The position numbers and the translations under genes are program-made. 64,000 bases of DNA, from contig OZ038473.1 in NCBI GenBank assembly GCA_964036295.1, forward strand, positions 1,743,501 through 1,807,500, read 5' to 3'. Below the pieces are notes generated by a model that was not told the DNA's origin, did no database searches, and saw only the letters and a program-made list of their open reading frames with translations. Positions within the stretch are counted from its first letter, which is position 1. Every line of letters begins with the position of its first letter. Source of the stretch: Plumapathes pennacea (taxonomy: Eukaryota; Cnidaria; Anthozoa; Antipatharia; Myriopathidae). Below, piece after piece: positions 1 to 64,000 of the stretch.

Positions 1-1190
1 TGATGAATTCCTCGCAAACTGTCCTGTAAAAGATTCTTGCAGGAGCACTGCAGATGTATTTTTGTAAGACTGTATATTGTTGCTTCCACGTAATACTGTA
101 AATAGGAGTTTTGTTAATTTGCGTACACATTTCTTTCCTTTTCGGCATTGTGATCTTTAATTGTTTCTTTCTGTTGCTTCTACGACAGCGCTCAGCATTA
201 ACGGTTGCCCGCTTGCCCGGGGCAACCAAAACTTTTGGTCGGACAGGTAAATTCTGGGCCGGGCAACTAGAAATTATGAAACTTTCTATTGCTTGAAGTC
301 AGTCTACAGTCTGAAGGGCAACCAACCTAAAACCTTAATGTCGAGCACTGTACGACCTTTGTAAACAAAATATATTATTCATGTTCATTGTGTACTCTTT
401 TGAAGAGGGATCGCTCGTATCAAAAGGGTTCTTTATTTGACTAATTGCGGTGTTCATTTCTTGTGAGAATATTGCAACGTTAGTCACAAGTGTTTAACAT
501 GTACTCAAACTTAACATTAGCATGTGCTCAAAATGAGCTAAAAATGTCTTGACATGATGTTGATGTGAAGTGCAATTAACTATTCGTTCTAGAATTGTTT
601 TTCCTTTTTTAATCATTGCAGAAAGTAATACTTGACCATTAAAAATTTATCCTTACCGAAGACCAGGGGTGAATTCAATGAAACACTTAGTACAAGCATT
701 ATATATTTTAAGTTGAACCTGTTTTAAAGTTGAAACGACATTCAAATTTCAACACCTATGCTAGTTTTGTATGCATTTTTTTTACCTGTCTCCGAGAAAC
801 ATTTTACAGACTTTCGTGAGATTAAAGTCCGCGATGTTACAAAAATTGTGTAACTTCTAAAGGACTGTCTGGATCGGATGTCGACTAGTTCAATTCACTG
901 CATGAAAGTCCGTTTCTATCAGTATTTTGGTGAAACTACAGTAGATACAGTGCTAAAGTGATAAAAGTAGAATTATAACGACTGATAAACGCCCTTGCAC
1001 TCGCATTTGAAGCTACTTGAATAGATGCTGTCGGCAAAGAAGGATTTATCCTTGCACTGGCGTAATATAAATAACGACTGATAAAAGAAAATATCTAATA
1101 AGGACAGCAACGATAATACTCGATTTGTAATAATTGTGAGAGCGTCAGTTGTTGTGAAAAAAAAAAAAAAAAAAACAGTTTTTACGTATT
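1..1190. other. 3' flank of the NLR gene, no gene seen
   Basis: No open frame here shows protein-like content. A short plus-strand frame at 111-296 has no recognisable domain. The part from about 960 to 1190 is the 3' UTR or flank of the minus-strand NACHT gene, and a similar copy of it lies at about 11011-11295. A run of 19 A residues occupies 1157-1175. Confidence 0.5.
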
Positions 1191-1191
1191 G

Positions 1192-4100
1192 TTAGTTACT
1201 GGTGCCTTGAGAGTCGTGAAAACTAATCGTCAGCCCTGGTTTCCGTTGTATTAAGTTCTGTACAGCTGGCTCATCTCTGAACTTCTTGTCCAACAATAAC
1301 CATTCTAATTTTGTGTGTCGGGTCAGCGCGGCAGCCAGAACGCCCACAGACTCTGCTGTCAGCAGCAAGCTATTACACAACAATAAATCCTCCAGTGAGC
1401 TGTTGGTTTTCAGTGCATCGGCCAGTGCGGCCAGGTTGCGTATGTTGTTGCGGCTCAAATTAAGCCGCCGCAGCGGCCTATCCGCCTTGACGACAGCACA
1501 GGCGAGTCTGAACCACACGTCAGTCTCGCTCACCAGCTTAAGGCTCGCGGGCGGCAGGAACAGGTCCATCACCTCCCAGCTGCTGCCAACGGGCTCGATC
1601 ATCGCCTCGCCAAACTCAGCGTTGACAGAAGCGCTCTCGTCCAGAAGATCACAGATGAAGTCACCAAACGCAGCATTACCTTCAGCTCGACGCTCCGCTA
1701 GCGACGAAAACAATCTACGAGCAGTTTCCTCCTCGCCTTTCTCACTCAACATGCCGACTAAAAACAAGAGAACTTGCTTATACTTGCGAAGAAGCTCATC
1801 CTCCGTTAATAGACGAAGACTACCAAGAAAATCAGCTACATCGGAAAGTTGAACGCATAGGCTAAAGGCCGCGAAATATTCTTGGAGTGTTTTGTGAAAA
1901 AACTGATAACAACTGCGGGACGTGATTCGCTTCGATGCACTTTTATCTCTGCTAAGAAAACCAAAATGGAGGACATCGGTGGTCGCGCGGCCTTCAGCGT
2001 TGAATTCGTCTTCGTCGAAGTGCAGCTGTTCTTTCTTAATGCCCTTGAGAGCCAATAGACCCAGAAGAGCCAGGTCTTCTTTGTGTTTTGCCAGAGGGTC
2101 CGGGGGAGGCACTTTACCGTCTTTCTTGTATTTCCGCCGCAGTACACAGTCTACTAACTCTTGGTAAAGCTTTGTCTTGCTCGAGGGAAGTTCGCCGCCC
2201 GTTTCGTTGAAGACAAAGCAGAGGAGAGATGTGGTGAGTGGGTTGAAGACTAGGTCACGAAGGAATGCGCTGCTTCCAATTTTGTCAATGAGGGACATGG
2301 CCATTTCATTCCCATCGTTTCCAAAGAACTTGGCAATATAAGCCTCCGCGTCTTCGTAACTGAACCCGACGATCTGGTAGAGGCTATCACAGCTTTTTCT
2401 CAACCGCGAGTCATTTCTGCTCGTGAACAAGAACTTGCACTGCCAAGGGCGAAGCTCCTTTTTCAGGGCATCGAGCTCAACAGCCCGCTTGAATTCGTCT
2501 AATCCGTCCAATACTAGAAGGACGTCGCACTCGGCGGTCTTCATGTACTGAAACAAGGCCGTTTTGAGCTCCTCTAACGCGTCAGAAGGCAGGAGCTGAT
2601 CTACGATGGATTCTTCCAAGGCCTTGGCATCTAGATCACCGCTAGTGGACAGGATATCACGACACTTCAGATTCAAGACGATCCTGAAGTTTGGGAAGGA
2701 CCTGCCCGTCTGTCCTTTGGACCAGTCGGTTGCTAATTTCTGACAAAACACCGTTTTGCCAATTCCGGGTACTCCTTCTACCAGGACGATTCTTGGGTTT
2801 TCACAACATTCGTGCGATTCAAAGATGTCGTACATGTCACGTTCTTTGTCTTTTAGTTCGCCAGATCGCTGGGTGTCTCTTTCGACCATTCGCACTTTGA
2901 TGAAGATGTCATGTAAGACCAACTGCCAGTCCTCCAGCCAAGGGAAAGGAGTTACGTAGGTATTTTCTCGTTCCTCGTACTCATTCTTTAGTATTCCTGC
3001 AATTAAAAACACGAATGAACTATTAATCAGGGAATTGCAATCTCGTAATACTATAGGACCATCAGGCTGACTTGTTGTTGGAAGAATTTCTATGTTTCCC
3101 TTGATTCACAATTTATCTATGCTGCTGTATTTAGTTTTTCTCACTGAAATGCCTGGCCTCAACTTTTGAAGCATGCACAATCATCTATCGGTCTATAAAG
3201 CCCAGTCCTCACTAGCAATGCAAGTATTATTGTCATCACCTGAACAATCAAAAAATAATATCAGTTACAGCTTTCTGCATATTGCAGTGAATTACCTTGT
3301 TTTAATTCTGTGCTTACGTTCAATAATCATAGGCTCAGTATGGTCTGCCACATATTTAAGGCTTTGCTCAGCCATTATTCAGCACAGAAAACTCTTCGGG
3401 TCAGTTTGCCAGTGTTGTGGGTTAGCTCACAACTGGGAAGTCATTCTTATCTACCATATACCCTGCCTTTCGAAGCCCAATTGGCCTAATCATACTTGTC
3501 AACTCTTCTTAATTCCCATGTGGGAAATTTTTTCCGATTTGGTCGAGGCTCATTTTTAGGCTCCCAGGAGCACGCAAGAATGCAAGAATAAGCATAAGAA
3601 TATCGAAACACAGTGTTCTTACTGACCAGTCCTCACATGCAACACAAGCATAAGCATAAAAATATCAAAGCCTTGCGTTCTTCTTATCCTTATGCTTGTG
3701 CTTGTGTTGCACAGGTCTCTGCTGAGGACGTGTGTACTTTATACTTATGCTTGTGTCGCTAGTAAGGACATGCTTATGCTTGCGTCACCGGCCTGTTAAA
3801 AAATTACTTACTTTCCAGTTTTGTCACTTGGTCTTCCAGTGACTGGGACTGTTCGTTTCTTCCGGGAGCTTCGTTACCTGACGAGATAATGGACAATACA
3901 ATCTATATCACAAGACAGTAAAAAGTTTTACAAGCTGCTCTCGTCCAAATTTTCTACAACTTTTATTATTATATCAGCTGCAGGAACTTCAATCACTTGC
4001 AAAACTGTTGGGACACTCGCAGAAAATAATGTAAATTCATCCTATTTCCGTTGGTGAAAGTGCAAAAAACATTTGATATCATCCTTTCCCTCCCCACCCC

Positions 4101-6105
4101 CCTTTTCATTGTTGAGTGTGTCACAGCAAAATATTTCTGAACGGGCAACATTGAGAAGGGGGAGGGGGTGGGACTGATGGATAGTAGCTATAGTCTGCAT
4201 TGCCTGAAAAAGAGCCAAGTGTCCCAACTACTTTTGAAAGTGATTGTTGCTGTTGATGGGCAGTTCATCCTTCCAGTTCTGTAAGTGTGTTCCTAAAAAA
4301 ATTAGTCTAACAATCAGAAGGATATGTAGGATCATCAATTCAATATTCCTGTGGAGGCACATCCTCCTCCTCTAACTTTTCCAGAAATAAGTTTTAATGC
4401 TCACAAAAACAGATTTCCCAGACTCTCGATGGTGCTGTAGATATAAAATCTGGAATTGCTGTATAAAACAAGATACACAGGAGAGAGTCTACTCACTTTC
4501 TTGTTGACCCACAAGTGGCGCTTGTTCTGGAGTTGAAGCAGTATTATTGTCATCACCTGAACAAACAATCAAAAAATAATATCAGTTATAGCTTTCTACA
4601 TATTGCAGTGAATTACCTTGTATTAATTCTGTGCTTACATTCAATAATCATAGGCTCAATATGGTCTGTCACTTATTTTAGGCTTTGCTCAGCCATTATT
4701 CAGCTAAGAAAACTCCTCAGGTCAGTTTGCCAGTGTTATGGGTTAGCTCACAACTGGGAAGTCATTCTTATCTACCATATACCCTGCCTTTCAAAGCCCA
4801 AATGGCCTAATCTATACTTGTCAACTTTTCGAAATTCCCATGCAGGAAATTTTTTCCAATTTGGTTAGGCTCATGAAACGGACTGGGGCGAGCACAAAAA
4901 AGACTGGGAACAAATTTCAAGATTTCCACCATGGTCAAACATGGCCATCTTTGAACCCCACATCAATCCGATTGATCAGATCCTGCTAATTTCGGTTTGA
5001 CTTTCACCCTGACTCGACTGTTATGCTGGACCTTTTAGTAGCTTGTTTAGTAGGTCATTCCAGACTGCTTCTCTATGCGGAAGATTTCATTGCAGGAGAC
5101 TTTGGCTCCAGTGTGGGAGACTTGGCATGTATACTAATCCCAGGTTAAGTCAAAACAATCCTGCCATTTTAGTTCTGAAAATAAAGTGGCTTGTCTACCA
5201 AGATGCCACATTACCTTATTTAGAACTGAACTAACTGGGCTTTAAGGAACCAGCCCTGCACATATGAGCGAGGTCATTTGATACTGACAGCCATGCATAG
5301 TATGCAGTTATACAGTTATATATACACCATAGTACACTGAACGTTACTAATGATTAACACTGAAAGTAGCACATGATTTTCTCCATAAATTTTGCCTACC
5401 TGATACTTGCATTAGGTATACTCTGCAGAACTCCTTGTCATCAGGACAAAATCCCATCTTATTCCAGAGATAGATGATCTCAATCAAGGCCAGAAGCAGG
5501 ACAATACACTGCATCGAAAACAGGACAATGCTCAAGATGGATTTTTCCAAAGCAACATGATTCTTGCAGTGATAAACCAAGGGTGCTGCGGTGGTATTCA
5601 AAGCTCTGGTGTAGTTGTATCCTGAATCAGAAACTGGCTCTGTTGGTGGTGGAGTGAAGTCCCATTCACTCGGAAATATGACTGGGTAAAAATGGGCCAA
5701 CTGGAGAGGCACAAAGACAGCTAGCAACAAGAATCTGAAGAGCAGCACACCCAAGTATGCTCTGAACACCCCGCAATGGCATGCTGATGATTGGAGAACC
5801 TTGAATAAAACTAGATACACCAAAGTAACCAGCAGTACAGGAAGGGCCTCTGATAAAACAAATGCATACAAGGGAAACTGGTTACCATTCTTCAGCCCAT
5901 AGTCATCATAAGCTTCTTCCTTCACCCAGTCAGGAGCCTTGTCACCTCTTGGTATATTACACGAGAACCGAAGGAGTTCAGCTCCAGCTATGGTAGAAGC
6001 AGTAACCAGACAGATGGAAGACAGAGTGATGAAGATTAGCAAGCTCAGAGTACTCAGTGGGTTGAAGGATTTCTTCAGCTCGTCCAGGGTAAAACATCGA
6101 TCCAT
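1192..6105 (-). CDS. Four-TM domain fused to NACHT and LRR (NLR-like protein)
   Basis: Four exons on the minus strand join in phase 1 throughout: 6105-5400, 4556-4497, 3877-3812 and 2996-1192, giving about 878 residues. The first exon encodes four hydrophobic segments (about residues 18-40, 82-102, 115-137 and 185-210). Two outer loops each carry a cysteine, and the second also has the sequons NYT and NTT. Exons 2 and 3 are short hydrophilic linkers. The last exon holds a NACHT NTPase with Walker A GVPGIGKT and Walker B LLVLDGLDEF, a winged-helix-like part, and two or three leucine-rich repeats (LRRLNLSRNNI, LEWLLLDKKF). NACHT-LRR proteins are STAND NTPases used in innate sensing, and cnidarians have many. 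The 4TM part recalls the pannexin/LRRC8/CALHM topology, but that is inference. The start is the ATG at 6105, preceded by a possible 5' UTR acceptor. The 3' end is the TAA at 1192. Introns carry duplicated and inverted repeats. Confidence 0.85.
3226..3545. repeat. Intronic duplication, copy 1 (pairs with 4546-4866)
   Basis: About 320 bases match 4546-4866 closely, in the same orientation. Both begin with the acceptor side of NLR exon 2 (minus-strand CAG followed by GTGATGACAATAATAC) and run into the intron. This copy keeps the acceptor and the first 16 exon bases, then diverges into sequence with no donor at the matching place, so it is probably not a working exon. Confidence 0.75.
3575..3800. 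repeat. Inverted-repeat element in NLR intron
   Basis: The segment has opposed copies of a motif around GCAACACAAGCATAAGCAT and its reverse complement, with AAGCATAAG/CTTATGCTT units recurring on both arms. It lies just downstream, on the minus strand, of the small exon at 3877-3812. It looks like a degenerate foldback or MITE-type insertion. Confidence 0.5.
4546..4866. repeat. Intronic duplication, copy 2 (contains exon 2 acceptor)
   Basis: This is the partner of 3226-3545. It includes the 5' end of functional exon 2 (4556-4497) and the intron upstream of it on the minus strand. The exon is intact here, so this is probably the parental copy. Confidence 0.75.
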
Positions 6106-6199
6106 GCTCCTAAAACTGCCTTTCCCTGTATCAAAAGGTGAAGTGCATTGTTTCAAAATATGAATAACATTCAACAACAATGTGAAAATGACCACTGTT

Positions 6200-7345
6200 A
6201 GTCTAATTCAGTGGAACCCAATGGTTGCTAATCAAATGCTCCAGAGAGCAAACTTGTGTTAAATGTCATGACAAAACGATAGGGCATAGTATATGCAAAT
6301 TTTCCTCAGTAAATATTTCAGGTGTCTCATCCTTGCACCATATTTTTATAGGAGTCCCCTCCAGGTTCAGAGCATCTCTCTTGCATTACTCTAGCTTGAG
6401 GTGTCATGTAGATACATCAAATCGGGATCAAATTTGACACGCACGGCTTGTTGCTTGTGGCTAACACAAGCTTTAAAATGGAGCGTGTTTTTTCTCTTTT
6501 CTTATTTTTCTGGGTTACGAATCAGCACACGGTGATTGGTTCGCATTATCACGTGATTTGCGATGACGTTATGCAATTGACTTCCCTCGCGAACGACTTG
6601 GATGTCGGCGATTGAAGCAAGAGACTGAAATTGAATTGTGTTAAAGTTAGCCTGTATCCCATCCAAACTGAACATCGGTTGGCTTTCTGGATGCACGGAA
6701 GAACGATTTTGGCTTCCATTGTTTTTAAGCGTCGGAAGATTTGAAAATAGCCGTACACAAATGCTTGATGTGTTACCAGCGGGACCACCGTAAAATACGA
6801 AGGGTTGTGTTTTTGCAATTTCTAATGAATTTGTTCTGTTTTATTTTTATTTATTTATTTTTCTAACATCGGTTGTTTCACTCTTCTGTGTTTTGCGTTG
6901 TTATTGCGACAATTTGGCATGGTGCCATGAAGGTCAAACAATCAGTGGCACCGATGGCGTTTTACTATATCGCAAACAAATCTGATGCCGTTGGTTTAGT
7001 ATCCGCCAAAAGTTCTGTAGTGACAGTAAACACGGCTTGGAAGATACTAGGCCGGAAAGTTGAACCTCTCGGCCGTATAAAAAAGTCAAAAATATCCATT
7101 TCCGGTGAATGTTTACAAGTTCATACAGTATGCAAATTATCAGGTATTTCAATTCTTGGTTTGCATGTGACGTCATAAAGTAACGTATCCTATAAGTCCA
7201 ATATACTAATATGTTCAAGACTATTAGGCTATAAGACCTTAAGACTTAAAGCAAAATTCTGGGTTGATACAAAATATCTATCGGGAGCTATGGACGTTTG
7301 AATACCGTGACAACAAAGCCGTGTGACACGCTCTTCGCCAAACAA
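6200..7345. other. Upstream flank of NLR gene, no gene seen
   Basis: Only short frames without recognisable domains occur. The region is the likely promoter and upstream flank of the minus-strand NLR gene, whose ATG is at 6105. I could not assign a TATA box or a transcription start with confidence. Confidence 0.4.
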
Positions 7346-7348
7346 AAA

Positions 7349-7766
7349 CGCCCGGGGGGGGGGGGGGGGTACTCAATAGGAATTTGGGTAGGGGTGTTCC
7401 GCTGACTCTATAAAACCCTGACCCTATTCAAGACACAAAAATGGAAATTTTGCTATCCTGTCTAAGACAAAGTGCTCTAATTTGATACCCTGTTCAAGAC
7501 TAAGTTTAGATAAGTTAGCCTGCGTTGCACGCGTTTCCACTGGAACATATGAAGAAATCACGCGAAAATGCCGAGAGCAAAAATGTGGTTGAGGGGGGAG
7601 GGGAAGAGGAGAAAATCTTCAGAAAATAACCCTGTTTAAGACACGAAAATGTAAAATTTGATACCCTGTTTAAGACAGAAGACCCTGAAAATGATACCCT
7701 ATCGGGCGGAACATCCCTATATAGGAAATATATGGGAGTACCCCCCCCCCCCTCCCCCCGGGCAAA
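7349..7766. mobile_element. MITE-like element with G-run terminal inverted repeats
   Basis: The left end reads CCCGGG followed by a long G run and GTACTC. The right end reads GGGAGTAC followed by a long C run ending CCCCCCGGGC, the inverted complement of the left. The interior has repeated phrases of the type CCCTGTTTAAGAC and no open frame. Size (about 418 bases), inverted ends and lack of coding suggest a non-autonomous DNA transposon. The homopolymer ends make exact borders unsafe. Confidence 0.6.
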
Positions 7767-7928
7767 AACGGTTGCTTGTGTCTGAATTAAAGTTTTCCTT
7801 CACGAAACATTTTTAAATTGGCACTGCGAAAGATGTGAAGTAACAACATCAAGCTGAGACGCAGGTCAGCTTCATTTCGTGTTTCGAGTTATTGGCCGCC
7901 AGTTGGTGGACAACCTTGGTGCGGCCGC

Positions 7929-8151
7929 TTAAAGCTGGTGTTACACTGGTCGATTTGCAACGACAATTTGCAACGCCGATTTTTTACAAATTCACGCAAC
8001 GGTGTTGCAAGTTTTTGAATCGCTTTCAAAAACTTGCAACGCGTTGCAGCACTGCCAACATCGCGAAAAATCGTTGGCAATGGGGTGTTACACCTGAACA
8101 ATCTGCGCAACATCGTATCGTTGCAAATCGACCAGTGTAACACCACCTTAA
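7929..8151. mobile_element. TTAA-flanked MITE, copy 1
   Basis: A 223-base element lies between two TTAA tetranucleotides. Its inverted ends share GGTGTTACACTGGTCGATTT, and the interior is rich in inverted GCAACG/CGTTGC phrases. A second copy of 224 bases is at 45310-45533, also TTAA-bounded. TTAA target duplication is characteristic of piggyBac-type transposases, so this is probably a piggyBac-mobilised MITE. No transposase gene is present. Confidence 0.75.
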
Positions 8152-8405
8152 TACAATTCTTATAAATCTCCAAACGACCAATTGCCGCTGCTTCGCCAAA
8201 ATGAAGCATAGACAATCCAAAATTGGCATCTTGACTAATTCAGGCATGCTCTTTTCAGTTCTGGAGTCAAAAAGGTACAAAATTATGTTGTTTTGGAGGA
8301 TGCTGCGGTCGCGTGACCCGTGAAACTGGGTTGTTGCAAACGAAGAATATTCCCACGGGGCCTTCGATAGTTGTTTTTCTCTTTATAAAACACTTTTTCG
8401 TGAAT

Positions 8406-8706
8406 AGAGCGGTTTTCCGATGACTGTCGAAAGTAATTGTGTGATTGCTTTGGTTTTGCGTTTGCTTCGCTTTCAGATTGGTCCACACGAGTTTGTCAGC
8501 ATGCTCAGCCAATCAGAGACAAAACCAAAACCAAACACTTCTCACGCAAGCGATGGCGTGTACTCGCACTGCTGACTGGAAAGTAAAACCAAACGCAAGA
8601 CCAAACTTTGGTTTCCAATTGGCTGAACTGTTTTCTCTCAGTCTCTGTGATTGGCCTGTGTGATTACTTTGGTTTTGGTTTTCGACAGTCATCCGAAAAC
8701 GGCTCT
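8406..8706. mobile_element. MITE family B, copy 1
   Basis: Inverted ends of about 25 bases are recognisable: GATGACTGTCGAAA on the left and TTCGACAGTCATC on the right, with flanking CGGTTTTC/GAAAACGG. The interior is AT- and T-rich with no open frame. Related copies lie at 15212-15478 and, degraded, at 18340-18597, the last two in introns of the large receptor gene. Confidence 0.7.
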
Positions 8707-11700
8707 ACCTGTTTGACCGAAATTAGAAGAAAAGAGGGCAAGAAAAATAAAGGGAGCTCTTGGATCCGCCATGCGCAAAAATTGACTCGGCTATAATATC
8801 TTTGCATTTATAACATAGCCACGATACAAGCCGCGCGCTGATTGGTCGAAAACTGTGGTTTGCCAGAATATAAAGCACGCTTACCCGTGGTTTATAAGTT
8901 ATAAACCACGCTTACGTCATCCTCTGGCAAAAAAATTAAAATAATGCGAGAATGGAGTTTGGCTTTAAGTGGAAGACACCGGCTAGTACGGCATGATCAA
9001 AGCAGTTCACCGTGAATCGGTAAACGTGACCTCATCAAAAAGCACTTCAACAGTTTGGAGAGGGAAAATCTATGTCGAAGAACGGACGCGGCACAAGTTT
9101 CTTGTCAGCGTCGTAAAAAGCGACTCAGTTTAATTTATTAGCACTGTCCCTAAGTACAGCATATTTGGGAGCCACAATTACATCCGCGGGTTGTTTGAAG
9201 TTGAATGCTTTCAACAAAGAAGGAGAAGGCAAACCATTCAGTTGAAGAAGATCGGCCAACTAAGCAATCACTGAACATGAACGGCGAAGACAGACAAGCA
9301 GACGTGTTTGTAGTGATGCAAGAGAAAGGACAAGCAACAAAGGTCAGTCAGTGGAAATCGAACAATCACCGTGACAAATATATTCTATCCCGTATCTTGT
9401 AACTCGATCACTTCAAGAATGTATTAAAATCTGTATGCTGATCATTTCCCTCGAAGTATTGTTTTAATACCCTTTTGTTGCGGCTACCGTATTTGCTCAG
9501 AGCAATCGGAACTTGGAGTCTTGAATGATTTAGTCAGATGTCTTATTTTTTCTTTCAAGACTAAAACTGTAACAAATGCTGTAATCAGAAACGCGGTGAT
9601 TGCAGCGCGAATCGTTCACAAGCCCTTTGAAGTATGACTAAGTCTGAAGCCCGTGTATAATTTGAAGTAAACCGTTCAAGTTTTGCTTTGATTTTGGGAG
9701 AAATCATGCTGTTTTGAGCGGCATACAAAACAATTCGAGCTCATTAAATATGCATGTCTGAGTCTAGTGCATGCAATCCAGAGTAAAAAAAATCGCACAG
9801 GAAGCCTATTTAATTGTACTGCCTATGAATTCAAAACTGGAAAATCAGTGTTCCTTTTTTTCTCGTACTACGGCGGCCGACCAACTTCAAAATTTAAGTA
9901 TTAAATTTTGAGAACGTGCCTGGCAGACTGTATGAATTAATTTGACGTGCCGACCGTGGGAAATACGTACGGCGTCACGCAATCGACTCTTTTTTCCACG
10001 CAAAAGTACCGCAAAACACACCATTCTTTTTCTCCTTCCTTTGCGTGTAGCACTTGACTTCGAAGAAAAGATTGAGTCAGCATTTCGGTAAAACAAAGGC
10101 TGCTCTTGTTGAGCAGTACCAAAGTAAAAGTCCAATCAATGGCAGAGCGAGGGGGTATCTGCGATCATCGTATTTCTAGTTAAATAAACGCTCGAAAAAA
10201 GTTCCTCTCCCGGGATCCCGCGTGTCTCTATTCATTGTACTAATGACGCCACAAGCGCACTGGCCAGCGCACCGGCCAGCGCACCGGCCACCGCCCTGTC
10301 TTGTTTCAGAACTCAAAAGCACAAATAAATAATCCGAGAAACCCAGAAGACGAGTGAAACGACTTCACCGGTTCCCACGAGTGATTTCGATTGAAAATCA
10401 GGCATCTCGTCAGGCGCTCAGTGCAAGAATTCGACAACAGATGGACGAAGCACGTCGAAGCTGGTGACGATCGAAATTGATTTGAACTTGAACAGCTCCC
10501 GATTTTTCACGTGCTGACTCAAAAGAAAGGAACATTTACTCACCTTGATCGATAACGGACCTTAAAAACACAAGAGAAGTCCTACAGCAAAGCGACAAGC
10601 AACCGTGGCGTGCAGAGTAGGGCGGAAATAGTTCAACGGGGGGTGGGCCCAGGGCCACCCGCGCACGGTTGCTAGAGTCCTGGGGACAGGCCCTACTTTT
10701 TCTCCCCAGTCGGGCAAAGAAAAGTAGAGCTTGATTGTGCTTTGATACAAGAATGCGTGTACCCTAGTGCCAACCGTTTTCCCACTATACAGGAAAAGGG
10801 AATTCAAACGTGTTGCACCGGGATGGCCGCCATGCAGAGAGCTCGTGTAAATCAGTCCGCATTTTCACCGACTAGTAAAGTTTGTAGTAACGAAAAATAT
10901 GTGAAAACTCCAGGGCAAGTCATCACTTCGACAACCGATCGCAAACACAGCCAGATTTCCGCTTCTTTTGTCCGGGGGCGGGGAATTTGTAATTTTGGTC
11001 GGCTCCGGGGGTGGAATTGTAACGACCGATAAAAAATAGGCAAGCAGCCTTAAATACGCACTTGCACCCAATTTGCACTTGAAGCTACTCGAATAGGTGC
11101 TGCCGGCAAAGAAGGATTTATCTTGTACTGGCGTAATATGAATTACACAACGACTGATAAAAGAAAATATCTAATAAGGACAGCAACGATAATATTCGAT
11201 TTTATGATAAATATTTATGAGAGCGTCAGCTGTTGCAGAAAGAACCCACATTTTTTACGTATTGTCAAATATACTGGTGTCTTGAGAGTAAACTCTAGTG
11301 TTGTTGAAATTTCGGAGATAGTCTCCAATTTTTCATGTAACCAGAAGACCTAAAATCCCATATATACTAAAATTCATCCGACAACGAATCTTGACTTTGC
11401 ATGAAAATGACTACCACCAAGAGCGAGTCTAGTGAGTCCTATGTCAATCACTTCTCTGATTAAAACGGATTTTGAATAACTCGACAGCAAAATGAAGACA
11501 GACATTTACACTGGAGTAATGCAGCAATTAATTTGCCATGGACACTCGGACAAATGCATGAATCACTTTACGATGCATCGACCCACTGTGCACTATACTA
11601 CAAAGTCGGCTATTTTCACCTCAATGCTAAAAACTACACGATTCCAAGTTCTAACGCAAACTACTGGTTTTAAGTCCAGAACGTAATCTGAGAAGGCACG

Positions 11701-12400
11701 CTTTCACGAAACAAAAACAGGGAACACGTGACCATGGGACCCGTAAATTAATTTTAGGTTTTTCCCAGCACAAGTTTAGAGATACCCTACTGATCCTTGT
11801 CGTGCGGCCGTGCTTGAAAAACATTTTCTCACGAGCAGTGCGTTCAAGGTAGCATCTTTATCGCTTTGCCTGCTGAACCTGTATTTTAGCTTGATCCCCT
11901 ACTTATTGCAGTGAATGATTGTTTTATGCAAGAATTAGACATACTTCATTCTAAATCAAATGTGTCCGTATCAAGTAACACCTGTATGCACGACATATTT
12001 GCACAAATCGGCGGATCTGAAGACTAGAATGCAAATAAATGATAATATATTAATTTTTGTCATAGTTCACAATATCATATAACAATTCATAAAGCAAAGT
12101 ATAACTACATGGACGAAGGTTAATACTAACTATATAAATAAATGAGTTTTCAAACTTGAGGAGATTAGTTCTAACCAAGGTGTCCTGGTTGTCGCAACGT
12201 TTATATATCAGTTTTTACGACTGCGTGCTCTAATTCTCTGTCCACATAATCTTATTGTTAATCTGTGTGTGCAAACATCCGAAAATTAGAAGTCAATACC
12301 TTAAATTAAAAAATAAAAACCATGCACCTGCGTAGGACATTATCAAGATTAATATCAGTTTTGACATAATAACCTATTGTAAAAGTCGTACCTCCTCACT
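8707..12400. other. Intergenic, no supported gene
   Basis: No frame has a recognisable domain. Small features include inverted palindromic phrases near 8820-8930, a GC-rich tandem of CCAGCGCACCGG near 10258-10295, and a duplicated NLR 3' fragment at 11011-11295. On the minus strand a short segment at about 10588-10544 is flanked by a fair acceptor and a strong donor (AAG then GTGAGT). It could be a 5' non-coding exon of the NLR gene, but this is only a possibility. Confidence 0.4.
11011..11295 (-). repeat. Duplicated 3' end of the NLR gene
   Basis: The segment matches the 3' flank and last few codons of the NLR gene at about 970-1215. Shared phrases include GGCAAAGAAGGATTTATC, GATAAAAGAAAATATC, GGACAGCAACGATAATA and CTTGAGAGT. 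Similarity stops within the last coding bases. It is therefore a fragment of a duplicated gene end, with no upstream coding region visible beside it. Confidence 0.7.
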
Positions 12401-12470
12401 CAGTTGAAGCTTCGGGTCGTGTTCTGTGGAGCACTAAATAAATTACAAACTGAAGAGGTAACCAGACGAT

Positions 12471-13437
12471 ATGGACGAATCGCTGCGCCAACTAACCGAC
12501 GAAGCTCCACCCACACCAACTTCAGTGTCCTGTCTAAACTTCCCGAGTGCCTATTTTGAAGTTGGCGGCAGTTCTGTTCCTTATGCCGTGAATGCTACGC
12601 TAAATGTCCCGCTTGCTCTCGTGGCAATCGCAGCGAACATGATGGTTTTCTCGGCATTTTTTAGGTGTAACTCCATCCAAAGGCCTTCTAAGCTTTTACT
12701 GTGCAGTCTCGTTTTGACCGACTTTGGCCAAGGTCTGGTCACACAGCCTCTGTTTATAGCGTTGCTTTGTTTCCAAAGCTGGAAGGCTTTATACCGTGTC
12801 CTGTATGTGTGGCGTTGCTTTTGTCCTCATTGCATCGCTGTTCACTTTTGTTTCTCTAACGACAATGGCGGCTGTAAGTCTGGATCGCTACATTGCCTTG
12901 TTCAGCCATCTTAGGTACCATGACATCGTTACAACTAAGCGAGTTTTTGCACTTCTCGTGATAATCTGGTTTTCTGGCGGAGTCTTCGCGTCGACGTGGT
13001 TTTTAAACGAGATGTTATTTGGCCCTCTGGCACTTGGCTATAGTATTTTCATGTTTCTTATGACATCTTTAGCTTATATTAGAATCTACAGGCGATTATG
13101 TCGCCGTCATAGCACTCGAGTACAAGAACGACTTAACATCAGCCTGCACCATGACGCTGGGAATACGCTGAATGTGACACGATACAGACGAACAGCATCC
13201 ATAATGCTATGGCTTCACGGACTATTTATCCTTTGCTACGTGCCATTTGTTATTGTCGAGATCATCAAGCAGACATGGGAACATAACAACATCACCCAGA
13301 TTATAGGCGAGTTTTCCGTTACTGTTTTGTTGATGAACTCAAGTCTAAATCCACTCTTGTTTTGCTTGCGTCTCCCTGAAATTCGGACTAGGGTTCTGCA
13401 AATTCTTAGAAATTTATGTTCGTTTACGGATAATTGA
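12471..13437 (+). pseudogene. Class A GPCR, intronless, with a one-base frameshift
   Basis: Two overlapping frames together make one rhodopsin-family receptor of about 320 residues. The first (from ATG 12471) gives an outer N-terminus, TM1, TM2 and the tryptophan before TM3. The second, from about 12780-12796, gives the TM3 cysteine, the DRY motif (SLDRYIALF), TM4, TM5, a TM6 with CYVP, and a TM7 with NPLLF in place of NPxxY, ending at TGA 13437. The frame changes by one base between 12780 and 12800. The rest is well kept, so this is either a young pseudogene or a sequence error. The ligand cannot be told. Cnidarian genomes carry many single-exon receptors of this sort. Confidence 0.75.
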
Positions 13438-13460
13438 ATCCTTCCAGTATTGTGGTTTTA

Positions 13461-13640
13461 ACGTGAGCGTTTTTAAACTCCTAAGCTCAGAATACAAATT
13501 CTCCCAACCACACAAGAAGAAAATATATGAATGCTGTTATGAGAAGTGATAGTTTGATCAGCTTTCAAGTTATCAAATGCCAAGTCCTCTATAATACTAT
13601 GATATGATATATTAATGGTGAAAAAGTGAACTGAATACTT
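13461..13640. repeat. Dispersed repeat family C, degenerate copy
   Basis: Contains CTCAGAATACAAATTCTCCCA, GAAGTGATAGTTTGATCAGC and related phrases shared with copies at about 25455-25662, 26935-27128, 41880-42098 and 59803-60012. It lies just after the GPCR stop codon. Confidence 0.55.
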
Positions 13641-13681
13641 GTGGTTGATTGGCCTAAACGCGAGGTAAAAAAAGAAAAGTC

Positions 13682-13884
13682 TCATGTAACTAGATGCCAG
13701 TACATTCTTTGATTATAGCCCTCTTCCAGAAACTTGATCTGTTCCCGGCGGTGTTTACGGCGCAGTTCCTGGTACTTTGTTTTAATAGCCTGGTGGAATG
13801 CACGCACCACTGCCGACATTTCCTTCTTCAGCTTTTGGGGGTCGGGCCTGGGAGCAACCTCTAACATCTCGATCATCTCGTGAC
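13682..13884 (-). CDS. Receptor last exon: basic cytoplasmic tail
   Basis: The exon starts after a CAG acceptor in phase 1 and codes for about 67 residues rich in Lys, Arg and Glu. It contains KLKKEMSAVV and YQELRRKHRREQIKFLEEGY and ends at the stop at 13682. The helical, heptad-like pattern suggests a short coiled coil on the inner face of the membrane. I do not recognise a named domain. Confidence 0.8.
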
Positions 13885-14184
13885 CTGCCCAGACAAATCA
13901 AATGTGAAATTCAGCTGTTTACGCCCATACCTACCCATTGATTCCAAGTTCTAATCGCAACTTCTCGGCTATTTATTACTACCGTAATGATTCTAATAAC
14001 GGCCCGGGGCGCTTATTTAAGCTTATTGGAGACAGGGCGCTCATTAGAATCACTACGGTATTATGAATAATTTTATTAAGTTTTCCATGCACCCAAGCAA
14101 ATTTCAAAATATGGGTCATTTCCAAAAAAGAGTATTTTCTTTCCATTGAAGAATTTCCGTTATATAGACTTCAGAAAAACAGTT

Positions 14185-14220
<36 letters not shown>

Positions 14221-17200
14221 GTGTGTGTGTTTTAGGAGAATTGACAACAATAGACAGTATAAAATAGATTTTCAACTACTCATACAAGTTCGTTTCTTGG
14301 TAGTGGTGTGGGTTGCCAGGAATTAGAAATATTCTAGTTTGACTCAAATTATTTGGCAGAATGAAGGGGGGTACGTGGGACCACTTACCTTCTGCTACTG
14401 TTCCGTATTTACTTGTAGTTTTTCTTCTTCGTCGAAAACATTCCCAGACGAGACCAAACACGACAAATACTGCTAACGCACTTCCTAGAACCGTCAGAGA
14501 CGTTCTGTAGAAAACTGATCGATGCGTTAAAAGCGACGACGATTTCTTGATAGGAAAGGAAGTATCATCCGCCTGCAATGAATTATGGGATCACAGCATC
14601 ACTGCAAGTCTCCAGGAGGGAAGAGTAAAAAAGTAAAAGACAAATCGAGACACAAAACCACAGATGGGATAAGGCAGTTAGCTGATTCGTGTCTGCATAC
14701 CTCAATAGGGTCGATATTCCGCCCGATTACCCGAGTTATTAACTCGTTTTCCGACTTTACAAAATCCCTGAAACACGTGCTCAATTTGACAGCATCCCCC
14801 GAGAGCGCGATGCCCATGGCGGACTTGTAGCGAAGTGGAATGATTTCTTTGATCCTTATCCAGTTCTGGCTGAAGTATTTCTTTTCGCTTGCTGTAGCGT
14901 ACGAGTCCAGTAGAGCTGCATGAACCCGATTAGCTTCCAGGGCCTCGTATATTTGATAAAGGTTTCCGTAACTTGAGCCTATCGAAAGAGCAGAACAGTT
15001 TAAATAGACATGTTTCCGTTTCACAGGCAGCCCCTTACCCCTCCCCCACCCCCCCTCCCCCAGAAAGAAAGAGCGCGCGTGACGTGCAGGTTGCTCGCAC
15101 AAGACCCCGCGCTAACTGCAGAGAGGCTACATATAGACATTCATAAACGAGATGGTGTCGTGATTAGTACCCTCGCAGGCTCGGAGATTATGTTTCATTA
15201 TATTTAGGTCTATTTTCGGATGACTGTCGAAAGCAATGGTATATTATATTGCTTTAATGCGCTTTTGCATTGGTCCTAACAAGCTTGGGAGTATTTGTTA
15301 ATAAAAACAAAAACAGAATCCGGTGCGATCTGTTCACTCGTTCGCACAGGCAAACGCAAACTAATTTCAGTTAGTAGGCTTCGGGTTCATGGAAAGGATT
15401 ATTTTATAGCCTTAGTTTGTAATTGGCGCTGTAATGACTGTGGTTTTGATTTTCGAAAGTCATCCTAAAACGCTCTGATGGATTTGTGTCAGTACCTGGG
15501 TCAAGAACTGCATTTCTTCGAACTGCCAGTTTATATTCCGAGGAGTTGGCGATTGCCGCCACCTATTGTAATTATTCAAGGAATCGAGTTAAGTACCGGT
15601 CTATACAGAAAAAACGTGACAAAGTAAAACACAAATTATTCGACATGACAAAAATCCATTTGTAAAAGCAAAAAGGCAAGCAAACCGTCGTTCCATAAAG
15701 GATGTGGTCCGAATCAAATACCATTGTCATCAGGGCAGCTGTTATACTGCTTGTCATGACGGCGATCAATACGATACCAAACCATGTCCACACAGATGCA
15801 AAACAGCGCCCCAGAAAGGATTTTGGAATACGATCACCGTATCTGGGCAAAAACAGCAGCATCACGTTAAACAATCTGGGCCCGGTTTTTCGAAGGTCGA
15901 TTAAGCTAATCCAAGATTAACGAAATTCTTTCTCTCGACCTCTCTGTCATTAAACTGCTTGGTTTTGTTAAAAGATGGATTAGAAAGCTTGTTCCAGCTT
16001 AAAACATTATCAAGAAAGTCGTTGTGGACGAAACTTTCACGTTTTCAGGCTAAAAAAATGACAAGAAAGTTTAGACCTAATCCAGGATTAGCCTAATCGT
16101 GCTTTGAAAAACCGGGCCCTGGTAGTTTATTTACAACCAGAAGAAAAGAACTAGGAAGACAAAACAAAAATACAAGAGGAACAAGAAAAAGATTTTAGAA
16201 CAATAACAACAACAAAATCCGGAAGGACCGAGGGAAAAAAAATACAAGGAGAACAAGGGCAAGACTTCACCGAGAAGGAAAGACCTATTTTTAAAGTGAA
16301 TGGATACTCGCACTTCCTACCCCACTGTCGTCATGGTAACAAATGACCACCACATGCCCTCCATTGTGCCGCTTATAAAGGATTCTGTGAAATTCTTAGA
16401 TTCATGTCTTACATCCTACAAGAAGAAACAAAAGAAAACATTTAGGAGATCGTGGCTCCGCTTGCTGTGTTTTTTGTTATATTATCAGGGCTGTTGTTGT
16501 TGTTGTTGCTGTTGTTGTCTGCGGCAGTAATAAACATTTTGAAACTTTGAATCTGTTCCTTGGCTTTTCTTTCTGTTTTTTTAAAGTGGCGTTTTCAAGT
16601 CCATAGTCCTTTGCGCGCCGAAACCCTTGGACCGCCATTTTAGGATCTTTTTAACTCTCGTTTGAGGAGGAGATTAGTTTTTTTGGCTTTGAAGATGTAA
16701 ACGAAAACATTGCGGTGTTTTTCTCCCTCCCAGTTCGACAAGCATACTCACCAATATCCAAATGGTGATTCCAGCCAGATAAAGCATGACCATTGCAAAT
16801 ACGACTTGAGGCCAGCGTCCCGAGACAGCCCATAGAACTTCGCCATATATCTTTCTAATTTTTATAGTGTAAATGACAATGTTTTTAACAAGGTGTTACG
16901 AGTAAATAACGCTAAGGTAATAATTACGGGCCCTGGTGACGTCACCACACAGCATTACACTATACAACATTTATACATTACAGTACATAGCATTACACCA
17001 TATACAACATTACATTACACTATATAACATTACACCATACCTTTGACCATCAGTGACTATGAAAGCCACGCCAGGTTTCTCCAAGACAGGAATAAACTCA
17101 TAACTATCCTTAGTACGGTCATTAGATTCCTGGTCCATGCTTCCAGCGACAGGAAAACTCAAAGACGTTTGACTATTTAAGGAATTTGATACTTCAATGA

Positions 17201-20200
17201 CTCCCTGTTTCTTGGCTTTTTTTCCTTGTCCGTCATGAGAGTAATCCACGATGGACGGCCCATTCTCGCACGATCCACAGCACTGTGCTACCATGTCGGT
17301 TATGATGGCAGGGATGATCCCACCGTTATGTGTGTACGAGCCGTCAGTGGCTTCTATGACGTATGGGGGATGGGCCCACCAATTAGTCGAAAGGGACGGG
17401 TGACAATTACAGGTTTCTACAATAAAGGGAAATGGTAGGACACTAGTTTAATGGTCACTCGCATTTCTTGGTCACGTAAAATAGATAAAAGTTAGTTACG
17501 ATATTTTCTTTGGTGCTGAAAAGCTTACTATAAATGATCCAGAAGCCAACTAAACAGCTTGTCGGAAAGCACACCGAGGGACCATAAAATGTGAGTTTTA
17601 GGGGAGCCAAAGTCATTTTTGCACATGACACAATGTACACTGTTACATCGAGTCATGCATATAATTGTGCACTAATAAGCACATGCGACATACTAAAAAT
17701 ATGATATTTGCATACAGTTTTTTGATCTAGAGGTCAGAGAAATTCATTTATCTAGCATTGTTTTGAAAGTGGTTATTTTATATAGCCCATATATTTACTC
17801 GTCCAAATTTTCAAATCCATACAGTCATACCCGTCATAGACTAACAGTGGCTCAAAATAATACACAGCAGATATGCTTGACACATTTAAGATAGCTAACA
17901 ACAGCAAGTCTTACTTGCAGTTACAGTTGCCCAAGGTCCATGGCCCTTCACTGTTCGTGCAGCAATTCGTATTTCGTATTTCACATTGTTCTTTAAGCCT
18001 TTTATATCCCGTTGTTCGGACGATGCATTAGTCCGTATCGCCGTCCCCGCAAAAGATTTGTTTCTGTTCGCAATCCTGTACTGGATCGTGAATCCACGAA
18101 GTATTCCATGAACTTTGTTTTGGGGAGGGCGCACCCATTTCAAAGGAATCCTAGTTGAACTAACGTCATCTTTTGCTCTGACTGATTGTGGAGGGACGGT
18201 TGGAACTGCAACGATAAATCAGGGACTTTTATGGAGTTTTTTTTTCCATGCTCCTAAAAAATGTGCATTTTATGCTTTCACCTTAGCCAGACAACAACTG
18301 TCTTGTGGCTCAAATAGTCATGTACGTATTTAATATTGGACAACTGTCCCTTCACTCTCCCTCAAGATTGTAAGGTGCTTTGATTTTGCGTTTGCAACGC
18401 TATTAACAAGTACAAACAAATTTAGCAATAACATATACAACGAAAACAAACTTTAAAATTTAAAATTTAAAAAAGTTAATCATAAATTCAGTAGTTTGGC
18501 TCCTGGTTAACTGAAATTTTCACAGCTTTTGTGATTGGTGTTGTGATTACTTTGTGGTGTTGATTTTACGAAAAAAATCCTAAAACAGATTGCTCTAGCA
18601 TCGAACTTCATTCTCAACTCTTACCGTCCTCATCCGTGGTTTGAATGATAGGCGAGGACTCCTTACCATTCCCCTTAATAGTAAATGCCAAAACCGTTAT
18701 GGTGTAGTTGGTATATTTCTGTAGATACCCAATAGTTGTTCTGCGCTCTCCGGGTGGTATCACAACCTCCTTGAATTCCGCGTTTGAATCGATAGTTTTC
18801 TTGTAAAATACTTTATATCCTCTGAGATGCCCGTGCACACAGCAACTGGGGACTGGGTCCCAGTAGATTTTTAGTTCCCTGGAACTAATATTGTCTGCTC
18901 GAAGGTTTTGAGGAGGCTGACTGGGAACTAGTAACAAAGAAAACTAAAGTGAAATTCCCACACGAACACGTAATACTATTTTACTGACATGACTTGTATG
19001 ATAAAATGTGCACTCATATGGAACACGAGAAATGACGAGAATAGCCAAATGGCAATTTGAATAAAAAATACATCGCATTCTTTTGCCGCTTTTATTTGAA
19101 AATAGCTAATGTGCCTACTGCACATGCGTAACTAAACACTATGCTATAATCTAAAACCTTGTTAACTGCTTGTCGTTCGACTGTTCGTAGCCAATCACAA
19201 CAAATCCTTCTGTGACGTAGTCATCGCAACTACTCTAAAGCGAACGAATAGTCGTCGAGAAGAGTTTAATTTAACTACTTCGCAGTAGACACATGTACGC
19301 TTTGCGGACCTATTTTTTTCGTAATGTCAGACACAAAACAAAACAACACGTACATTGGCTTGCCGCTCGAGCTAAGTTTAATGTTGAGGTCTCGTTTTGC
19401 GAACAAGTGATCAAATGATAGAGGAATAGAAGATAAGGATAAGTAAATGGATAACTTTATCGAACTGTAACGAAACACGTAACGAAACAAGACGTACCGT
19501 CTTCATCAGTGGTCACCTTTATAGGTGTCGACCCAGCTCCCTCTCCTTTTCGTGTAAAAGCTCGCACTTCTATGGCGTATTTCGTAAACTTTGAGAGTCC
19601 CGTCACTTCAACAGAGTGATTGCTTGAGTCTTTAATGATTATAGGCAAGGACACAGCTCTGCGCCTATCTGTGGCTTTTCTGTAGTACACGCTGTAACCC
19701 CTTAGAATGCCATGCACAAAGGACTCTGGGACATTCCCCCAACTCACGTTTAAACCCGTTGAGCTTGTGTTGTGAGCGTTGACATTTTGCGGTGGGGCGC
19801 TGGGAACTAACACAAACAGTTTAATAATACATGATTACATACTTATTTATAACACAATCGTAACTTGTCTGTATTCTAGGATTATAATTGACACCTAACC
19901 TTTTAGCGTGTGTAAATGGGGCTTGGCAATATTACTTTCTTCACATGTTTTTCCAAAGTTTGATCTGAACACCAACAAAACTCGCTTGGACCATATTAAG
20001 TCAACACAGGCGTAAAATTTCATCTGTTATTCACTCGGTCACATGCACACTTTTTATTTAGTCCCATTTACTTGCTTAGTTTTCGATTCTTACCGTCTTC
20101 GTCGGTTGAGGCATTAACGATTCCAGACTCGGCTCCATTGCCTTTCAATGTGAAAGCCAATACCATTATCATATATGATGTGTACTTGTGTAATCCCTTA

Positions 20201-23200
20201 ATCTCCAGTCTATCGGCGCTTCCCACTGCTGTTTTATAGTTGTACGTGGAATTTAAACTGGAGGCTTTCCTATAGAACACCCGATATCCACGAAGGTTGC
20301 CGTGAATTGCCTCCTGGGGGACTAGATACCAGTTCACCATGAGACTGGTCGAACTTGTGTTGTGCGCGCTGACGTTTGTAGGTGGGAGACTGGGAACTAG
20401 AGAAACGTGTAATAGAGTTAACGGGGGCAACATACGAGTTAAATACGAAGCTGGTGAGGATTACTGGCGAACGATGCCCTGGATACCTTGTATACCTTAG
20501 TTAGATGAAAGTTAAAACTATCAATTCTCACTAACCTTTCAAGAAGAATATGTATGAGTGATGTGGGAGAGTTGATAGTGAAAGGGTTAAAGATGTACGA
20601 AGATACAAACCGTCTTCATCCGTGGACACCAGAATGCTTTGCGACCTCGTTCCGTTGCCGATTCGAGTGAACGCAAGAACTTTTATGACGTAACGAGTGA
20701 ACTTCCTCAGTCCTTTTATTTCAACTTGAAGAGTATCAGGGCCCGTTGTGAAGATTCTGGTGTAGTTCCTAGACTCCACTGCCCGCTTAGTCAGCACTCG
20801 ATATCCTTTAAGAACACCGTGAACGTAATGAAATGGCACTGGGTCCCAGGTCACCATCAGACTTGTGGAGCTCGTGTTTTGGGCGATGACGTTCGGAGGT
20901 GCAAGACTGGGAACTAAAACAAGCACTATGATTTCAATATTCGCCATGTACAGTATTTACAGTGAAAATTATTTGAATACGATAATACTCTTACACATAT
21001 AGATAAGAAAATACGCGGTGAGAGACAACTTTTTATATCGGTGAAGCAATTGGGCTGTTTGCGCTGTATTGTGTTGTGTGTTGTGATTGGTTTCTTATCT
21101 GTTGATTGGCACCTGTCAAAGTATTATGATGAAATTTGAGTCGCACTATACTAGAGGCTTTCTCTCGCTCAATAATACACAGTCTTACTGTAGACCACTC
21201 TCACTAAGACGATCACAACCTTGACATGATGTCAAGTCAAACCGAATTTAAGTCACTTAGTCCAATCTCTCACCATCTTCTTCAGTTGAAGTCTGAACTG
21301 GAAGCGAAACTTTTCCATCTCCTGCTTTGGTGAATGCGAGCACCGCGACAATGTATGTTGTGTATTTGTCCAAGTTTCTCAACTCCAGTTCCAGTGACCC
21401 TGGGCCAGTGATGTTTATCTCCACATTTGAGTCATTTTCCCTCTTGAACATGACTTTGTATCCAAGGAGGTTGCCGTGAACAAACTCTATAGGGACTGGA
21501 TCCCAGCTAACCAGAAGGCTGGTCGAGCTAGTGTTATGGGCATGGACTCGAGTTGGCGGAGAGCTGGGGACTAAATGAAATATATAAATTAAAAAAAAAA
21601 ACTATGGTGTTGTTAGTAATGCATTCCAGATATTGACCACGTGGTTAAAATGCTGATTAATCTGTTCGCTCCCAAGAATGATCGACTTCAATTTTCTCCT
21701 CCAGTTTCTCGCCAGAAATATATCATACAGTAAGGAGAACTTGACTTTTGATAGCTGGCTCAGAGAGCTGATCGAACTATCAATTATCACTACATCACTC
21801 ATACATTTATTTCTTAAAAGGTTGGGAGAATATTCGGAGCTTACATCAAAAAGAGGCTCACCATCCTCTAAAGTTTTTACGTTGATTGGTGCACTAATAG
21901 TTCCTAGGCCCCAAGGAGTCATTCTTCGTATCCAGATGGTGTAATTCGTGAACTTCTTCAATCCTGTTATCGTAACATTTCGCGCTGTATCGTTAGCTGT
22001 CTTCAGTCCAGTTACGTTTTCACTACTTGATGTCAAAGCGAACGTCAGGTAAAATCCAATGGTGGTGTTCAGGCAATCTGCGCATGCCCAGGAGATGTAA
22101 ATTTCTGTCGAAGCTGTTGCAACCGCAGTTTGGATGGTCAGCGGCTTACCTGGTACTAAACAATTCAGAAAAAATCCTTTGTTACTAGGTGGTAAAATGT
22201 TTCGTTAAAATCGGCCAATTAGAGCCGTTGTTAAGGCGTGCGGCTCCTCATGTGTGTGGACTAAATTTTAGTGATTATACAATGTCATACCATTATCTTT
22301 CAGTAGATAAACTGGAACGTCTCCAAGTTTTCCATATTTGTAAAGTGCATCGTAAAGGAGAGTGAAATGGCTCATTTGTGCCTTTTGACCAAACACGATG
22401 TTTACATCTGCGAGAACGCTTCCATTTCTATTGAATATAAGAAAATGAAATCAAGTCATTTTGATCCTCCTTGATATGTATGCATGTTCAGAAACGCTGT
22501 TGATGTCGCGACAAACACTAAAAATTAAACTGATACAACCAAAAAAAAACATACAACACAAAACAACCGAGAACAATTAGACGTGGAGTTTTGTCTTCTC
22601 ACCTACCTAAAGCGAAGGCAAGTTACGTATCTAAACTGCGATTCATTTTGATACATGCTTCGCACCTGAAATAAACGAAGAAGAAACAAAGTCGTGCTGA
22701 AAAATAGAACTTAAATTTTGAAAGGCTTGCGCGTTGTAAAGGGTTTTTCATTTTGAGTTTGTAAGGGACATATCCTACTTTTTAATTTTACTTACATTAC
22801 TCTCGAGTTTGCTCGACAGGTTTCTGAAAGCCTCGCTTTTCGCGTTGGATAAGTTACTCGTCCATTCAATTCCCAGCAGACAGACCGTGAAGTCTATGCG
22901 GACAACTAGGGTAAAAGAAAATAATAATATGAAAAGTCTGGCAAACATGCAAGACAGTTCCATGAACAGCAATGGCAAAAATGGAATTTCTAATTAATCG
23001 TAGTCATTGAACCAACGTCTCGATTTAGGCCTGCATCGTATATGCACTTATACATGGGAATTTTTGGGATGACTATTTTGGAGTCTAAACCGTTCGTTTG
23101 CCAATCAATTCTCGTGTATTTCAGAAAAACCTCAATAAACTGACATATTGGATTATTATTTTGGCCGTTTGCGTGGCAAACACCTGATACTGATCAGCTA

Positions 23201-26200
23201 GTATAAGTTCTAAAAATGTTTTACCTTTTTCTAAGGTCCTTACAACTATCTTCTGGCTGGAAATCCCTGGACCTCGCGTTGTCAATTTTAAGATCCAAAC
23301 TGTATAGTTAACAAGGGGCTGGAGCCCTGCTAACTCAAGGGACCCCTTGTTGTCGTATACATCTGCACGCAAAGCAGTGCTGTTCGAGCCAGCATCAGTC
23401 TTTTGATACTCTATTCTAAATCCTGTGGTCAAAAACAGCTCGCAATGCCTTTCGGGTTCCCACGTAACACTGATGCATGCTGGACTCGTTGCAAGTGCCG
23501 TGAAGTTTCTTGGTGGTTTCCCTGGAACTAGAAAATCGAAGCTTAACTAATCTTTGTATTCTTGGTCAGAACTGATACACAATAGTAGCATTCCAATAAA
23601 AAAAACAACTCACTGTTATCAAACAGCAGCTTTACGGGGAATTCATATATTCTTTGTCTTTGGAGATAATGATAAAACTTGTAGAAGTTTGCTGCTCTGG
23701 TTTCTGGACCAAAGACAACAGAAAATTCCATCGCTATACTTGTCAGATTCCTGAAAAGTAAAAGAAAGAGTCAAATCCAACTCCATCGAGACAAAATATA
23801 TTCCCGTCGGTTCCCCAGACAGGCAATTTTTGCTCATGTGAAACTGCAGTAAAAAAATGTCGTTCAGCGGTTATCCATGCGAATACAACAAGTCGGCCTT
23901 GCGGGGCATTTAAATCTTGGGTTTCTTCGATTCACTCGCTGGTTTCTTTAGTTTATGCTCGCGAGAAATCATGGAGAAGAAATATTTGGTACGGATCAAG
24001 TTGTAGAGGGATGGAAGGACCTAGAGGATGAGGGAAATGACGAACAAGATTTCAGCTCCGCTGAGTTTACGCGATGACAGACTGAAAGATTGGTTCAACT
24101 TTCACCGCCATGTCAAGTGTATTCGCGGCTACATTACAACAACGAACAGGTAAGATTATTATTATTATTAGTTTTTGTTTTCATTATGTCCTTAGTTCCA
24201 TAACCTTTCCAACTACTCTCGAAATAATGCTGTAGCATAGTATTACCTGTATCAAAGTTCGACCGTCAGAAAGTCTGTGTTTACTGTGCAACGTTTAATT
24301 ATACCTGATACTCCGAGCAAGTGAGAGACTCCTGAGCGTAGAATTATTTGCGTAAACCTGTCTCAGCTGCAGAAGAAAGGAATACAAAGTTGAGAACAGC
24401 ATAATTTTTGCTCTGAAAGGATAATTTCTCCAAAGGGTTACACTTGAGCAACTATAAGAGAAAGTTCATTATTTATACACGTGCTTCCATCAACTTGACG
24501 CATTTGTTATCCCAGCAAAGAATAAGTATGTTATATCTATACAATATGCAGTATACATAGTTGTAGCATTACTCACTCTTGAATTGTGAATTTGAGTTTA
24601 TCATATATACATTTCATAATACTCACTTCTTGTTGCAATGCTTGAGTCAAGTTGTCGGTTATGACACTCTGAGTGTCTTCCCCAAATTCATTGGACACTT
24701 GAATTGTAAAATTTATGAGCAAGTTGGTGGGAACTGTAAAAAAGAAAGGAAAAATTTTAAAACAGTACACCAGTATACTTGAATAAGGTATAAATACCCA
24801 AGAAATACATGCATACAGTGTGATCCAAGAGCCATGAAATTCCTGCACCATAGCTAAATCAGCCCATCATATCTTTTTGTTTTAACATTGTATTTTTACG
24901 GGTGCCAAGATTCCATTTTTGAACAGAAATCTTGTTAACTTTAGAAGATTATATAAATTTCACACTCATGAATTGCTTATACCTTCAGCTGGGGTCCTAA
25001 ATGTGACAGGCGGTGTAGCTTCTCCAAATCCCTTTGATGTAATGTTCATAACTTGGACTGAATAAATGGTGTCACTCCATAACCCACCAATTTCAACTTC
25101 AGTTGAAGTTTTATCAGTCACTATTGAGTGCAATTCCTCACTTTGAATTGACCGATAACAGATCCGGTAACCCCACAGTGCGATGTTCTGATTGGTCGAT
25201 ACATGCAACCATGTGACACGAACACTGGTCGAGCTTGTTGCAGTGATGTTTACTTCTGCTGTAGATTTTCCTGGATCTTAAGACAGACTGAGTTAATATA
25301 TGGGCCATGTCATTGAATGCCGTGAAAATAACACTCAAAAAAAGAAACTTTGTATCTATACCTAAAGGCTGAGATTATCATTATTGCAGGCTACATCACC
25401 TAACCGGCAAAGATTTTAATTTCGAGAAATAATTTATAAACCAGTATTGATAGTTAACTCTTTCACTCCCAGTTTCAGAATGCAAATTCTTCCAGTTATA
25501 AAATAAGAAACTGTATGAGTGGTGAAATAAGAATTGATATCTCAATCAGCTTTTATGTGAGCAAGGTATCAAAACCAAGTTCTCCAAACTGTATACTGAT
25601 GAGAGATTGAAATAAGAAAATTGAACTTGATCATTATTAGGAGTGAAAGGGTTACAAACTAGAACAAGTGATACTGGAGAAGGATATAAAGAGAATGAAG
25701 CATATTGTTGGAGTACAAACATGGCATTCGTACTGATGTTTTTAACATTTCCGATCTCAGTTGCTACTTTAAACTGATTTTGTCTCGTTAGAATATATAG
25801 AAGAAGATAACGAGTAAAAAAATTCAACACCAGACCACGTTTTCCACTGATACACCTATATGCTATTTAAGATATGAACACAGAACATGGCAGACAATAT
25901 GTGGCCTGCGTAGCAACAGCACAAAAGTGTAGGGGAGGGGGGAGGGGTTGGGGAAGGGGGGACCTTCCCCCACCCCCTTCCCTCTTCCCCCTCCCCTTTT
26001 GCGCCGTTGCTGCGCAGGCTGGACAAAATGCATCTAGCAAAACAACAAACCTGGTTGTTTCTGACTTGTACTCGTTGTTGCGTTTGGGGATAAAGTGGAT
26101 TTCAGTCGAGCGGAAACCGAAGGAGAGCTGATCTGGGAAGGAACAGGCGAGATTGACTGCAACTCAAGTTTAGTCACAGATCCTTGCAAGGACGTCCCAT

Positions 26201-27969
26201 AACTGGAATAACCCGCGCCTGCTTCCAATGTTTTGAACATGTTCGTGTGCGTCCTTGTAGCCCCGTGAGTGAATGCACTGGCAAAGTCAGTGGAATAAGA
26301 TAAAAATGTTTGGCTCCTAGCCTTCATCTTAAAAGCTTCCGTGAGGTGTTCGGTTTGTGTTTTCCAACCATCGGTCAGCCTTTTGTCCAAATTTGCTGAT
26401 GCCAAGGGTGAAACTGAGAAAGTGACATGATAATCAAAGGCGGACTTTTTACTTGAAGGGACTTTTTGACTATGGCGGAGTCCAGGTGACCCACTACTGG
26501 CATCTGAGTTTTTCAGCGTCTCGGTAATAATGTGTGCAGTAACGCGAGCGTTAAGATCGTGATCTGAATTGCTGTAGGCGTTCATGCTCGGAGTAATGGA
26601 GAAATGTGTCGTAGTTGGTTTTGAAGTAATAACTGCACCAGATACCCGCCATAATTTCTTGGCCACTTTCGTCGTATCCGCAGAGAGCGAACGAGAGCGA
26701 GTACTGAGTACGTTTCTCCACTCTTTGTCTCGTTGAATAACAGTTGCATTGCGAACCCTTGTCGATATATTTTGAGTACTGGCAACCTTTTCCGCGACGC
26801 TTCTGTTTGATGCCCGCCAACCAAGCGAACATGGAAGAGAAACGTTTGAAACTGCGGAGATACACAAAACGCATGTTGGATTACTCGGTATATTTTAAAA
26901 TACGAGACTCAGCCACATAAGCTAAACCGGAGGAAATCAAAATGTAGATTCTCCCAACATCTTGAGAATAAAATGTATGAGTGATATGTAATGAGAATTG
27001 ACAGTTTAATCCGGTTTTATCTTAGCAAGGTATCAAAAACCAAGCTCTCCTTACTAATTTCTCCTTACTATATTTCCTAAAGAAACTGAAGGAGACAGTC
27101 GATTACTCTTGCGAACGAAAGGGTTAATAGTTGGTTGGTTGTGATCGTCCGGGCTAGAGTAGTCTCCAGAAAGACTGTTGTTGGTGACTGACGTTTCGAC
27201 TACCTGAGCGGAAGTCATCTTCAGAGTCAAGTGCTCTGAAGATGACTTCCACTCAGGTAGTCGAAACGTCTGTCACCAACAACAGTCTTTCTGGAGACTA
27301 CTCTAACCCGGACGATCACAACCAACCTACTGTTCACACTCCTGGGTTCAAACCATTTGCCATGAAAGGGTTAATATCGATAACAAAAGCCTCTAATGAG
27401 AAATTAGTTAGATTACTTTAATACAGAGGCACAAAATATGCAAGCGACCTGTTTAACCCGTCTTCAAGAGTGACCAACTTCAATGTCTCTTTCAGTCTCT
27501 CACGAGAGATATCGTACAGTAAAGAGAACTTGGGTTTTGATGCCTTGCTCTTGGGAGAATCTTAATTTGAGTTAATGCAGCCAAGAATGCTGGCTTGAAC
27601 GTCTGGCAGTGGTTTTTGCCATACTATCCTGGTGTTTGTGCAGTCATTATACACAAGACTGGCTTTACCAGCCACTAAGACCGCCCTCACCATTGAGTTG
27701 GTAAAAGTCCCTATCCACAGCCCTGAGCAAATGCTTTCCAGTCCCACATGAAGAATTCCACAACAGGCACTCGTCATTTTTCCGGTCATACTCGAAAGAC
27801 TTGCAGCTGTACAGGTTTTCTTGGCTGACTTGCAAGCAAAACCGCGCGCATTCCTCGGGGGACTGGAGCTCAAACCTCGCTTCCTGGAATCCAGGAACGG
27901 CGCGGGCGTAATTGAACGTGACAAACTTTGACAAGAAGGAAGGATTGGAGTTTGGTCCGGAAGATGGGT
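13682..27969 (-). CDS. PAN-SEA-FN3 receptor fused to a glutamate-receptor-like channel with TVGYGD filter (5' end missing)
   Basis: 25 consecutive minus-strand exons join without a phase conflict: 27969-27691, 26851-26051, 25276-24983, 24733-24627, 24366-24305, 23750-23614, 23527-23225, 22905-22796, 22665-22607, 22427-22291, 22155-21862, 21570-21274, 20913-20611, 20396-20094, 19806-19498, 18927-18625, 18205-17915, 17416-17041, 16854-16752, 16415-16321, 15842-15686, 15562-15496, 14978-14701, 14572-14389 and 13884-13682. They encode about 1950 residues: PAN/Apple, Ser/Thr-rich region, FN3, SEA-like, FN3, SEA-like, seven FN3, ligand-binding lobe S1, TM1, pore loop, TM2, lobe S2, TM3, basic tail. 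The pore reads TMTTVGYGD, the K+ filter, as in prokaryotic GluR0 and unlike ordinary animal iGluRs. The expected role is a cell-surface receptor with a ligand-gated, probably K+-selective pore. The signal-peptide exon (phase 1 donor) was not found; a weak candidate is at about 31639. Whether all exons are in one transcript is inferred from phase. Confidence 0.85.
13979..14061. repeat. Short inverted repeat (MITE-like) in intron
   Basis: The arms TACCGTAATGATTCTAATAA and, inverted, CATTAGAATCACTACGGTA enclose a GC-rich centre with CGGCCCGGGGCGC. The element is about 83 bases, within the last intron of the receptor gene. Confidence 0.65.
14191..14230. repeat. (GT)n microsatellite
   Basis: About 20 GT dinucleotides with one GC interruption, in an intron of the receptor gene. 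Confidence 0.95.
14389..14572 (-). CDS. Receptor exon: TM3 (fourth membrane segment with the P loop counted)
   Basis: Phase 0 acceptor, phase 1 donor (GAAG then GTAAGT). A hydrophobic stretch (SLTVLGSALAVFVVFGLVW) is followed at once by a basic stop-transfer ECFRRRRK. This is the third membrane helix after S2, equivalent to iGluR M4. Confidence 0.85.
14701..15562 (-). CDS. Receptor exons: ligand-binding lobe S2
   Basis: Two exons (15562-15496 and 14978-14701) join in phase 1 to give the second ligand-binding lobe. The first has VAAIANSSEYKLAVRRNA. The second has DPGSSYGNLYQIYEAL, then HAALLDSYA, then IGRNIDPIE just before the membrane. In iGluRs the GST/GSS turn binds the ligand carboxylate, and an acidic residue at the LLDSY position binds its amino group. 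Here that residue is Asp, as in glycine/D-serine subunits, rather than the Glu of AMPA receptors. A family B MITE sits in the intron between the two exons. Confidence 0.85.
15212..15478. mobile_element. MITE family B, copy 2
   Basis: Inverted ends TTTTCGGATGACTGTCGAAA on the left and TTTTCGAAAGTCATCC on the right, matching the element at 8406-8706. It lies in the intron between the two S2 exons of the receptor. Confidence 0.7.
15686..16854 (-). CDS. Receptor exons: TM1, pore loop with K+ filter, TM2
   Basis: Three exons join in phases 2-0, 0-2 and 2-0. Exon 16854-16752 gives TM1 (VVFAMVMLYLAGITIWIL). Exon 16415-16321 has a strong pyrimidine tract and acceptor and gives the pore helix MWWSFVTMTTVG. 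Exon 15842-15686 completes the filter as GYGDRIPKSF, followed by TM2 (WFGIVLIAVMTSSITAAL). Across the splice the filter reads TMTTVGYGD, a textbook potassium-channel signature. The orientation TM1-P-TM2 between S1 and S2 is that of ionotropic glutamate receptors and prokaryotic GluR0. Confidence 0.88.
15878..16119. mobile_element. MITE with GGGCCCGG terminal inverted repeats
   Basis: The left end GGGCCCGGTTTTTCGAAG and the right end, inverted, CTTTGAAAAACCGGGCCC enclose about 240 bases with inner inverted GATTAAGCTAATCC/GGATTAGCCTAATC. No open frame. It lies in the intron between the pore-loop and TM2 exons. Confidence 0.75.
16920..17040. repeat. Short tandem repeat of CATTACACTATACAA type
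   Basis: Imperfect units such as CATTACACTATACAACATT, CATTACACCATATACAA and CATTACACTATATAACATT lie end to end, abutting the splice donor of the S1 exon at 17040. The expansion sits inside the intron and does not touch the coding frame. Confidence 0.7.
17041..17416 (-). CDS. Receptor exon: ligand-binding lobe S1
   Basis: One exon, phase 1 in and phase 2 out. It follows the last FN3 exon in frame (TVTA then KTCNCHPS). It contains NWWAHPPYVIEATDG, GGIIPAIITDMVAQCC, a variable Gly/Lys-rich loop, LSFPVAGSMD, and YEFIPVLEKPGVAFIVTDG leading into TM1. The order fits the S1 lobe of iGluR-type periplasmic-binding domains. The usual P-x-T and following Arg that grip the ligand are not evident, so ligand identity is open. 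Confidence 0.82.
17915..22155 (-). CDS. Receptor exons: seven FN3 domains in tandem
   Basis: Seven exons (22155-21862, 21570-21274, 20913-20611, 20396-20094, 19806-19498, 18927-18625 and 18205-17915) are each 291-309 nt and phase 1-1. Each encodes one FN3 domain that starts VPS.PP or similar, has a central HG.L.GY strand, and ends TDEDG. FN3 domains are extracellular beta sandwiches used for adhesion and spacing. Phase 1-1 symmetrical exons can be duplicated without frameshift. The middle five are most alike (HNTSST and LRGY motifs), which fits recent tandem duplication. The first (22155-21862) is the most divergent and carries extra cysteines. Confidence 0.9.
18340..18597. mobile_element. 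MITE family B, degraded copy
   Basis: Contains GTGCTTTGATTTTGCGTTTG and, on the far side, GTGATTACTTTGTGG with AAATCCTAAAACAG, matching the family at 8406-8706 and 15212-15478 but with decayed ends. Intronic, between the last two FN3 exons. Confidence 0.5.
21680..21845. repeat. Dispersed repeat family C, inverted copy
   Basis: Reverse orientation of the family seen at 25455-25662 and 59803-60012, with AATTTTCTCCTCCAGTTTCT, TATCATACAGTAAGGAGAAC and AAAGGTTGGGAGAAT. It sits in the intron just past the donor of the first of the seven tandem FN3 exons. Confidence 0.65.
22291..22905 (-). CDS. Receptor exons: second SEA-like domain
   Basis: Three exons (22905-22796, 22665-22607 and 22427-22291; 110, 59 and 137 nt; phases 1-0, 0-2 and 2-1) make about 102 residues. 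They contain RIDFTVCLLGIEWTSNLSN, a central VRSMYQNESQFRYVTCLRF, and VLADVNIVFGQKAQMSHFTL. The layout (a beta strand, a long helix, a strand, then a V.V.I.FG strand) fits a SEA module, an O-glycosylated surface domain that often self-cleaves. I do not see the classic GSxxx cleavage motif. Confidence 0.65.
23225..23527 (-). CDS. Receptor exon: FN3 domain between the SEA-like modules
   Basis: One phase 1-1 exon of 303 nt. It begins IPGKPPRNFTAL, has the FN3 core CISVTWEPE and NYTVWILKLTTRG, and ends VRTLEKG. It is similar in layout to the domain at 22155-21862 (VPGKPLTIQ and NYTIWIRRMTPWG), which supports duplication of a SEA-FN3 pair. Confidence 0.82.
23614..24733 (-). CDS. Receptor exons: first SEA-like domain
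   Basis: Three exons (24733-24627, 24366-24305 and 23750-23614; 107, 62 and 137 nt) have the same phase pattern as the second SEA-like module. They contain LINFTIQVSNEFGED, LRQVYANNSTLRSLSLARSI and SIAMEFSVVFGPETRAAN. The last exons of both modules are exactly 137 nt. The family call is by pattern and is less sure than for the FN3 domains. Confidence 0.65.
24983..25276 (-). CDS. Receptor exon: N-terminal FN3 domain
   Basis: One phase 1-1 exon of 294 nt. It begins DPGKSTAEVNITAT, has the core SVRVTWLHV and WGYRICYRSI, and ends FRTPAEG. This is a standard FN3 fold with several sequons, placed just before the first SEA-like domain. Confidence 0.82.
25455..25662. repeat. Dispersed repeat family C
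   Basis: About 208 bases bounded by TTAACTCTTTCACTCCCAG and, inverted, GGAGTGAAAGGGTTA. The ends form an imperfect terminal inverted repeat starting with TTAA. The interior carries GAATTGATATCTCAATCAGC and GCAAGGTATCAAAACCAAG. No coding. It looks like a non-autonomous DNA element with several copies in this window. Confidence 0.7.
26051..26851 (-). CDS. Receptor exon: Ser/Thr-rich extracellular region
   Basis: A single phase 1-1 exon of 801 nt gives 267 residues rich in Ser, Thr, Ala and Lys, with several sequons (NVS, NRS, NIS, NAT). It has no membrane segment and no domain I recognise. The composition suggests an O-glycosylated, mucin-like stalk between the PAN and first FN3 domains. Confidence 0.72.
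26935..27128. repeat. Dispersed repeat family C, adjacent to the palindrome
   Basis: Contains GTAGATTCTCCCAACATC, GAGAATTGACAGTTTAATC and GCAAGGTATCAAAAACCAAG, and ends AAAGGGTTAA. The large palindrome at 27131-27327 starts right after it, and a further AAAGGGTTAA follows at about 27365. The palindrome may therefore have inserted at this repeat's end. Confidence 0.65.
27131..27327. mobile_element. Near-perfect 200-base palindrome (foldback element)
   Basis: The left arm begins TTGGTTGGTTGTGATCGTCC and the right arm ends GGACGATCACAACCAACC. The arms match almost base for base over about 95 bases each, round a short centre near 27228. Inner phrases such as GTTTCGACTACCTGAG and its complement are clear. 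It has no coding capacity. Such hairpins are typical of foldback MITEs. It sits in the intron between the PAN and Ser/Thr-rich exons. Confidence 0.9.
27691..27969 (-). CDS. Receptor exon: PAN/Apple domain
   Basis: A phase 1-1 exon of 279 nt. It has a Ser/Pro/Asn-rich lead (PSSGPNSNPS) and then a PAN/Apple module with cysteines in CARFCLQVS, YSCKSFEYD, ECLLWNSSC and FYQLNG. PAN/Apple modules bind proteins or sugars. The incoming phase 1 acceptor needs an upstream exon that should carry the signal peptide. Confidence 0.8.
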
Positions 27970-27974
27970 CTGAA

Positions 27975-30376
27975 ATAGTGATTATAGTAATATTGCGAAT
28001 TGTTAATATGCATAACCCCCAACAGAATGACGTATCTGAGTTCGTTCGACAATTTAAAGTTGCGATTTTTGCTCACGTTTGCGACCTTCTTTCGACACGA
28101 ATCGTAACATGTAAATCAACTCTACGACTATTGTGCGTCGATAGGTTTGCATGCGACAATCGAAAGCAAGAATTGTACCGTGTAAATCGGCCTTATAACG
28201 ATATCATATAATTAAAAGTCAATTGATTCAAAGCTACGGCTGTTGATTCAGTTGACTCCTCGCCTAAATATACAATTAGGCGAATTTCGTTTTTGGAAAT
28301 CGGCGGTCGACGACTTAAAGTTTGTCTTTATGGGAAATACGGCAGATTTTGTAACATTTTTAGCCATCAAATAAATTATACACCTGGTTGTTAGGACCAT
28401 GACATTAAACGCTAAATCAGACAAATCATTGAGTGTGCTGCATTTGTTGGTCTCTGTGAATGATCGCTTGTTTATTTTATCCTCTTTCCGTTTCCATGAC
28501 GACGCCTACTATTAGAGTGAAATTGCCCTTTTCTTTACAAATCACGTGCCAGCCAAATGCATTAACGCGAGAAGTCAAACACACACTTAATTTTATTTGA
28601 AATCCAAAATTGATCAGTGGCAAAGAATCGGAAGCAGTGCTTTGTTATGATTTGTGGCAATGGACGTTTCCGACTAAAGTGTAAATAGTGTAGAATCTGA
28701 GTAAAATTCAAATTTTTTTTTGTCGAACTTCCCCCCAGTGTTTTATACGCTCCCAGTTTTCTAAGTTCATTTATTTCTTTCAAAACGTACGTTTCTTTTA
28801 TTTTCATTATATTGGTTAGCAAAGCTCTGCGATCAATTAATGGAAAAAATAGAGCAGGTGCTAAAACTCGGCAAACACTTGACTTTTTCAAATTCATAAA
28901 AGGTTTAAAATTAAATCGCTTTAGCTACCTACATATTAAGATTTATGAAACATAAAGGTCGAAATCGGGTCGACTATATCATCTTTTTAACAAAGTTTCA
29001 AATGAGCATACAGTAGTAGTACTGAAAGCAAAACTCTTCATTGTCATTTAAGCATTTTTGTGAAGAAATTATCTTTTCTATTCTCTTGAAGTAACGTCCG
29101 CTGTCTAAGCTATTAACAGCTAGTAAAACCCGGGTCGTTTTTTGTAACTCTGTACCGATCCAATAGTGTGGCAGATATATTCCCTTAAAATCATGATCTT
29201 TTTACGCATTGATGGCAGTTTTCAGGTGACAATTTTTACTCCTTGCCTGTTTGGTTGTAAACAGACAGCGCAGTGTATAACTAATTTATTTTAATAAAGC
29301 TTTATCCGAGATGATAACCCCGGCAATTCTTCCTCTTAAATTTAAGCGTCGTGGAGCCCAGCAAACCTGTGATCATCAGTCATCATGCCTTGGACCGTAC
29401 GAAATCAAACGGAACATCGTAAAGAAAATCAGCCAAATTTTTGGCGGATGGCCTTCATTATGCCACTACATTGTATCAATTTACCTCTACAATCCAATAA
29501 CACATGTCCGTGTGATGACCCAAAAACCAGAAACGTCAAATAAATCTGAAAGTAGGATAAAACATATAAAGATTAGTGATTGGAAAGGAAGAAAAAGTTG
29601 TATCGAGATCAACAAAACGCCCTCACAAACCTTTGTTATCAAGCAGACGATGGCAATCAACTCCGAATGAGGAGCACTTGCCCGCATCTTCGATCTAAGT
29701 CCTGTTGTAAAACACTGTGTTCCTGCGGTTTGCTTTTTAATCGACAACGATATTTTATATCACTTCAGAGGTCCAACTCGATATCCGCTTTTATGTCAGC
29801 TGTTGAGGCATACAACTCGTCTTATAGTCAACTGCACCGGTGACTTCTTCCCATATCGTCACGGCCGGAAGTCTTTCGCGCCTGATACATAAAACCAAGA
29901 CGAAAACCTTTAAGAAAATGTGCTTTTGTCCAGTCGTAGAAATTGTGTGTGGTAGTCAAACAGTTTCAGATGAGAGTGTGAGATACACTACCACTAAACT
30001 CTGTTGTTAGGCGCGCTTGTCTCTTTATGCACTTTGCTTTAATTTAGTTAATATGATTTTACTTCCAAAACAAAAATAGCCCAATGTCAGGTACATAAAG
30101 TACCGGCTTTCAAGTGGAAGAATTATATTTCCGGTCGAACACACCGAAAAGAGAAAACTCATTAACGAGATAGTGCAGTTTGAACATGAATTTGCCATCT
30201 CGAGTATTTTAGACGAATTTTGAGTACAGGCAAAGTTCACGCAAGCGCTAATGGTTTTATAGCCGATCTGAACCATTGCTTTCTCTTATCGCAAAATTGT
30301 TAATTTGCGAATTTATGGGCTTGTGCCTTGAAGAGCTTTAAACTAGGATGCAATATAAATGTGGCTTTTGACTTTT

Positions 30377-30378
<2 letters not shown>
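27975..30378. other. Intron or intergenic region, no gene seen
   Basis: The signal-peptide exon of the large receptor is expected somewhere upstream on the minus strand, but no convincing phase 1 exon was found here. The open frames are short and carry no domain I know. Confidence 0.35.

Positions 30379-30411
<33 letters not shown>
30379..30411. repeat. T33 homopolymer
   Basis: An uninterrupted run of about 33 T residues. On the minus strand it would read as a poly(A) tail of a retroposed sequence, but no parent gene is recognised beside it. Confidence 0.9.
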
Positions 30412-30413
<2 letters not shown>

Positions 30414-30589
30414 GGGAAACATTTCACACGGCCACTTTCGTCCACTTAGAGCTGCGGCGACGTTACAACAGTCAGTGAAAAAAAGAAACACTTGAGCTTG
30501 ATGGCAACACTAAATGGTGAGTTCCTGAGTTAATTCTTACTTATTTATAGTTCTCCTGTCCAACCCCATATCCTCTTTTAGTCCTGAAT

Positions 30590-31639
30590 CAGTTGGTTTT
30601 TATCGATGTCAGGGGTGTAAAACACAATGTCTGGTGGGAATAAAGTATAAAATATTGATTCCTCGCGAACTTGTAGTTTTCCTGCAACGATGTTCATATT
30701 TCCATCAGTTCTGAATGAAGAAACCAAAGTTTGCATTCCGAGCTCCTGTTTTTGCAGTTCACTGCGGAGGATTGTGCTACGAATGTCCAAATCTTCTTGC
30801 GTGACCACTTGTAATATATGTCATATATTATTTATATAGATTATACATCACTGGCACAGCGCTGTCCAGCGATAAAGGCGGGCATGTTGATTTCTATTCA
30901 TTTCTCTCGACCCGCATTCCTCTTGGTCGAATTTTCATTTCTGTAAGTTGTCTCGACTGTACTTTGCTTTACGAGTACAATTCACGTGCTTTTTCTTAAG
31001 ATTGTTTTTAAAATTTTCTTATCTTGTTTGATTGAAAATAATTTATGCTAATTTTCGGCATCCATTTTGCATGCTAAACATGAGTCGCTGGAGGAATAAG
31101 ATAGTTTCCTGAAAAAACCAAGGCTGACTTGTTTATCTGGAGGATTTTTGCTAGATAACACAATTCCTGCTTCGAAGCATTCGATGTCGTGAACCCGTGC
31201 CTTGCTTCCAGTTCACTACCAAGTTCGATTATGTATAATACTAATAGTTTTGTCTGATTGTTTGGACTCAAATAAACGACGGACTTATGACAGCAAATAT
31301 ATCCTAGTGTGGATCTCTTAAAGGAGACAATTTTGACAAAATTGAGGTTGAGGAGGTGATGCGTGGTGTCGTGGGGGGACAGAATGGGTTTGTGTTTTGT
31401 AGGGAGGGATGGTGGTTAGAATGAGTCAGCATTGAGATTGCAAAATATATAGAGAATAATACATGGGCGCACGGAGATATGAAATATATATTCGAGTGTT
31501 CATCTCGATATCTCACGAGTGAGCGAAGCATTCTCAAGGGCGGAAAGCTCTGAATCACATCAGAGTAAACTAGACCAAATGTACTGAGCAGCAAAAAAAT
31601 CATAAAAGCAAAACGCTTTGTGTCAAACTTACTGATCAT
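30590..31639 (-). other. Possible minus-strand exons, including a signal-peptide-like start
   Basis: An ATG at 31639 opens a frame beginning MISKFDTKRFAFMIFLLLST, a good signal-peptide pattern, with a possible phase 0 donor (CTC then GTGAGA). Further down the same strand are two open segments with moderately protein-like content: about 31283-31080 (with ELGSELEARHGF) and about 30808-30578 (with DLDIRSTILRSELQKQELG). Splice sites between them are weak and I recognise no family. They may be a small secreted protein, the 5' end of the large receptor, or nothing. Confidence 0.25.
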
Positions 31640-32462
31640 AAAAACATATACACTGAGTAACTTTAGACCTTTCTCAGTTTGCGCCTCAAAGTACTGCTTT
31701 TGCGGTTTCGCAAACAGTCAAGATGATAAAAGCCAATCTTGATCTCATTACATTTCCTACCTCTGCTACTGTAGCAATCATGCATCGACCAAACAAGCCA
31801 TGACCTAATGTGGTGCACAGTGCGAGAGCTCTTGATCTAGCGGTTTTAGGAAATGAAATAGCACTGAGTCTGACTCGTAGCCAGCCGCGGCTGTTGGATA
31901 ACAGGCTGAAAACCGCCACCCGCTTGTTGACGTAAAAAAAAAAATAGTTTAAAGAAAAGTTCGGCGCCTTACTGTCTCACAAGAATATATTTAGCCATCA
32001 CCTGCGCGCGGGTGGTAAGGCCAAAAGTTGCACAGCAGCGCGATCACTGTTCTGCTGCAGTTTTTACAGTCAGCACTGAGGAGAGATGAACGAGCAACTA
32101 AATAGCCAGGGTATTGGCGAGAATCTTTCGCCTTGGAATTGTACTGTGCCTTTAGGCATGATGTGTAAATTGTGAATCTGAAATCCAATCTTTCCTTTCA
32201 CTTTTACAGCTGCTTTCTTCGAAAACTGATAATTGCGTTCGACGAAGGAGCACGCAACCCTAATCTTGACCGTTGTGGCTTCCGTGGGGTCGGTGGGATT
32301 CCTGTCACGTGCTTTTCGCAGGCGGGAGAAATCGAGATTTTTCGATCTGGTATTTTCACATATTTTCACATTTTCATATCTGACCATGGCCTGCGGCTCT
32401 GAATACCTTGAGGTTGTCCGCCTGTATCATCCGCCAGACTTTATGCATTTACATTGTATTTG

Positions 32463-32693
32463 GCTCGAACCAACTCCCCTCTATTCGATCGAACAGAATC
32501 GGTTGAAAATGAACTTGGTACAAAGTTTCCTTTTGGTCGAACTCCTCGCTATCTTGAACAGAAATCGTTTTCCCTTGAAAAAGAACTTGACAGAAATTTC
32601 CCCTTGGTAGAACCCCGTTATCTCGATCCCCCGCTATCTCGAACTATTTCTCGCTTCCCTGGAGAGTTCGAGATAGCGGGGTTCTACAGTACA
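32463..32693. mobile_element. pogo-like non-autonomous element, copy 1
   Basis: The right end reads AGATAGCGGGGTTCTACAGTA, preceded by inner inverted phrases CCCGCTATCTCGAACT/AGTTCGAGATAGCGGGG. The CAGTAGAACCCCGCTATC-type end is what pogo/Tigger (Tc1-mariner) elements carry, as established knowledge. No transposase frame. A second copy in reverse order lies at 33568-33742. Confidence 0.65.
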
Positions 32694-33567
32694 TACCATC
32701 GCCAGAAATTCCGGACATTTTGCGTCCACGATTGCTTCCGGTCTTTCCCAGCGGCGTGCGGTATGAGCATGCGCCATTCACACATTCAACATTGTTACGT
32801 ACTTTGCCTCAGTGGGGTGGGGGAGGGATGGGTTTCTCCGGTTCAAAAAGAGACTGCTACGTTTAGGAGACGTGCCGCTGAACGACCTAGTTGAAATTAG
32901 CTTTCGTTTGGTGCAATTTTCATGCGATTTGGAGCTTCCCAGCCCAAAATATCAACATTCGAAGTCAGCGTATTTCACGGGAGGTATTCGCCATGGCTGG
33001 CTGTGAACTGCAAATTCAAACACAAAAAGTACACATCGAATTTGCTCCAGGGGACTGACTGAGGCTTCACAGGAGATGTTCAATCCTTCGACAATCAGGT
33101 ACGGGGTAGACATTTTGCGTTGTACCCGAGGTTCTTGTATTAAATGCAGCTTAACAAGTGACAGTAGCCGGTTTTGAGCGTATTCTGCTATCAATCCCTT
33201 CTTACGTCGGCCGAAATTTTAAATTCAAAAAAGTACACATCGAATTTTACCGGAGATAAATATTTTTTGTACTGTTGTGTTTAGGAAGCTTTCCTCTTCC
33301 GAATGCTGCCCAGACATTTTTACGAACGTGCTTCAGTTAATCGAAAAGCGCAATAAATTATCAGATCCCATACATTTCTTTGTTATTTCTTGAGCGGCTG
33401 TCAGCGTGAAACCTGATGCCTCTTCCGAGATGGCGCAACCGGATGTCTGAAATTTCTGGCGATGCATCACTGTGCTGCGTTACAAATTAGTTGCCAAGTG
33501 AAAGCAACAAAAAACACTCGAGGCAATTATTCTGAAAGTGACGGTAACTTCAAGTTCAAACACAGGA

Positions 33568-33742
33568 AAACCTCGCTATCTCGAACTTTCAAGGGAACCG
33601 AGAAATAGTTCGAGATAGCGGGGGATCGAAATGGTGGGGTTCTACCAAGGGGAAATTTCTATCAAGTTCTTTTTTAAGAGAAATCGATTTCTGTTCAAGA
33701 TAGCGGGGAGTTCGAGACAGCTCGAGGGAGTTCTACTGTATA
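33568..33742. mobile_element. pogo-like non-autonomous element, copy 2
   Basis: The left end has AACCTCGCTATCTCGAACT and the right end GGGAGTTCTACTGTA. The inner part matches copy 1 at 32463-32693 in inverted order (AAGGGGAAATTTCT, TTCGAGATAGCGGGGGATC). No coding. Confidence 0.65.
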
Positions 33743-36700
33743 ATCGAAACCGTAATTGAGATCCAACCAAATAATTTAGCTAGGGTCACGTTTCAGTGTC
33801 GTACTCATGTTAATTATTAACACGGTAACCACTACTTTGCCCGCGTTGTTTATTTCTTCGCTCGATTAGCCTCGTTGCAAAACTTCTCAGCGCCATGTCT
33901 TTAATTTTTGAATTCCCGTAGGTTTATTTAAAATTTTAGGAACTTACTAATCGATAACTGGGCGTGTGTGTTTATTATTTTGATATAATATCGACGGCAT
34001 AAATTCACACTCAAATACTTTTGCTACGATGAAATGCGAAGTTGGTTTAATAGTAATTCGTAAAACTGATGAGCGATCTGTCTGAAGTCAAGACGCCCGT
34101 TTCTTTATTGGCTCATGTCAGATGGATTTACCGAATTTAACGAAATAAATCATTTTGTCTCCAGGATACGTGTAACTAGCCCCTGAATTTCCAGATATCA
34201 TTATCATGTTTTACAACAAAGCCTAGACGCTTATTCAACATCGTGTTCTTTGTCTGTTCTCGTGAATTATTCAAAAAAATAACACTGCAATGTTTCTTAA
34301 TAAACCTCTTCTAAAGCGAAATTCTGCATTATTTTGCAAAGCAACAAGCAGGCAAAGAAATACTAGTTTTTTTAAACATTAATTCTTGGAAATTCGTCGA
34401 TACATTCAGGCCCTCTCAACTGAAACTGACGTTCAGCGACAGGGACTGTCGACGCCTCACATCTACATTTATTATCAGGCATTGCTCTTGATGCAACACC
34501 AAACGTTGATATTTATAAACGACTACTGTTCTGTTATTCTTTTCATTAGTTTCTTCAGAATAAGATAGATAATCCTCTGTGTAAATAGTTAAGTCCATGC
34601 ACATATTGTCTCACATCAGTGAAGTCCCCGTAAAAAGTCTACAGACTTCAGCGATACTCACAAGAGATCAGGCGTATTCAGCTTTGACTCAAGCGCAACT
34701 CCAATGATTGTGTGGTGCTTGGCGCGACAGTCAGGTTGTTCCATAGATATTTACATTCAGGACTGAAAAGTGATCAGAACCACCAGTCCAAACAAAAAGT
34801 CTGTGAGCGGGCTGGTGACTAGTCACCAGTAAGCTTCTTTTAACGTGTAGCGGCACGCGTGCGAGGTCTGCGTCTGATTTATTTTGCCAAACAATTTGCC
34901 TAAAGTCACAGATAATTTGAAAGAAATTGTTGAACTTACATCGCAAAGCAGCGGTTCTTTGCATATTTACGTATTTACAGTGTTTGTAGAGAGTCTGCAA
35001 GGTTCTAGTCACTTAAGCAAAAATTTTAAGCGAATCTGAATTGTTCCCGGGTCAACTTTTTGTCAAACACTTTCAGGTACAAAGGCGAGTAGACTTGGTT
35101 CAAACAGCATCTTCGCGCCACATATGGTTCACCAGGTCACGTGTAAGCCGAGAAGAAGACATTATCATTCTATTGGTCAAAACAAACACGTGCTCTCTAG
35201 CTGAAAATTCAACAAGTTTCATGCAGTTGTTGATTGATCTTATTCTGTTGGCGACTGTAATTTTTGTACCGAGTCAGCAGATTGCTGGATGGGATAACGA
35301 AAATGGCTTCAGAGTGTTTATGTCAGCGTATCTTGCAATTGGTTTCACAGCACGTCTTATATTTTTATGACCATGCCCGCAAAATAACAACACAGAACTT
35401 TAGTTGCGATATACTTTGAATCTGGCGAAAAACAAAAACAAAAATGGACTACGACGATTACAACGGAAGATATTGGGACATCAAGCGACGCCAGTGTGAA
35501 CGTCATGGACGACAAAGACAAAAATGTCGTATTGGTTAATTTCAAACCTTATCAGAGACATCACGGTTAGGAACAGTGGTAATAACCTTGACAAATTCAA
35601 CAATTACTCAACGGAACTATCAGCAAGAGATAAACGAGGTATTTAAAGGTTCTCAAATTTGGCCTCCATAATAACAATTATTGTTTTATGCTTTAATATA
35701 CTAATATGCAATATACAGGAGCTTTTAATTTATATCGTATGTTTTAGTACAAAGTAAAGAAGTACAATCCGTAGAAATGAAAATAGTTATTTAATTATAT
35801 CGAAAAAATGCAAGGATAGAGTAAATGCGTGGATTCTATTATTGCCTTATTTTGTCGACCTCGGGCTTATCAGTAGTTCTGCACTGAATAATTTAATATA
35901 TCTTAAGTTCTAAAAAAAAAGCACGGACTTCTCCAGTTTAGCCAGATTGACACAGATAAAGGTTTGAGATGGCTCACTGTTAGGCGCTGAAACGCCTCGC
36001 TATCACAACCTCGTTTCTACTGTCGTACGGTAAGGGATTCTTGATGAATTCGACGAGACTCACACTCGACCATATCAACTGACAAAAGAATTGATGAGGA
36101 AACTTCTAATTGAAAGCACCTTATATAAGTGTATCAGCAGGAATTTATTGATAGAGTTTATACAGAGAAAGTAGCGGCGTTTTAAAAGCCACGGAATGCA
36201 CTAAACCTACGTTTGTCAAAAGCAGTTTTTAAAAAATTGAAATGAAACAAAAATTATCACTCAGGGTCCAGGCGCTAAAGGATAACCCTGGATTCTTGAG
36301 AATACCTTTTTGTCAGCTTTAAGCCTCAAAATGAGATGTTTTGGCCACAACACTTCATCGATTAAGTTTGATCAAGAGCAAGGTTTTTAGTTTGTCTTTG
36401 TTCAAAGCTGAGAGGTCGGGATCAGAAAGAATTTTGTTAATCCTAGATAAGCTTAATCCACTTGTCGTAATTCAGCTGTATTACAGTTCATCGTTAGCTT
36501 GATCTATTCTCCAAATGTCTTGTCCAAGAAACCGAGGTATCTTTGCTTAAGCGTAACTGTCCAAAAAGCTTGTTTTAGCTTAAAGCCACAACGAACAAGT
36601 TTAGTTGATGTAACTCAGGTTTACCCAAAACGCGTATCAAATGTTCGATGTGATGTAGAGACAAGAGTACATTATATAGCAAGTTTAATCGTGCTTTTAT

Positions 36701-37640
36701 TGCGGAGCTACCTGAAACGAGAGGATTCTCTTCAATCTGTCACGGACACTGTGCAACACTCCATCAATCAGTAAAATTGCTCGGATATTTTATTAGCTCT
36801 GACTTTAATTGCTGTCAGCTTTTAATGTATGCTTCAATCGGTAAACTTTGTGGTACTCTATTCCCTCACGTTCAACAGTTTGAGAAACACAGCGAAGTAC
36901 GTATCAACAGAACCTATTCGAACAGAAGTTTTGCAAGAGTTCAGTTGAAGCACAACAAAACAAAAACATTCTTTATCTTCGGTAAATTTAAAAGACTTAA
37001 TATATAAAACGCAAATTGCACTCTAAAATGCTAAATGAGTGAAGTAGCCTTAGGCAAACACAACAAATTAAAATATTTTAATAAGGCTAACTTGAAAGGT
37101 AAATTAACGTACAAAAATAGTGATGGGAAAAATCAAAGTCGTCTTATTCTTCTGCTGGATTATAGTTTATCACAGATACGTTAAGTTTCCCTTCACTGCA
37201 GGATATAGGAACGTTGATTCTGAGAGTTGGGAATAGCTGATTTAGAGTTAATTTGGGGAAGGACTTCCATATTATAGAGTACAAAACACACGCTCAATTC
37301 TTCTCTCACATTTCAAATGTTCTAACGTAATTATACTTAATTATACTTATCACTCGAAATCTAGAATATCTTTTCGATATGACTTTCCATGATCAACATT
37401 TTTTGATTCGTTCCTTCATAACGAAATATAATGAATTAAATTTTTGTACAAGTTATCAAGACTCCCTGTTAAGTTCATCTATTTTCCAATAGTCCTCGAG
37501 CATACACACGACCTTTGAAGATACCGCTTTTCAAATTTAACTTAGAGACTCCAAGCGTTTTAGAAATTAAGTTTATAAAGTCCTAAACAGCTGGTGATTA
37601 GATCATGTTGTCTTGTGGGTTTGAAAATAGAAAATCCACG
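33743..37640. other. Intergenic, no gene seen
   Basis: AT-rich sequence with short frames only. No domain, RNA gene or clear element was recognised. A small tandem of GATCCATGATTCAT type lies at about 37638-37668, just upstream of the first Cys-loop gene. Confidence 0.4.
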
Positions 37641-37732
37641 ATCCATGATCCATGATTCATGATCCATGGTCGTCTCACGAAACGTGTACTGTATCTAATT
37701 ATGTTTTCCATTGCTGGATTTGCAGACTTGTG

Positions 37733-40700
37733 ATGATGGCTGCATTATACGCCATCATTCTTTCTACGCTCTGCTTCATTTCTGGAGAAGCACAGAGGTA
37801 TGCATGTATGTTAAGCTATAACATTATGACGTCGACTGTAGTCATGGTGATATCATCTGTTGTCACGATGATGATATATGTAGTCATGGTGATACCATCT
37901 GTGTCATGATGACGTCAACTGTAGTCATGGTGATGCCAAATGTGATAACAGTATTGGTTGTTGATTCGTGCCTTGTTTTCTTGTATATTGAATGTGTACA
38001 TTGCAGTTCTAGCGAAGAGGAATTCCGGATGGCAGAAGCTTATAACTTATCGCAGACGATAAACAATGTTCTCAGTACCTACGACATAAACCTGCGACCC
38101 AATGCTGGCGGTAAGTTACGGTATCAACAAGAAGAGCGAGGAGTCACTAAGTGATCGACTTCAATTACCGCCGGCTAAAAGTTCTCATTCTCTTGTTCAG
38201 GCATGCACAGTAATGAATTCGATAAACTGTTGATTTCGTTTCTAACTTTCGTAACACCATTCTCCTACATACTCATAAATACTGATACAGCTCTTTTTTT
38301 TTTCCAAAGGCGAGCCAGTGGATGTTACGGTTGAGTTTAAGGTGATATCTTTTGGAGAGCTCAGAGAAGTGAGCATGGTAAGCCAACGGGACACATCAAT
38401 AAATCATGACGCATTGTTATCCAAATCCCTTAGTAACGTGCGAATATCGTATAGTAACGTAAAAAATGTACAGCCGTATTACACGTCGTAAAGGAAAAAC
38501 AAGAAAATACGGTATTAGTACAGGGGGGTGTCTAGTAAGATGGTAGGTTTGGCTCAAAAAGTAAGCACCAACTTTACAATATCCGCCATTTTGCATTTCA
38601 AACTTGGAGCTCGGTAGATGTGTACGTTTTAGAACGGACAGTAGTTGGCTGAGCTCCAAGCGTGAGGTGCAAAATGACGGATATTGTAGAGTTGGTGCTC
38701 ACTTTTCTGAGCCAAACCTACCCAGAATAGAGTGCGATCCAACCAAAAGCTGGAACTCTTGATGCGTGTGTTGTGCACGATCATGTTCTCATGACTTACT
38801 CGTGGTTTACTCGTGATTTACACATGACTCTCTTTGTAAGGAATACGACTTGGATATCTTCTTCCGTCAATGGTGGTACGATCCTCGGTTGCGGAACAAC
38901 TACTCGGTTCCAATCAACATGGCGGCCGACGCGACTAAAATGGTCTGGACCCCGGATACGTATTTTTGGAATGTGAAAAAAGCCACGTACCACAGAGTGA
39001 CTAGGGAGAACATGAGACTCAAGATATGGCCTGACGGGAAGGTTTATTTCAGCACTAGGTATTCTGAAGTTTCTCAATATTTAGTTTGTTGGTATCTGCT
39101 AACCCAGAGTGACTTACTCGTGACCTACTCGTGATTTACTCGTGACTTGCTTGTGACTTGCTCCTGACTTACTCGTGATTTACTCGTGACTTACTCGTAA
39201 TTTACGCGTGACTTACACGTAAGTAACTTGCGACTTACTCGTGACCTACTCGTGATTTACTCGTGACTTGCTTGTGACTTGCTCCTGACTTACTCGTGAC
39301 TTATTCGTGACTTACTCGTAATTTACGCCTGACTTACACGTGACTCATTGCGATTTACTCGTAACTTACTCGTGACTTATTCGTGATTTACTCGTGACTT
39401 ACTCATAATTTACTCGTGATGTACTCGCGACTTACTCGTGGTTAAAACCTTTCCACAGAATTACTTTAACCGTCCACTGCGATATGGACCTCAGAATATA
39501 TCCCATGGACACTCAGCGCTGCCCCCTCGTGATTGAGAGCTGTAAGTGATCGTTTAAAAAAGAGGATCTTTTTTAAACAACTCGGGCGCGCGCCACGATC
39601 TATTTAAAATAGCTGACTACACGAAGACAGAAACAAACGCCGAGGTTAAACTCGCTATTGGAGGGTTAAGGTGTTTTCATGCGTTGTTAGACAAAGGAGT
39701 TCATCTGTTACACAAATTCAGTTTGTAAGCATTTTTTAAACGGACTTCAGATAAAATTGTGTAAAAATCCACTGTTATGCCCAGAGTGAACACAGTGTGT
39801 TAGACGCCATATTGGATTACCACTGGCATGCGTAAAACGTTATGCAGCCCGAGTTAGATAGCAATGACGAAGCACGCTGACCAGCGGAAGTGACGTCAGA
39901 TGTTTTACAGATGCGCACACGGTGGCAGATGTGAATTACCACTGGAAGGGAGGAACCTCTCCGGGCATTGAAATTGCCTCCAGCGAAATGGCACAATTCA
40001 TCTTCAATGGCGCCAAGACGTTTACAAAGGCGTCGATCAACAGTAAAGGTAGAACTGCTCGTCTGTGTGTCCGTCTGATTTATGATCTATGTCCCTATAT
40101 TTTCTCTGGCTTTCTATCAGTTCTCATGAACACGAGAGTACAAAATCCAAATCATGATTCTTCTATAATACTACTCGTTTTTTCTTTTTCTTTTCTTTTT
40201 TTTTTTTTCTGTACAGGATCGTTCGCTAGCCTCAAAGCGGAATTTTCGTTCCGTCGGCGTCTTGATTACTACATCTCAGCGGTTTACGTGCCAGAGATCG
40301 TCCTGGTGACGTTGTCCTGGTGCACTTTCTTTATCACGCCGGTCGCCATTCCAGCTCGTACCGCTTTGAGTATCACAACTATCCTCACAACTATACTGTT
40401 ATCCAGTTCAGTCAACGCAAATATACCCAAGGTATTGTGCTGTGTACATTCAACTCCTCCTAAGACCTCTAAGACGGACGCCCTCGAGACCAACTGTCAG
40501 ATATAGAAAATAAATAAACTAAACGTTACTTTGTCGTGCCTTTTAAAACAGTTCGAAAGACAGTAAATGAATTGTGTTGCTTTTGTTGTTGTCTTCAGGT
40601 GAGCTACATGAAGGCTGTGGACTATTTTCTCTTGATTTCTTTTGGATTTATCTTCTGGGGCCTGGGAGAGTATATCATTGTCTTGAACACACCGAACGAG

Positions 40701-41381
40701 TTTAAGAATCTGCTGTGTATGATTAATGTCCCCAAGGAGAAGGTCCCTCAGGTAAAGCAATAAATTTATGGTTTTATCCACAGTACTGAAAGACATATTT
40801 GTAAAATAAAACAAAAAATAATCACGTCAACCAAAACTGCGGCGAATTAGAGTAGATACTTTATCAGAGAAACGTACACTTTCGCTGATGAGTGCAAGTG
40901 GTGAATTCTTTCACTGCCAAGCTCAAAACGCAGATTCTCTCGTCGTCAAAAAATAAAAAAATCTAAGTCTCCATTCTGTATGATATATTTTCTGGTGAAA
41001 AACTGAAAGAGAAAATTGAAGTTGATCACTCTTAGACGAAAAAGGGTTAACAAACACCGGGACAATCACTGCCATGTGGGTGAGGGGGTGGGGGGAGTCT
41101 AGTCGCGTTTTGAACTTCACAACATTGCAGTGGAACCGTGAAAGGGGTTCGACGTTGTCATGTTGAAACTTTGTTTGTGGTCTGCACAGGAATCTGCGGC
41201 CACATTGAAGGACGCGGAGGAGGGACAAGCGAAGAAGAAGAAAGAGGAACCGAAGAAGAATACGTCCGTTGTCGACCCTTCCTATCACTGGGTTGACATG
41301 ACTTCCAGATTCGCTTTCTTCATCTGTTACTCAACTTTTCTGTTGGCCTATGTTATCTACTACAAAAACATAGAAGACTGA
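37733..41381 (+). CDS. Cys-loop ligand-gated anion channel A (GABA/glycine receptor-like)
   Basis: Nine exons in phase: 37733-37797, 38007-38110, 38310-38377, 38841-39058, 39459-39541, 39911-40048, 40217-40431, 40599-40751 and 41190-41381, giving 411 residues. It has a signal peptide (ATG 37733), the loops FFRQWWYDPRL and WTPDTYFWNV, and the Cys loop C-13-C in CDMDLRIYPMDTQRC. TM1 follows, then TM2 with PARTALSITTILTTIL, TM3, a short Lys/Glu-rich inner loop, and TM4 ending YYKNIED. The PAR motif before TM2 is the anion-selectivity signature of GABA-A and glycine receptors. Its agonist is unknown. Intron 1 holds a degenerate GTCATGGTGAT repeat and intron 4 a minisatellite. It converges with gene B, stop to stop, about 1.1 kb apart. 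Confidence 0.92.
38537..38724. mobile_element. MITE-like inverted repeat in intron 3 of channel A
   Basis: The left arm GGTAGGTTTGGCTCAAAAAG and the right arm, inverted, CTGAGCCAAACCTACC enclose further inverted phrases around ACAATATCCGCCATTTTGCA. About 188 bases, non-coding. Confidence 0.75.
39095..39440. repeat. Minisatellite of TGACTTACTCG units
   Basis: Roughly thirty imperfect 11-base units such as TGACTTACTCG, TGATTTACTCG and TGACTTGCTCC run through intron 4 of channel A and end about 20 bases before the next exon's acceptor. Confidence 0.9.
40905..41049. repeat. Dispersed repeat family C, partial copy
   Basis: Begins ATTCTTTCACTGCCAAGCTC and ends AAAAAGGGTTAA, the same end types as the copy at 59803-60012. 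It is shortened inside. It lies in the last intron of channel A. Confidence 0.6.
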
Positions 41382-41879
41382 GGCAGCAAACCTTGGACTG
41401 TTATAACGGTCGTACATGAAGTATAAACAGGAATTGCCTTGATGACGTCACTGTAAGTACACGTACCAGAGTGCCTTGCGGCAAGCTATTGCTTCCGTAT
41501 TGTTAATCGCGTGAATTTTTCGAAGTCTTTTATGGAGGAAAGACTACCCGAAGTAACGAAGTTATAATTCAAGGAATGTTGACTGGTCAAAATTTCGCTG
41601 TCTGTGCTTTTAATTCATGCACTGGAATGCAAAGTATAGCAGTGTTTGAAAACTGAAATAAGAAACATGACGTCACAAGGTTACTTTATACTTCATGCCC
41701 TACCCAATCTTGTGCAGCAGAGAAAGGCATTCTGGGAGATGTAGTCAGATGACGTTAAAAGGGTAAAAGTGCGTCCTCACTGATTAACGTTTGGGTGCAA
41801 TAATGTATTTTAAATTGTTCTACTTCTATAAATGCTGTACTACATAAAGGTAGTCACATGACTGTGCTGCACTAAATAG

Positions 41880-42098
41880 CTACACATAAGTTCAAAATGC
41901 AGATTCTCCCAACCTTTTAAGAGGAAATTGTATGAGTTATGTAGTGAGAATTGATAGTTTAATCAGCTATCATCTGAGCAAGGTATCAAAAGCCGAGTTC
42001 TCTGTACTGTATGATATATATTTGTGTTGCCGAAAACTGAAGGAGAAAATTGAACTTGATCACTCTTGGGAGTTAGTGAACGCTAAATCCCTTTAACC
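41880..42098. repeat. Dispersed repeat family C copy
   Basis: Shares AAAATGCAGATTCTCCCAAC, GAATTGATAGTTTAATCAGC and GAGCAAGGTATCAAAAGCC with the other copies. It lies between the convergent channel genes A and B. Confidence 0.65.
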
Positions 42099-42443
42099 GA
42101 ACACTGTTTGTAATAGTGTTTAGTGTAAAAACCTACACAATAAACCTAGAATGCTAACTTAACAATATATACAACGAATAAATATATACAATATATTCAA
42201 AAAACAAATAACTTAGGTAATGATACATATATATAACACAACAAACAGCTACTTTGTTTTTTGTCTCTCGGGTGGACGTGACTTATAGTAAGACCAGTTC
42301 AAACGTTGAACGTTTCATATGTAATCTTATAACAACTGAATGAGCAAAATACGTTATTCGCTACGAACTGTGCATCGAATCTAACAGCAACTGAATAAGC
42401 GAAATGTACTATTTGCCACAAAAGCATACGATGATCATACAAT

Positions 42444-42461
42444 GGGGGGGGGGGGGGGGGG
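42444..42461. repeat. G18 homopolymer
   Basis: Eighteen G residues just downstream, on the minus strand, of the stop codon of channel B at 42469. Confidence 0.9.
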
Positions 42462-42468
42462 ACCGACG

Positions 42469-45400
42469 TCACTGCTTGTTTCGTTGTATCGTGTAATATA
42501 TAGTGTACGCAAATAAGAAGATGACGTAAGTTATGGGAAAACAAAATTGGGATATCCTGTCGATCCAGTGATACGTCCCTTTGGGGTTGTTTCCGTTCAT
42601 TTTCTCGCTCTCTTCTTCTAACTCCTGTGGGTCTTCTTTCTGGGAGTGGGTGTTGCTGCTCTGACGCCTCAGGTTTACTCTTGTGTTTCTGACTCTGCAA
42701 ATACCGTTATCCATCACTTGAACTACGATATCTGCTCCACCGACTTCCGCATCCTGAAAGGTGGAATTTTGACGTCACTTCCGTTAATAGTGTGGCGTCA
42801 CTTCCGTTAGTGGCGTGACGTCACTTCCCTAACTCAAGGTAGAATTTCACGCGTCGCGTGCGCAAGCGCCGTTTTTCTTGTGTACGACTTGTGTTATAAA
42901 AAATGTACCGCACTGACTCATACTTGGATTTGACGTCTTTTAAGCTTCCTAAGATCGATGTTATTTACCTTCTTGTTTGCGGTTTTTCTTCTCCTGATCC
43001 AACTTAATTTAGATCGAAGCTTGGCGTAAGCATGGGCAAACTCCGGGTTTGTGTTGAGGACCATTATGTACTCTATAAGAGCACTGAAGATGAAGCAAAA
43101 CGAAATTAACAAGAAATAGTCGACGGCCTTCATGTAGCTGACTTTAGGCATGTTAGCGTTCACTTCGCTCTTGAGTAGAATGGTCGTCAGGATGGTTGTT
43201 ATGCTGAGTGCGACTCGCGCCGGAACTGCACCGGGATTAATAAAAAAACAGCACCAGGATAAAATGACGAGTACCACTGTAGGAATGTACACGGACGATA
43301 CATAACTCTCGGTTCGTCGCCTGAAGGAGAAGGTCGCTTTCAAGCTGGCGAAAGAACCTAGTGTACAAATGCACGGAAAGAAAAGTTAGGAGCAGGAGAT
43401 TATGATTGTTATGATACTGTTTCAAGTTTTCCAAAATAATCTACAACCGATGAGCCTGGCTAATATTGAACTAAAACCATGGTCAAAGTCATCTTCGACT
43501 AAAATATCACACTTTTCGAACAAAGGAGCCTCAAGTTTTACGTGGTTTTGCTGCTATATCTCATCAAGGGCTGAAATAAAATAAGGCAAATGTATTGCAA
43601 AACGTCTCGTTATAGTCCCAGGAAGGTTTCCTGAGAGTTTCAAGAGTTGCAAAATTTTGCTCAAAATCGGCCGTTTTTGGCAAAGGAACGATAACATGTT
43701 TACTCATTGCCCCGGTTAATCAATGTTAGGTAGTTGTAAGCACTTCTCGGTCTACACAAGGAGCCAAAACTAAATACGGGAGAGTTGGACAGACTGATTA
43801 TTACCTTTACTATTGGTCGTGGCCTTGGTGGAAGTCTTCACACCAACCAGATCAAACTGGGCCATCTGCGATGAAACGATCTCTATACCTTGAGAGTCTC
43901 CGCCTTTCCAGTGATAATCAATGTCCCTTGTAGTGAAGGCATCTGCACACAGAAACAATCTCTCGTCAAACATTTATCTGGCACGGGGTAGGACAGAACT
44001 ACGAGGACTGTAGTATCATATAACCCTATAAACACTAATTATCAGCCAGTAACTCTCCAGTAAGCGGGACAAATTTAATCAGCCCCCGAGCCCTGCAAGG
44101 GTACTAATCGCGATACCATCTCAGTTTTTTAAAAATGTCTGCCCTCCAAGCTGAAATGTACAACTTTCGGTCATAAACGCGTTATAACTTTTTTTATCAG
44201 GAAAGTCACTCTCTGAAACAATCCCGTTCTAACCGTTTGACAAAAAAATACTACACGGCGTAATTTTTGTTTTACGATTGTCGGCATACGACCTTCTTAC
44301 GACACGCTTACGACACACCTGTAACAACGCCGGCTAGATCAAGCTTACGACATACACTTCGTGACGCGCAGTAAGAAGCTCGCACCGTGAAAAGTTGCTT
44401 TTATACACTCACAGCTCTCGATGATCAGGTTGCAATGCTGAGTATCCATAGGGTACAAGCGCAAATCCATGTCACACTGAGCCGTCAAGGTGATTCTAAA
44501 GAGACGTATAAGGGCCACGAGTGTTTAGTAACGTAGTAGTGTCATAAAATATCTTCCGAACTACACAGTTCATACTGTGACGTAATAAGCCACAGGATCA
44601 TGCGCAGTTTGCCATTGAGATATTTTGGCGGACCACATCTGACTCGTCCCCAGTCATCTCTCTTATTCGGGGGTTCGCGGCGCAGGGAGTGATGGGAAGG
44701 AGGAAAGGTGGCGCAGTGACGATGGGAAGGAGAAAAGAGACAACTGGAGACGAGTCAGGGGTCACATGACTATAAAACTTGACAGGCATAAAGCCTTTAG
44801 CCTTTCGTTCGGAACTGTTTCTTCGGTCATGATTGAATGATTATGTAGAAACAAAATTAAGCCGAGCAGGACAGACACTCGTTTACACGGCCAGCAAATA
44901 TTACTGTTTGCTACTGCCCATGATATAAAGGCTGTACTTTGGTTTTACGTGTATGTAAATTGATAAATACTTTCCCGCTGTGAAAGCAAACTAAAGAAAC
45001 CGAGTTATATCACGCGCCTTGCACTGTAGTAAACTTTGCCGTCTGGCCATATCATCACCCGCATGTTTTCTCTGGTCACAAAATGGTATTTCGAGTGCTT
45101 CACGTTCCAGAAATAGGTGTCGGGCGTCCAGAAAAACTGGGTTGGATCTGCGGCTATGTTAAAAGGAATACTGAAGTTGTTTTTAAATCTTGGATCGTAC
45201 CACCATTGACGCATGAATATATCCATGGTGTATTCCTGTCCAAGAAGAAAATTAGCACACCCGTCAGTAGAGTCATCTGAAGGGAGAATTGGAGGGGGAA
45301 GAGAGAAATTTAAGGTGATTTGCAACGACGATTTGCAATGATGCGATGTTGCGCTAAAAATTGTTGAAGTGTAACACCCCATTGCGAATGATTTTTTGCG

Positions 45401-45989
45401 ATGTTTGCAGTGCTGCAACGCGTTGCAAATGTTTGAAAGCGATTCAAAAACTTGCAACGCCGTTGCATGAATTTGGAGTATATCGGCGTTGCAAATCGTC
45501 GTTGCGAATCGACCAGTGTAACACCACCTTTAAACACTCATGTTTTGTACTGGAGAACGCCGTCTCGCGCTCCAGCGCACTCACCATATCTGCTTCGACG
45601 ATTTGTCCAAACGAAATAACTTTGAATTCTACCAGAACCTGGACTGCTTTTCCTCCCGCGTTCGGCCTGAGCTTAACATCGTAGTCTTCCAGAATATCAG
45701 CAATGAATTTGGAGAGAGCACGTGCCTCTTCTTCATGCTGTGCCTTGTCCTTATTCTCGACAGGGCTGTAACAAGAAACACAAAACAAAAACAGAACAGA
45801 AAGAAAAACAAAACAAAACAAAACAAAAAACAAAACAAAACAAAACAAAACAGCGGAACTAGAGTAAGACCTGGCCATCAGACTTGCAACAGGAATGTTA
45901 TGAATGTCAGTGACGCAGTCAACAGACGTTGGATAAACCTGTAATAGCTTCAGAGCAAAAATACAGACAAGTTGCAAAGAAAGCTGCAA
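42469..45989 (-). CDS. Cys-loop ligand-gated anion channel B (GABA/glycine receptor-like)
   Basis: Seven minus-strand exons: 45989-45871, 45765-45585, 45235-45018, 44495-44413, 43942-43805, 43357-42969 and 42753-42469, giving 470 residues. It has a signal-peptide-like start, KLRPNAGG and EFKVISFG as in the paralogues, FMRQWWYDPRF, the Cys loop CDMDLRLYPMDTQHC, TM1, TM2 with PARVALSITTILTTIL, TM3, a longer basic and acidic inner loop, and TM4 ending IQRNKQ. The PAR motif predicts anion selectivity. Two introns present in channels A and C are missing: between PNAGG and the next strand, and between TM2 and TM3. The donor after exon 45235-45018 appears to be GC, not GT. A TTAA MITE lies in the second intron. 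The N-terminal exon is less certain than the rest. Confidence 0.88.
42760..42915. repeat. Repeat with GACGTCACTTCC units
   Basis: Three imperfect units of TGACGTCACTTCCGTTA type are followed by sequence (AGGTAGAATTTCACG, GTGTTATAAAAAATG) that resembles 54135-54275. A related phrase, inverted, is at about 39885-39900. Intronic in channel B. Confidence 0.6.
45310..45533. mobile_element. TTAA-flanked MITE, copy 2
   Basis: 224 bases between two TTAA sites, with the right end CGACCAGTGTAACACCACC and the left end AAGGTGATTTGCAACGACG. It matches the element at 7929-8151 over its length. It lies in the second intron of channel B. Confidence 0.75.
45780..45852. repeat. AAACA/AAAAC simple repeat
   Basis: Runs of CAAAACAAAA and AGAAAAACAAAA within the first intron of channel B, giving a pyrimidine-rich tract on the minus strand before the exon 2 acceptor. 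Confidence 0.85.
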
Positions 45990-46164
45990 GCTTTAAAGGC
46001 TCTGTTTACATGGAAGAAGGGTGACTCTCCCAGCAGGGACAACTTTTGGCCATTGGAACGCTCGAGGTAGGGTTACCCCTTTAGGGGACTAAGTTTAGCG
46101 GTGCCAGGTTACTATTCTCAAATCTCGCGACTGCGCGATACCTTTCAGACTCTTGGCGAGATAG

Positions 46165-46248
46165 CCCATCTTCTGACCCTTCCAAATAGTGTCCCTACTA
46201 GGAGGGCCCATCTTCTGACCCTTCCAAATAGTGTCCCTACTAGGAGGG
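46165..46248. repeat. Two perfect 42-base tandem units
   Basis: The unit starting CCCATCTTCTGACCCTTCCA and ending CCCTACTAGGAGGG occurs twice head to tail, without differences that I can see. Confidence 0.9.
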
Positions 46249-46249
46249 T

Positions 46250-49200
46250 CACATGTAAGCAGGGCCTAACACGTCCTACAACTTGCAGTGCTTTGCTCTT
46301 GTCCGGGTTGTGCTTAAAGTTGCAAGTAAAAAAAATGCGTCTCGTGTAATATGTCCTTAAAAGGTGACCGTACGTTTTTCCTTATAGCTTTTACTGACCT
46401 TTTTTCCGTGCAACCCGTTTGAATAAAGCAGAAGAAATGCAGAAGCAGATAGATAGCGTGGTAACATTGTGTTTTCAGCATCATCTTTTCCTGCAAACAG
46501 ACCACATGACATCAAAACACATCACAAGGTACCATGGCAAATCAAGCTTTGAACCATTTGGTCCCGATCAAAAACCGTGTCATACTCGCTCTATTTTTGT
46601 TTAGAAATTAATTATTTAGGCCCGTTTCAGAAGCCGCTCCTCGCATTCGCCGATCCTAATGCAAATGAGCAAAAACTCGAAAATTTTCCAGCAATCCGCG
46701 AAAACTGGATCTTGTAAAAATAAACTCTCCCGCGAAAACAAATCCGCGAAAATTTGCTCTATCTATTTAAATTACTGAATTGCAAACAATATCACAACCT
46801 TCTTCGATAGGAGCTTGCCCGAGATCCGCGAAAATTTGATTCCAGCGTTAAAGTCTTAAATCCAAATTCGCCCAAATTTGTTCCCGCGAAAGGCACAAAA
46901 ATTCGGCAGTCCGCGAAATTAAACTCCCGCGCAAATTTCATGCCGCACAGTATTGTTAAGTGGAGAACGTGCTTTATTTATAACTTTTCTTGTTTAAAGT
47001 TTTTTGTTTCACTATTTGATAGTGCAGGTGTAATGGTAGTTTTACAATTTTACAATTATTATTTTTACAAAAAATACCGAAGTCTGCAAGTCAGTGGTTT
47101 CAACTAAATCTCGCCGGGATGAGATTTGTTAGAAAAAAGTGATTGAATTTACATCATACATATGAATGCCCTCAAACAACTAACTATATAAATTACCCTT
47201 GATGAAAAGTTTCGACGGAGTCATGCAATCCTGTACTTTGTTTTTTCTCGGTTAAACATAACTGCAGCCACGCCATGGGCGGGAGTATTGTTCTAGAAGG
47301 AAAATGCTTTTATCTTTAAGCGGCTGAACTCATATTTGATCACTGAACTGATGTTTCTAATTGAACTGATTTTCTAGTTAAAGTCTGTACTAACGCTTTG
47401 TTTGATAGGCTACAGTAACCATGCCCTTCTCTATATGTACGTTCTGTATTAATAATACATTATTCTGAGTTATTCTCTGAATAATCATGGAATCGGCTCT
47501 ATAATGTTTTTATTTGTGTTTCTTTGCTATACGTTGTGACTGACCTTTCATCTTTCTTCTTCAGTGGTAAATTCTATGATTTCTCTCACAGTATTTCTCT
47601 ATATATCTAGTGTTTGTGTGTCTTTCTTGCTCACTGTGTCGTCACTTTTTTACATTGCTTTAAAAATACACAAACTATTCACTGGGGCTTCTACAAGATT
47701 CGTCTGCTTGCATGGATGTGTAGATGAAGCACAACGAACTAGTTTTCTAGATACTAAATAACTAATGTGATTTCAATACTTACATTATAGTCTTGCCTTT
47801 ACTTTAAGTTTTCCACCATACATCCGAAGCGGTTATTCAATCTCAACGTAATGCTTAAAGGCGTCGTTTGAGTTAATCATGTGAACTGCAAAGCGAGAGA
47901 ATGGCACTCTTTTGAAATGACGTTAACGTGAATTGTATTATCTCCAATTTAATCAAAAAGCGAAAGGAAGCGAACCTTGCGTATTGATCAAAACTGACCG
48001 CATCTAAACCGCATAAGGACTGCCTTCACGAACGCAGATCTCACAGGCCTGAAGAACGTGAAACTGGTCTACACTAAGATGAAGAATTTGATGAATTCAA
48101 ATACTCTCCGCTCGCCTTGGTTCATATGTCTACACGCTGTGTCTTTGTGTTTATACTTTTGAGGATCAAATTCTGAATTTTTAATGCTGCATTTTTTATA
48201 GCTCAAAACACAAGGCGTTCACAGCAAGAACTTGCATAGCTAATATGCTTTTAAGATAACACTTTAACATCGATGAAAAAAATATTGAACAATATTAATT
48301 ATAGCTCGGTTTCAAATGCAGAATTTGTCACGAGGCTTGCTTGCAAAAACGACCATATGTGACCGAAAGCATGCAGCCATTTATGTCCTTTGTTCTAAAC
48401 TGAAAATTTCCATAATAAGAACATTTCTAAACTACCCTATTTTTTAGTTTTGTAGTTGTAAAGAACATAATTGGCGTATCCCTCTGTTTCTCTAATTGTT
48501 TTATTGAAAAACTGAAACGTTCTGGAGTCAAGTTTTCGAAGTGATCGTAGTTTTTTGGTGTCCGAGTTTTCAGTGTTCACAGTCGATGTTTATAAGTCTT
48601 GTTTGTGGGCTGTACGTGTTTTTATAGACTTTTTTCTTTACAATGACTGATGTGTGTTGTTCAAGATCGCTCTGTAGTTAGTATCTATTAGAATGATAGA
48701 TGTGTTATGTACATTTCTACGTAATTCTGTGCTGTATGTCTTACTTTTGTCTTCCTACACTGGTAGTACTTACGTTCCATGTACTCCATTTTGTTTATTG
48801 CAAGAACGCCGAGCACCCTATTTGATACTGACAGTATTCTCCCTTGCTGATGTGTGTTTGATGATAGAGTTAAGGCAAGTTTCAGTATTATGACCATTAT
48901 ATATATCCCTTCATTCTTTTTCTGAATACTTTTGTTTCTTTATATGACATTTATAATTCAGCCGGGGTAAAGGCGACAAAAAATAAATAAAAAAATAAAA
49001 AATAAAAAATAAATAAAAACTGAAAGATTCTGTAAACACAAAAATAATCAGTATTTATCACGCACTCAGCAGTGGAGTCAGCGATTGGTCGATGTAAATT
49101 GATCACTTGCTGTGACGGAACCTTCAAAGCCGACTCTAGTATCATTATTATTATTGCACGCTAGGCAAATAAATAAATAAATAAATTGAGAAACAAAATA

Positions 49201-49300
49201 GCAAATGGATGCTCTCACGAGTACATAGGCAAACCGTCATATAACAGACTGATGGAACAACCAAAGAATTCACTCTCCCTACCCCTCCCCCACCCTCTCC
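46250..49300. other. Intergenic, no gene seen
   Basis: AT-rich spacer between channel B (minus) and the TRAF gene (plus). There is a cluster of CCGCGAAAA-type phrases at about 46690-46940, and AAATAA-rich stretches at about 48975-49020. No gene is supported. Confidence 0.45.
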
Positions 49301-49401
49301 CCACCGTCATGACGTCATATGTAGCCTGCGAGCGGCGGTGAGGAACTGGAGCGAGCAGAGTCAAACATCGGCGGCCATTTTGAAAAAGAATTGCCGTTCA
49401 A

Positions 49402-52400
49402 ATGCAATCTGGTGGAATCAGAGCAGAATTTCTCTCTGCTCTCCAGCAGAAATACAAATGTCCTTTGTGTGAAATGGTCTTGCGGGACCCGTTGCAAACA
49501 GCATGTGGTCACAGGTTTTGCGAGAGTTGTCTTCAGCCCGTCTTGAGGTGAGTCACGCTACGCAATATCATCCCTCAAGAGGAGATTACCTAGGTTGATC
49601 TCCTTTTGAGAGACCGAGATGAAGCGCTATAATTTTATAGTTGTAAATTTTAGTTAGAACGATAGCTGCGTGTTTCATGTATATTGCGTGTCGTTTTATA
49701 TCATCACTATTGACCATGATAATACATTGTAAATGACCATGTGATAATACGTTAAATAATAGGGTGTCACATGACCAAGATTTATCATGTGACTGAAATA
49801 ATAGAAATGGAAAGGGAATCGATGACATAGAATTTGTGTATAAATATCCATCTCTGGCAACTCATAAATCCCAAGATGAAAAATTTACAGTCACATGGTG
49901 AATTTTGGGTCATATGACCAGATCTGCAAGTCAGATGACCTTTTGTCACATTAGACTTTGTCTTTATGAGTGTAGTTAGGGCATTCAACTCCATGGTGAA
50001 TTAGTGGAAGCTATAAAGTCTAGTATTTATTGTTTTGAATGGAAAGGACGTAGTACAGCATATACATGTCAAAATGTCAAATGCCAGATTTTATTAAATT
50101 ATATTACAGTACAATGCAACTAAGCTCTGCTTGTATTTTTGTAAAGCATAGTACTGTCTGACTTATGGTTTATTTAATGTTGAATTATTTACAGCAACCT
50201 AGATCCCAGATGTCCTGTTGATGATAAACCCTTAGTACTGAAAGAAATATTTCATGATGTTTGCTGCAAACGAGAAATCCTGGACTTAAAGTGTTACTGT
50301 ACTTTCAGAAAGCATGGATGTGAATGGAGTGATGAAGTGCGTTTTCTTGAGGTAAGAAGAATGCTGTTAAATTATAGTTTTAGCCTTCTACGAAATATAA
50401 ACAAACTACTTTTGGTGAGGAAATATGCATGGATAATAATGTGCAAGGATATAATTTGTTCTGAGAAGCGATTCAGTCTCGGGCAACTGAGCTTCAAGGA
50501 ACAGATAATATCAAAGATAATGACTGATCTATTGTGTATTAGTGCACTCTACTTCTATGCAGGAGTATGGCTGTTTATCTGATCATTGTTACATGTTCTT
50601 GAGGGTACATTTACCTGAATGTTGCTTAGAGTACCCATCCCTAGATACTAGTCTTAACCACTTTTCTACTTCCTTCTCTTGATCTAAGATACACACAGTG
50701 AATTGTCCATATCAAGAGGTGCCTTGCCCCAATGCTGGATGCTCGTTGAAGTTGTCTAAGATGACTCTTGAGGAACACTCAACAAATGAATGCCCTTACA
50801 AAAAAGAACCCTGTCCATACTGTCAACAACCGATTGATAAAACTGAACAAGAGGTACCAACATTCAGTCCTCAAGTTTTCACCCTTCCTTTCTTTTTTTT
50901 TTTTTTTTCATGTTCCATACTTTCTCCTGTTCCCTCCTTTGTTTTCATTCTTCATAGTTCTCTTGCTATGACAATAGGTTGATTCATACAACAAACTTTG
51001 TAGCCCACCCATCTTGTCTTTAATTCAGTTACGATTGGTTTTCATAGCCTCATTTCCGGAGTTGTCCCAAGTTCCCGGTGGAATGCCCAACTGGGTGTGG
51101 CACGACAGACATACCACATGACTCACTGAAAGAACATCAAACCAATGAGTGTGCTCTTGCAGAAGTCCTGTGTACCTTTCATACTGTTGGATGCGCATTT
51201 AAGGTAATGAAGGTATTGATTGTTTATTTGTTTGTTTGTTGGAAGTGAAGGAGGTTGGGGCTTTCATGTGAGTGTAGCGACAGTCTTGTGTACTTTTCTT
51301 ACTGTTGGATGCACATTTACGGTAATGAAGGTATTGTTTGTTTATTTGTTTGTTTGTTGGAGGTGGAGGAGGGGGTGGGACTTTCATTCTGTACGAGTGT
51401 GGTGTTTTGTAAGCGCTTTAATTCTTTTTCTAAGCTAGGACAAACTATCTGCATGACCACATACCAACCACATGCCCACCAGGGCAACTTGTTCACAGTA
51501 TTACCATCTAGTGATCTTTTAAACATAAATTACCTTTCCAGGGACTGAGAGAAGAAGAGAAAGAACATGAAATACAGAACCAAGATGAACACTTACAGAT
51601 GATGTCCAAGAAAATAGCTAAAGAGTCAAGTAAAGCATCTGATGTTAGCAGAACAGTTAAGAGGCTCTCTGAGGAGAACTCTATGCTTCGGATGCAAGTG
51701 TCGATACAAAACGAAACACTGGCAACGGCCATGCAAAATCTGCGTGCGATTCAGGGACGGCTGAGCAAAATGGAGAAGGCTGTTTCAGAACAGGTGAGAG
51801 GCATTTTGTAGAAAATGGTTTAAGCATTGTAGTGAGAATTGATAATGAAAGGCCAAGTTCTCTATACTGTAAATGATGAAGTTATTTCTGTTGAGAAACT
51901 GAAAGAGAAAATTGAACTATCTGCGGTAACATTTATTAATTTATCCATTACAGGTTCAACGAAAATTGGAGACGCCGGTAGATGACACTCCAAGTATAAC
52001 GCATCTAGCTGCGCAAGTCGAAGAATACGGCAAAGCTCTCCAACAACACGAATCAAAAATGGGCGCGATACAGCGACAGCTGGCGCGAGCATCCCCGGCG
52101 ACCAACGCCCCCAGTTCCCTGGGAATTGGCGGAAGTTTGATTGCGTGTGAGAGACGCGTAGACAGATTTGATCATCAGCTTACTCTACATAATGTTCAAC
52201 TGGCCGACCATGACTTGCACATTAAGTTACTACAGGCCACCTCTTATGATGGGACATACATCTGGAAAATTGACCAATGGCAGCAAAGGTAGGGACCTCT
52301 AATTTGTGTAACTTAATAAACCAACTTAAAGTCGATGTGGGAATGATTAACGCCGTTAAAAATAGACTGCAAGTTCTTTTCTACAAGATCGTCCCATTCT

Positions 52401-53178
52401 TCGCGCGCCCTAAACCTTCCGCCTGAGTTATATATGTTACACCTGCGTTCAAGCCAACTGGCGTCATAATGATTAAAGAGACCCTCTCACCGTAGATGCT
52501 TTGCGCGCGCCCATGTCTGTTTACATCCGGAGATCGACTTTCCTGAGGCGCCTACGTTATGACTGATCTGACTGTCGCTGCTTGCCGTTTTCAATACACT
52601 TTCTGAGTTTGTGTTGATTTATTTCGCGATAAAACATACAAAAACATAAGAATCCTCCATTTTCGTATGATACGAAAATGACCGCCGTCAGTCACTGGGC
52701 GCGCAAAACATCTACGGTGAGAGGACCAATCGACGGCTTTTATTTGCACAGAATGCAAGACGCAAGCAGCGGCAAGACTCCTTCGATATTCTGTCCGGGC
52801 TTTTACGTGGGTCGGTTCGGGTACAAGTTATGCGCACGCGTCTACCCAACCGGCGATGGTATGGGCAAAGGTTCGCATCTCTCGATGTTCTTCGTGGTAA
52901 TGCGAGGGGAGTACGATGCTCTACTGCCCTGGCCCTTTAGACAGAGAGTCAGCTTCCGCCTCCTGGATCAAAACGGGGGTCCACCCATTGAGGATGCATT
53001 CCGTCCGGACGTCGTCAGTGCAAGTTTCAAGCGACCGACAACCAACATGAACGTCGCGTCGGGTTGTCCCCTCTTCGTCTCGCACAGCACTCTGCGGACA
53101 CGCGGCTACGTCAAAGACGATATCGTGTTTATCCGTATTGACATCGACAAAGCTGGCCTCCCTCCTGTTTGCCTGTAA
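49402..53178 (+). CDS. TRAF-family adaptor (RING, TRAF zinc fingers, coiled coil, MATH/TRAF-C)
   Basis: Seven exons: 49402-49547, 50195-50351, 50689-50853, 51048-51203, 51542-51793, 51954-52288 and 52692-53178, giving about 565 residues. An N-terminal RING (Cys 20, 23, 35, His 37, Cys 40, 43, 55, Asp 58) is followed by TRAF-type zinc fingers spread over exons 2-4, a coiled coil in exon 5 and exon 6, and a C-terminal MATH/TRAF-C domain. The last includes GRFGYKLCARVYPTGDG and GEYDALLPWPFRQRV, close to the TRAF core. Such proteins bind receptor tails and, through the RING, can act as E3 ubiquitin ligases in NF-kB and MAPK signalling. The acceptor of exon 7 (GTCAG at 52691) has a poor pyrimidine tract but fits the phase. 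I cannot assign it to one vertebrate TRAF number. Confidence 0.93.
51172..51365. repeat. Tandem duplication of exon 4 end and intron start in TRAF
   Basis: The segment around the donor (TGTACCTTTCATACTGTTGG, then GGTAATGAAGGTATTG and a TTTGTTTGTTTG run) recurs about 115 bases downstream, with changes such as CATTTAAGG to CATTTACGG. The downstream copy lacks an acceptor of its own. Confidence 0.8.
51832..51925. repeat. Dispersed repeat family C, short piece
   Basis: Contains GTAGTGAGAATTGATAATG, CCAAGTTCTCTATACTG and GAAAGAGAAAATTGAAC of the family. It lies just before TRAF exon 6. Confidence 0.55.
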
Positions 53179-54012
53179 ATGGGCGCGCTTTTCGTTGCTT
53201 GACAGTTCGCGCCAGTGACATTTGAGAGAGGAGAAAGGAAAGACATGGTCACTTGGTATTATAAAGGTGATATGCATTTAGTAGAATGCTTCATTGACGG
53301 AAGTACCGTACATACGTACGACATTGTTTCCTGACGTCCCAAATCCGTTAGTCTCTAGTCCAGTCAGATTAATTTGCACTAGGATTCTATTGTTGTTTGA
53401 AGTGGTGCTCTATGACTGAGTTATTTGACTGTTCGGTAAAGACTGCTGAGTTTAGAGCTCGCTTTTTCGGTTGGCACTCGTTCACACGGCTCGGAAAACC
53501 TAACCTTGAAAAAATGAATTGAAGGCGAAAAGAGGGCAACGTGAAAAGACGCGATGTGAGCCATGTGAACTAGTCGAAGCTGATTTTTCCTTTTTCTGTT
53601 GATGTGCTGGGCGGTACATTAGAAGCCAGCTTTGTTAGATTGCTGTCGGGGGCAGGGATCCAGTGAATATAGCGTTGTTATAGAATGCGACTTCGATTCT
53701 TCATGTGTGATATATTATCTATACTAAAGGCCAGTGATTACGATATAACATAAATGAAATATTATTTATTATAATTATTATAAGTTAACATATCTATAAT
53801 TGTATTACATGGTCAACACTAGAGTAACCCTTATCCCACGGCTATTTGATATTAATTCAGCTATTTGTTTATTCCACTGATATTTATTGACTTTCTAAAA
53901 GATATATAAATGTTAATTATTTAATTTATGTACTTTTGTGATGAGCTCGTACGGTTCATGCATGCGTGATTAGTCCTTCTGTCACATGACCTCCATTTAT
54001 TAATCGTGTGTG

Positions 54013-54018
54013 AATAAA
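54013..54018 (+). promoter_or_regulatory. Possible poly(A) signal of the TRAF gene
   Basis: AATAAA about 835 bases after the TRAF stop codon. It is the first good hexamer in the plus-strand 3' flank that I noticed; not tested by any transcript. Confidence 0.35.
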
Positions 54019-54134
54019 GTTCTAAAAGAACCCGCTGTGTTTGTAGCTGTTTATGATGTAAAACCGTTTTGATTTGGGGGAAATGACAAATCATTGCGTG
54101 ACGTAACAGAAGTTTTAGGTTTTTCAGGAGCGTT

Positions 54135-54275
54135 CTTGACGTCACTTCCGCTGGTCAGCGTTTGTTGCCATTACAATGCAAGTCGGTCAAACTCGAGGTA
54201 AAATTTCACGTACTGTGCAAGTCATGTTCTAGCGCACAACTGATGTTATAGGAAATGCACTGAACTAACATAGTT
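54135..54275. repeat. Copy of GACGTCACTTCC repeat
   Basis: Shares GACGTCACTTCC and AGGTAAAATTTCACG-type phrases with 42760-42915. It is non-coding. Confidence 0.5.
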
Positions 54276-54279
54276 GAGA

Positions 54280-55470
54280 TTCAGGTTTTACGAGCGTCAC
54301 ACTGAAGTTCAAAATCTGCAACATTTTGTGCAACAACTGCTGACTCGAAAATAGGGTGATCGCACGGCCGAACAACGTATTTTAACAAAAAATTCTATAA
54401 ATTCCGTGTATTTCTTTTTGTTGCTTATTGATCACAAGTGGGCTGATAACAGCTTGCTTTCAATATTCTTTGAGATGTGTCTTCACGAAACAGCTTGATT
54501 TTAATATCCTTTGAGAAAGATGTATTCAGATAACAGCTTGATTTCACTATTTTTGAGATGTGTTTTGATTCAATATTCTTAAAGTTGTCACGAAACCAAT
54601 CATTCCTTCGCTGTCTATTTTTTGTCTTTCTTAAATACCACTCGTGAGATAGAGAACTTACTTAGTCCAAGATATTTTCGCCCAAAAACCTGCAAATTTT
54701 TAGACGCCGTAAACACAAAAATAGACTTATTATCATCAATAATTATCTTAAATTTAGATCACCAGCTATACTGCCTATTAACCACACACTGTGCCGGAAC
54801 CTTCAAAGTCGACCCCTGATTAGTACTATTCTGGAGAAAAAGAAATTTGCCTGACGAAATGGGACATCCACAGCAAAAATCGAAAATGGTGAATTTATGT
54901 TTCAAGTGGGTGGCGAACTAATAACCGTTATTGAATCGGCGTCACTGGTTTCTCGAAGTTTACTTTATTTTATTTATTTTGTAATTATATTCAGACCAAT
55001 GGAGAAAGTAAAAGTGATTCATTATTCAGGTCTTGCTATACACTACGACCATAGAGTTTAAAAGGAGTATCAGGGAAAGATCTTTCATTCTACTGATAAG
55101 CTGACTTCGGTGAAACAGACCCTTCGGACCGCTCATGTGAAGTTCGGAAACCATTGGTGTCAGGGTATGTCTCTGTGTGACCCGAATGTAATTTAATTAC
55201 TGATCCATGAATAACTGCTCGCTAAAATCGGCAGTATTGTCTTTGATACACAGGGTCATGGTAGGCAGTTTTAAACGCCTTTGGTTTATTCTGCGCATTA
55301 AAGGGCGCGGCTGTATGATTTACCATAGAAACTTTGATTTTATATAAAATTCAAAAGCACATTTCCTGTTCCTGGCAACAACGGAAATAAAACGATAAAA
55401 ACGTTTACAAAATTATCATTGACACTTAATTTTGAATTTATGAATGATGTATTTTCTTTGTCACACTGTA
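54280..55470. other. Intergenic, no gene seen
   Basis: AT-rich spacer with repeated AACAGCTTGATTTCA-type phrases near 54450-54580. No gene is supported. Confidence 0.4.
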
Positions 55471-55474
55471 CCCA

Positions 55475-55905
55475 GTGTTTGCTCTTGTCCTTGTCTTTGG
55501 TCTTGTTCTCTTGTTCTTGTTCTTGTACTCGTCTTAGTTTGTTCTTGTTCTTGTCCTTGCTCTTGTTCTTGTTCTTGTTCTTGTTCTTGTTCTTGTTCTT
55601 GTTCTTGTTCTTGTTCTTGTAGTCTTGTTCTTGTAGTCTTGTTCTTGTAGTCTTGCTCTTGCTCTTGCTCTTGCTCTTGCTTTAGCTCTTGCTCTTGCTC
55701 TTGCTCTTGTCCTTGCTCTTGTTCTTGTTCTTGTTCTTGTTCTTCTTGCTCTTGTTTTTGCTCATGCTTTAGCTCTTGCTCTTGCTCTTGCTCTTGTTCT
55801 TGTTCTTGTTCTTGTTCTTGTTCTTGTTCTTGTTCTTGTTCTTGTTCTTGTTCTTGTTCTTGTTCTTGTTCTTGTTCTTGTTATAGTCCTTGCTCTTGTT
55901 CTTGC
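55475..55905. repeat. Large (TTCTTG)n / (GCTCTT)n microsatellite
   Basis: About 430 bases of hexamer repeat, mostly TTCTTG with blocks of CTCTTG and a few variants (TTGTAG, TTTAGC). Both strands give long artificial frames (Leu/Phe or Thr/Arg), which are not genes. Confidence 0.95.
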
Positions 55906-57656
55906 TTCTTGCACTTGTCGTGTTATCCTAATTGTTTTTTCCTTTTGTCCTGGTCCCTGTTTGACGCTGTTCGTGTACTTGTCATGTCCATGTTTTATTG
56001 GCAAACTATTGTTCTACTATTAATTGTTGGTACAAGTTAGCCGGAGATGGTATTTATGAGAAACATTTTTAGACGCGTACTTGTTGAAGATGGAAGAGAT
56101 ATTTAGCAGCGATATCTACCACTGGGGATCGAGGAAAATTTTTAGCTGCGATAAGCGCTGCACAAAGATGAACTAACATGCAACTGATGCTTCTAGAATA
56201 AGAAAGGAGTTACTTAGCTATAAGTTAACTTTAAACCTTCTATCACAATCTAATTATTTATAAGTTATGCACCCCTCAGAGTTGTTTCTTTTTCGCCAGT
56301 GAATTGGCGTACATTAACAACTTTTAGACACTATAAATCTTTAGGAATCTAACACCTACCAACGACAGAGTAACAGCAATGTCGGTCGAACGCTTTTGTG
56401 AGAGATGAGGTTTTTTCGAGTGTTTTTACAGCCGTAAAAAATTTGAATTTGTTACCACAAAACCACTAACTGGAGGACTGCATTATTAGAAAATTATAGA
56501 ACCTATCGCCGATCTAATATGGTGCCGTTTTTCTATATATTATTTGTTTTTATTTTTAGGTTTGTTTGTGTTTTGCATGTCTTTGCTAATACTGTGATGA
56601 CCACTGATGTTATAACGCAAAATTTAATTAACACATTTCAAATACCCTTGCTGCTAAATCTCGTTTATCAGTGTAGAATTTGTTCAATTATTCAGACTGC
56701 AAACAAAATATCGTAAGTTTTGGAAGTTTCCCAACATGTGGATTATAGTCATTGGACCATATATCTATTGAAGTTACCAATGTAGTTTAGTACATAGCTT
56801 CAGCCTATGCATTTAAAGCTGTATTGAATGGACAACTAATAATATGAAATAATATCTTCCGACTCAAAGAGTGATATCAAAAATTTGCGAAAACTTCTAT
56901 CAGTTACTCAATGCTACGGGTGAGCAAAAAGAGTTGTACTGTAAATATAGCTTAGTCTAAATAGCTTTAATATCTGACAAATTAGACACCACAAACAATG
57001 ATTATGTTCCTGAAGTATTGTGCCACACTTAACTGTGGTAGCTTAGTTGGTGGGTAAGTGCTTCATTAACAATGCAGCGTTGTTTTCCAATGAACCTCCC
57101 TCGGTGCATGAATATTTTTACTACCTCGAAAACTTGTCACAACAACAGCGCGCGTTGGAGGAAATGGAACATATATCTTACTGTTGCACTAGTTAACGGC
57201 CGACCCAGCTTGTTTTCAAGAAATATAAAGGTAAAAACTGTATTTTGTGAATACTGGGTAGAATTAAGCTTGGCAATGACCGCTTGGTAAGCTTTCGTCG
57301 TCTTGGAAATAAACCGGCGTGAATAGAAAAATCATATCGGTAACAAAGAGTGTAGCGAGAGCACAATTAAAGCGCAGAAAAGTCTTATCAAACACTCGTG
57401 CCCACAATAGTGCTTTGACTTTAATGTGTCTCCAATGACAATGTCGGTGTAATCGATAAGAACACTTTCAAGCTAACATTTACTCATGCTTTAGTTACAG
57501 AGTTTTTCGCAATATAAGATAGTAGTGGAAATTACAGAATCACAGGCAAATTTTCTTCATGTTTTGCCGGTTTATGTAAGAGGTGTGCAAAAGAGAAAAG
57601 AGAAAAAACTCGAGACGCGTCTATTCAAAATTTTTCTCTTCTGTCAACTCATTTAG

Positions 57657-57824
57657 ATGACGCTCGAGTGAGCATAACAAAACAGCTGCAAGCAGCTTCA
57701 CCTAAAAAGCAATTTAAAATAATTATATTCGCACAGTGTAGTAAAGCCATCAAGCATGTTTTGCCAAAGTTTACAAGCCTTAAAATACACTTGATTCTTA
57801 GACGGCTGCGACTTGTTCACCCAG
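57657..57824 (+). other. Orphan candidate exon
   Basis: A segment of 168 bases is open in phase 1-1, with a strong acceptor (CTTCTGTCAACTCATTTAG) and a good donor (CCCAG then GTAAGG). The peptide is basic (SITKQLQAASPKKQFK, LILRRLRLVHPG) and matches nothing I know. No partner exon was found nearby, so it may be chance or part of an unseen gene. Confidence 0.25.
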
Positions 57825-58836
57825 GTAAGGTTTTTGGGGTGTTTTCTGAAGGGAGTATAGATAATTTTCCCACGAGCACCTGCTGTTCTGTGTGCATGTT
57901 TGTGTGGTGGTTTCTGTTGTATATAAATTATTTAAATGCCATAGGTTTCTAGAAAAAACTTTGAAAACAAGACTTTATAGCTAGACGGAACTGGAAGACA
58001 TAGTACTGCCGTTCAGCAACGAACTTATATCTTGCCACAGCCGCCATTAGGGCCGCCATTTGAATAGCAGAATAATTTTAGCTTGGTAAAATGACATGAA
58101 AAGCGGTAATTACTGTTTTATATTTCTCACATGATAATTGTTAATGCTTTATCTTTTAGCGGCCGCCGTAGAATCGCATACGGTTACACCATTCATTGGT
58201 TATATTTGAATTTACGACCTGTCGCTTGTACTCCTGTCAAATGAAACTATTCAGTTAAATCACTTATCGGCCGCTTTAGGACGCTGATTAACATAAAATA
58301 TGCAGTAATAATATTCACCGACAACTAAAATACGAGAAGAGATTCTCACAATGATGATAAAAGAATACTCTTCAGTCTATTAAACGACACTCTATAACTT
58401 TCACTGTTCAGAGCTGAGTTGACTTGAAATTGAAGTATTTTCTGTCTAAGTTTATATCTTTGTAAAAATACAGCTGTCGGAATTTTGAGCCCTCGGTATA
58501 TATAAATGTCAAATGCACTGTGGGAAGAGTTGATTTGGAAAATTTGATCCCTAAGCCAACATTTTAAACGTGTGAATCTTGCTGGTTATTCAATCTAATG
58601 ATTATTTTGGTTTTGTGTGTATTTTAGAACCAAAATCTATCCCACAATGCACTTAATATTTATACTGATAAATACTGCTGTATATCGCTAAATTTTACAA
58701 TTGCTAGTCACTTAGTTAACATATTTTAGTCGACCTAACTTGCATGCTGCTTCAATATAATAATGCATGGTGATATTAATAACAGATCCTATTTACTATA
58801 GGTCACTTTACCCGGCGATCTCAGAAATCTTGTACA

Positions 58837-61800
58837 ATGGACGTGAGGTTGTTGCTCGCTCTTCTATGCTGCCCGTGCATCCTGCCTTTAAGCGCAGACA
58901 AAGAGGCAGAGTAAGTAGAAATACAAGGGTTGTTTCTAATAATTAAGGGTGAAACAGCATTAGATCGCTGGTCTGTGGCAGTATAGCCAGTCATTTCAAA
59001 TTTCAATTTCAAATGTCAATATCATTTTATTTGCCCCATTAAAGGTATTTTTACAATATTGTTACTATTATAATTGCTAAACAGGAGCAGGAGCTCTCAA
59101 AAAGCCCTGTTCATCTTTTCGAGGAGAACCCCTGTGTTTTGGCTTTCTATAGTTTAGTTGACTATTTTTGAATATGTCGCTGGAAGATCATTTCATATTT
59201 GTTTATATTCCTCTGCTTTTTATTGAGCACGAGAATCTCAGTCAGAGTCGCAAAAGTAAGACTTTATTTTTTCTGGTCAGAGACATGAAAAAAAGCATAG
59301 AAGAGGCACGGCAGCTGTCCAAAACTTTTAACACTGCGCTCAAAAACACCGACAAGAAAGTGCGTCCAAATGCTGGAGGTAAGAAGATAGTCATGTTTTG
59401 TTGTCTATTTTATTCAGGCAACGGGGCCCAGTTTATTCAGGCCCGATTAAGCGGCCCTAATCCTGACCACGATTAGGGCAAATTGTTTGTTGGCCAACAA
59501 ACTGCAAGGTTGTTGAGCAAAAGGTTGTTCTAGCTCAAAACATAAAAATTATATTCAAACGTCCAAAGTTGAGCGAGAAGTGTCCTGTTTTGGGGCTTAA
59601 AGATGACATTATCCACTAGGTCGTTTTGCAACAATATAGCTCTGTTTGGAAAAATCTTTGAAGAGTGAAATTTAAATTCAACTAATACAGTCAAAACTTG
59701 TATGATTTTTTTGACAGGAAAACCTGTCATGGTTACAGTGGAGTTCAAGATCATTTCCATTGGAGAAATCGTCGAAGCGAAAATGGTAAGCTAAGCGTTC
59801 ACCTAAATGCTTTCACTCCCAAGCTCAAAGTACAGATTCTCCCAACCTTTTAAGAGTAAAATGTACGAGTAATGTAGTGAGAACTGATAATTTAATCAGC
59901 TTTCATCTTAGCAAGGTATCAAAAACCAAGTTCTCCCTACTGTATCATATGTATCTGGTGAGAACTAAAGGAGAAAATCGAAGTGGATCACTATTGGGAA
60001 TGAAATGGTTAATTCTTTTTCACATCATTATTCACTCTTGAAATCTAGAATATTTGAACACTCCGGTTGGAATTAAGGAGGGGCGTCTAGCATGAGAACG
60101 AGTCAAACCAGACATAAAAACTGTGATAATTTTTATGAAGATGAGGGTTCTAATGTCGAGGTTTCGGATATCTTGTTTTAGAAAAGGTCACACACGATTA
60201 CTGATATCACACCCTCGAAGCGCTAGTGTGGTATAACTGTTTGTGACCAGACATTGAGGTTTCTAAATGTCGAACATCTTGAAAGGAGGGCGCCAACATA
60301 GTTACTGCTCTGGATTACAAAAGAACCACTTTAAAATATCCCTGACATAAAATATACTGTGTAACCTGCCTTTTCCATTCCGATCTTGGCCAAAATTCTT
60401 TGGCTTCGATGTTAAACATATCCGCCCTCTCCGTCTGTATAAATCAAAGTAAAATACAAAGTAACAAAATGTCTCTTCGTGATCAAACGGGGAAAAACTA
60501 TCATCAACTATCGTGGCAAATTTGAACATGTTCAAATCGAATGATAGTTGATGATAGTGTATGATAGTTCATGTAATTTATGTTCAAACGCGCGCGATAG
60601 TTTGAACTATCATCGACTATCACCACCGTTTGATCGGGCCTTAAATGCAAAATAACAAAATATCTCTTCTTTTACAGGAATATTCGATGGACATCTTTTT
60701 CCGTCAGTGGTGGGTCGACCCACGATTCGCGCATAATTCTAGCAAGCCGATTAATATCGCTGAAGACGCCACTAAACTGATCTGGACTCCGGACACGTAC
60801 TTCTGGAATGTAAAGGATGCCAAGTATCATCACGTAACTAGGGCCAACATGAGACTTAAAATCGCAAAAGATGGTTTGGTTTATTTTAGCACCAGGTGGG
60901 TACTTCCGTTATACAGTATAAACAGATAATTATAATTTGATAAAGCTTATTAAGCCCCCATTCAATTTCAGGATAACTTTTACTGCCCAGTGTGACATGG
61001 ATCTGAGGCTGTATCCCATGGACATACAACGCTGTCCCTTAATCATTGAAAGCTGTGAGTATCTGCAGTGGAATATACATCAAGAGCAGCTGCCAGTGAA
61101 ACGTGAAATGTACAAATGGGTCAAGGGACTCTCTCAATTATAGTCCTTAGCGTGCAGAAACCTTTGAAAGTTGAAATCTGAATTAGCAATTCATTTTCCA
61201 TCCGACTCGTTTGTTTTAATTTATATAATAACTATGATACTACGCGTGTCCTGATTGGCTAAATAACTGTGTAAGATGAGAGTATATTACTGACTCTGAC
61301 GTGATAAGTGATGTAATTTATTATATACATACTGAGACATACTCACGAAAAAGCCATATCGTAAAATTTCGTACGCAAATGAGTTCTAGCCAATGAGAGG
61401 CCGCGAACGACGCTTTTCACACGTGAAAAAAATCGTTCGTCCAATCACAAGCTGCGAACGACGATTTTTCACTACTTTTAAAGGGTTTCCCGGTCCCATC
61501 ATAAATGTCTCAGTATGTATATAATAAACAGAAAACATCATGGAAAGTGCTTTGTACAGTTTTTATTCACTCGTTGTTTCGTATCATAAAACTCACTCGC
61601 TCGCAAAGCCTCGCTCGTTCGTTTTATGATACTTCACAACTCGTGAATAAAAACCGTACGCGCGCACTTTCCATGAAGTAATCTCTATTTATCGACTAAT
61701 TATTTGTAACTGCAGATGCTCATACAACAGCCGACGTGGACTACGAGTGGAAGAAGAGCAACAAGACCGGTGGAATCGAAATTGTCTCTGCTGAAATGGC

Positions 61801-63257
61801 TCAGTTTGAATTTGTGAGAAGCGATACCTTCGTCAAGTCTCAGACTAACAGCAAAGGTTACTGTCTTGACAATAAAATGTGCTGTCTTGTCAGTCAGTGT
61901 ACTGTCTTGACAGTACTGTCTTATCACTCACTGTACTGTTTTCTCGATCATTCTACTGTTTTGACAGTCAATGTACTGTCTTAACAGTCACTATATTGTT
62001 TTCTCAATCCTTGTACTGTTTTGTCAATCAATGTTCTATCTTTCCAATCAATGTACTGTCTTAACAGTCATTATATTGTTTTTTCAATCCTCTGCAGTGT
62101 CCTGTCAATGAATGTTTTATCTTGCCAGTCAATGTACCGTCTTTTGAATTACTGTACTGTCTCCTCGATCATTGTAATGTCTTGTCATCCACTGTATTGT
62201 TTTTTCAATTAATGTACTGTCCTGTAAGTCACTCCACTGTTTCTTCACTGGGTAAATTGTCTTATCAGTCACTGTATTGTATTCTCAATCATTATGCTGT
62301 CTTGTAAGTCACTGTGATATAGTTAATCAGTCAGTATTTTATGTTCTTGAATGATAACTATCCAGATCACTTCACCAGAATCCCAGTATCCGCAATTCAT
62401 ATACGTGAGTATCATACGCACACTACGTCAGGATGACTTGTGGTAACTGTCTGTTTAATTATGACAGGAAGCTTTGCCAGCTTAAGAGCAGTCTTCACGT
62501 TCAAACGGCGGGTTTCCTACTTCATCTCAGCCACGTATATGCCGGCCATCATCCTGGTTATCTTATCATGGTGTTGTTTTTGGATTCAGCGCACTGCAGT
62601 ACCCGCTCGCATCACACTTAGCATCACCACCATTCTGACCACCATCTTGCTGTATGGCTCTGTCAACTCCAATATGCCCAAGGTAAGCACGGACACTACT
62701 CTCACTAATTTGACAGCCTGGGCACGAGATCGGCGCGCGCTGATGGTACCGCGGGCGCGTCGATCTAGATTGATGAAGTTATTGAAATTTTTAAATGAAA
62801 AAAGTTTAACTTAATTGCAAAACTAAGACTAACTGAATTGCAGCACTGAAATTAATTTTGTAAAAAAAAAACCCATTGTAGGTTTTTACTACATTAGCCT
62901 TTTTGAAATTCTTTACCGTGTGGAGCCTGAGGCCCATATTCAAGATGGCAACGCGCGCAATATTCAAAGCAATGTGTTGACACCATCATGGAGCGCGCAT
63001 CATTTTAGTCGAGGTTCCCCCATCTTGTATCTACTGTATCTCTTTCTTGTATGATATTTGCACTGAAAAGCTAAACTTTGAATTTTTTTGTCTTTTAGGT
63101 CAGCTACAGCAAGGCTATCGACTACTTCTTGATGACGTCGCTGGGGTTCATTTTCTTCGCGCTGCTGGAGTTCATTCTGGTGCTGAACACGAACCCCGTC
63201 TTCTATTGGTACCGCCGCAAGAGAGCCAGGGAGGAAAAGATAGGACATCTCTATTTG
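58837..63257 (+). CDS. Cys-loop ligand-gated anion channel C (GABA/glycine receptor-like), 3' end outside window
   Basis: Eight exons in phase: 58837-58910, 59281-59378, 59718-59785, 60678-60895, 60972-61054, 61716-61856, 62468-62682 and 63099-63257, giving 352 codons. It has a signal peptide (RLLLALLCCP), FFRQWWVDPRF, WTPDTYFWNV, and the Cys loop CDMDLRLYPMDIQRC. TM1 follows, then TM2 with PARITLSITTILTTIL, TM3, and the start of the inner loop. Exon lengths 68, 218, 83 and 215 equal those of channel A, so the two are duplicates. The PAR motif predicts an anion channel. The exon with TM4 is missing. A possible acceptor (TTCTTTTATAG) lies in the last 15 bases of the window, so the gene probably runs off the edge. 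The donor of exon 6 (GTTACT) is weak because a minisatellite starts there. Confidence 0.9.
59803..60012. repeat. Dispersed repeat family C copy
   Basis: A good copy of about 210 bases, from GCTTTCACTCCCAAGCTCAA to GGGAATGAAATGGTTAA. It has AGATTCTCCCAACCTTTTAA, ACTGATAATTTAATCAGC and GCAAGGTATCAAAAACCAAG inside. It lies in intron 3 of channel C. Confidence 0.75.
60478..60645. repeat. Inverted repeat with ACTATCATCAACTATC phrases
   Basis: The left GATCAAACGGGG and right CCGTTTGATCGGGCC ends are inverted, and the interior has several direct and inverted copies of GATAGTTGATGATAG. It lies just before exon 4 of channel C and looks like a MITE. Confidence 0.65.
61537..61677. repeat. Inverted repeat in intron 5 of channel C
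   Basis: The arms CATGGAAAGTGCTTTGTACA and, inverted, GCGCGCACTTTCCATG, together with TTTTTATTCACTCG / CGTGAATAAAAACC and ATCATAAAAC / GTTTTATGAT, make a hairpin of about 140 bases. Confidence 0.7.
61860..62330. repeat. Minisatellite of TGTACTGTCTTGACAGTCA type
   Basis: About twenty imperfect units of 20-25 bases (TGTACTGTCTTAACAGTCAC, TTGTTTTCTCAATCC and variants) start directly at the donor of exon 6 and fill most of intron 6 of channel C. Phantom frames through it are not genes. Confidence 0.9.
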
Positions 63258-63554
63258 GTAAGAAATCAGTTATACGTTCAAAATAAGAGCTCGTTTCACT
63301 TCTCATATGCGCACTAGTGAACACTGTACATTTTAGTTCTTGTATCTTGTATCTTGTAGTTCTTGTAAGTGTCTCTACTCAATATGGTATATTCGGATTG
63401 TTTTTTGTATAATTGCATTATGGTGCTCAACTATGCCACAAGTTTGATTTTCACGTGGCTCTCAAAAGCTGTTGTTAGTGCGAAAGTAGCTTCTATCAGA
63501 AATGATACTAAAACAGGCAACGAGGAGTGAGATCAAAGAAGTCGACAAGACTAA

Positions 63555-63825
63555 ATCTTGTAGGGTAAGGTTTAGAGATTCGTTTAGGCTTAGATTTATG
63601 TTAATTAGGATTAGTCGTTTTGATGTTTATACCTATATACCCATAAACCTAGCCATAAAGGCTGGTTCACACGGTAAGGTAAGCGCAAGAGAATGAAAAC
63701 TATTTCATTCTCTTGTGTTTGAGTTTGCGTTTGCTTCACAAATTTTACCGTGTGAACCGGTTGCTTGCGTTTGCGCTTGCCGACTTGTGTTGAGCACTAA
63801 ACCTAATCCTACAAGATTTAGCTCT
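63555..63825. mobile_element. Nested inverted repeat (MITE-like)
   Basis: An inner pair GGTTCACACGGTAA / TTACCGTGTGAACCGG (about 63664-63762) lies within an outer pair CTAAATCTTGTAGGGTAAGG / CCTAATCCTACAAGATTTAG. The interior has GCGTTTGCTT phrases. It is intronic or 3' of channel C. Confidence 0.65.
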
Positions 63826-64000
63826 GTTGGCTTCCGTAATCTCATTCTCCATTCAGCCTAAAATATATTCACAACTTCATTTCTTTGCGCTTGAATGGTG
63901 AGTGCGATGTTTTGCGGAATCCAGTATTTCAGTCAGGTATACAGTTTACCGCCTCGGACACCCTCAAGACCAGCTGCAACTGACCGTTCTTTTATAGCGG

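Follow-up and report, generated by a model that had tools for sequence, protein, structure and literature searches.

Can a single animal gene join an adhesion-type outer region to a glutamate-receptor-like channel whose pore carries a potassium filter? The question is raised by a locus of the anthozoan Plumapathes pennacea, located in a stretch of 64,000 nucleotides of contig OZ038473.1 (hereafter the window; all positions are counted within it unless a related locus is named). A glutamate-receptor binding site combined with a K+ filter has been described as confined to Bacteria, as far as the authors of that work could determine (PMC2950845). The rotifer receptor AvGluR1 (Janovjak 2011) is an animal ionotropic glutamate receptor (iGluR) that has a K+ channel signature and eukaryotic iGluR architecture (PMC12332018). 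Here, we report that the locus probably encodes a subunit of an ionotropic receptor that resembles GluR0 and carries an outer region of the adhesion type.

The receptor gene extends from 29687 to 13682 on the minus strand and consists of 27 exons and 26 introns, all of them GT-AG, that encode 1989 amino acids without an internal stop (Table 1). The original prediction had placed 25 exons on one strand, splicing in phase, and all of these are present between 27969 and 13682. They are not the whole gene, however: two upstream exons that supply the ATG and a hydrophobic signal peptide had been missed, and because these carry the start codon and signal peptide, the gene begins at 29687. In-frame stops lie 5' of the ATG, exon 2 leaves in phase 1, matching the entry of the PAN exon, and the open reading frame ends with the stop at 13682. 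All FN3 exons are of phase 1-1, and both SEA-type domains consist of three exons with phases 1-0-2-1.

Some of the splice sites are weak. The acceptors of FN3_7, the first transmembrane helix and S2a score -1.1, -1.0 and 0.1, respectively, by a matrix built from 102 sites of paralogues, which were partly chosen by pyrimidine content, and many background AGs score as high. For M1, an acceptor before 16850 was rejected, as it breaks the frame; S1 can continue into M1 only through the one before 16854. The intron that separates the two (17040-16855, 186 bases) has no counterpart in 19 of the 20 chained paralogues, and its retention would introduce stops. It is partly a tandem repeat (periods 5, 22, and 37) with AAAG at both ends, and looks to have been either gained from the repeat or kept for removing it.

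Table 1. Parts of the receptor gene, with window positions, strand, and the evidence or detail for each.
Feature	Position	Strand	Evidence or detail
Exon 1: start codon, first part of signal peptide	29631..29687	-	Donor GTTTGT, phase 0 out
Exon 2: remainder of signal peptide, phase 1 out	29485..29545	-	Hydrophobic segment aa 8-30
Exon 3: PAN/Apple	27691..27969	-	Pfam PAN_1 34 bits (cut-off 21.4)
Exon 4: Ser/Thr-rich linker, ~267 aa	26051..26851	-	Without Pfam match
Exon 5: FN3_1	24983..25276	-	Pfam fn3 40.4 bits
Exons 6-8: first SEA-type domain, without GS site	24733-24627, 24366-24305, 23750-23614	-	Alignment to second SEA, and phases
Exon 9: FN3_2	23225..23527	-	Pfam and phase
Exons 10-12: second SEA, FRNG/SVLA	22905-22796, 22665-22607, 22427-22291	-	Pfam SEA 45.0 bits (cut-off 26.4)
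Exons 13-15: FN3_3 to FN3_5, one exon each, phase 1-1	22155-21862, 21570-21274, 20913-20611	-	Pfam
Exons 16-19: FN3_6 to FN3_9, one exon each, phase 1-1	20396-20094, 19806-19498, 18927-18625, 18205-17915	-	Pfam
Exon 20: S1, first half of ligand-binding domain	17041..17416	-	S1 profile vs bacterial GluR0
Exon 21: M1 helix	16752..16854	-	Hydropathy; S1 and M1 share one exon in 19/20 chained paralogues
Exon 22: P loop through TMTTVG	16321..16415	-	Filter break common to paralogues
Exon 23: from YGD, remainder of filter, M3 helix	15686..15842	-	Reading frame and pore match
Exons 24-25: S2, second half of ligand-binding domain	15562-15496, 14978-14701	-	S2 profile vs bacterial GluR0
Exon 26: M4 helix and basic RRRRK	14389..14572	-	Hydropathy
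Exon 27: cytoplasmic tail and stop	13682..13884	-	Reading frame

Behind the signal peptide, the encoded protein has the PAN domain and the Ser/Thr linker, continues with nine FN3 and two SEA-type domains, and closes with S1-M1-P-M3-S2-M4 and a short tail. This agrees with the domain order first proposed (PAN/Apple, two SEA-like and nine FN3 modules, then a channel core), both by Pfam and by alignment of the two SEA-type domains to each other. An InterPro-type check of the joined protein had been suggested, and our Pfam scan gave PAN_1 (E = 2.7e-8), fn3 in nine stretches (1+4+4, with some overlapping FN3-like models), SEA (second domain only), and Ion_trans_2 on the pore (48.7 bits, E 7.2e-13) above the gathering scores; Lig_chan reached 25.2 bits on the window protein, under its cut-off of 30.8. 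Pfam matched no LIVBP-type amino-terminal domain across the outer region, where PAN, fn3 and SEA are found instead, and the FN3/SEA array occupies the place of the animal iGluR amino-terminal domain.

Hydropathy revealed four segments, corresponding to the signal peptide (8-30), M1 (1643-1665), M3 (1703-1737), and M4 (1881-1908). The order S1-M1-P-M3-S2-M4 is given by the exon order together with the hydrophobic segments, and the orientation is deduced from the signal peptide. Because the signal peptide places the N terminus outside, the pore loop would enter from the inside. N-glycosylation motifs number 43 in residues 1-1640 and zero in the tail.

The pore filter reads TMTTVGYGD and is split by an intron as TMTTVG/YGD (in filter motifs, the slash marks the break). 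A core query of the 290 Mb genome gave S1 matches, counted by hand, at 26 or more loci outside the window. The resulting set comprises 32 loci outside the window, of which 28 were read: 20 S1 loci plus eight more (two of the 26, and six picked by a pore or Lig_chan match), with four S1 loci left out of the reading. Thus, at least 33 related loci exist in the genome, the window included, and the K+ filter was read in 29 of them. All 28 related loci read have both the filter and the break at the same residue, as [TS]T[VL]G/YGD. The 20 core-read loci all have TT[VL]G/YGD[RK] (TTLG in L030 and L036), and the eight further loci, in which splice sites were not scored, all have [TS]TVG/YGD (STVG in L054 and L058). 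Of the 20 loci scored for splice sites, 19 interrupt the Gly codon behind GG, just as the window gene does; in the twentieth, L040, the program picked a wrong start, yet YGD is there also preceded by AG. The predicted K+ filter, split across a splice junction, is present in the window gene and in every relative read. Core exons were recovered in window order in 17 of the 20 paralogues, L036, L040, and L046 having been dropped from chaining where at least one exon was not cleanly found. As the chaining program imposed the phases of the window, agreement in phase is a consistency check and not independent proof.

For comparison, a Lig_chan search of the same genome listed 56 matches, and the six ordinary iGluR pores read (L001, L003, L005-L008) are without the K+ filter. 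The original prediction had denied this filter to ordinary animal iGluRs; this holds for the six pores read in this genome, but the rotifer AvGluR1 was already known as an animal iGluR with a K+ signature (PMC12332018).

The core could in principle be a plain two-helix K+ pore attached to unrelated outer domains, with S1 and S2 forming no ligand-binding domain and gating achieved in another way. Several observations point in that direction. Ion_trans_2 outscores Lig_chan on the window protein, and the best PDB match of the pore is Lmo2059, followed by K+ channels (Kv). Furthermore, no Pfam binding-domain family was matched by S1 or S2 of the window, by the 10-member alignments or by the divergent members tried, and sequence comparison with the PDB gave no binding-domain match for the lobes tried. 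Lig_chan was found in 10/10 members at E up to 10, the best match being 5.8e-10.

We compared the core with bacterial receptors at the level of profiles. A scan of bacterial genomes gave at least 591 pattern matches, 503 of them encoding relatives, and the best 80 were analysed. The scan patterns included the filter, so the likeness of the filter to this bacterial set is built in; a second pattern was drawn from S2, and many matches continue into S2. Among these best 80 matches, the filter is present in 80, at least 160 residues follow it in 79, and more than 150 precede it in 75. By Pfam, SBP_bac_3, Lig_chan, and Ion_trans_2 occur in all 80 and Lig_chan-Glu_bd in 75, and it is this domain content that identifies them as GluR0-type receptors.

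The S1 profile of the family (24 lobes) matched the bacterial S1 profile with an hhalign score of 36.1 (E 7.8e-6, probability 84), and the S2 profile (23 lobes) matched bacterial S2 with 47.5 (E 3.4e-8, probability 95); each bacterial profile holds 74 rows, six of the 80 having been dropped for length. Crossed pairs used as controls scored 9.4 and 23.7, the latter for family S2 against bacterial S1 across 23 columns. FN3 controls scored 8.4 and 8.5 against the bacterial lobes and 12.4 and 9.0 against the family lobes. As a yardstick, ordinary iGluRs scored 123.1 and 85.8 against the same bacteria, values that exceed those of the family, which has thus diverged further than ordinary iGluRs have. 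The family lobes (24 members) are weakly similar to the ordinary iGluRs of this genome (S1 25.8, S2 18.7, against profiles of five and four rows, one of them a GluA2 sequence), and this comparison was not significant using ten members; the matches to the bacterial GluR0 set are the clearer ones.

A tree of the region from M1 to S2 (57 rows) recovered the 24 family rows as one group (SH-aLRT 99); the search was brief, the branches are long, and the bacteria had been selected by filter likeness. The family group falls with the 28 bacterial GluR0 rows, apart from five ordinary iGluRs of this genome (97). An old K+ lineage, a transfer, or a reversion would each be compatible with such a tree. M4, which is absent in GluR0, speaks for a shared history with eukaryotic iGluRs or for a separate gain.

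Against the idea of a plain K+ pore, the S1-S1 and S2-S2 matches with GluR0 exceed the crossed controls, the best 80 bacterial matches are all of GluR0 type, and the topology puts the pore loop inside, as in GluR0 with its inverted pore and unlike K+ channels (PMC6385376). We consider it unlikely. The proposed resemblance to prokaryotic GluR0 now reaches beyond the motif, since it rests on the lobe profiles and the 80 bacterial matches. The receptor is GluR0-like rather than a GluR0 because it has M4 and the FN3/SEA/PAN array.

In iGluRs, an S1 arginine grips the alpha-carboxylate of the ligand and an S2 acid grips the amine. The pattern for the arginine column was found in 20 of 24 family members, none of which has R (Q in 7, D in 4, V in 4, I in 3, M in 1, and A in 1); the D of L054 comes from a misplaced match, which leaves 19 members usable, and the column rests on alignment through a weakly matching stretch, where the bacterial arginine pattern itself was found in 63/80 only. 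At the position of the S2 acid, 20 of 23 members carry D and one carries E; the pattern missed the other two. Because Gln, Val, Asp, Ile, Met, or Ala takes the arginine position in the members scored, the ligand is probably not glutamate, and most of the family is predicted not to bind glutamate in the usual way. Among the four members without the arginine pattern, L055 and L059 read GRD and GRE nearby (by eye). As these lie near the iGluR arginine position, the two members may keep the ligand arginine, and such forms may still bind amino acids. Both are without upstream FN3 among the matches listed.

The apparent absence of the usual ligand arginine, together with the weakness of several acceptors, would also fit a decayed or non-conducting receptor that is retained for its adhesion region alone. 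We regard this as quite improbable in view of the 1989-codon open frame and of the conservation of the core. In an alignment of ten members with 32-37% identity to the window core, the S2 Asp and most residues of the filter do not vary, which suggests selection on the pore itself.

Using two FN3 domains as the query, we found an FN3 exon that precedes S1 by no more than 3.5 kb, in the same orientation, at 21 or more of the 32 related loci. The 48 FN3 matches listed include no case downstream of S1 in the same orientation and no case within 5 kb in the opposite one; the remaining 11 loci have no upstream FN3 among these matches. The ~8 kb upstream of five relatives was inspected further (E up to 1e-3), giving 9, 10, and 10 FN3 hits for L050, L051, and L053, respectively, and zero for L049 and L052. 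In L049, S1 is preceded at ~0.5 kb by an Ig exon (7689-8001 of that locus) and at ~5.8 kb by a CUB exon (2702-3130), which may belong to a different gene. Since CUB and Ig exons precede S1 there, the outer region may have been swapped among family members. Four other loci (L054, L056, L059, and L060) have a Met and a hydrophobic stretch immediately before S1, and L055 has a hydrophobic stretch at which the sequence piece ends (all by eye).

That two neighbouring genes, one for an FN3/SEA/PAN adhesion protein and one for a K+-filter receptor, were wrongly joined by eye is very improbable: the four loci with a Met before S1 indicate that a stand-alone receptor can exist, but FN3_9 joins S1 in phase 1-1, no Met with a signal peptide was seen before S1 in the window, and the order of FN3 then S1 is repeated across the family, including the three of five relatives with upstream arrays of 9, 10, and 10 FN3. 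A wrong join by chance is unlikely given that the filter and its break recur in every relative read and that FN3 precedes S1 at so many loci, and a single gene joining array and channel core, as first proposed, is borne out at the level of genomic DNA. This looks like a real receptor family in this animal genome, with dozens of relatives.

The two SEA-type domains differ in one respect that bears on function. No SEA model in Pfam matched the first, but its alignment to the second covers 77 aa with 31% identity (E 1e-9), and both domains share one three-exon phase layout. The second contains FRNGSVLA, whereas the first is without GS. The best PDB sequence match of the second SEA is adhesion GPCR F1 (ADGRF1), a weak one (E 0.066) aligned on FRNGSIVA. 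A GSVVV or GSIVA motif leads to self-cleavage of SEA domains, and the cleaved halves likely remain associated until ligand or force separates them (PMC6954182). GSVLA is near, but not identical to, these motifs, and its position in the loop between strands 2 and 3 is deduced through the weak ADGRF1 alignment. Based on the ADGRF1-like FRNGSVLA and the published account of cleaved SEA domains, the second SEA may undergo self-cleavage, with the two fragments staying associated until they are pulled apart. Among the genome matches listed, no clear SEA was found in the relatives; L050 has one SEA-like exon at its position 1905, by eye.

The K+ current, ligand, and gating, like the cell-contact or matrix link first proposed, are predictions from sequence. 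Four GluR0-like subunits would form the channel, and their pore loops would reach in from the cytoplasmic face, as they do in GluR0. The binding domain would close on a small, probably non-glutamate ligand and open the channel, which would pass K+ and so damp the cell. The outer array would probably anchor the receptor to a neighbouring cell or to the matrix, and pulling apart a self-cut second SEA would change or release the array.

A further-reaching proposal, possible but doubtful, is that the genome holds a multigene family of adhesion K+ receptors that is the channel counterpart of the adhesion GPCRs. Contact, or matrix pull on the FN3 array, would gate the GluR0-type K+ pore directly via the self-cut SEA and the joint between FN3_9 and S1. 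Minimal GluR0-like receptors, of which the genome still has examples, would have been the starting point of the family, with FN3, SEA, PAN, and once Ig added later. A genome with at least 33 related loci, ranging from members whose signal peptide directly precedes S1 to FN3-armed giants, would show that receptors with a K+ filter diversified within an animal, and the relatives offer steps by which such a receptor acquired M4 and an outer region. Should the array gate the pore, the receptor would be an ion channel that converts adhesion into hyperpolarisation.

The closest known systems include Synechocystis GluR0 and the group 1 prokaryotic iGluRs (PMC2950845), which share the order S1-M1-P-M3-S2, the K+ filter, and, by profile, both lobes. 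The coral gene differs in having M4, nine FN3, two SEA, PAN, introns, and a changed arginine column, whereas GluR0 is without NTD, M4, and CTD (PMC6385376). AvGluR1 is likewise an animal iGluR-type receptor with a K+ signature, and the account of it in PMC12332018, the description on which our comparison is based, leaves an FN3/SEA/PAN array unmentioned. The animal AKDF, NMDA, and epsilon iGluRs (PMC6307864; PMC12226733) have the same order of outer region, S1-M1-P-M3-S2, and M4. They differ in the outer region and in lobes that are only weakly alike, and the ordinary pores read in this genome differ in the filter. Adhesion GPCRs such as ADGRF1, ADGRF5, and ADGRG6 also have a modular outer region with SEA (PMC6954182), including the FRNGSIVA of ADGRF1 that corresponds to FRNGSVLA here, but the protein described here has a channel core in place of seven helices, and no GAIN is among its Pfam matches.

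The original prediction knew of no described animal receptor with this layout. We likewise found no description of an iGluR-type channel linked to an array of FN3 or SEA domains in the titles and abstract beginnings of the papers listed by searches of the open-licence PMC literature, and term counts for the main text of PMC6307864 returned no mention of fibronectin, FN3, potassium, selectivity filter, or GluR0. Thus, animal K+-filter iGluRs are not new, AvGluR1 being one, and it is the PAN-SEA-FN3 layout that was not found described.

The neighbourhood of the receptor gene is rich in ligand-gated channels. Three open frames with Neur_chan_memb, the membrane domain of Cys-loop receptors (39868-40506, 42918-43385, and 62437-62814), lie within 37800-45700 and 59100-63300. 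A Rhodopsin-family GPCR (12462-13437, plus strand; 7tm_1 3.7e-19 in 12760-13437) is located tail to tail with the receptor gene. The window also contains a 637-residue open frame with a NACHT domain (1192-3105, minus strand; Pfam 2e-20), representing an NLR-type gene, and a TRAF/meprin MATH domain (52633-53178, plus strand; 3.3e-43). A long simple repeat of Glu-Gln type (55461-55880) is open on both strands and in more than one frame. Inside the intron between the PAN and linker exons, an inverted repeat with a GACGTTTCGACTACCTGAG-type end (27188-27272, by eye) is probably a small mobile element.
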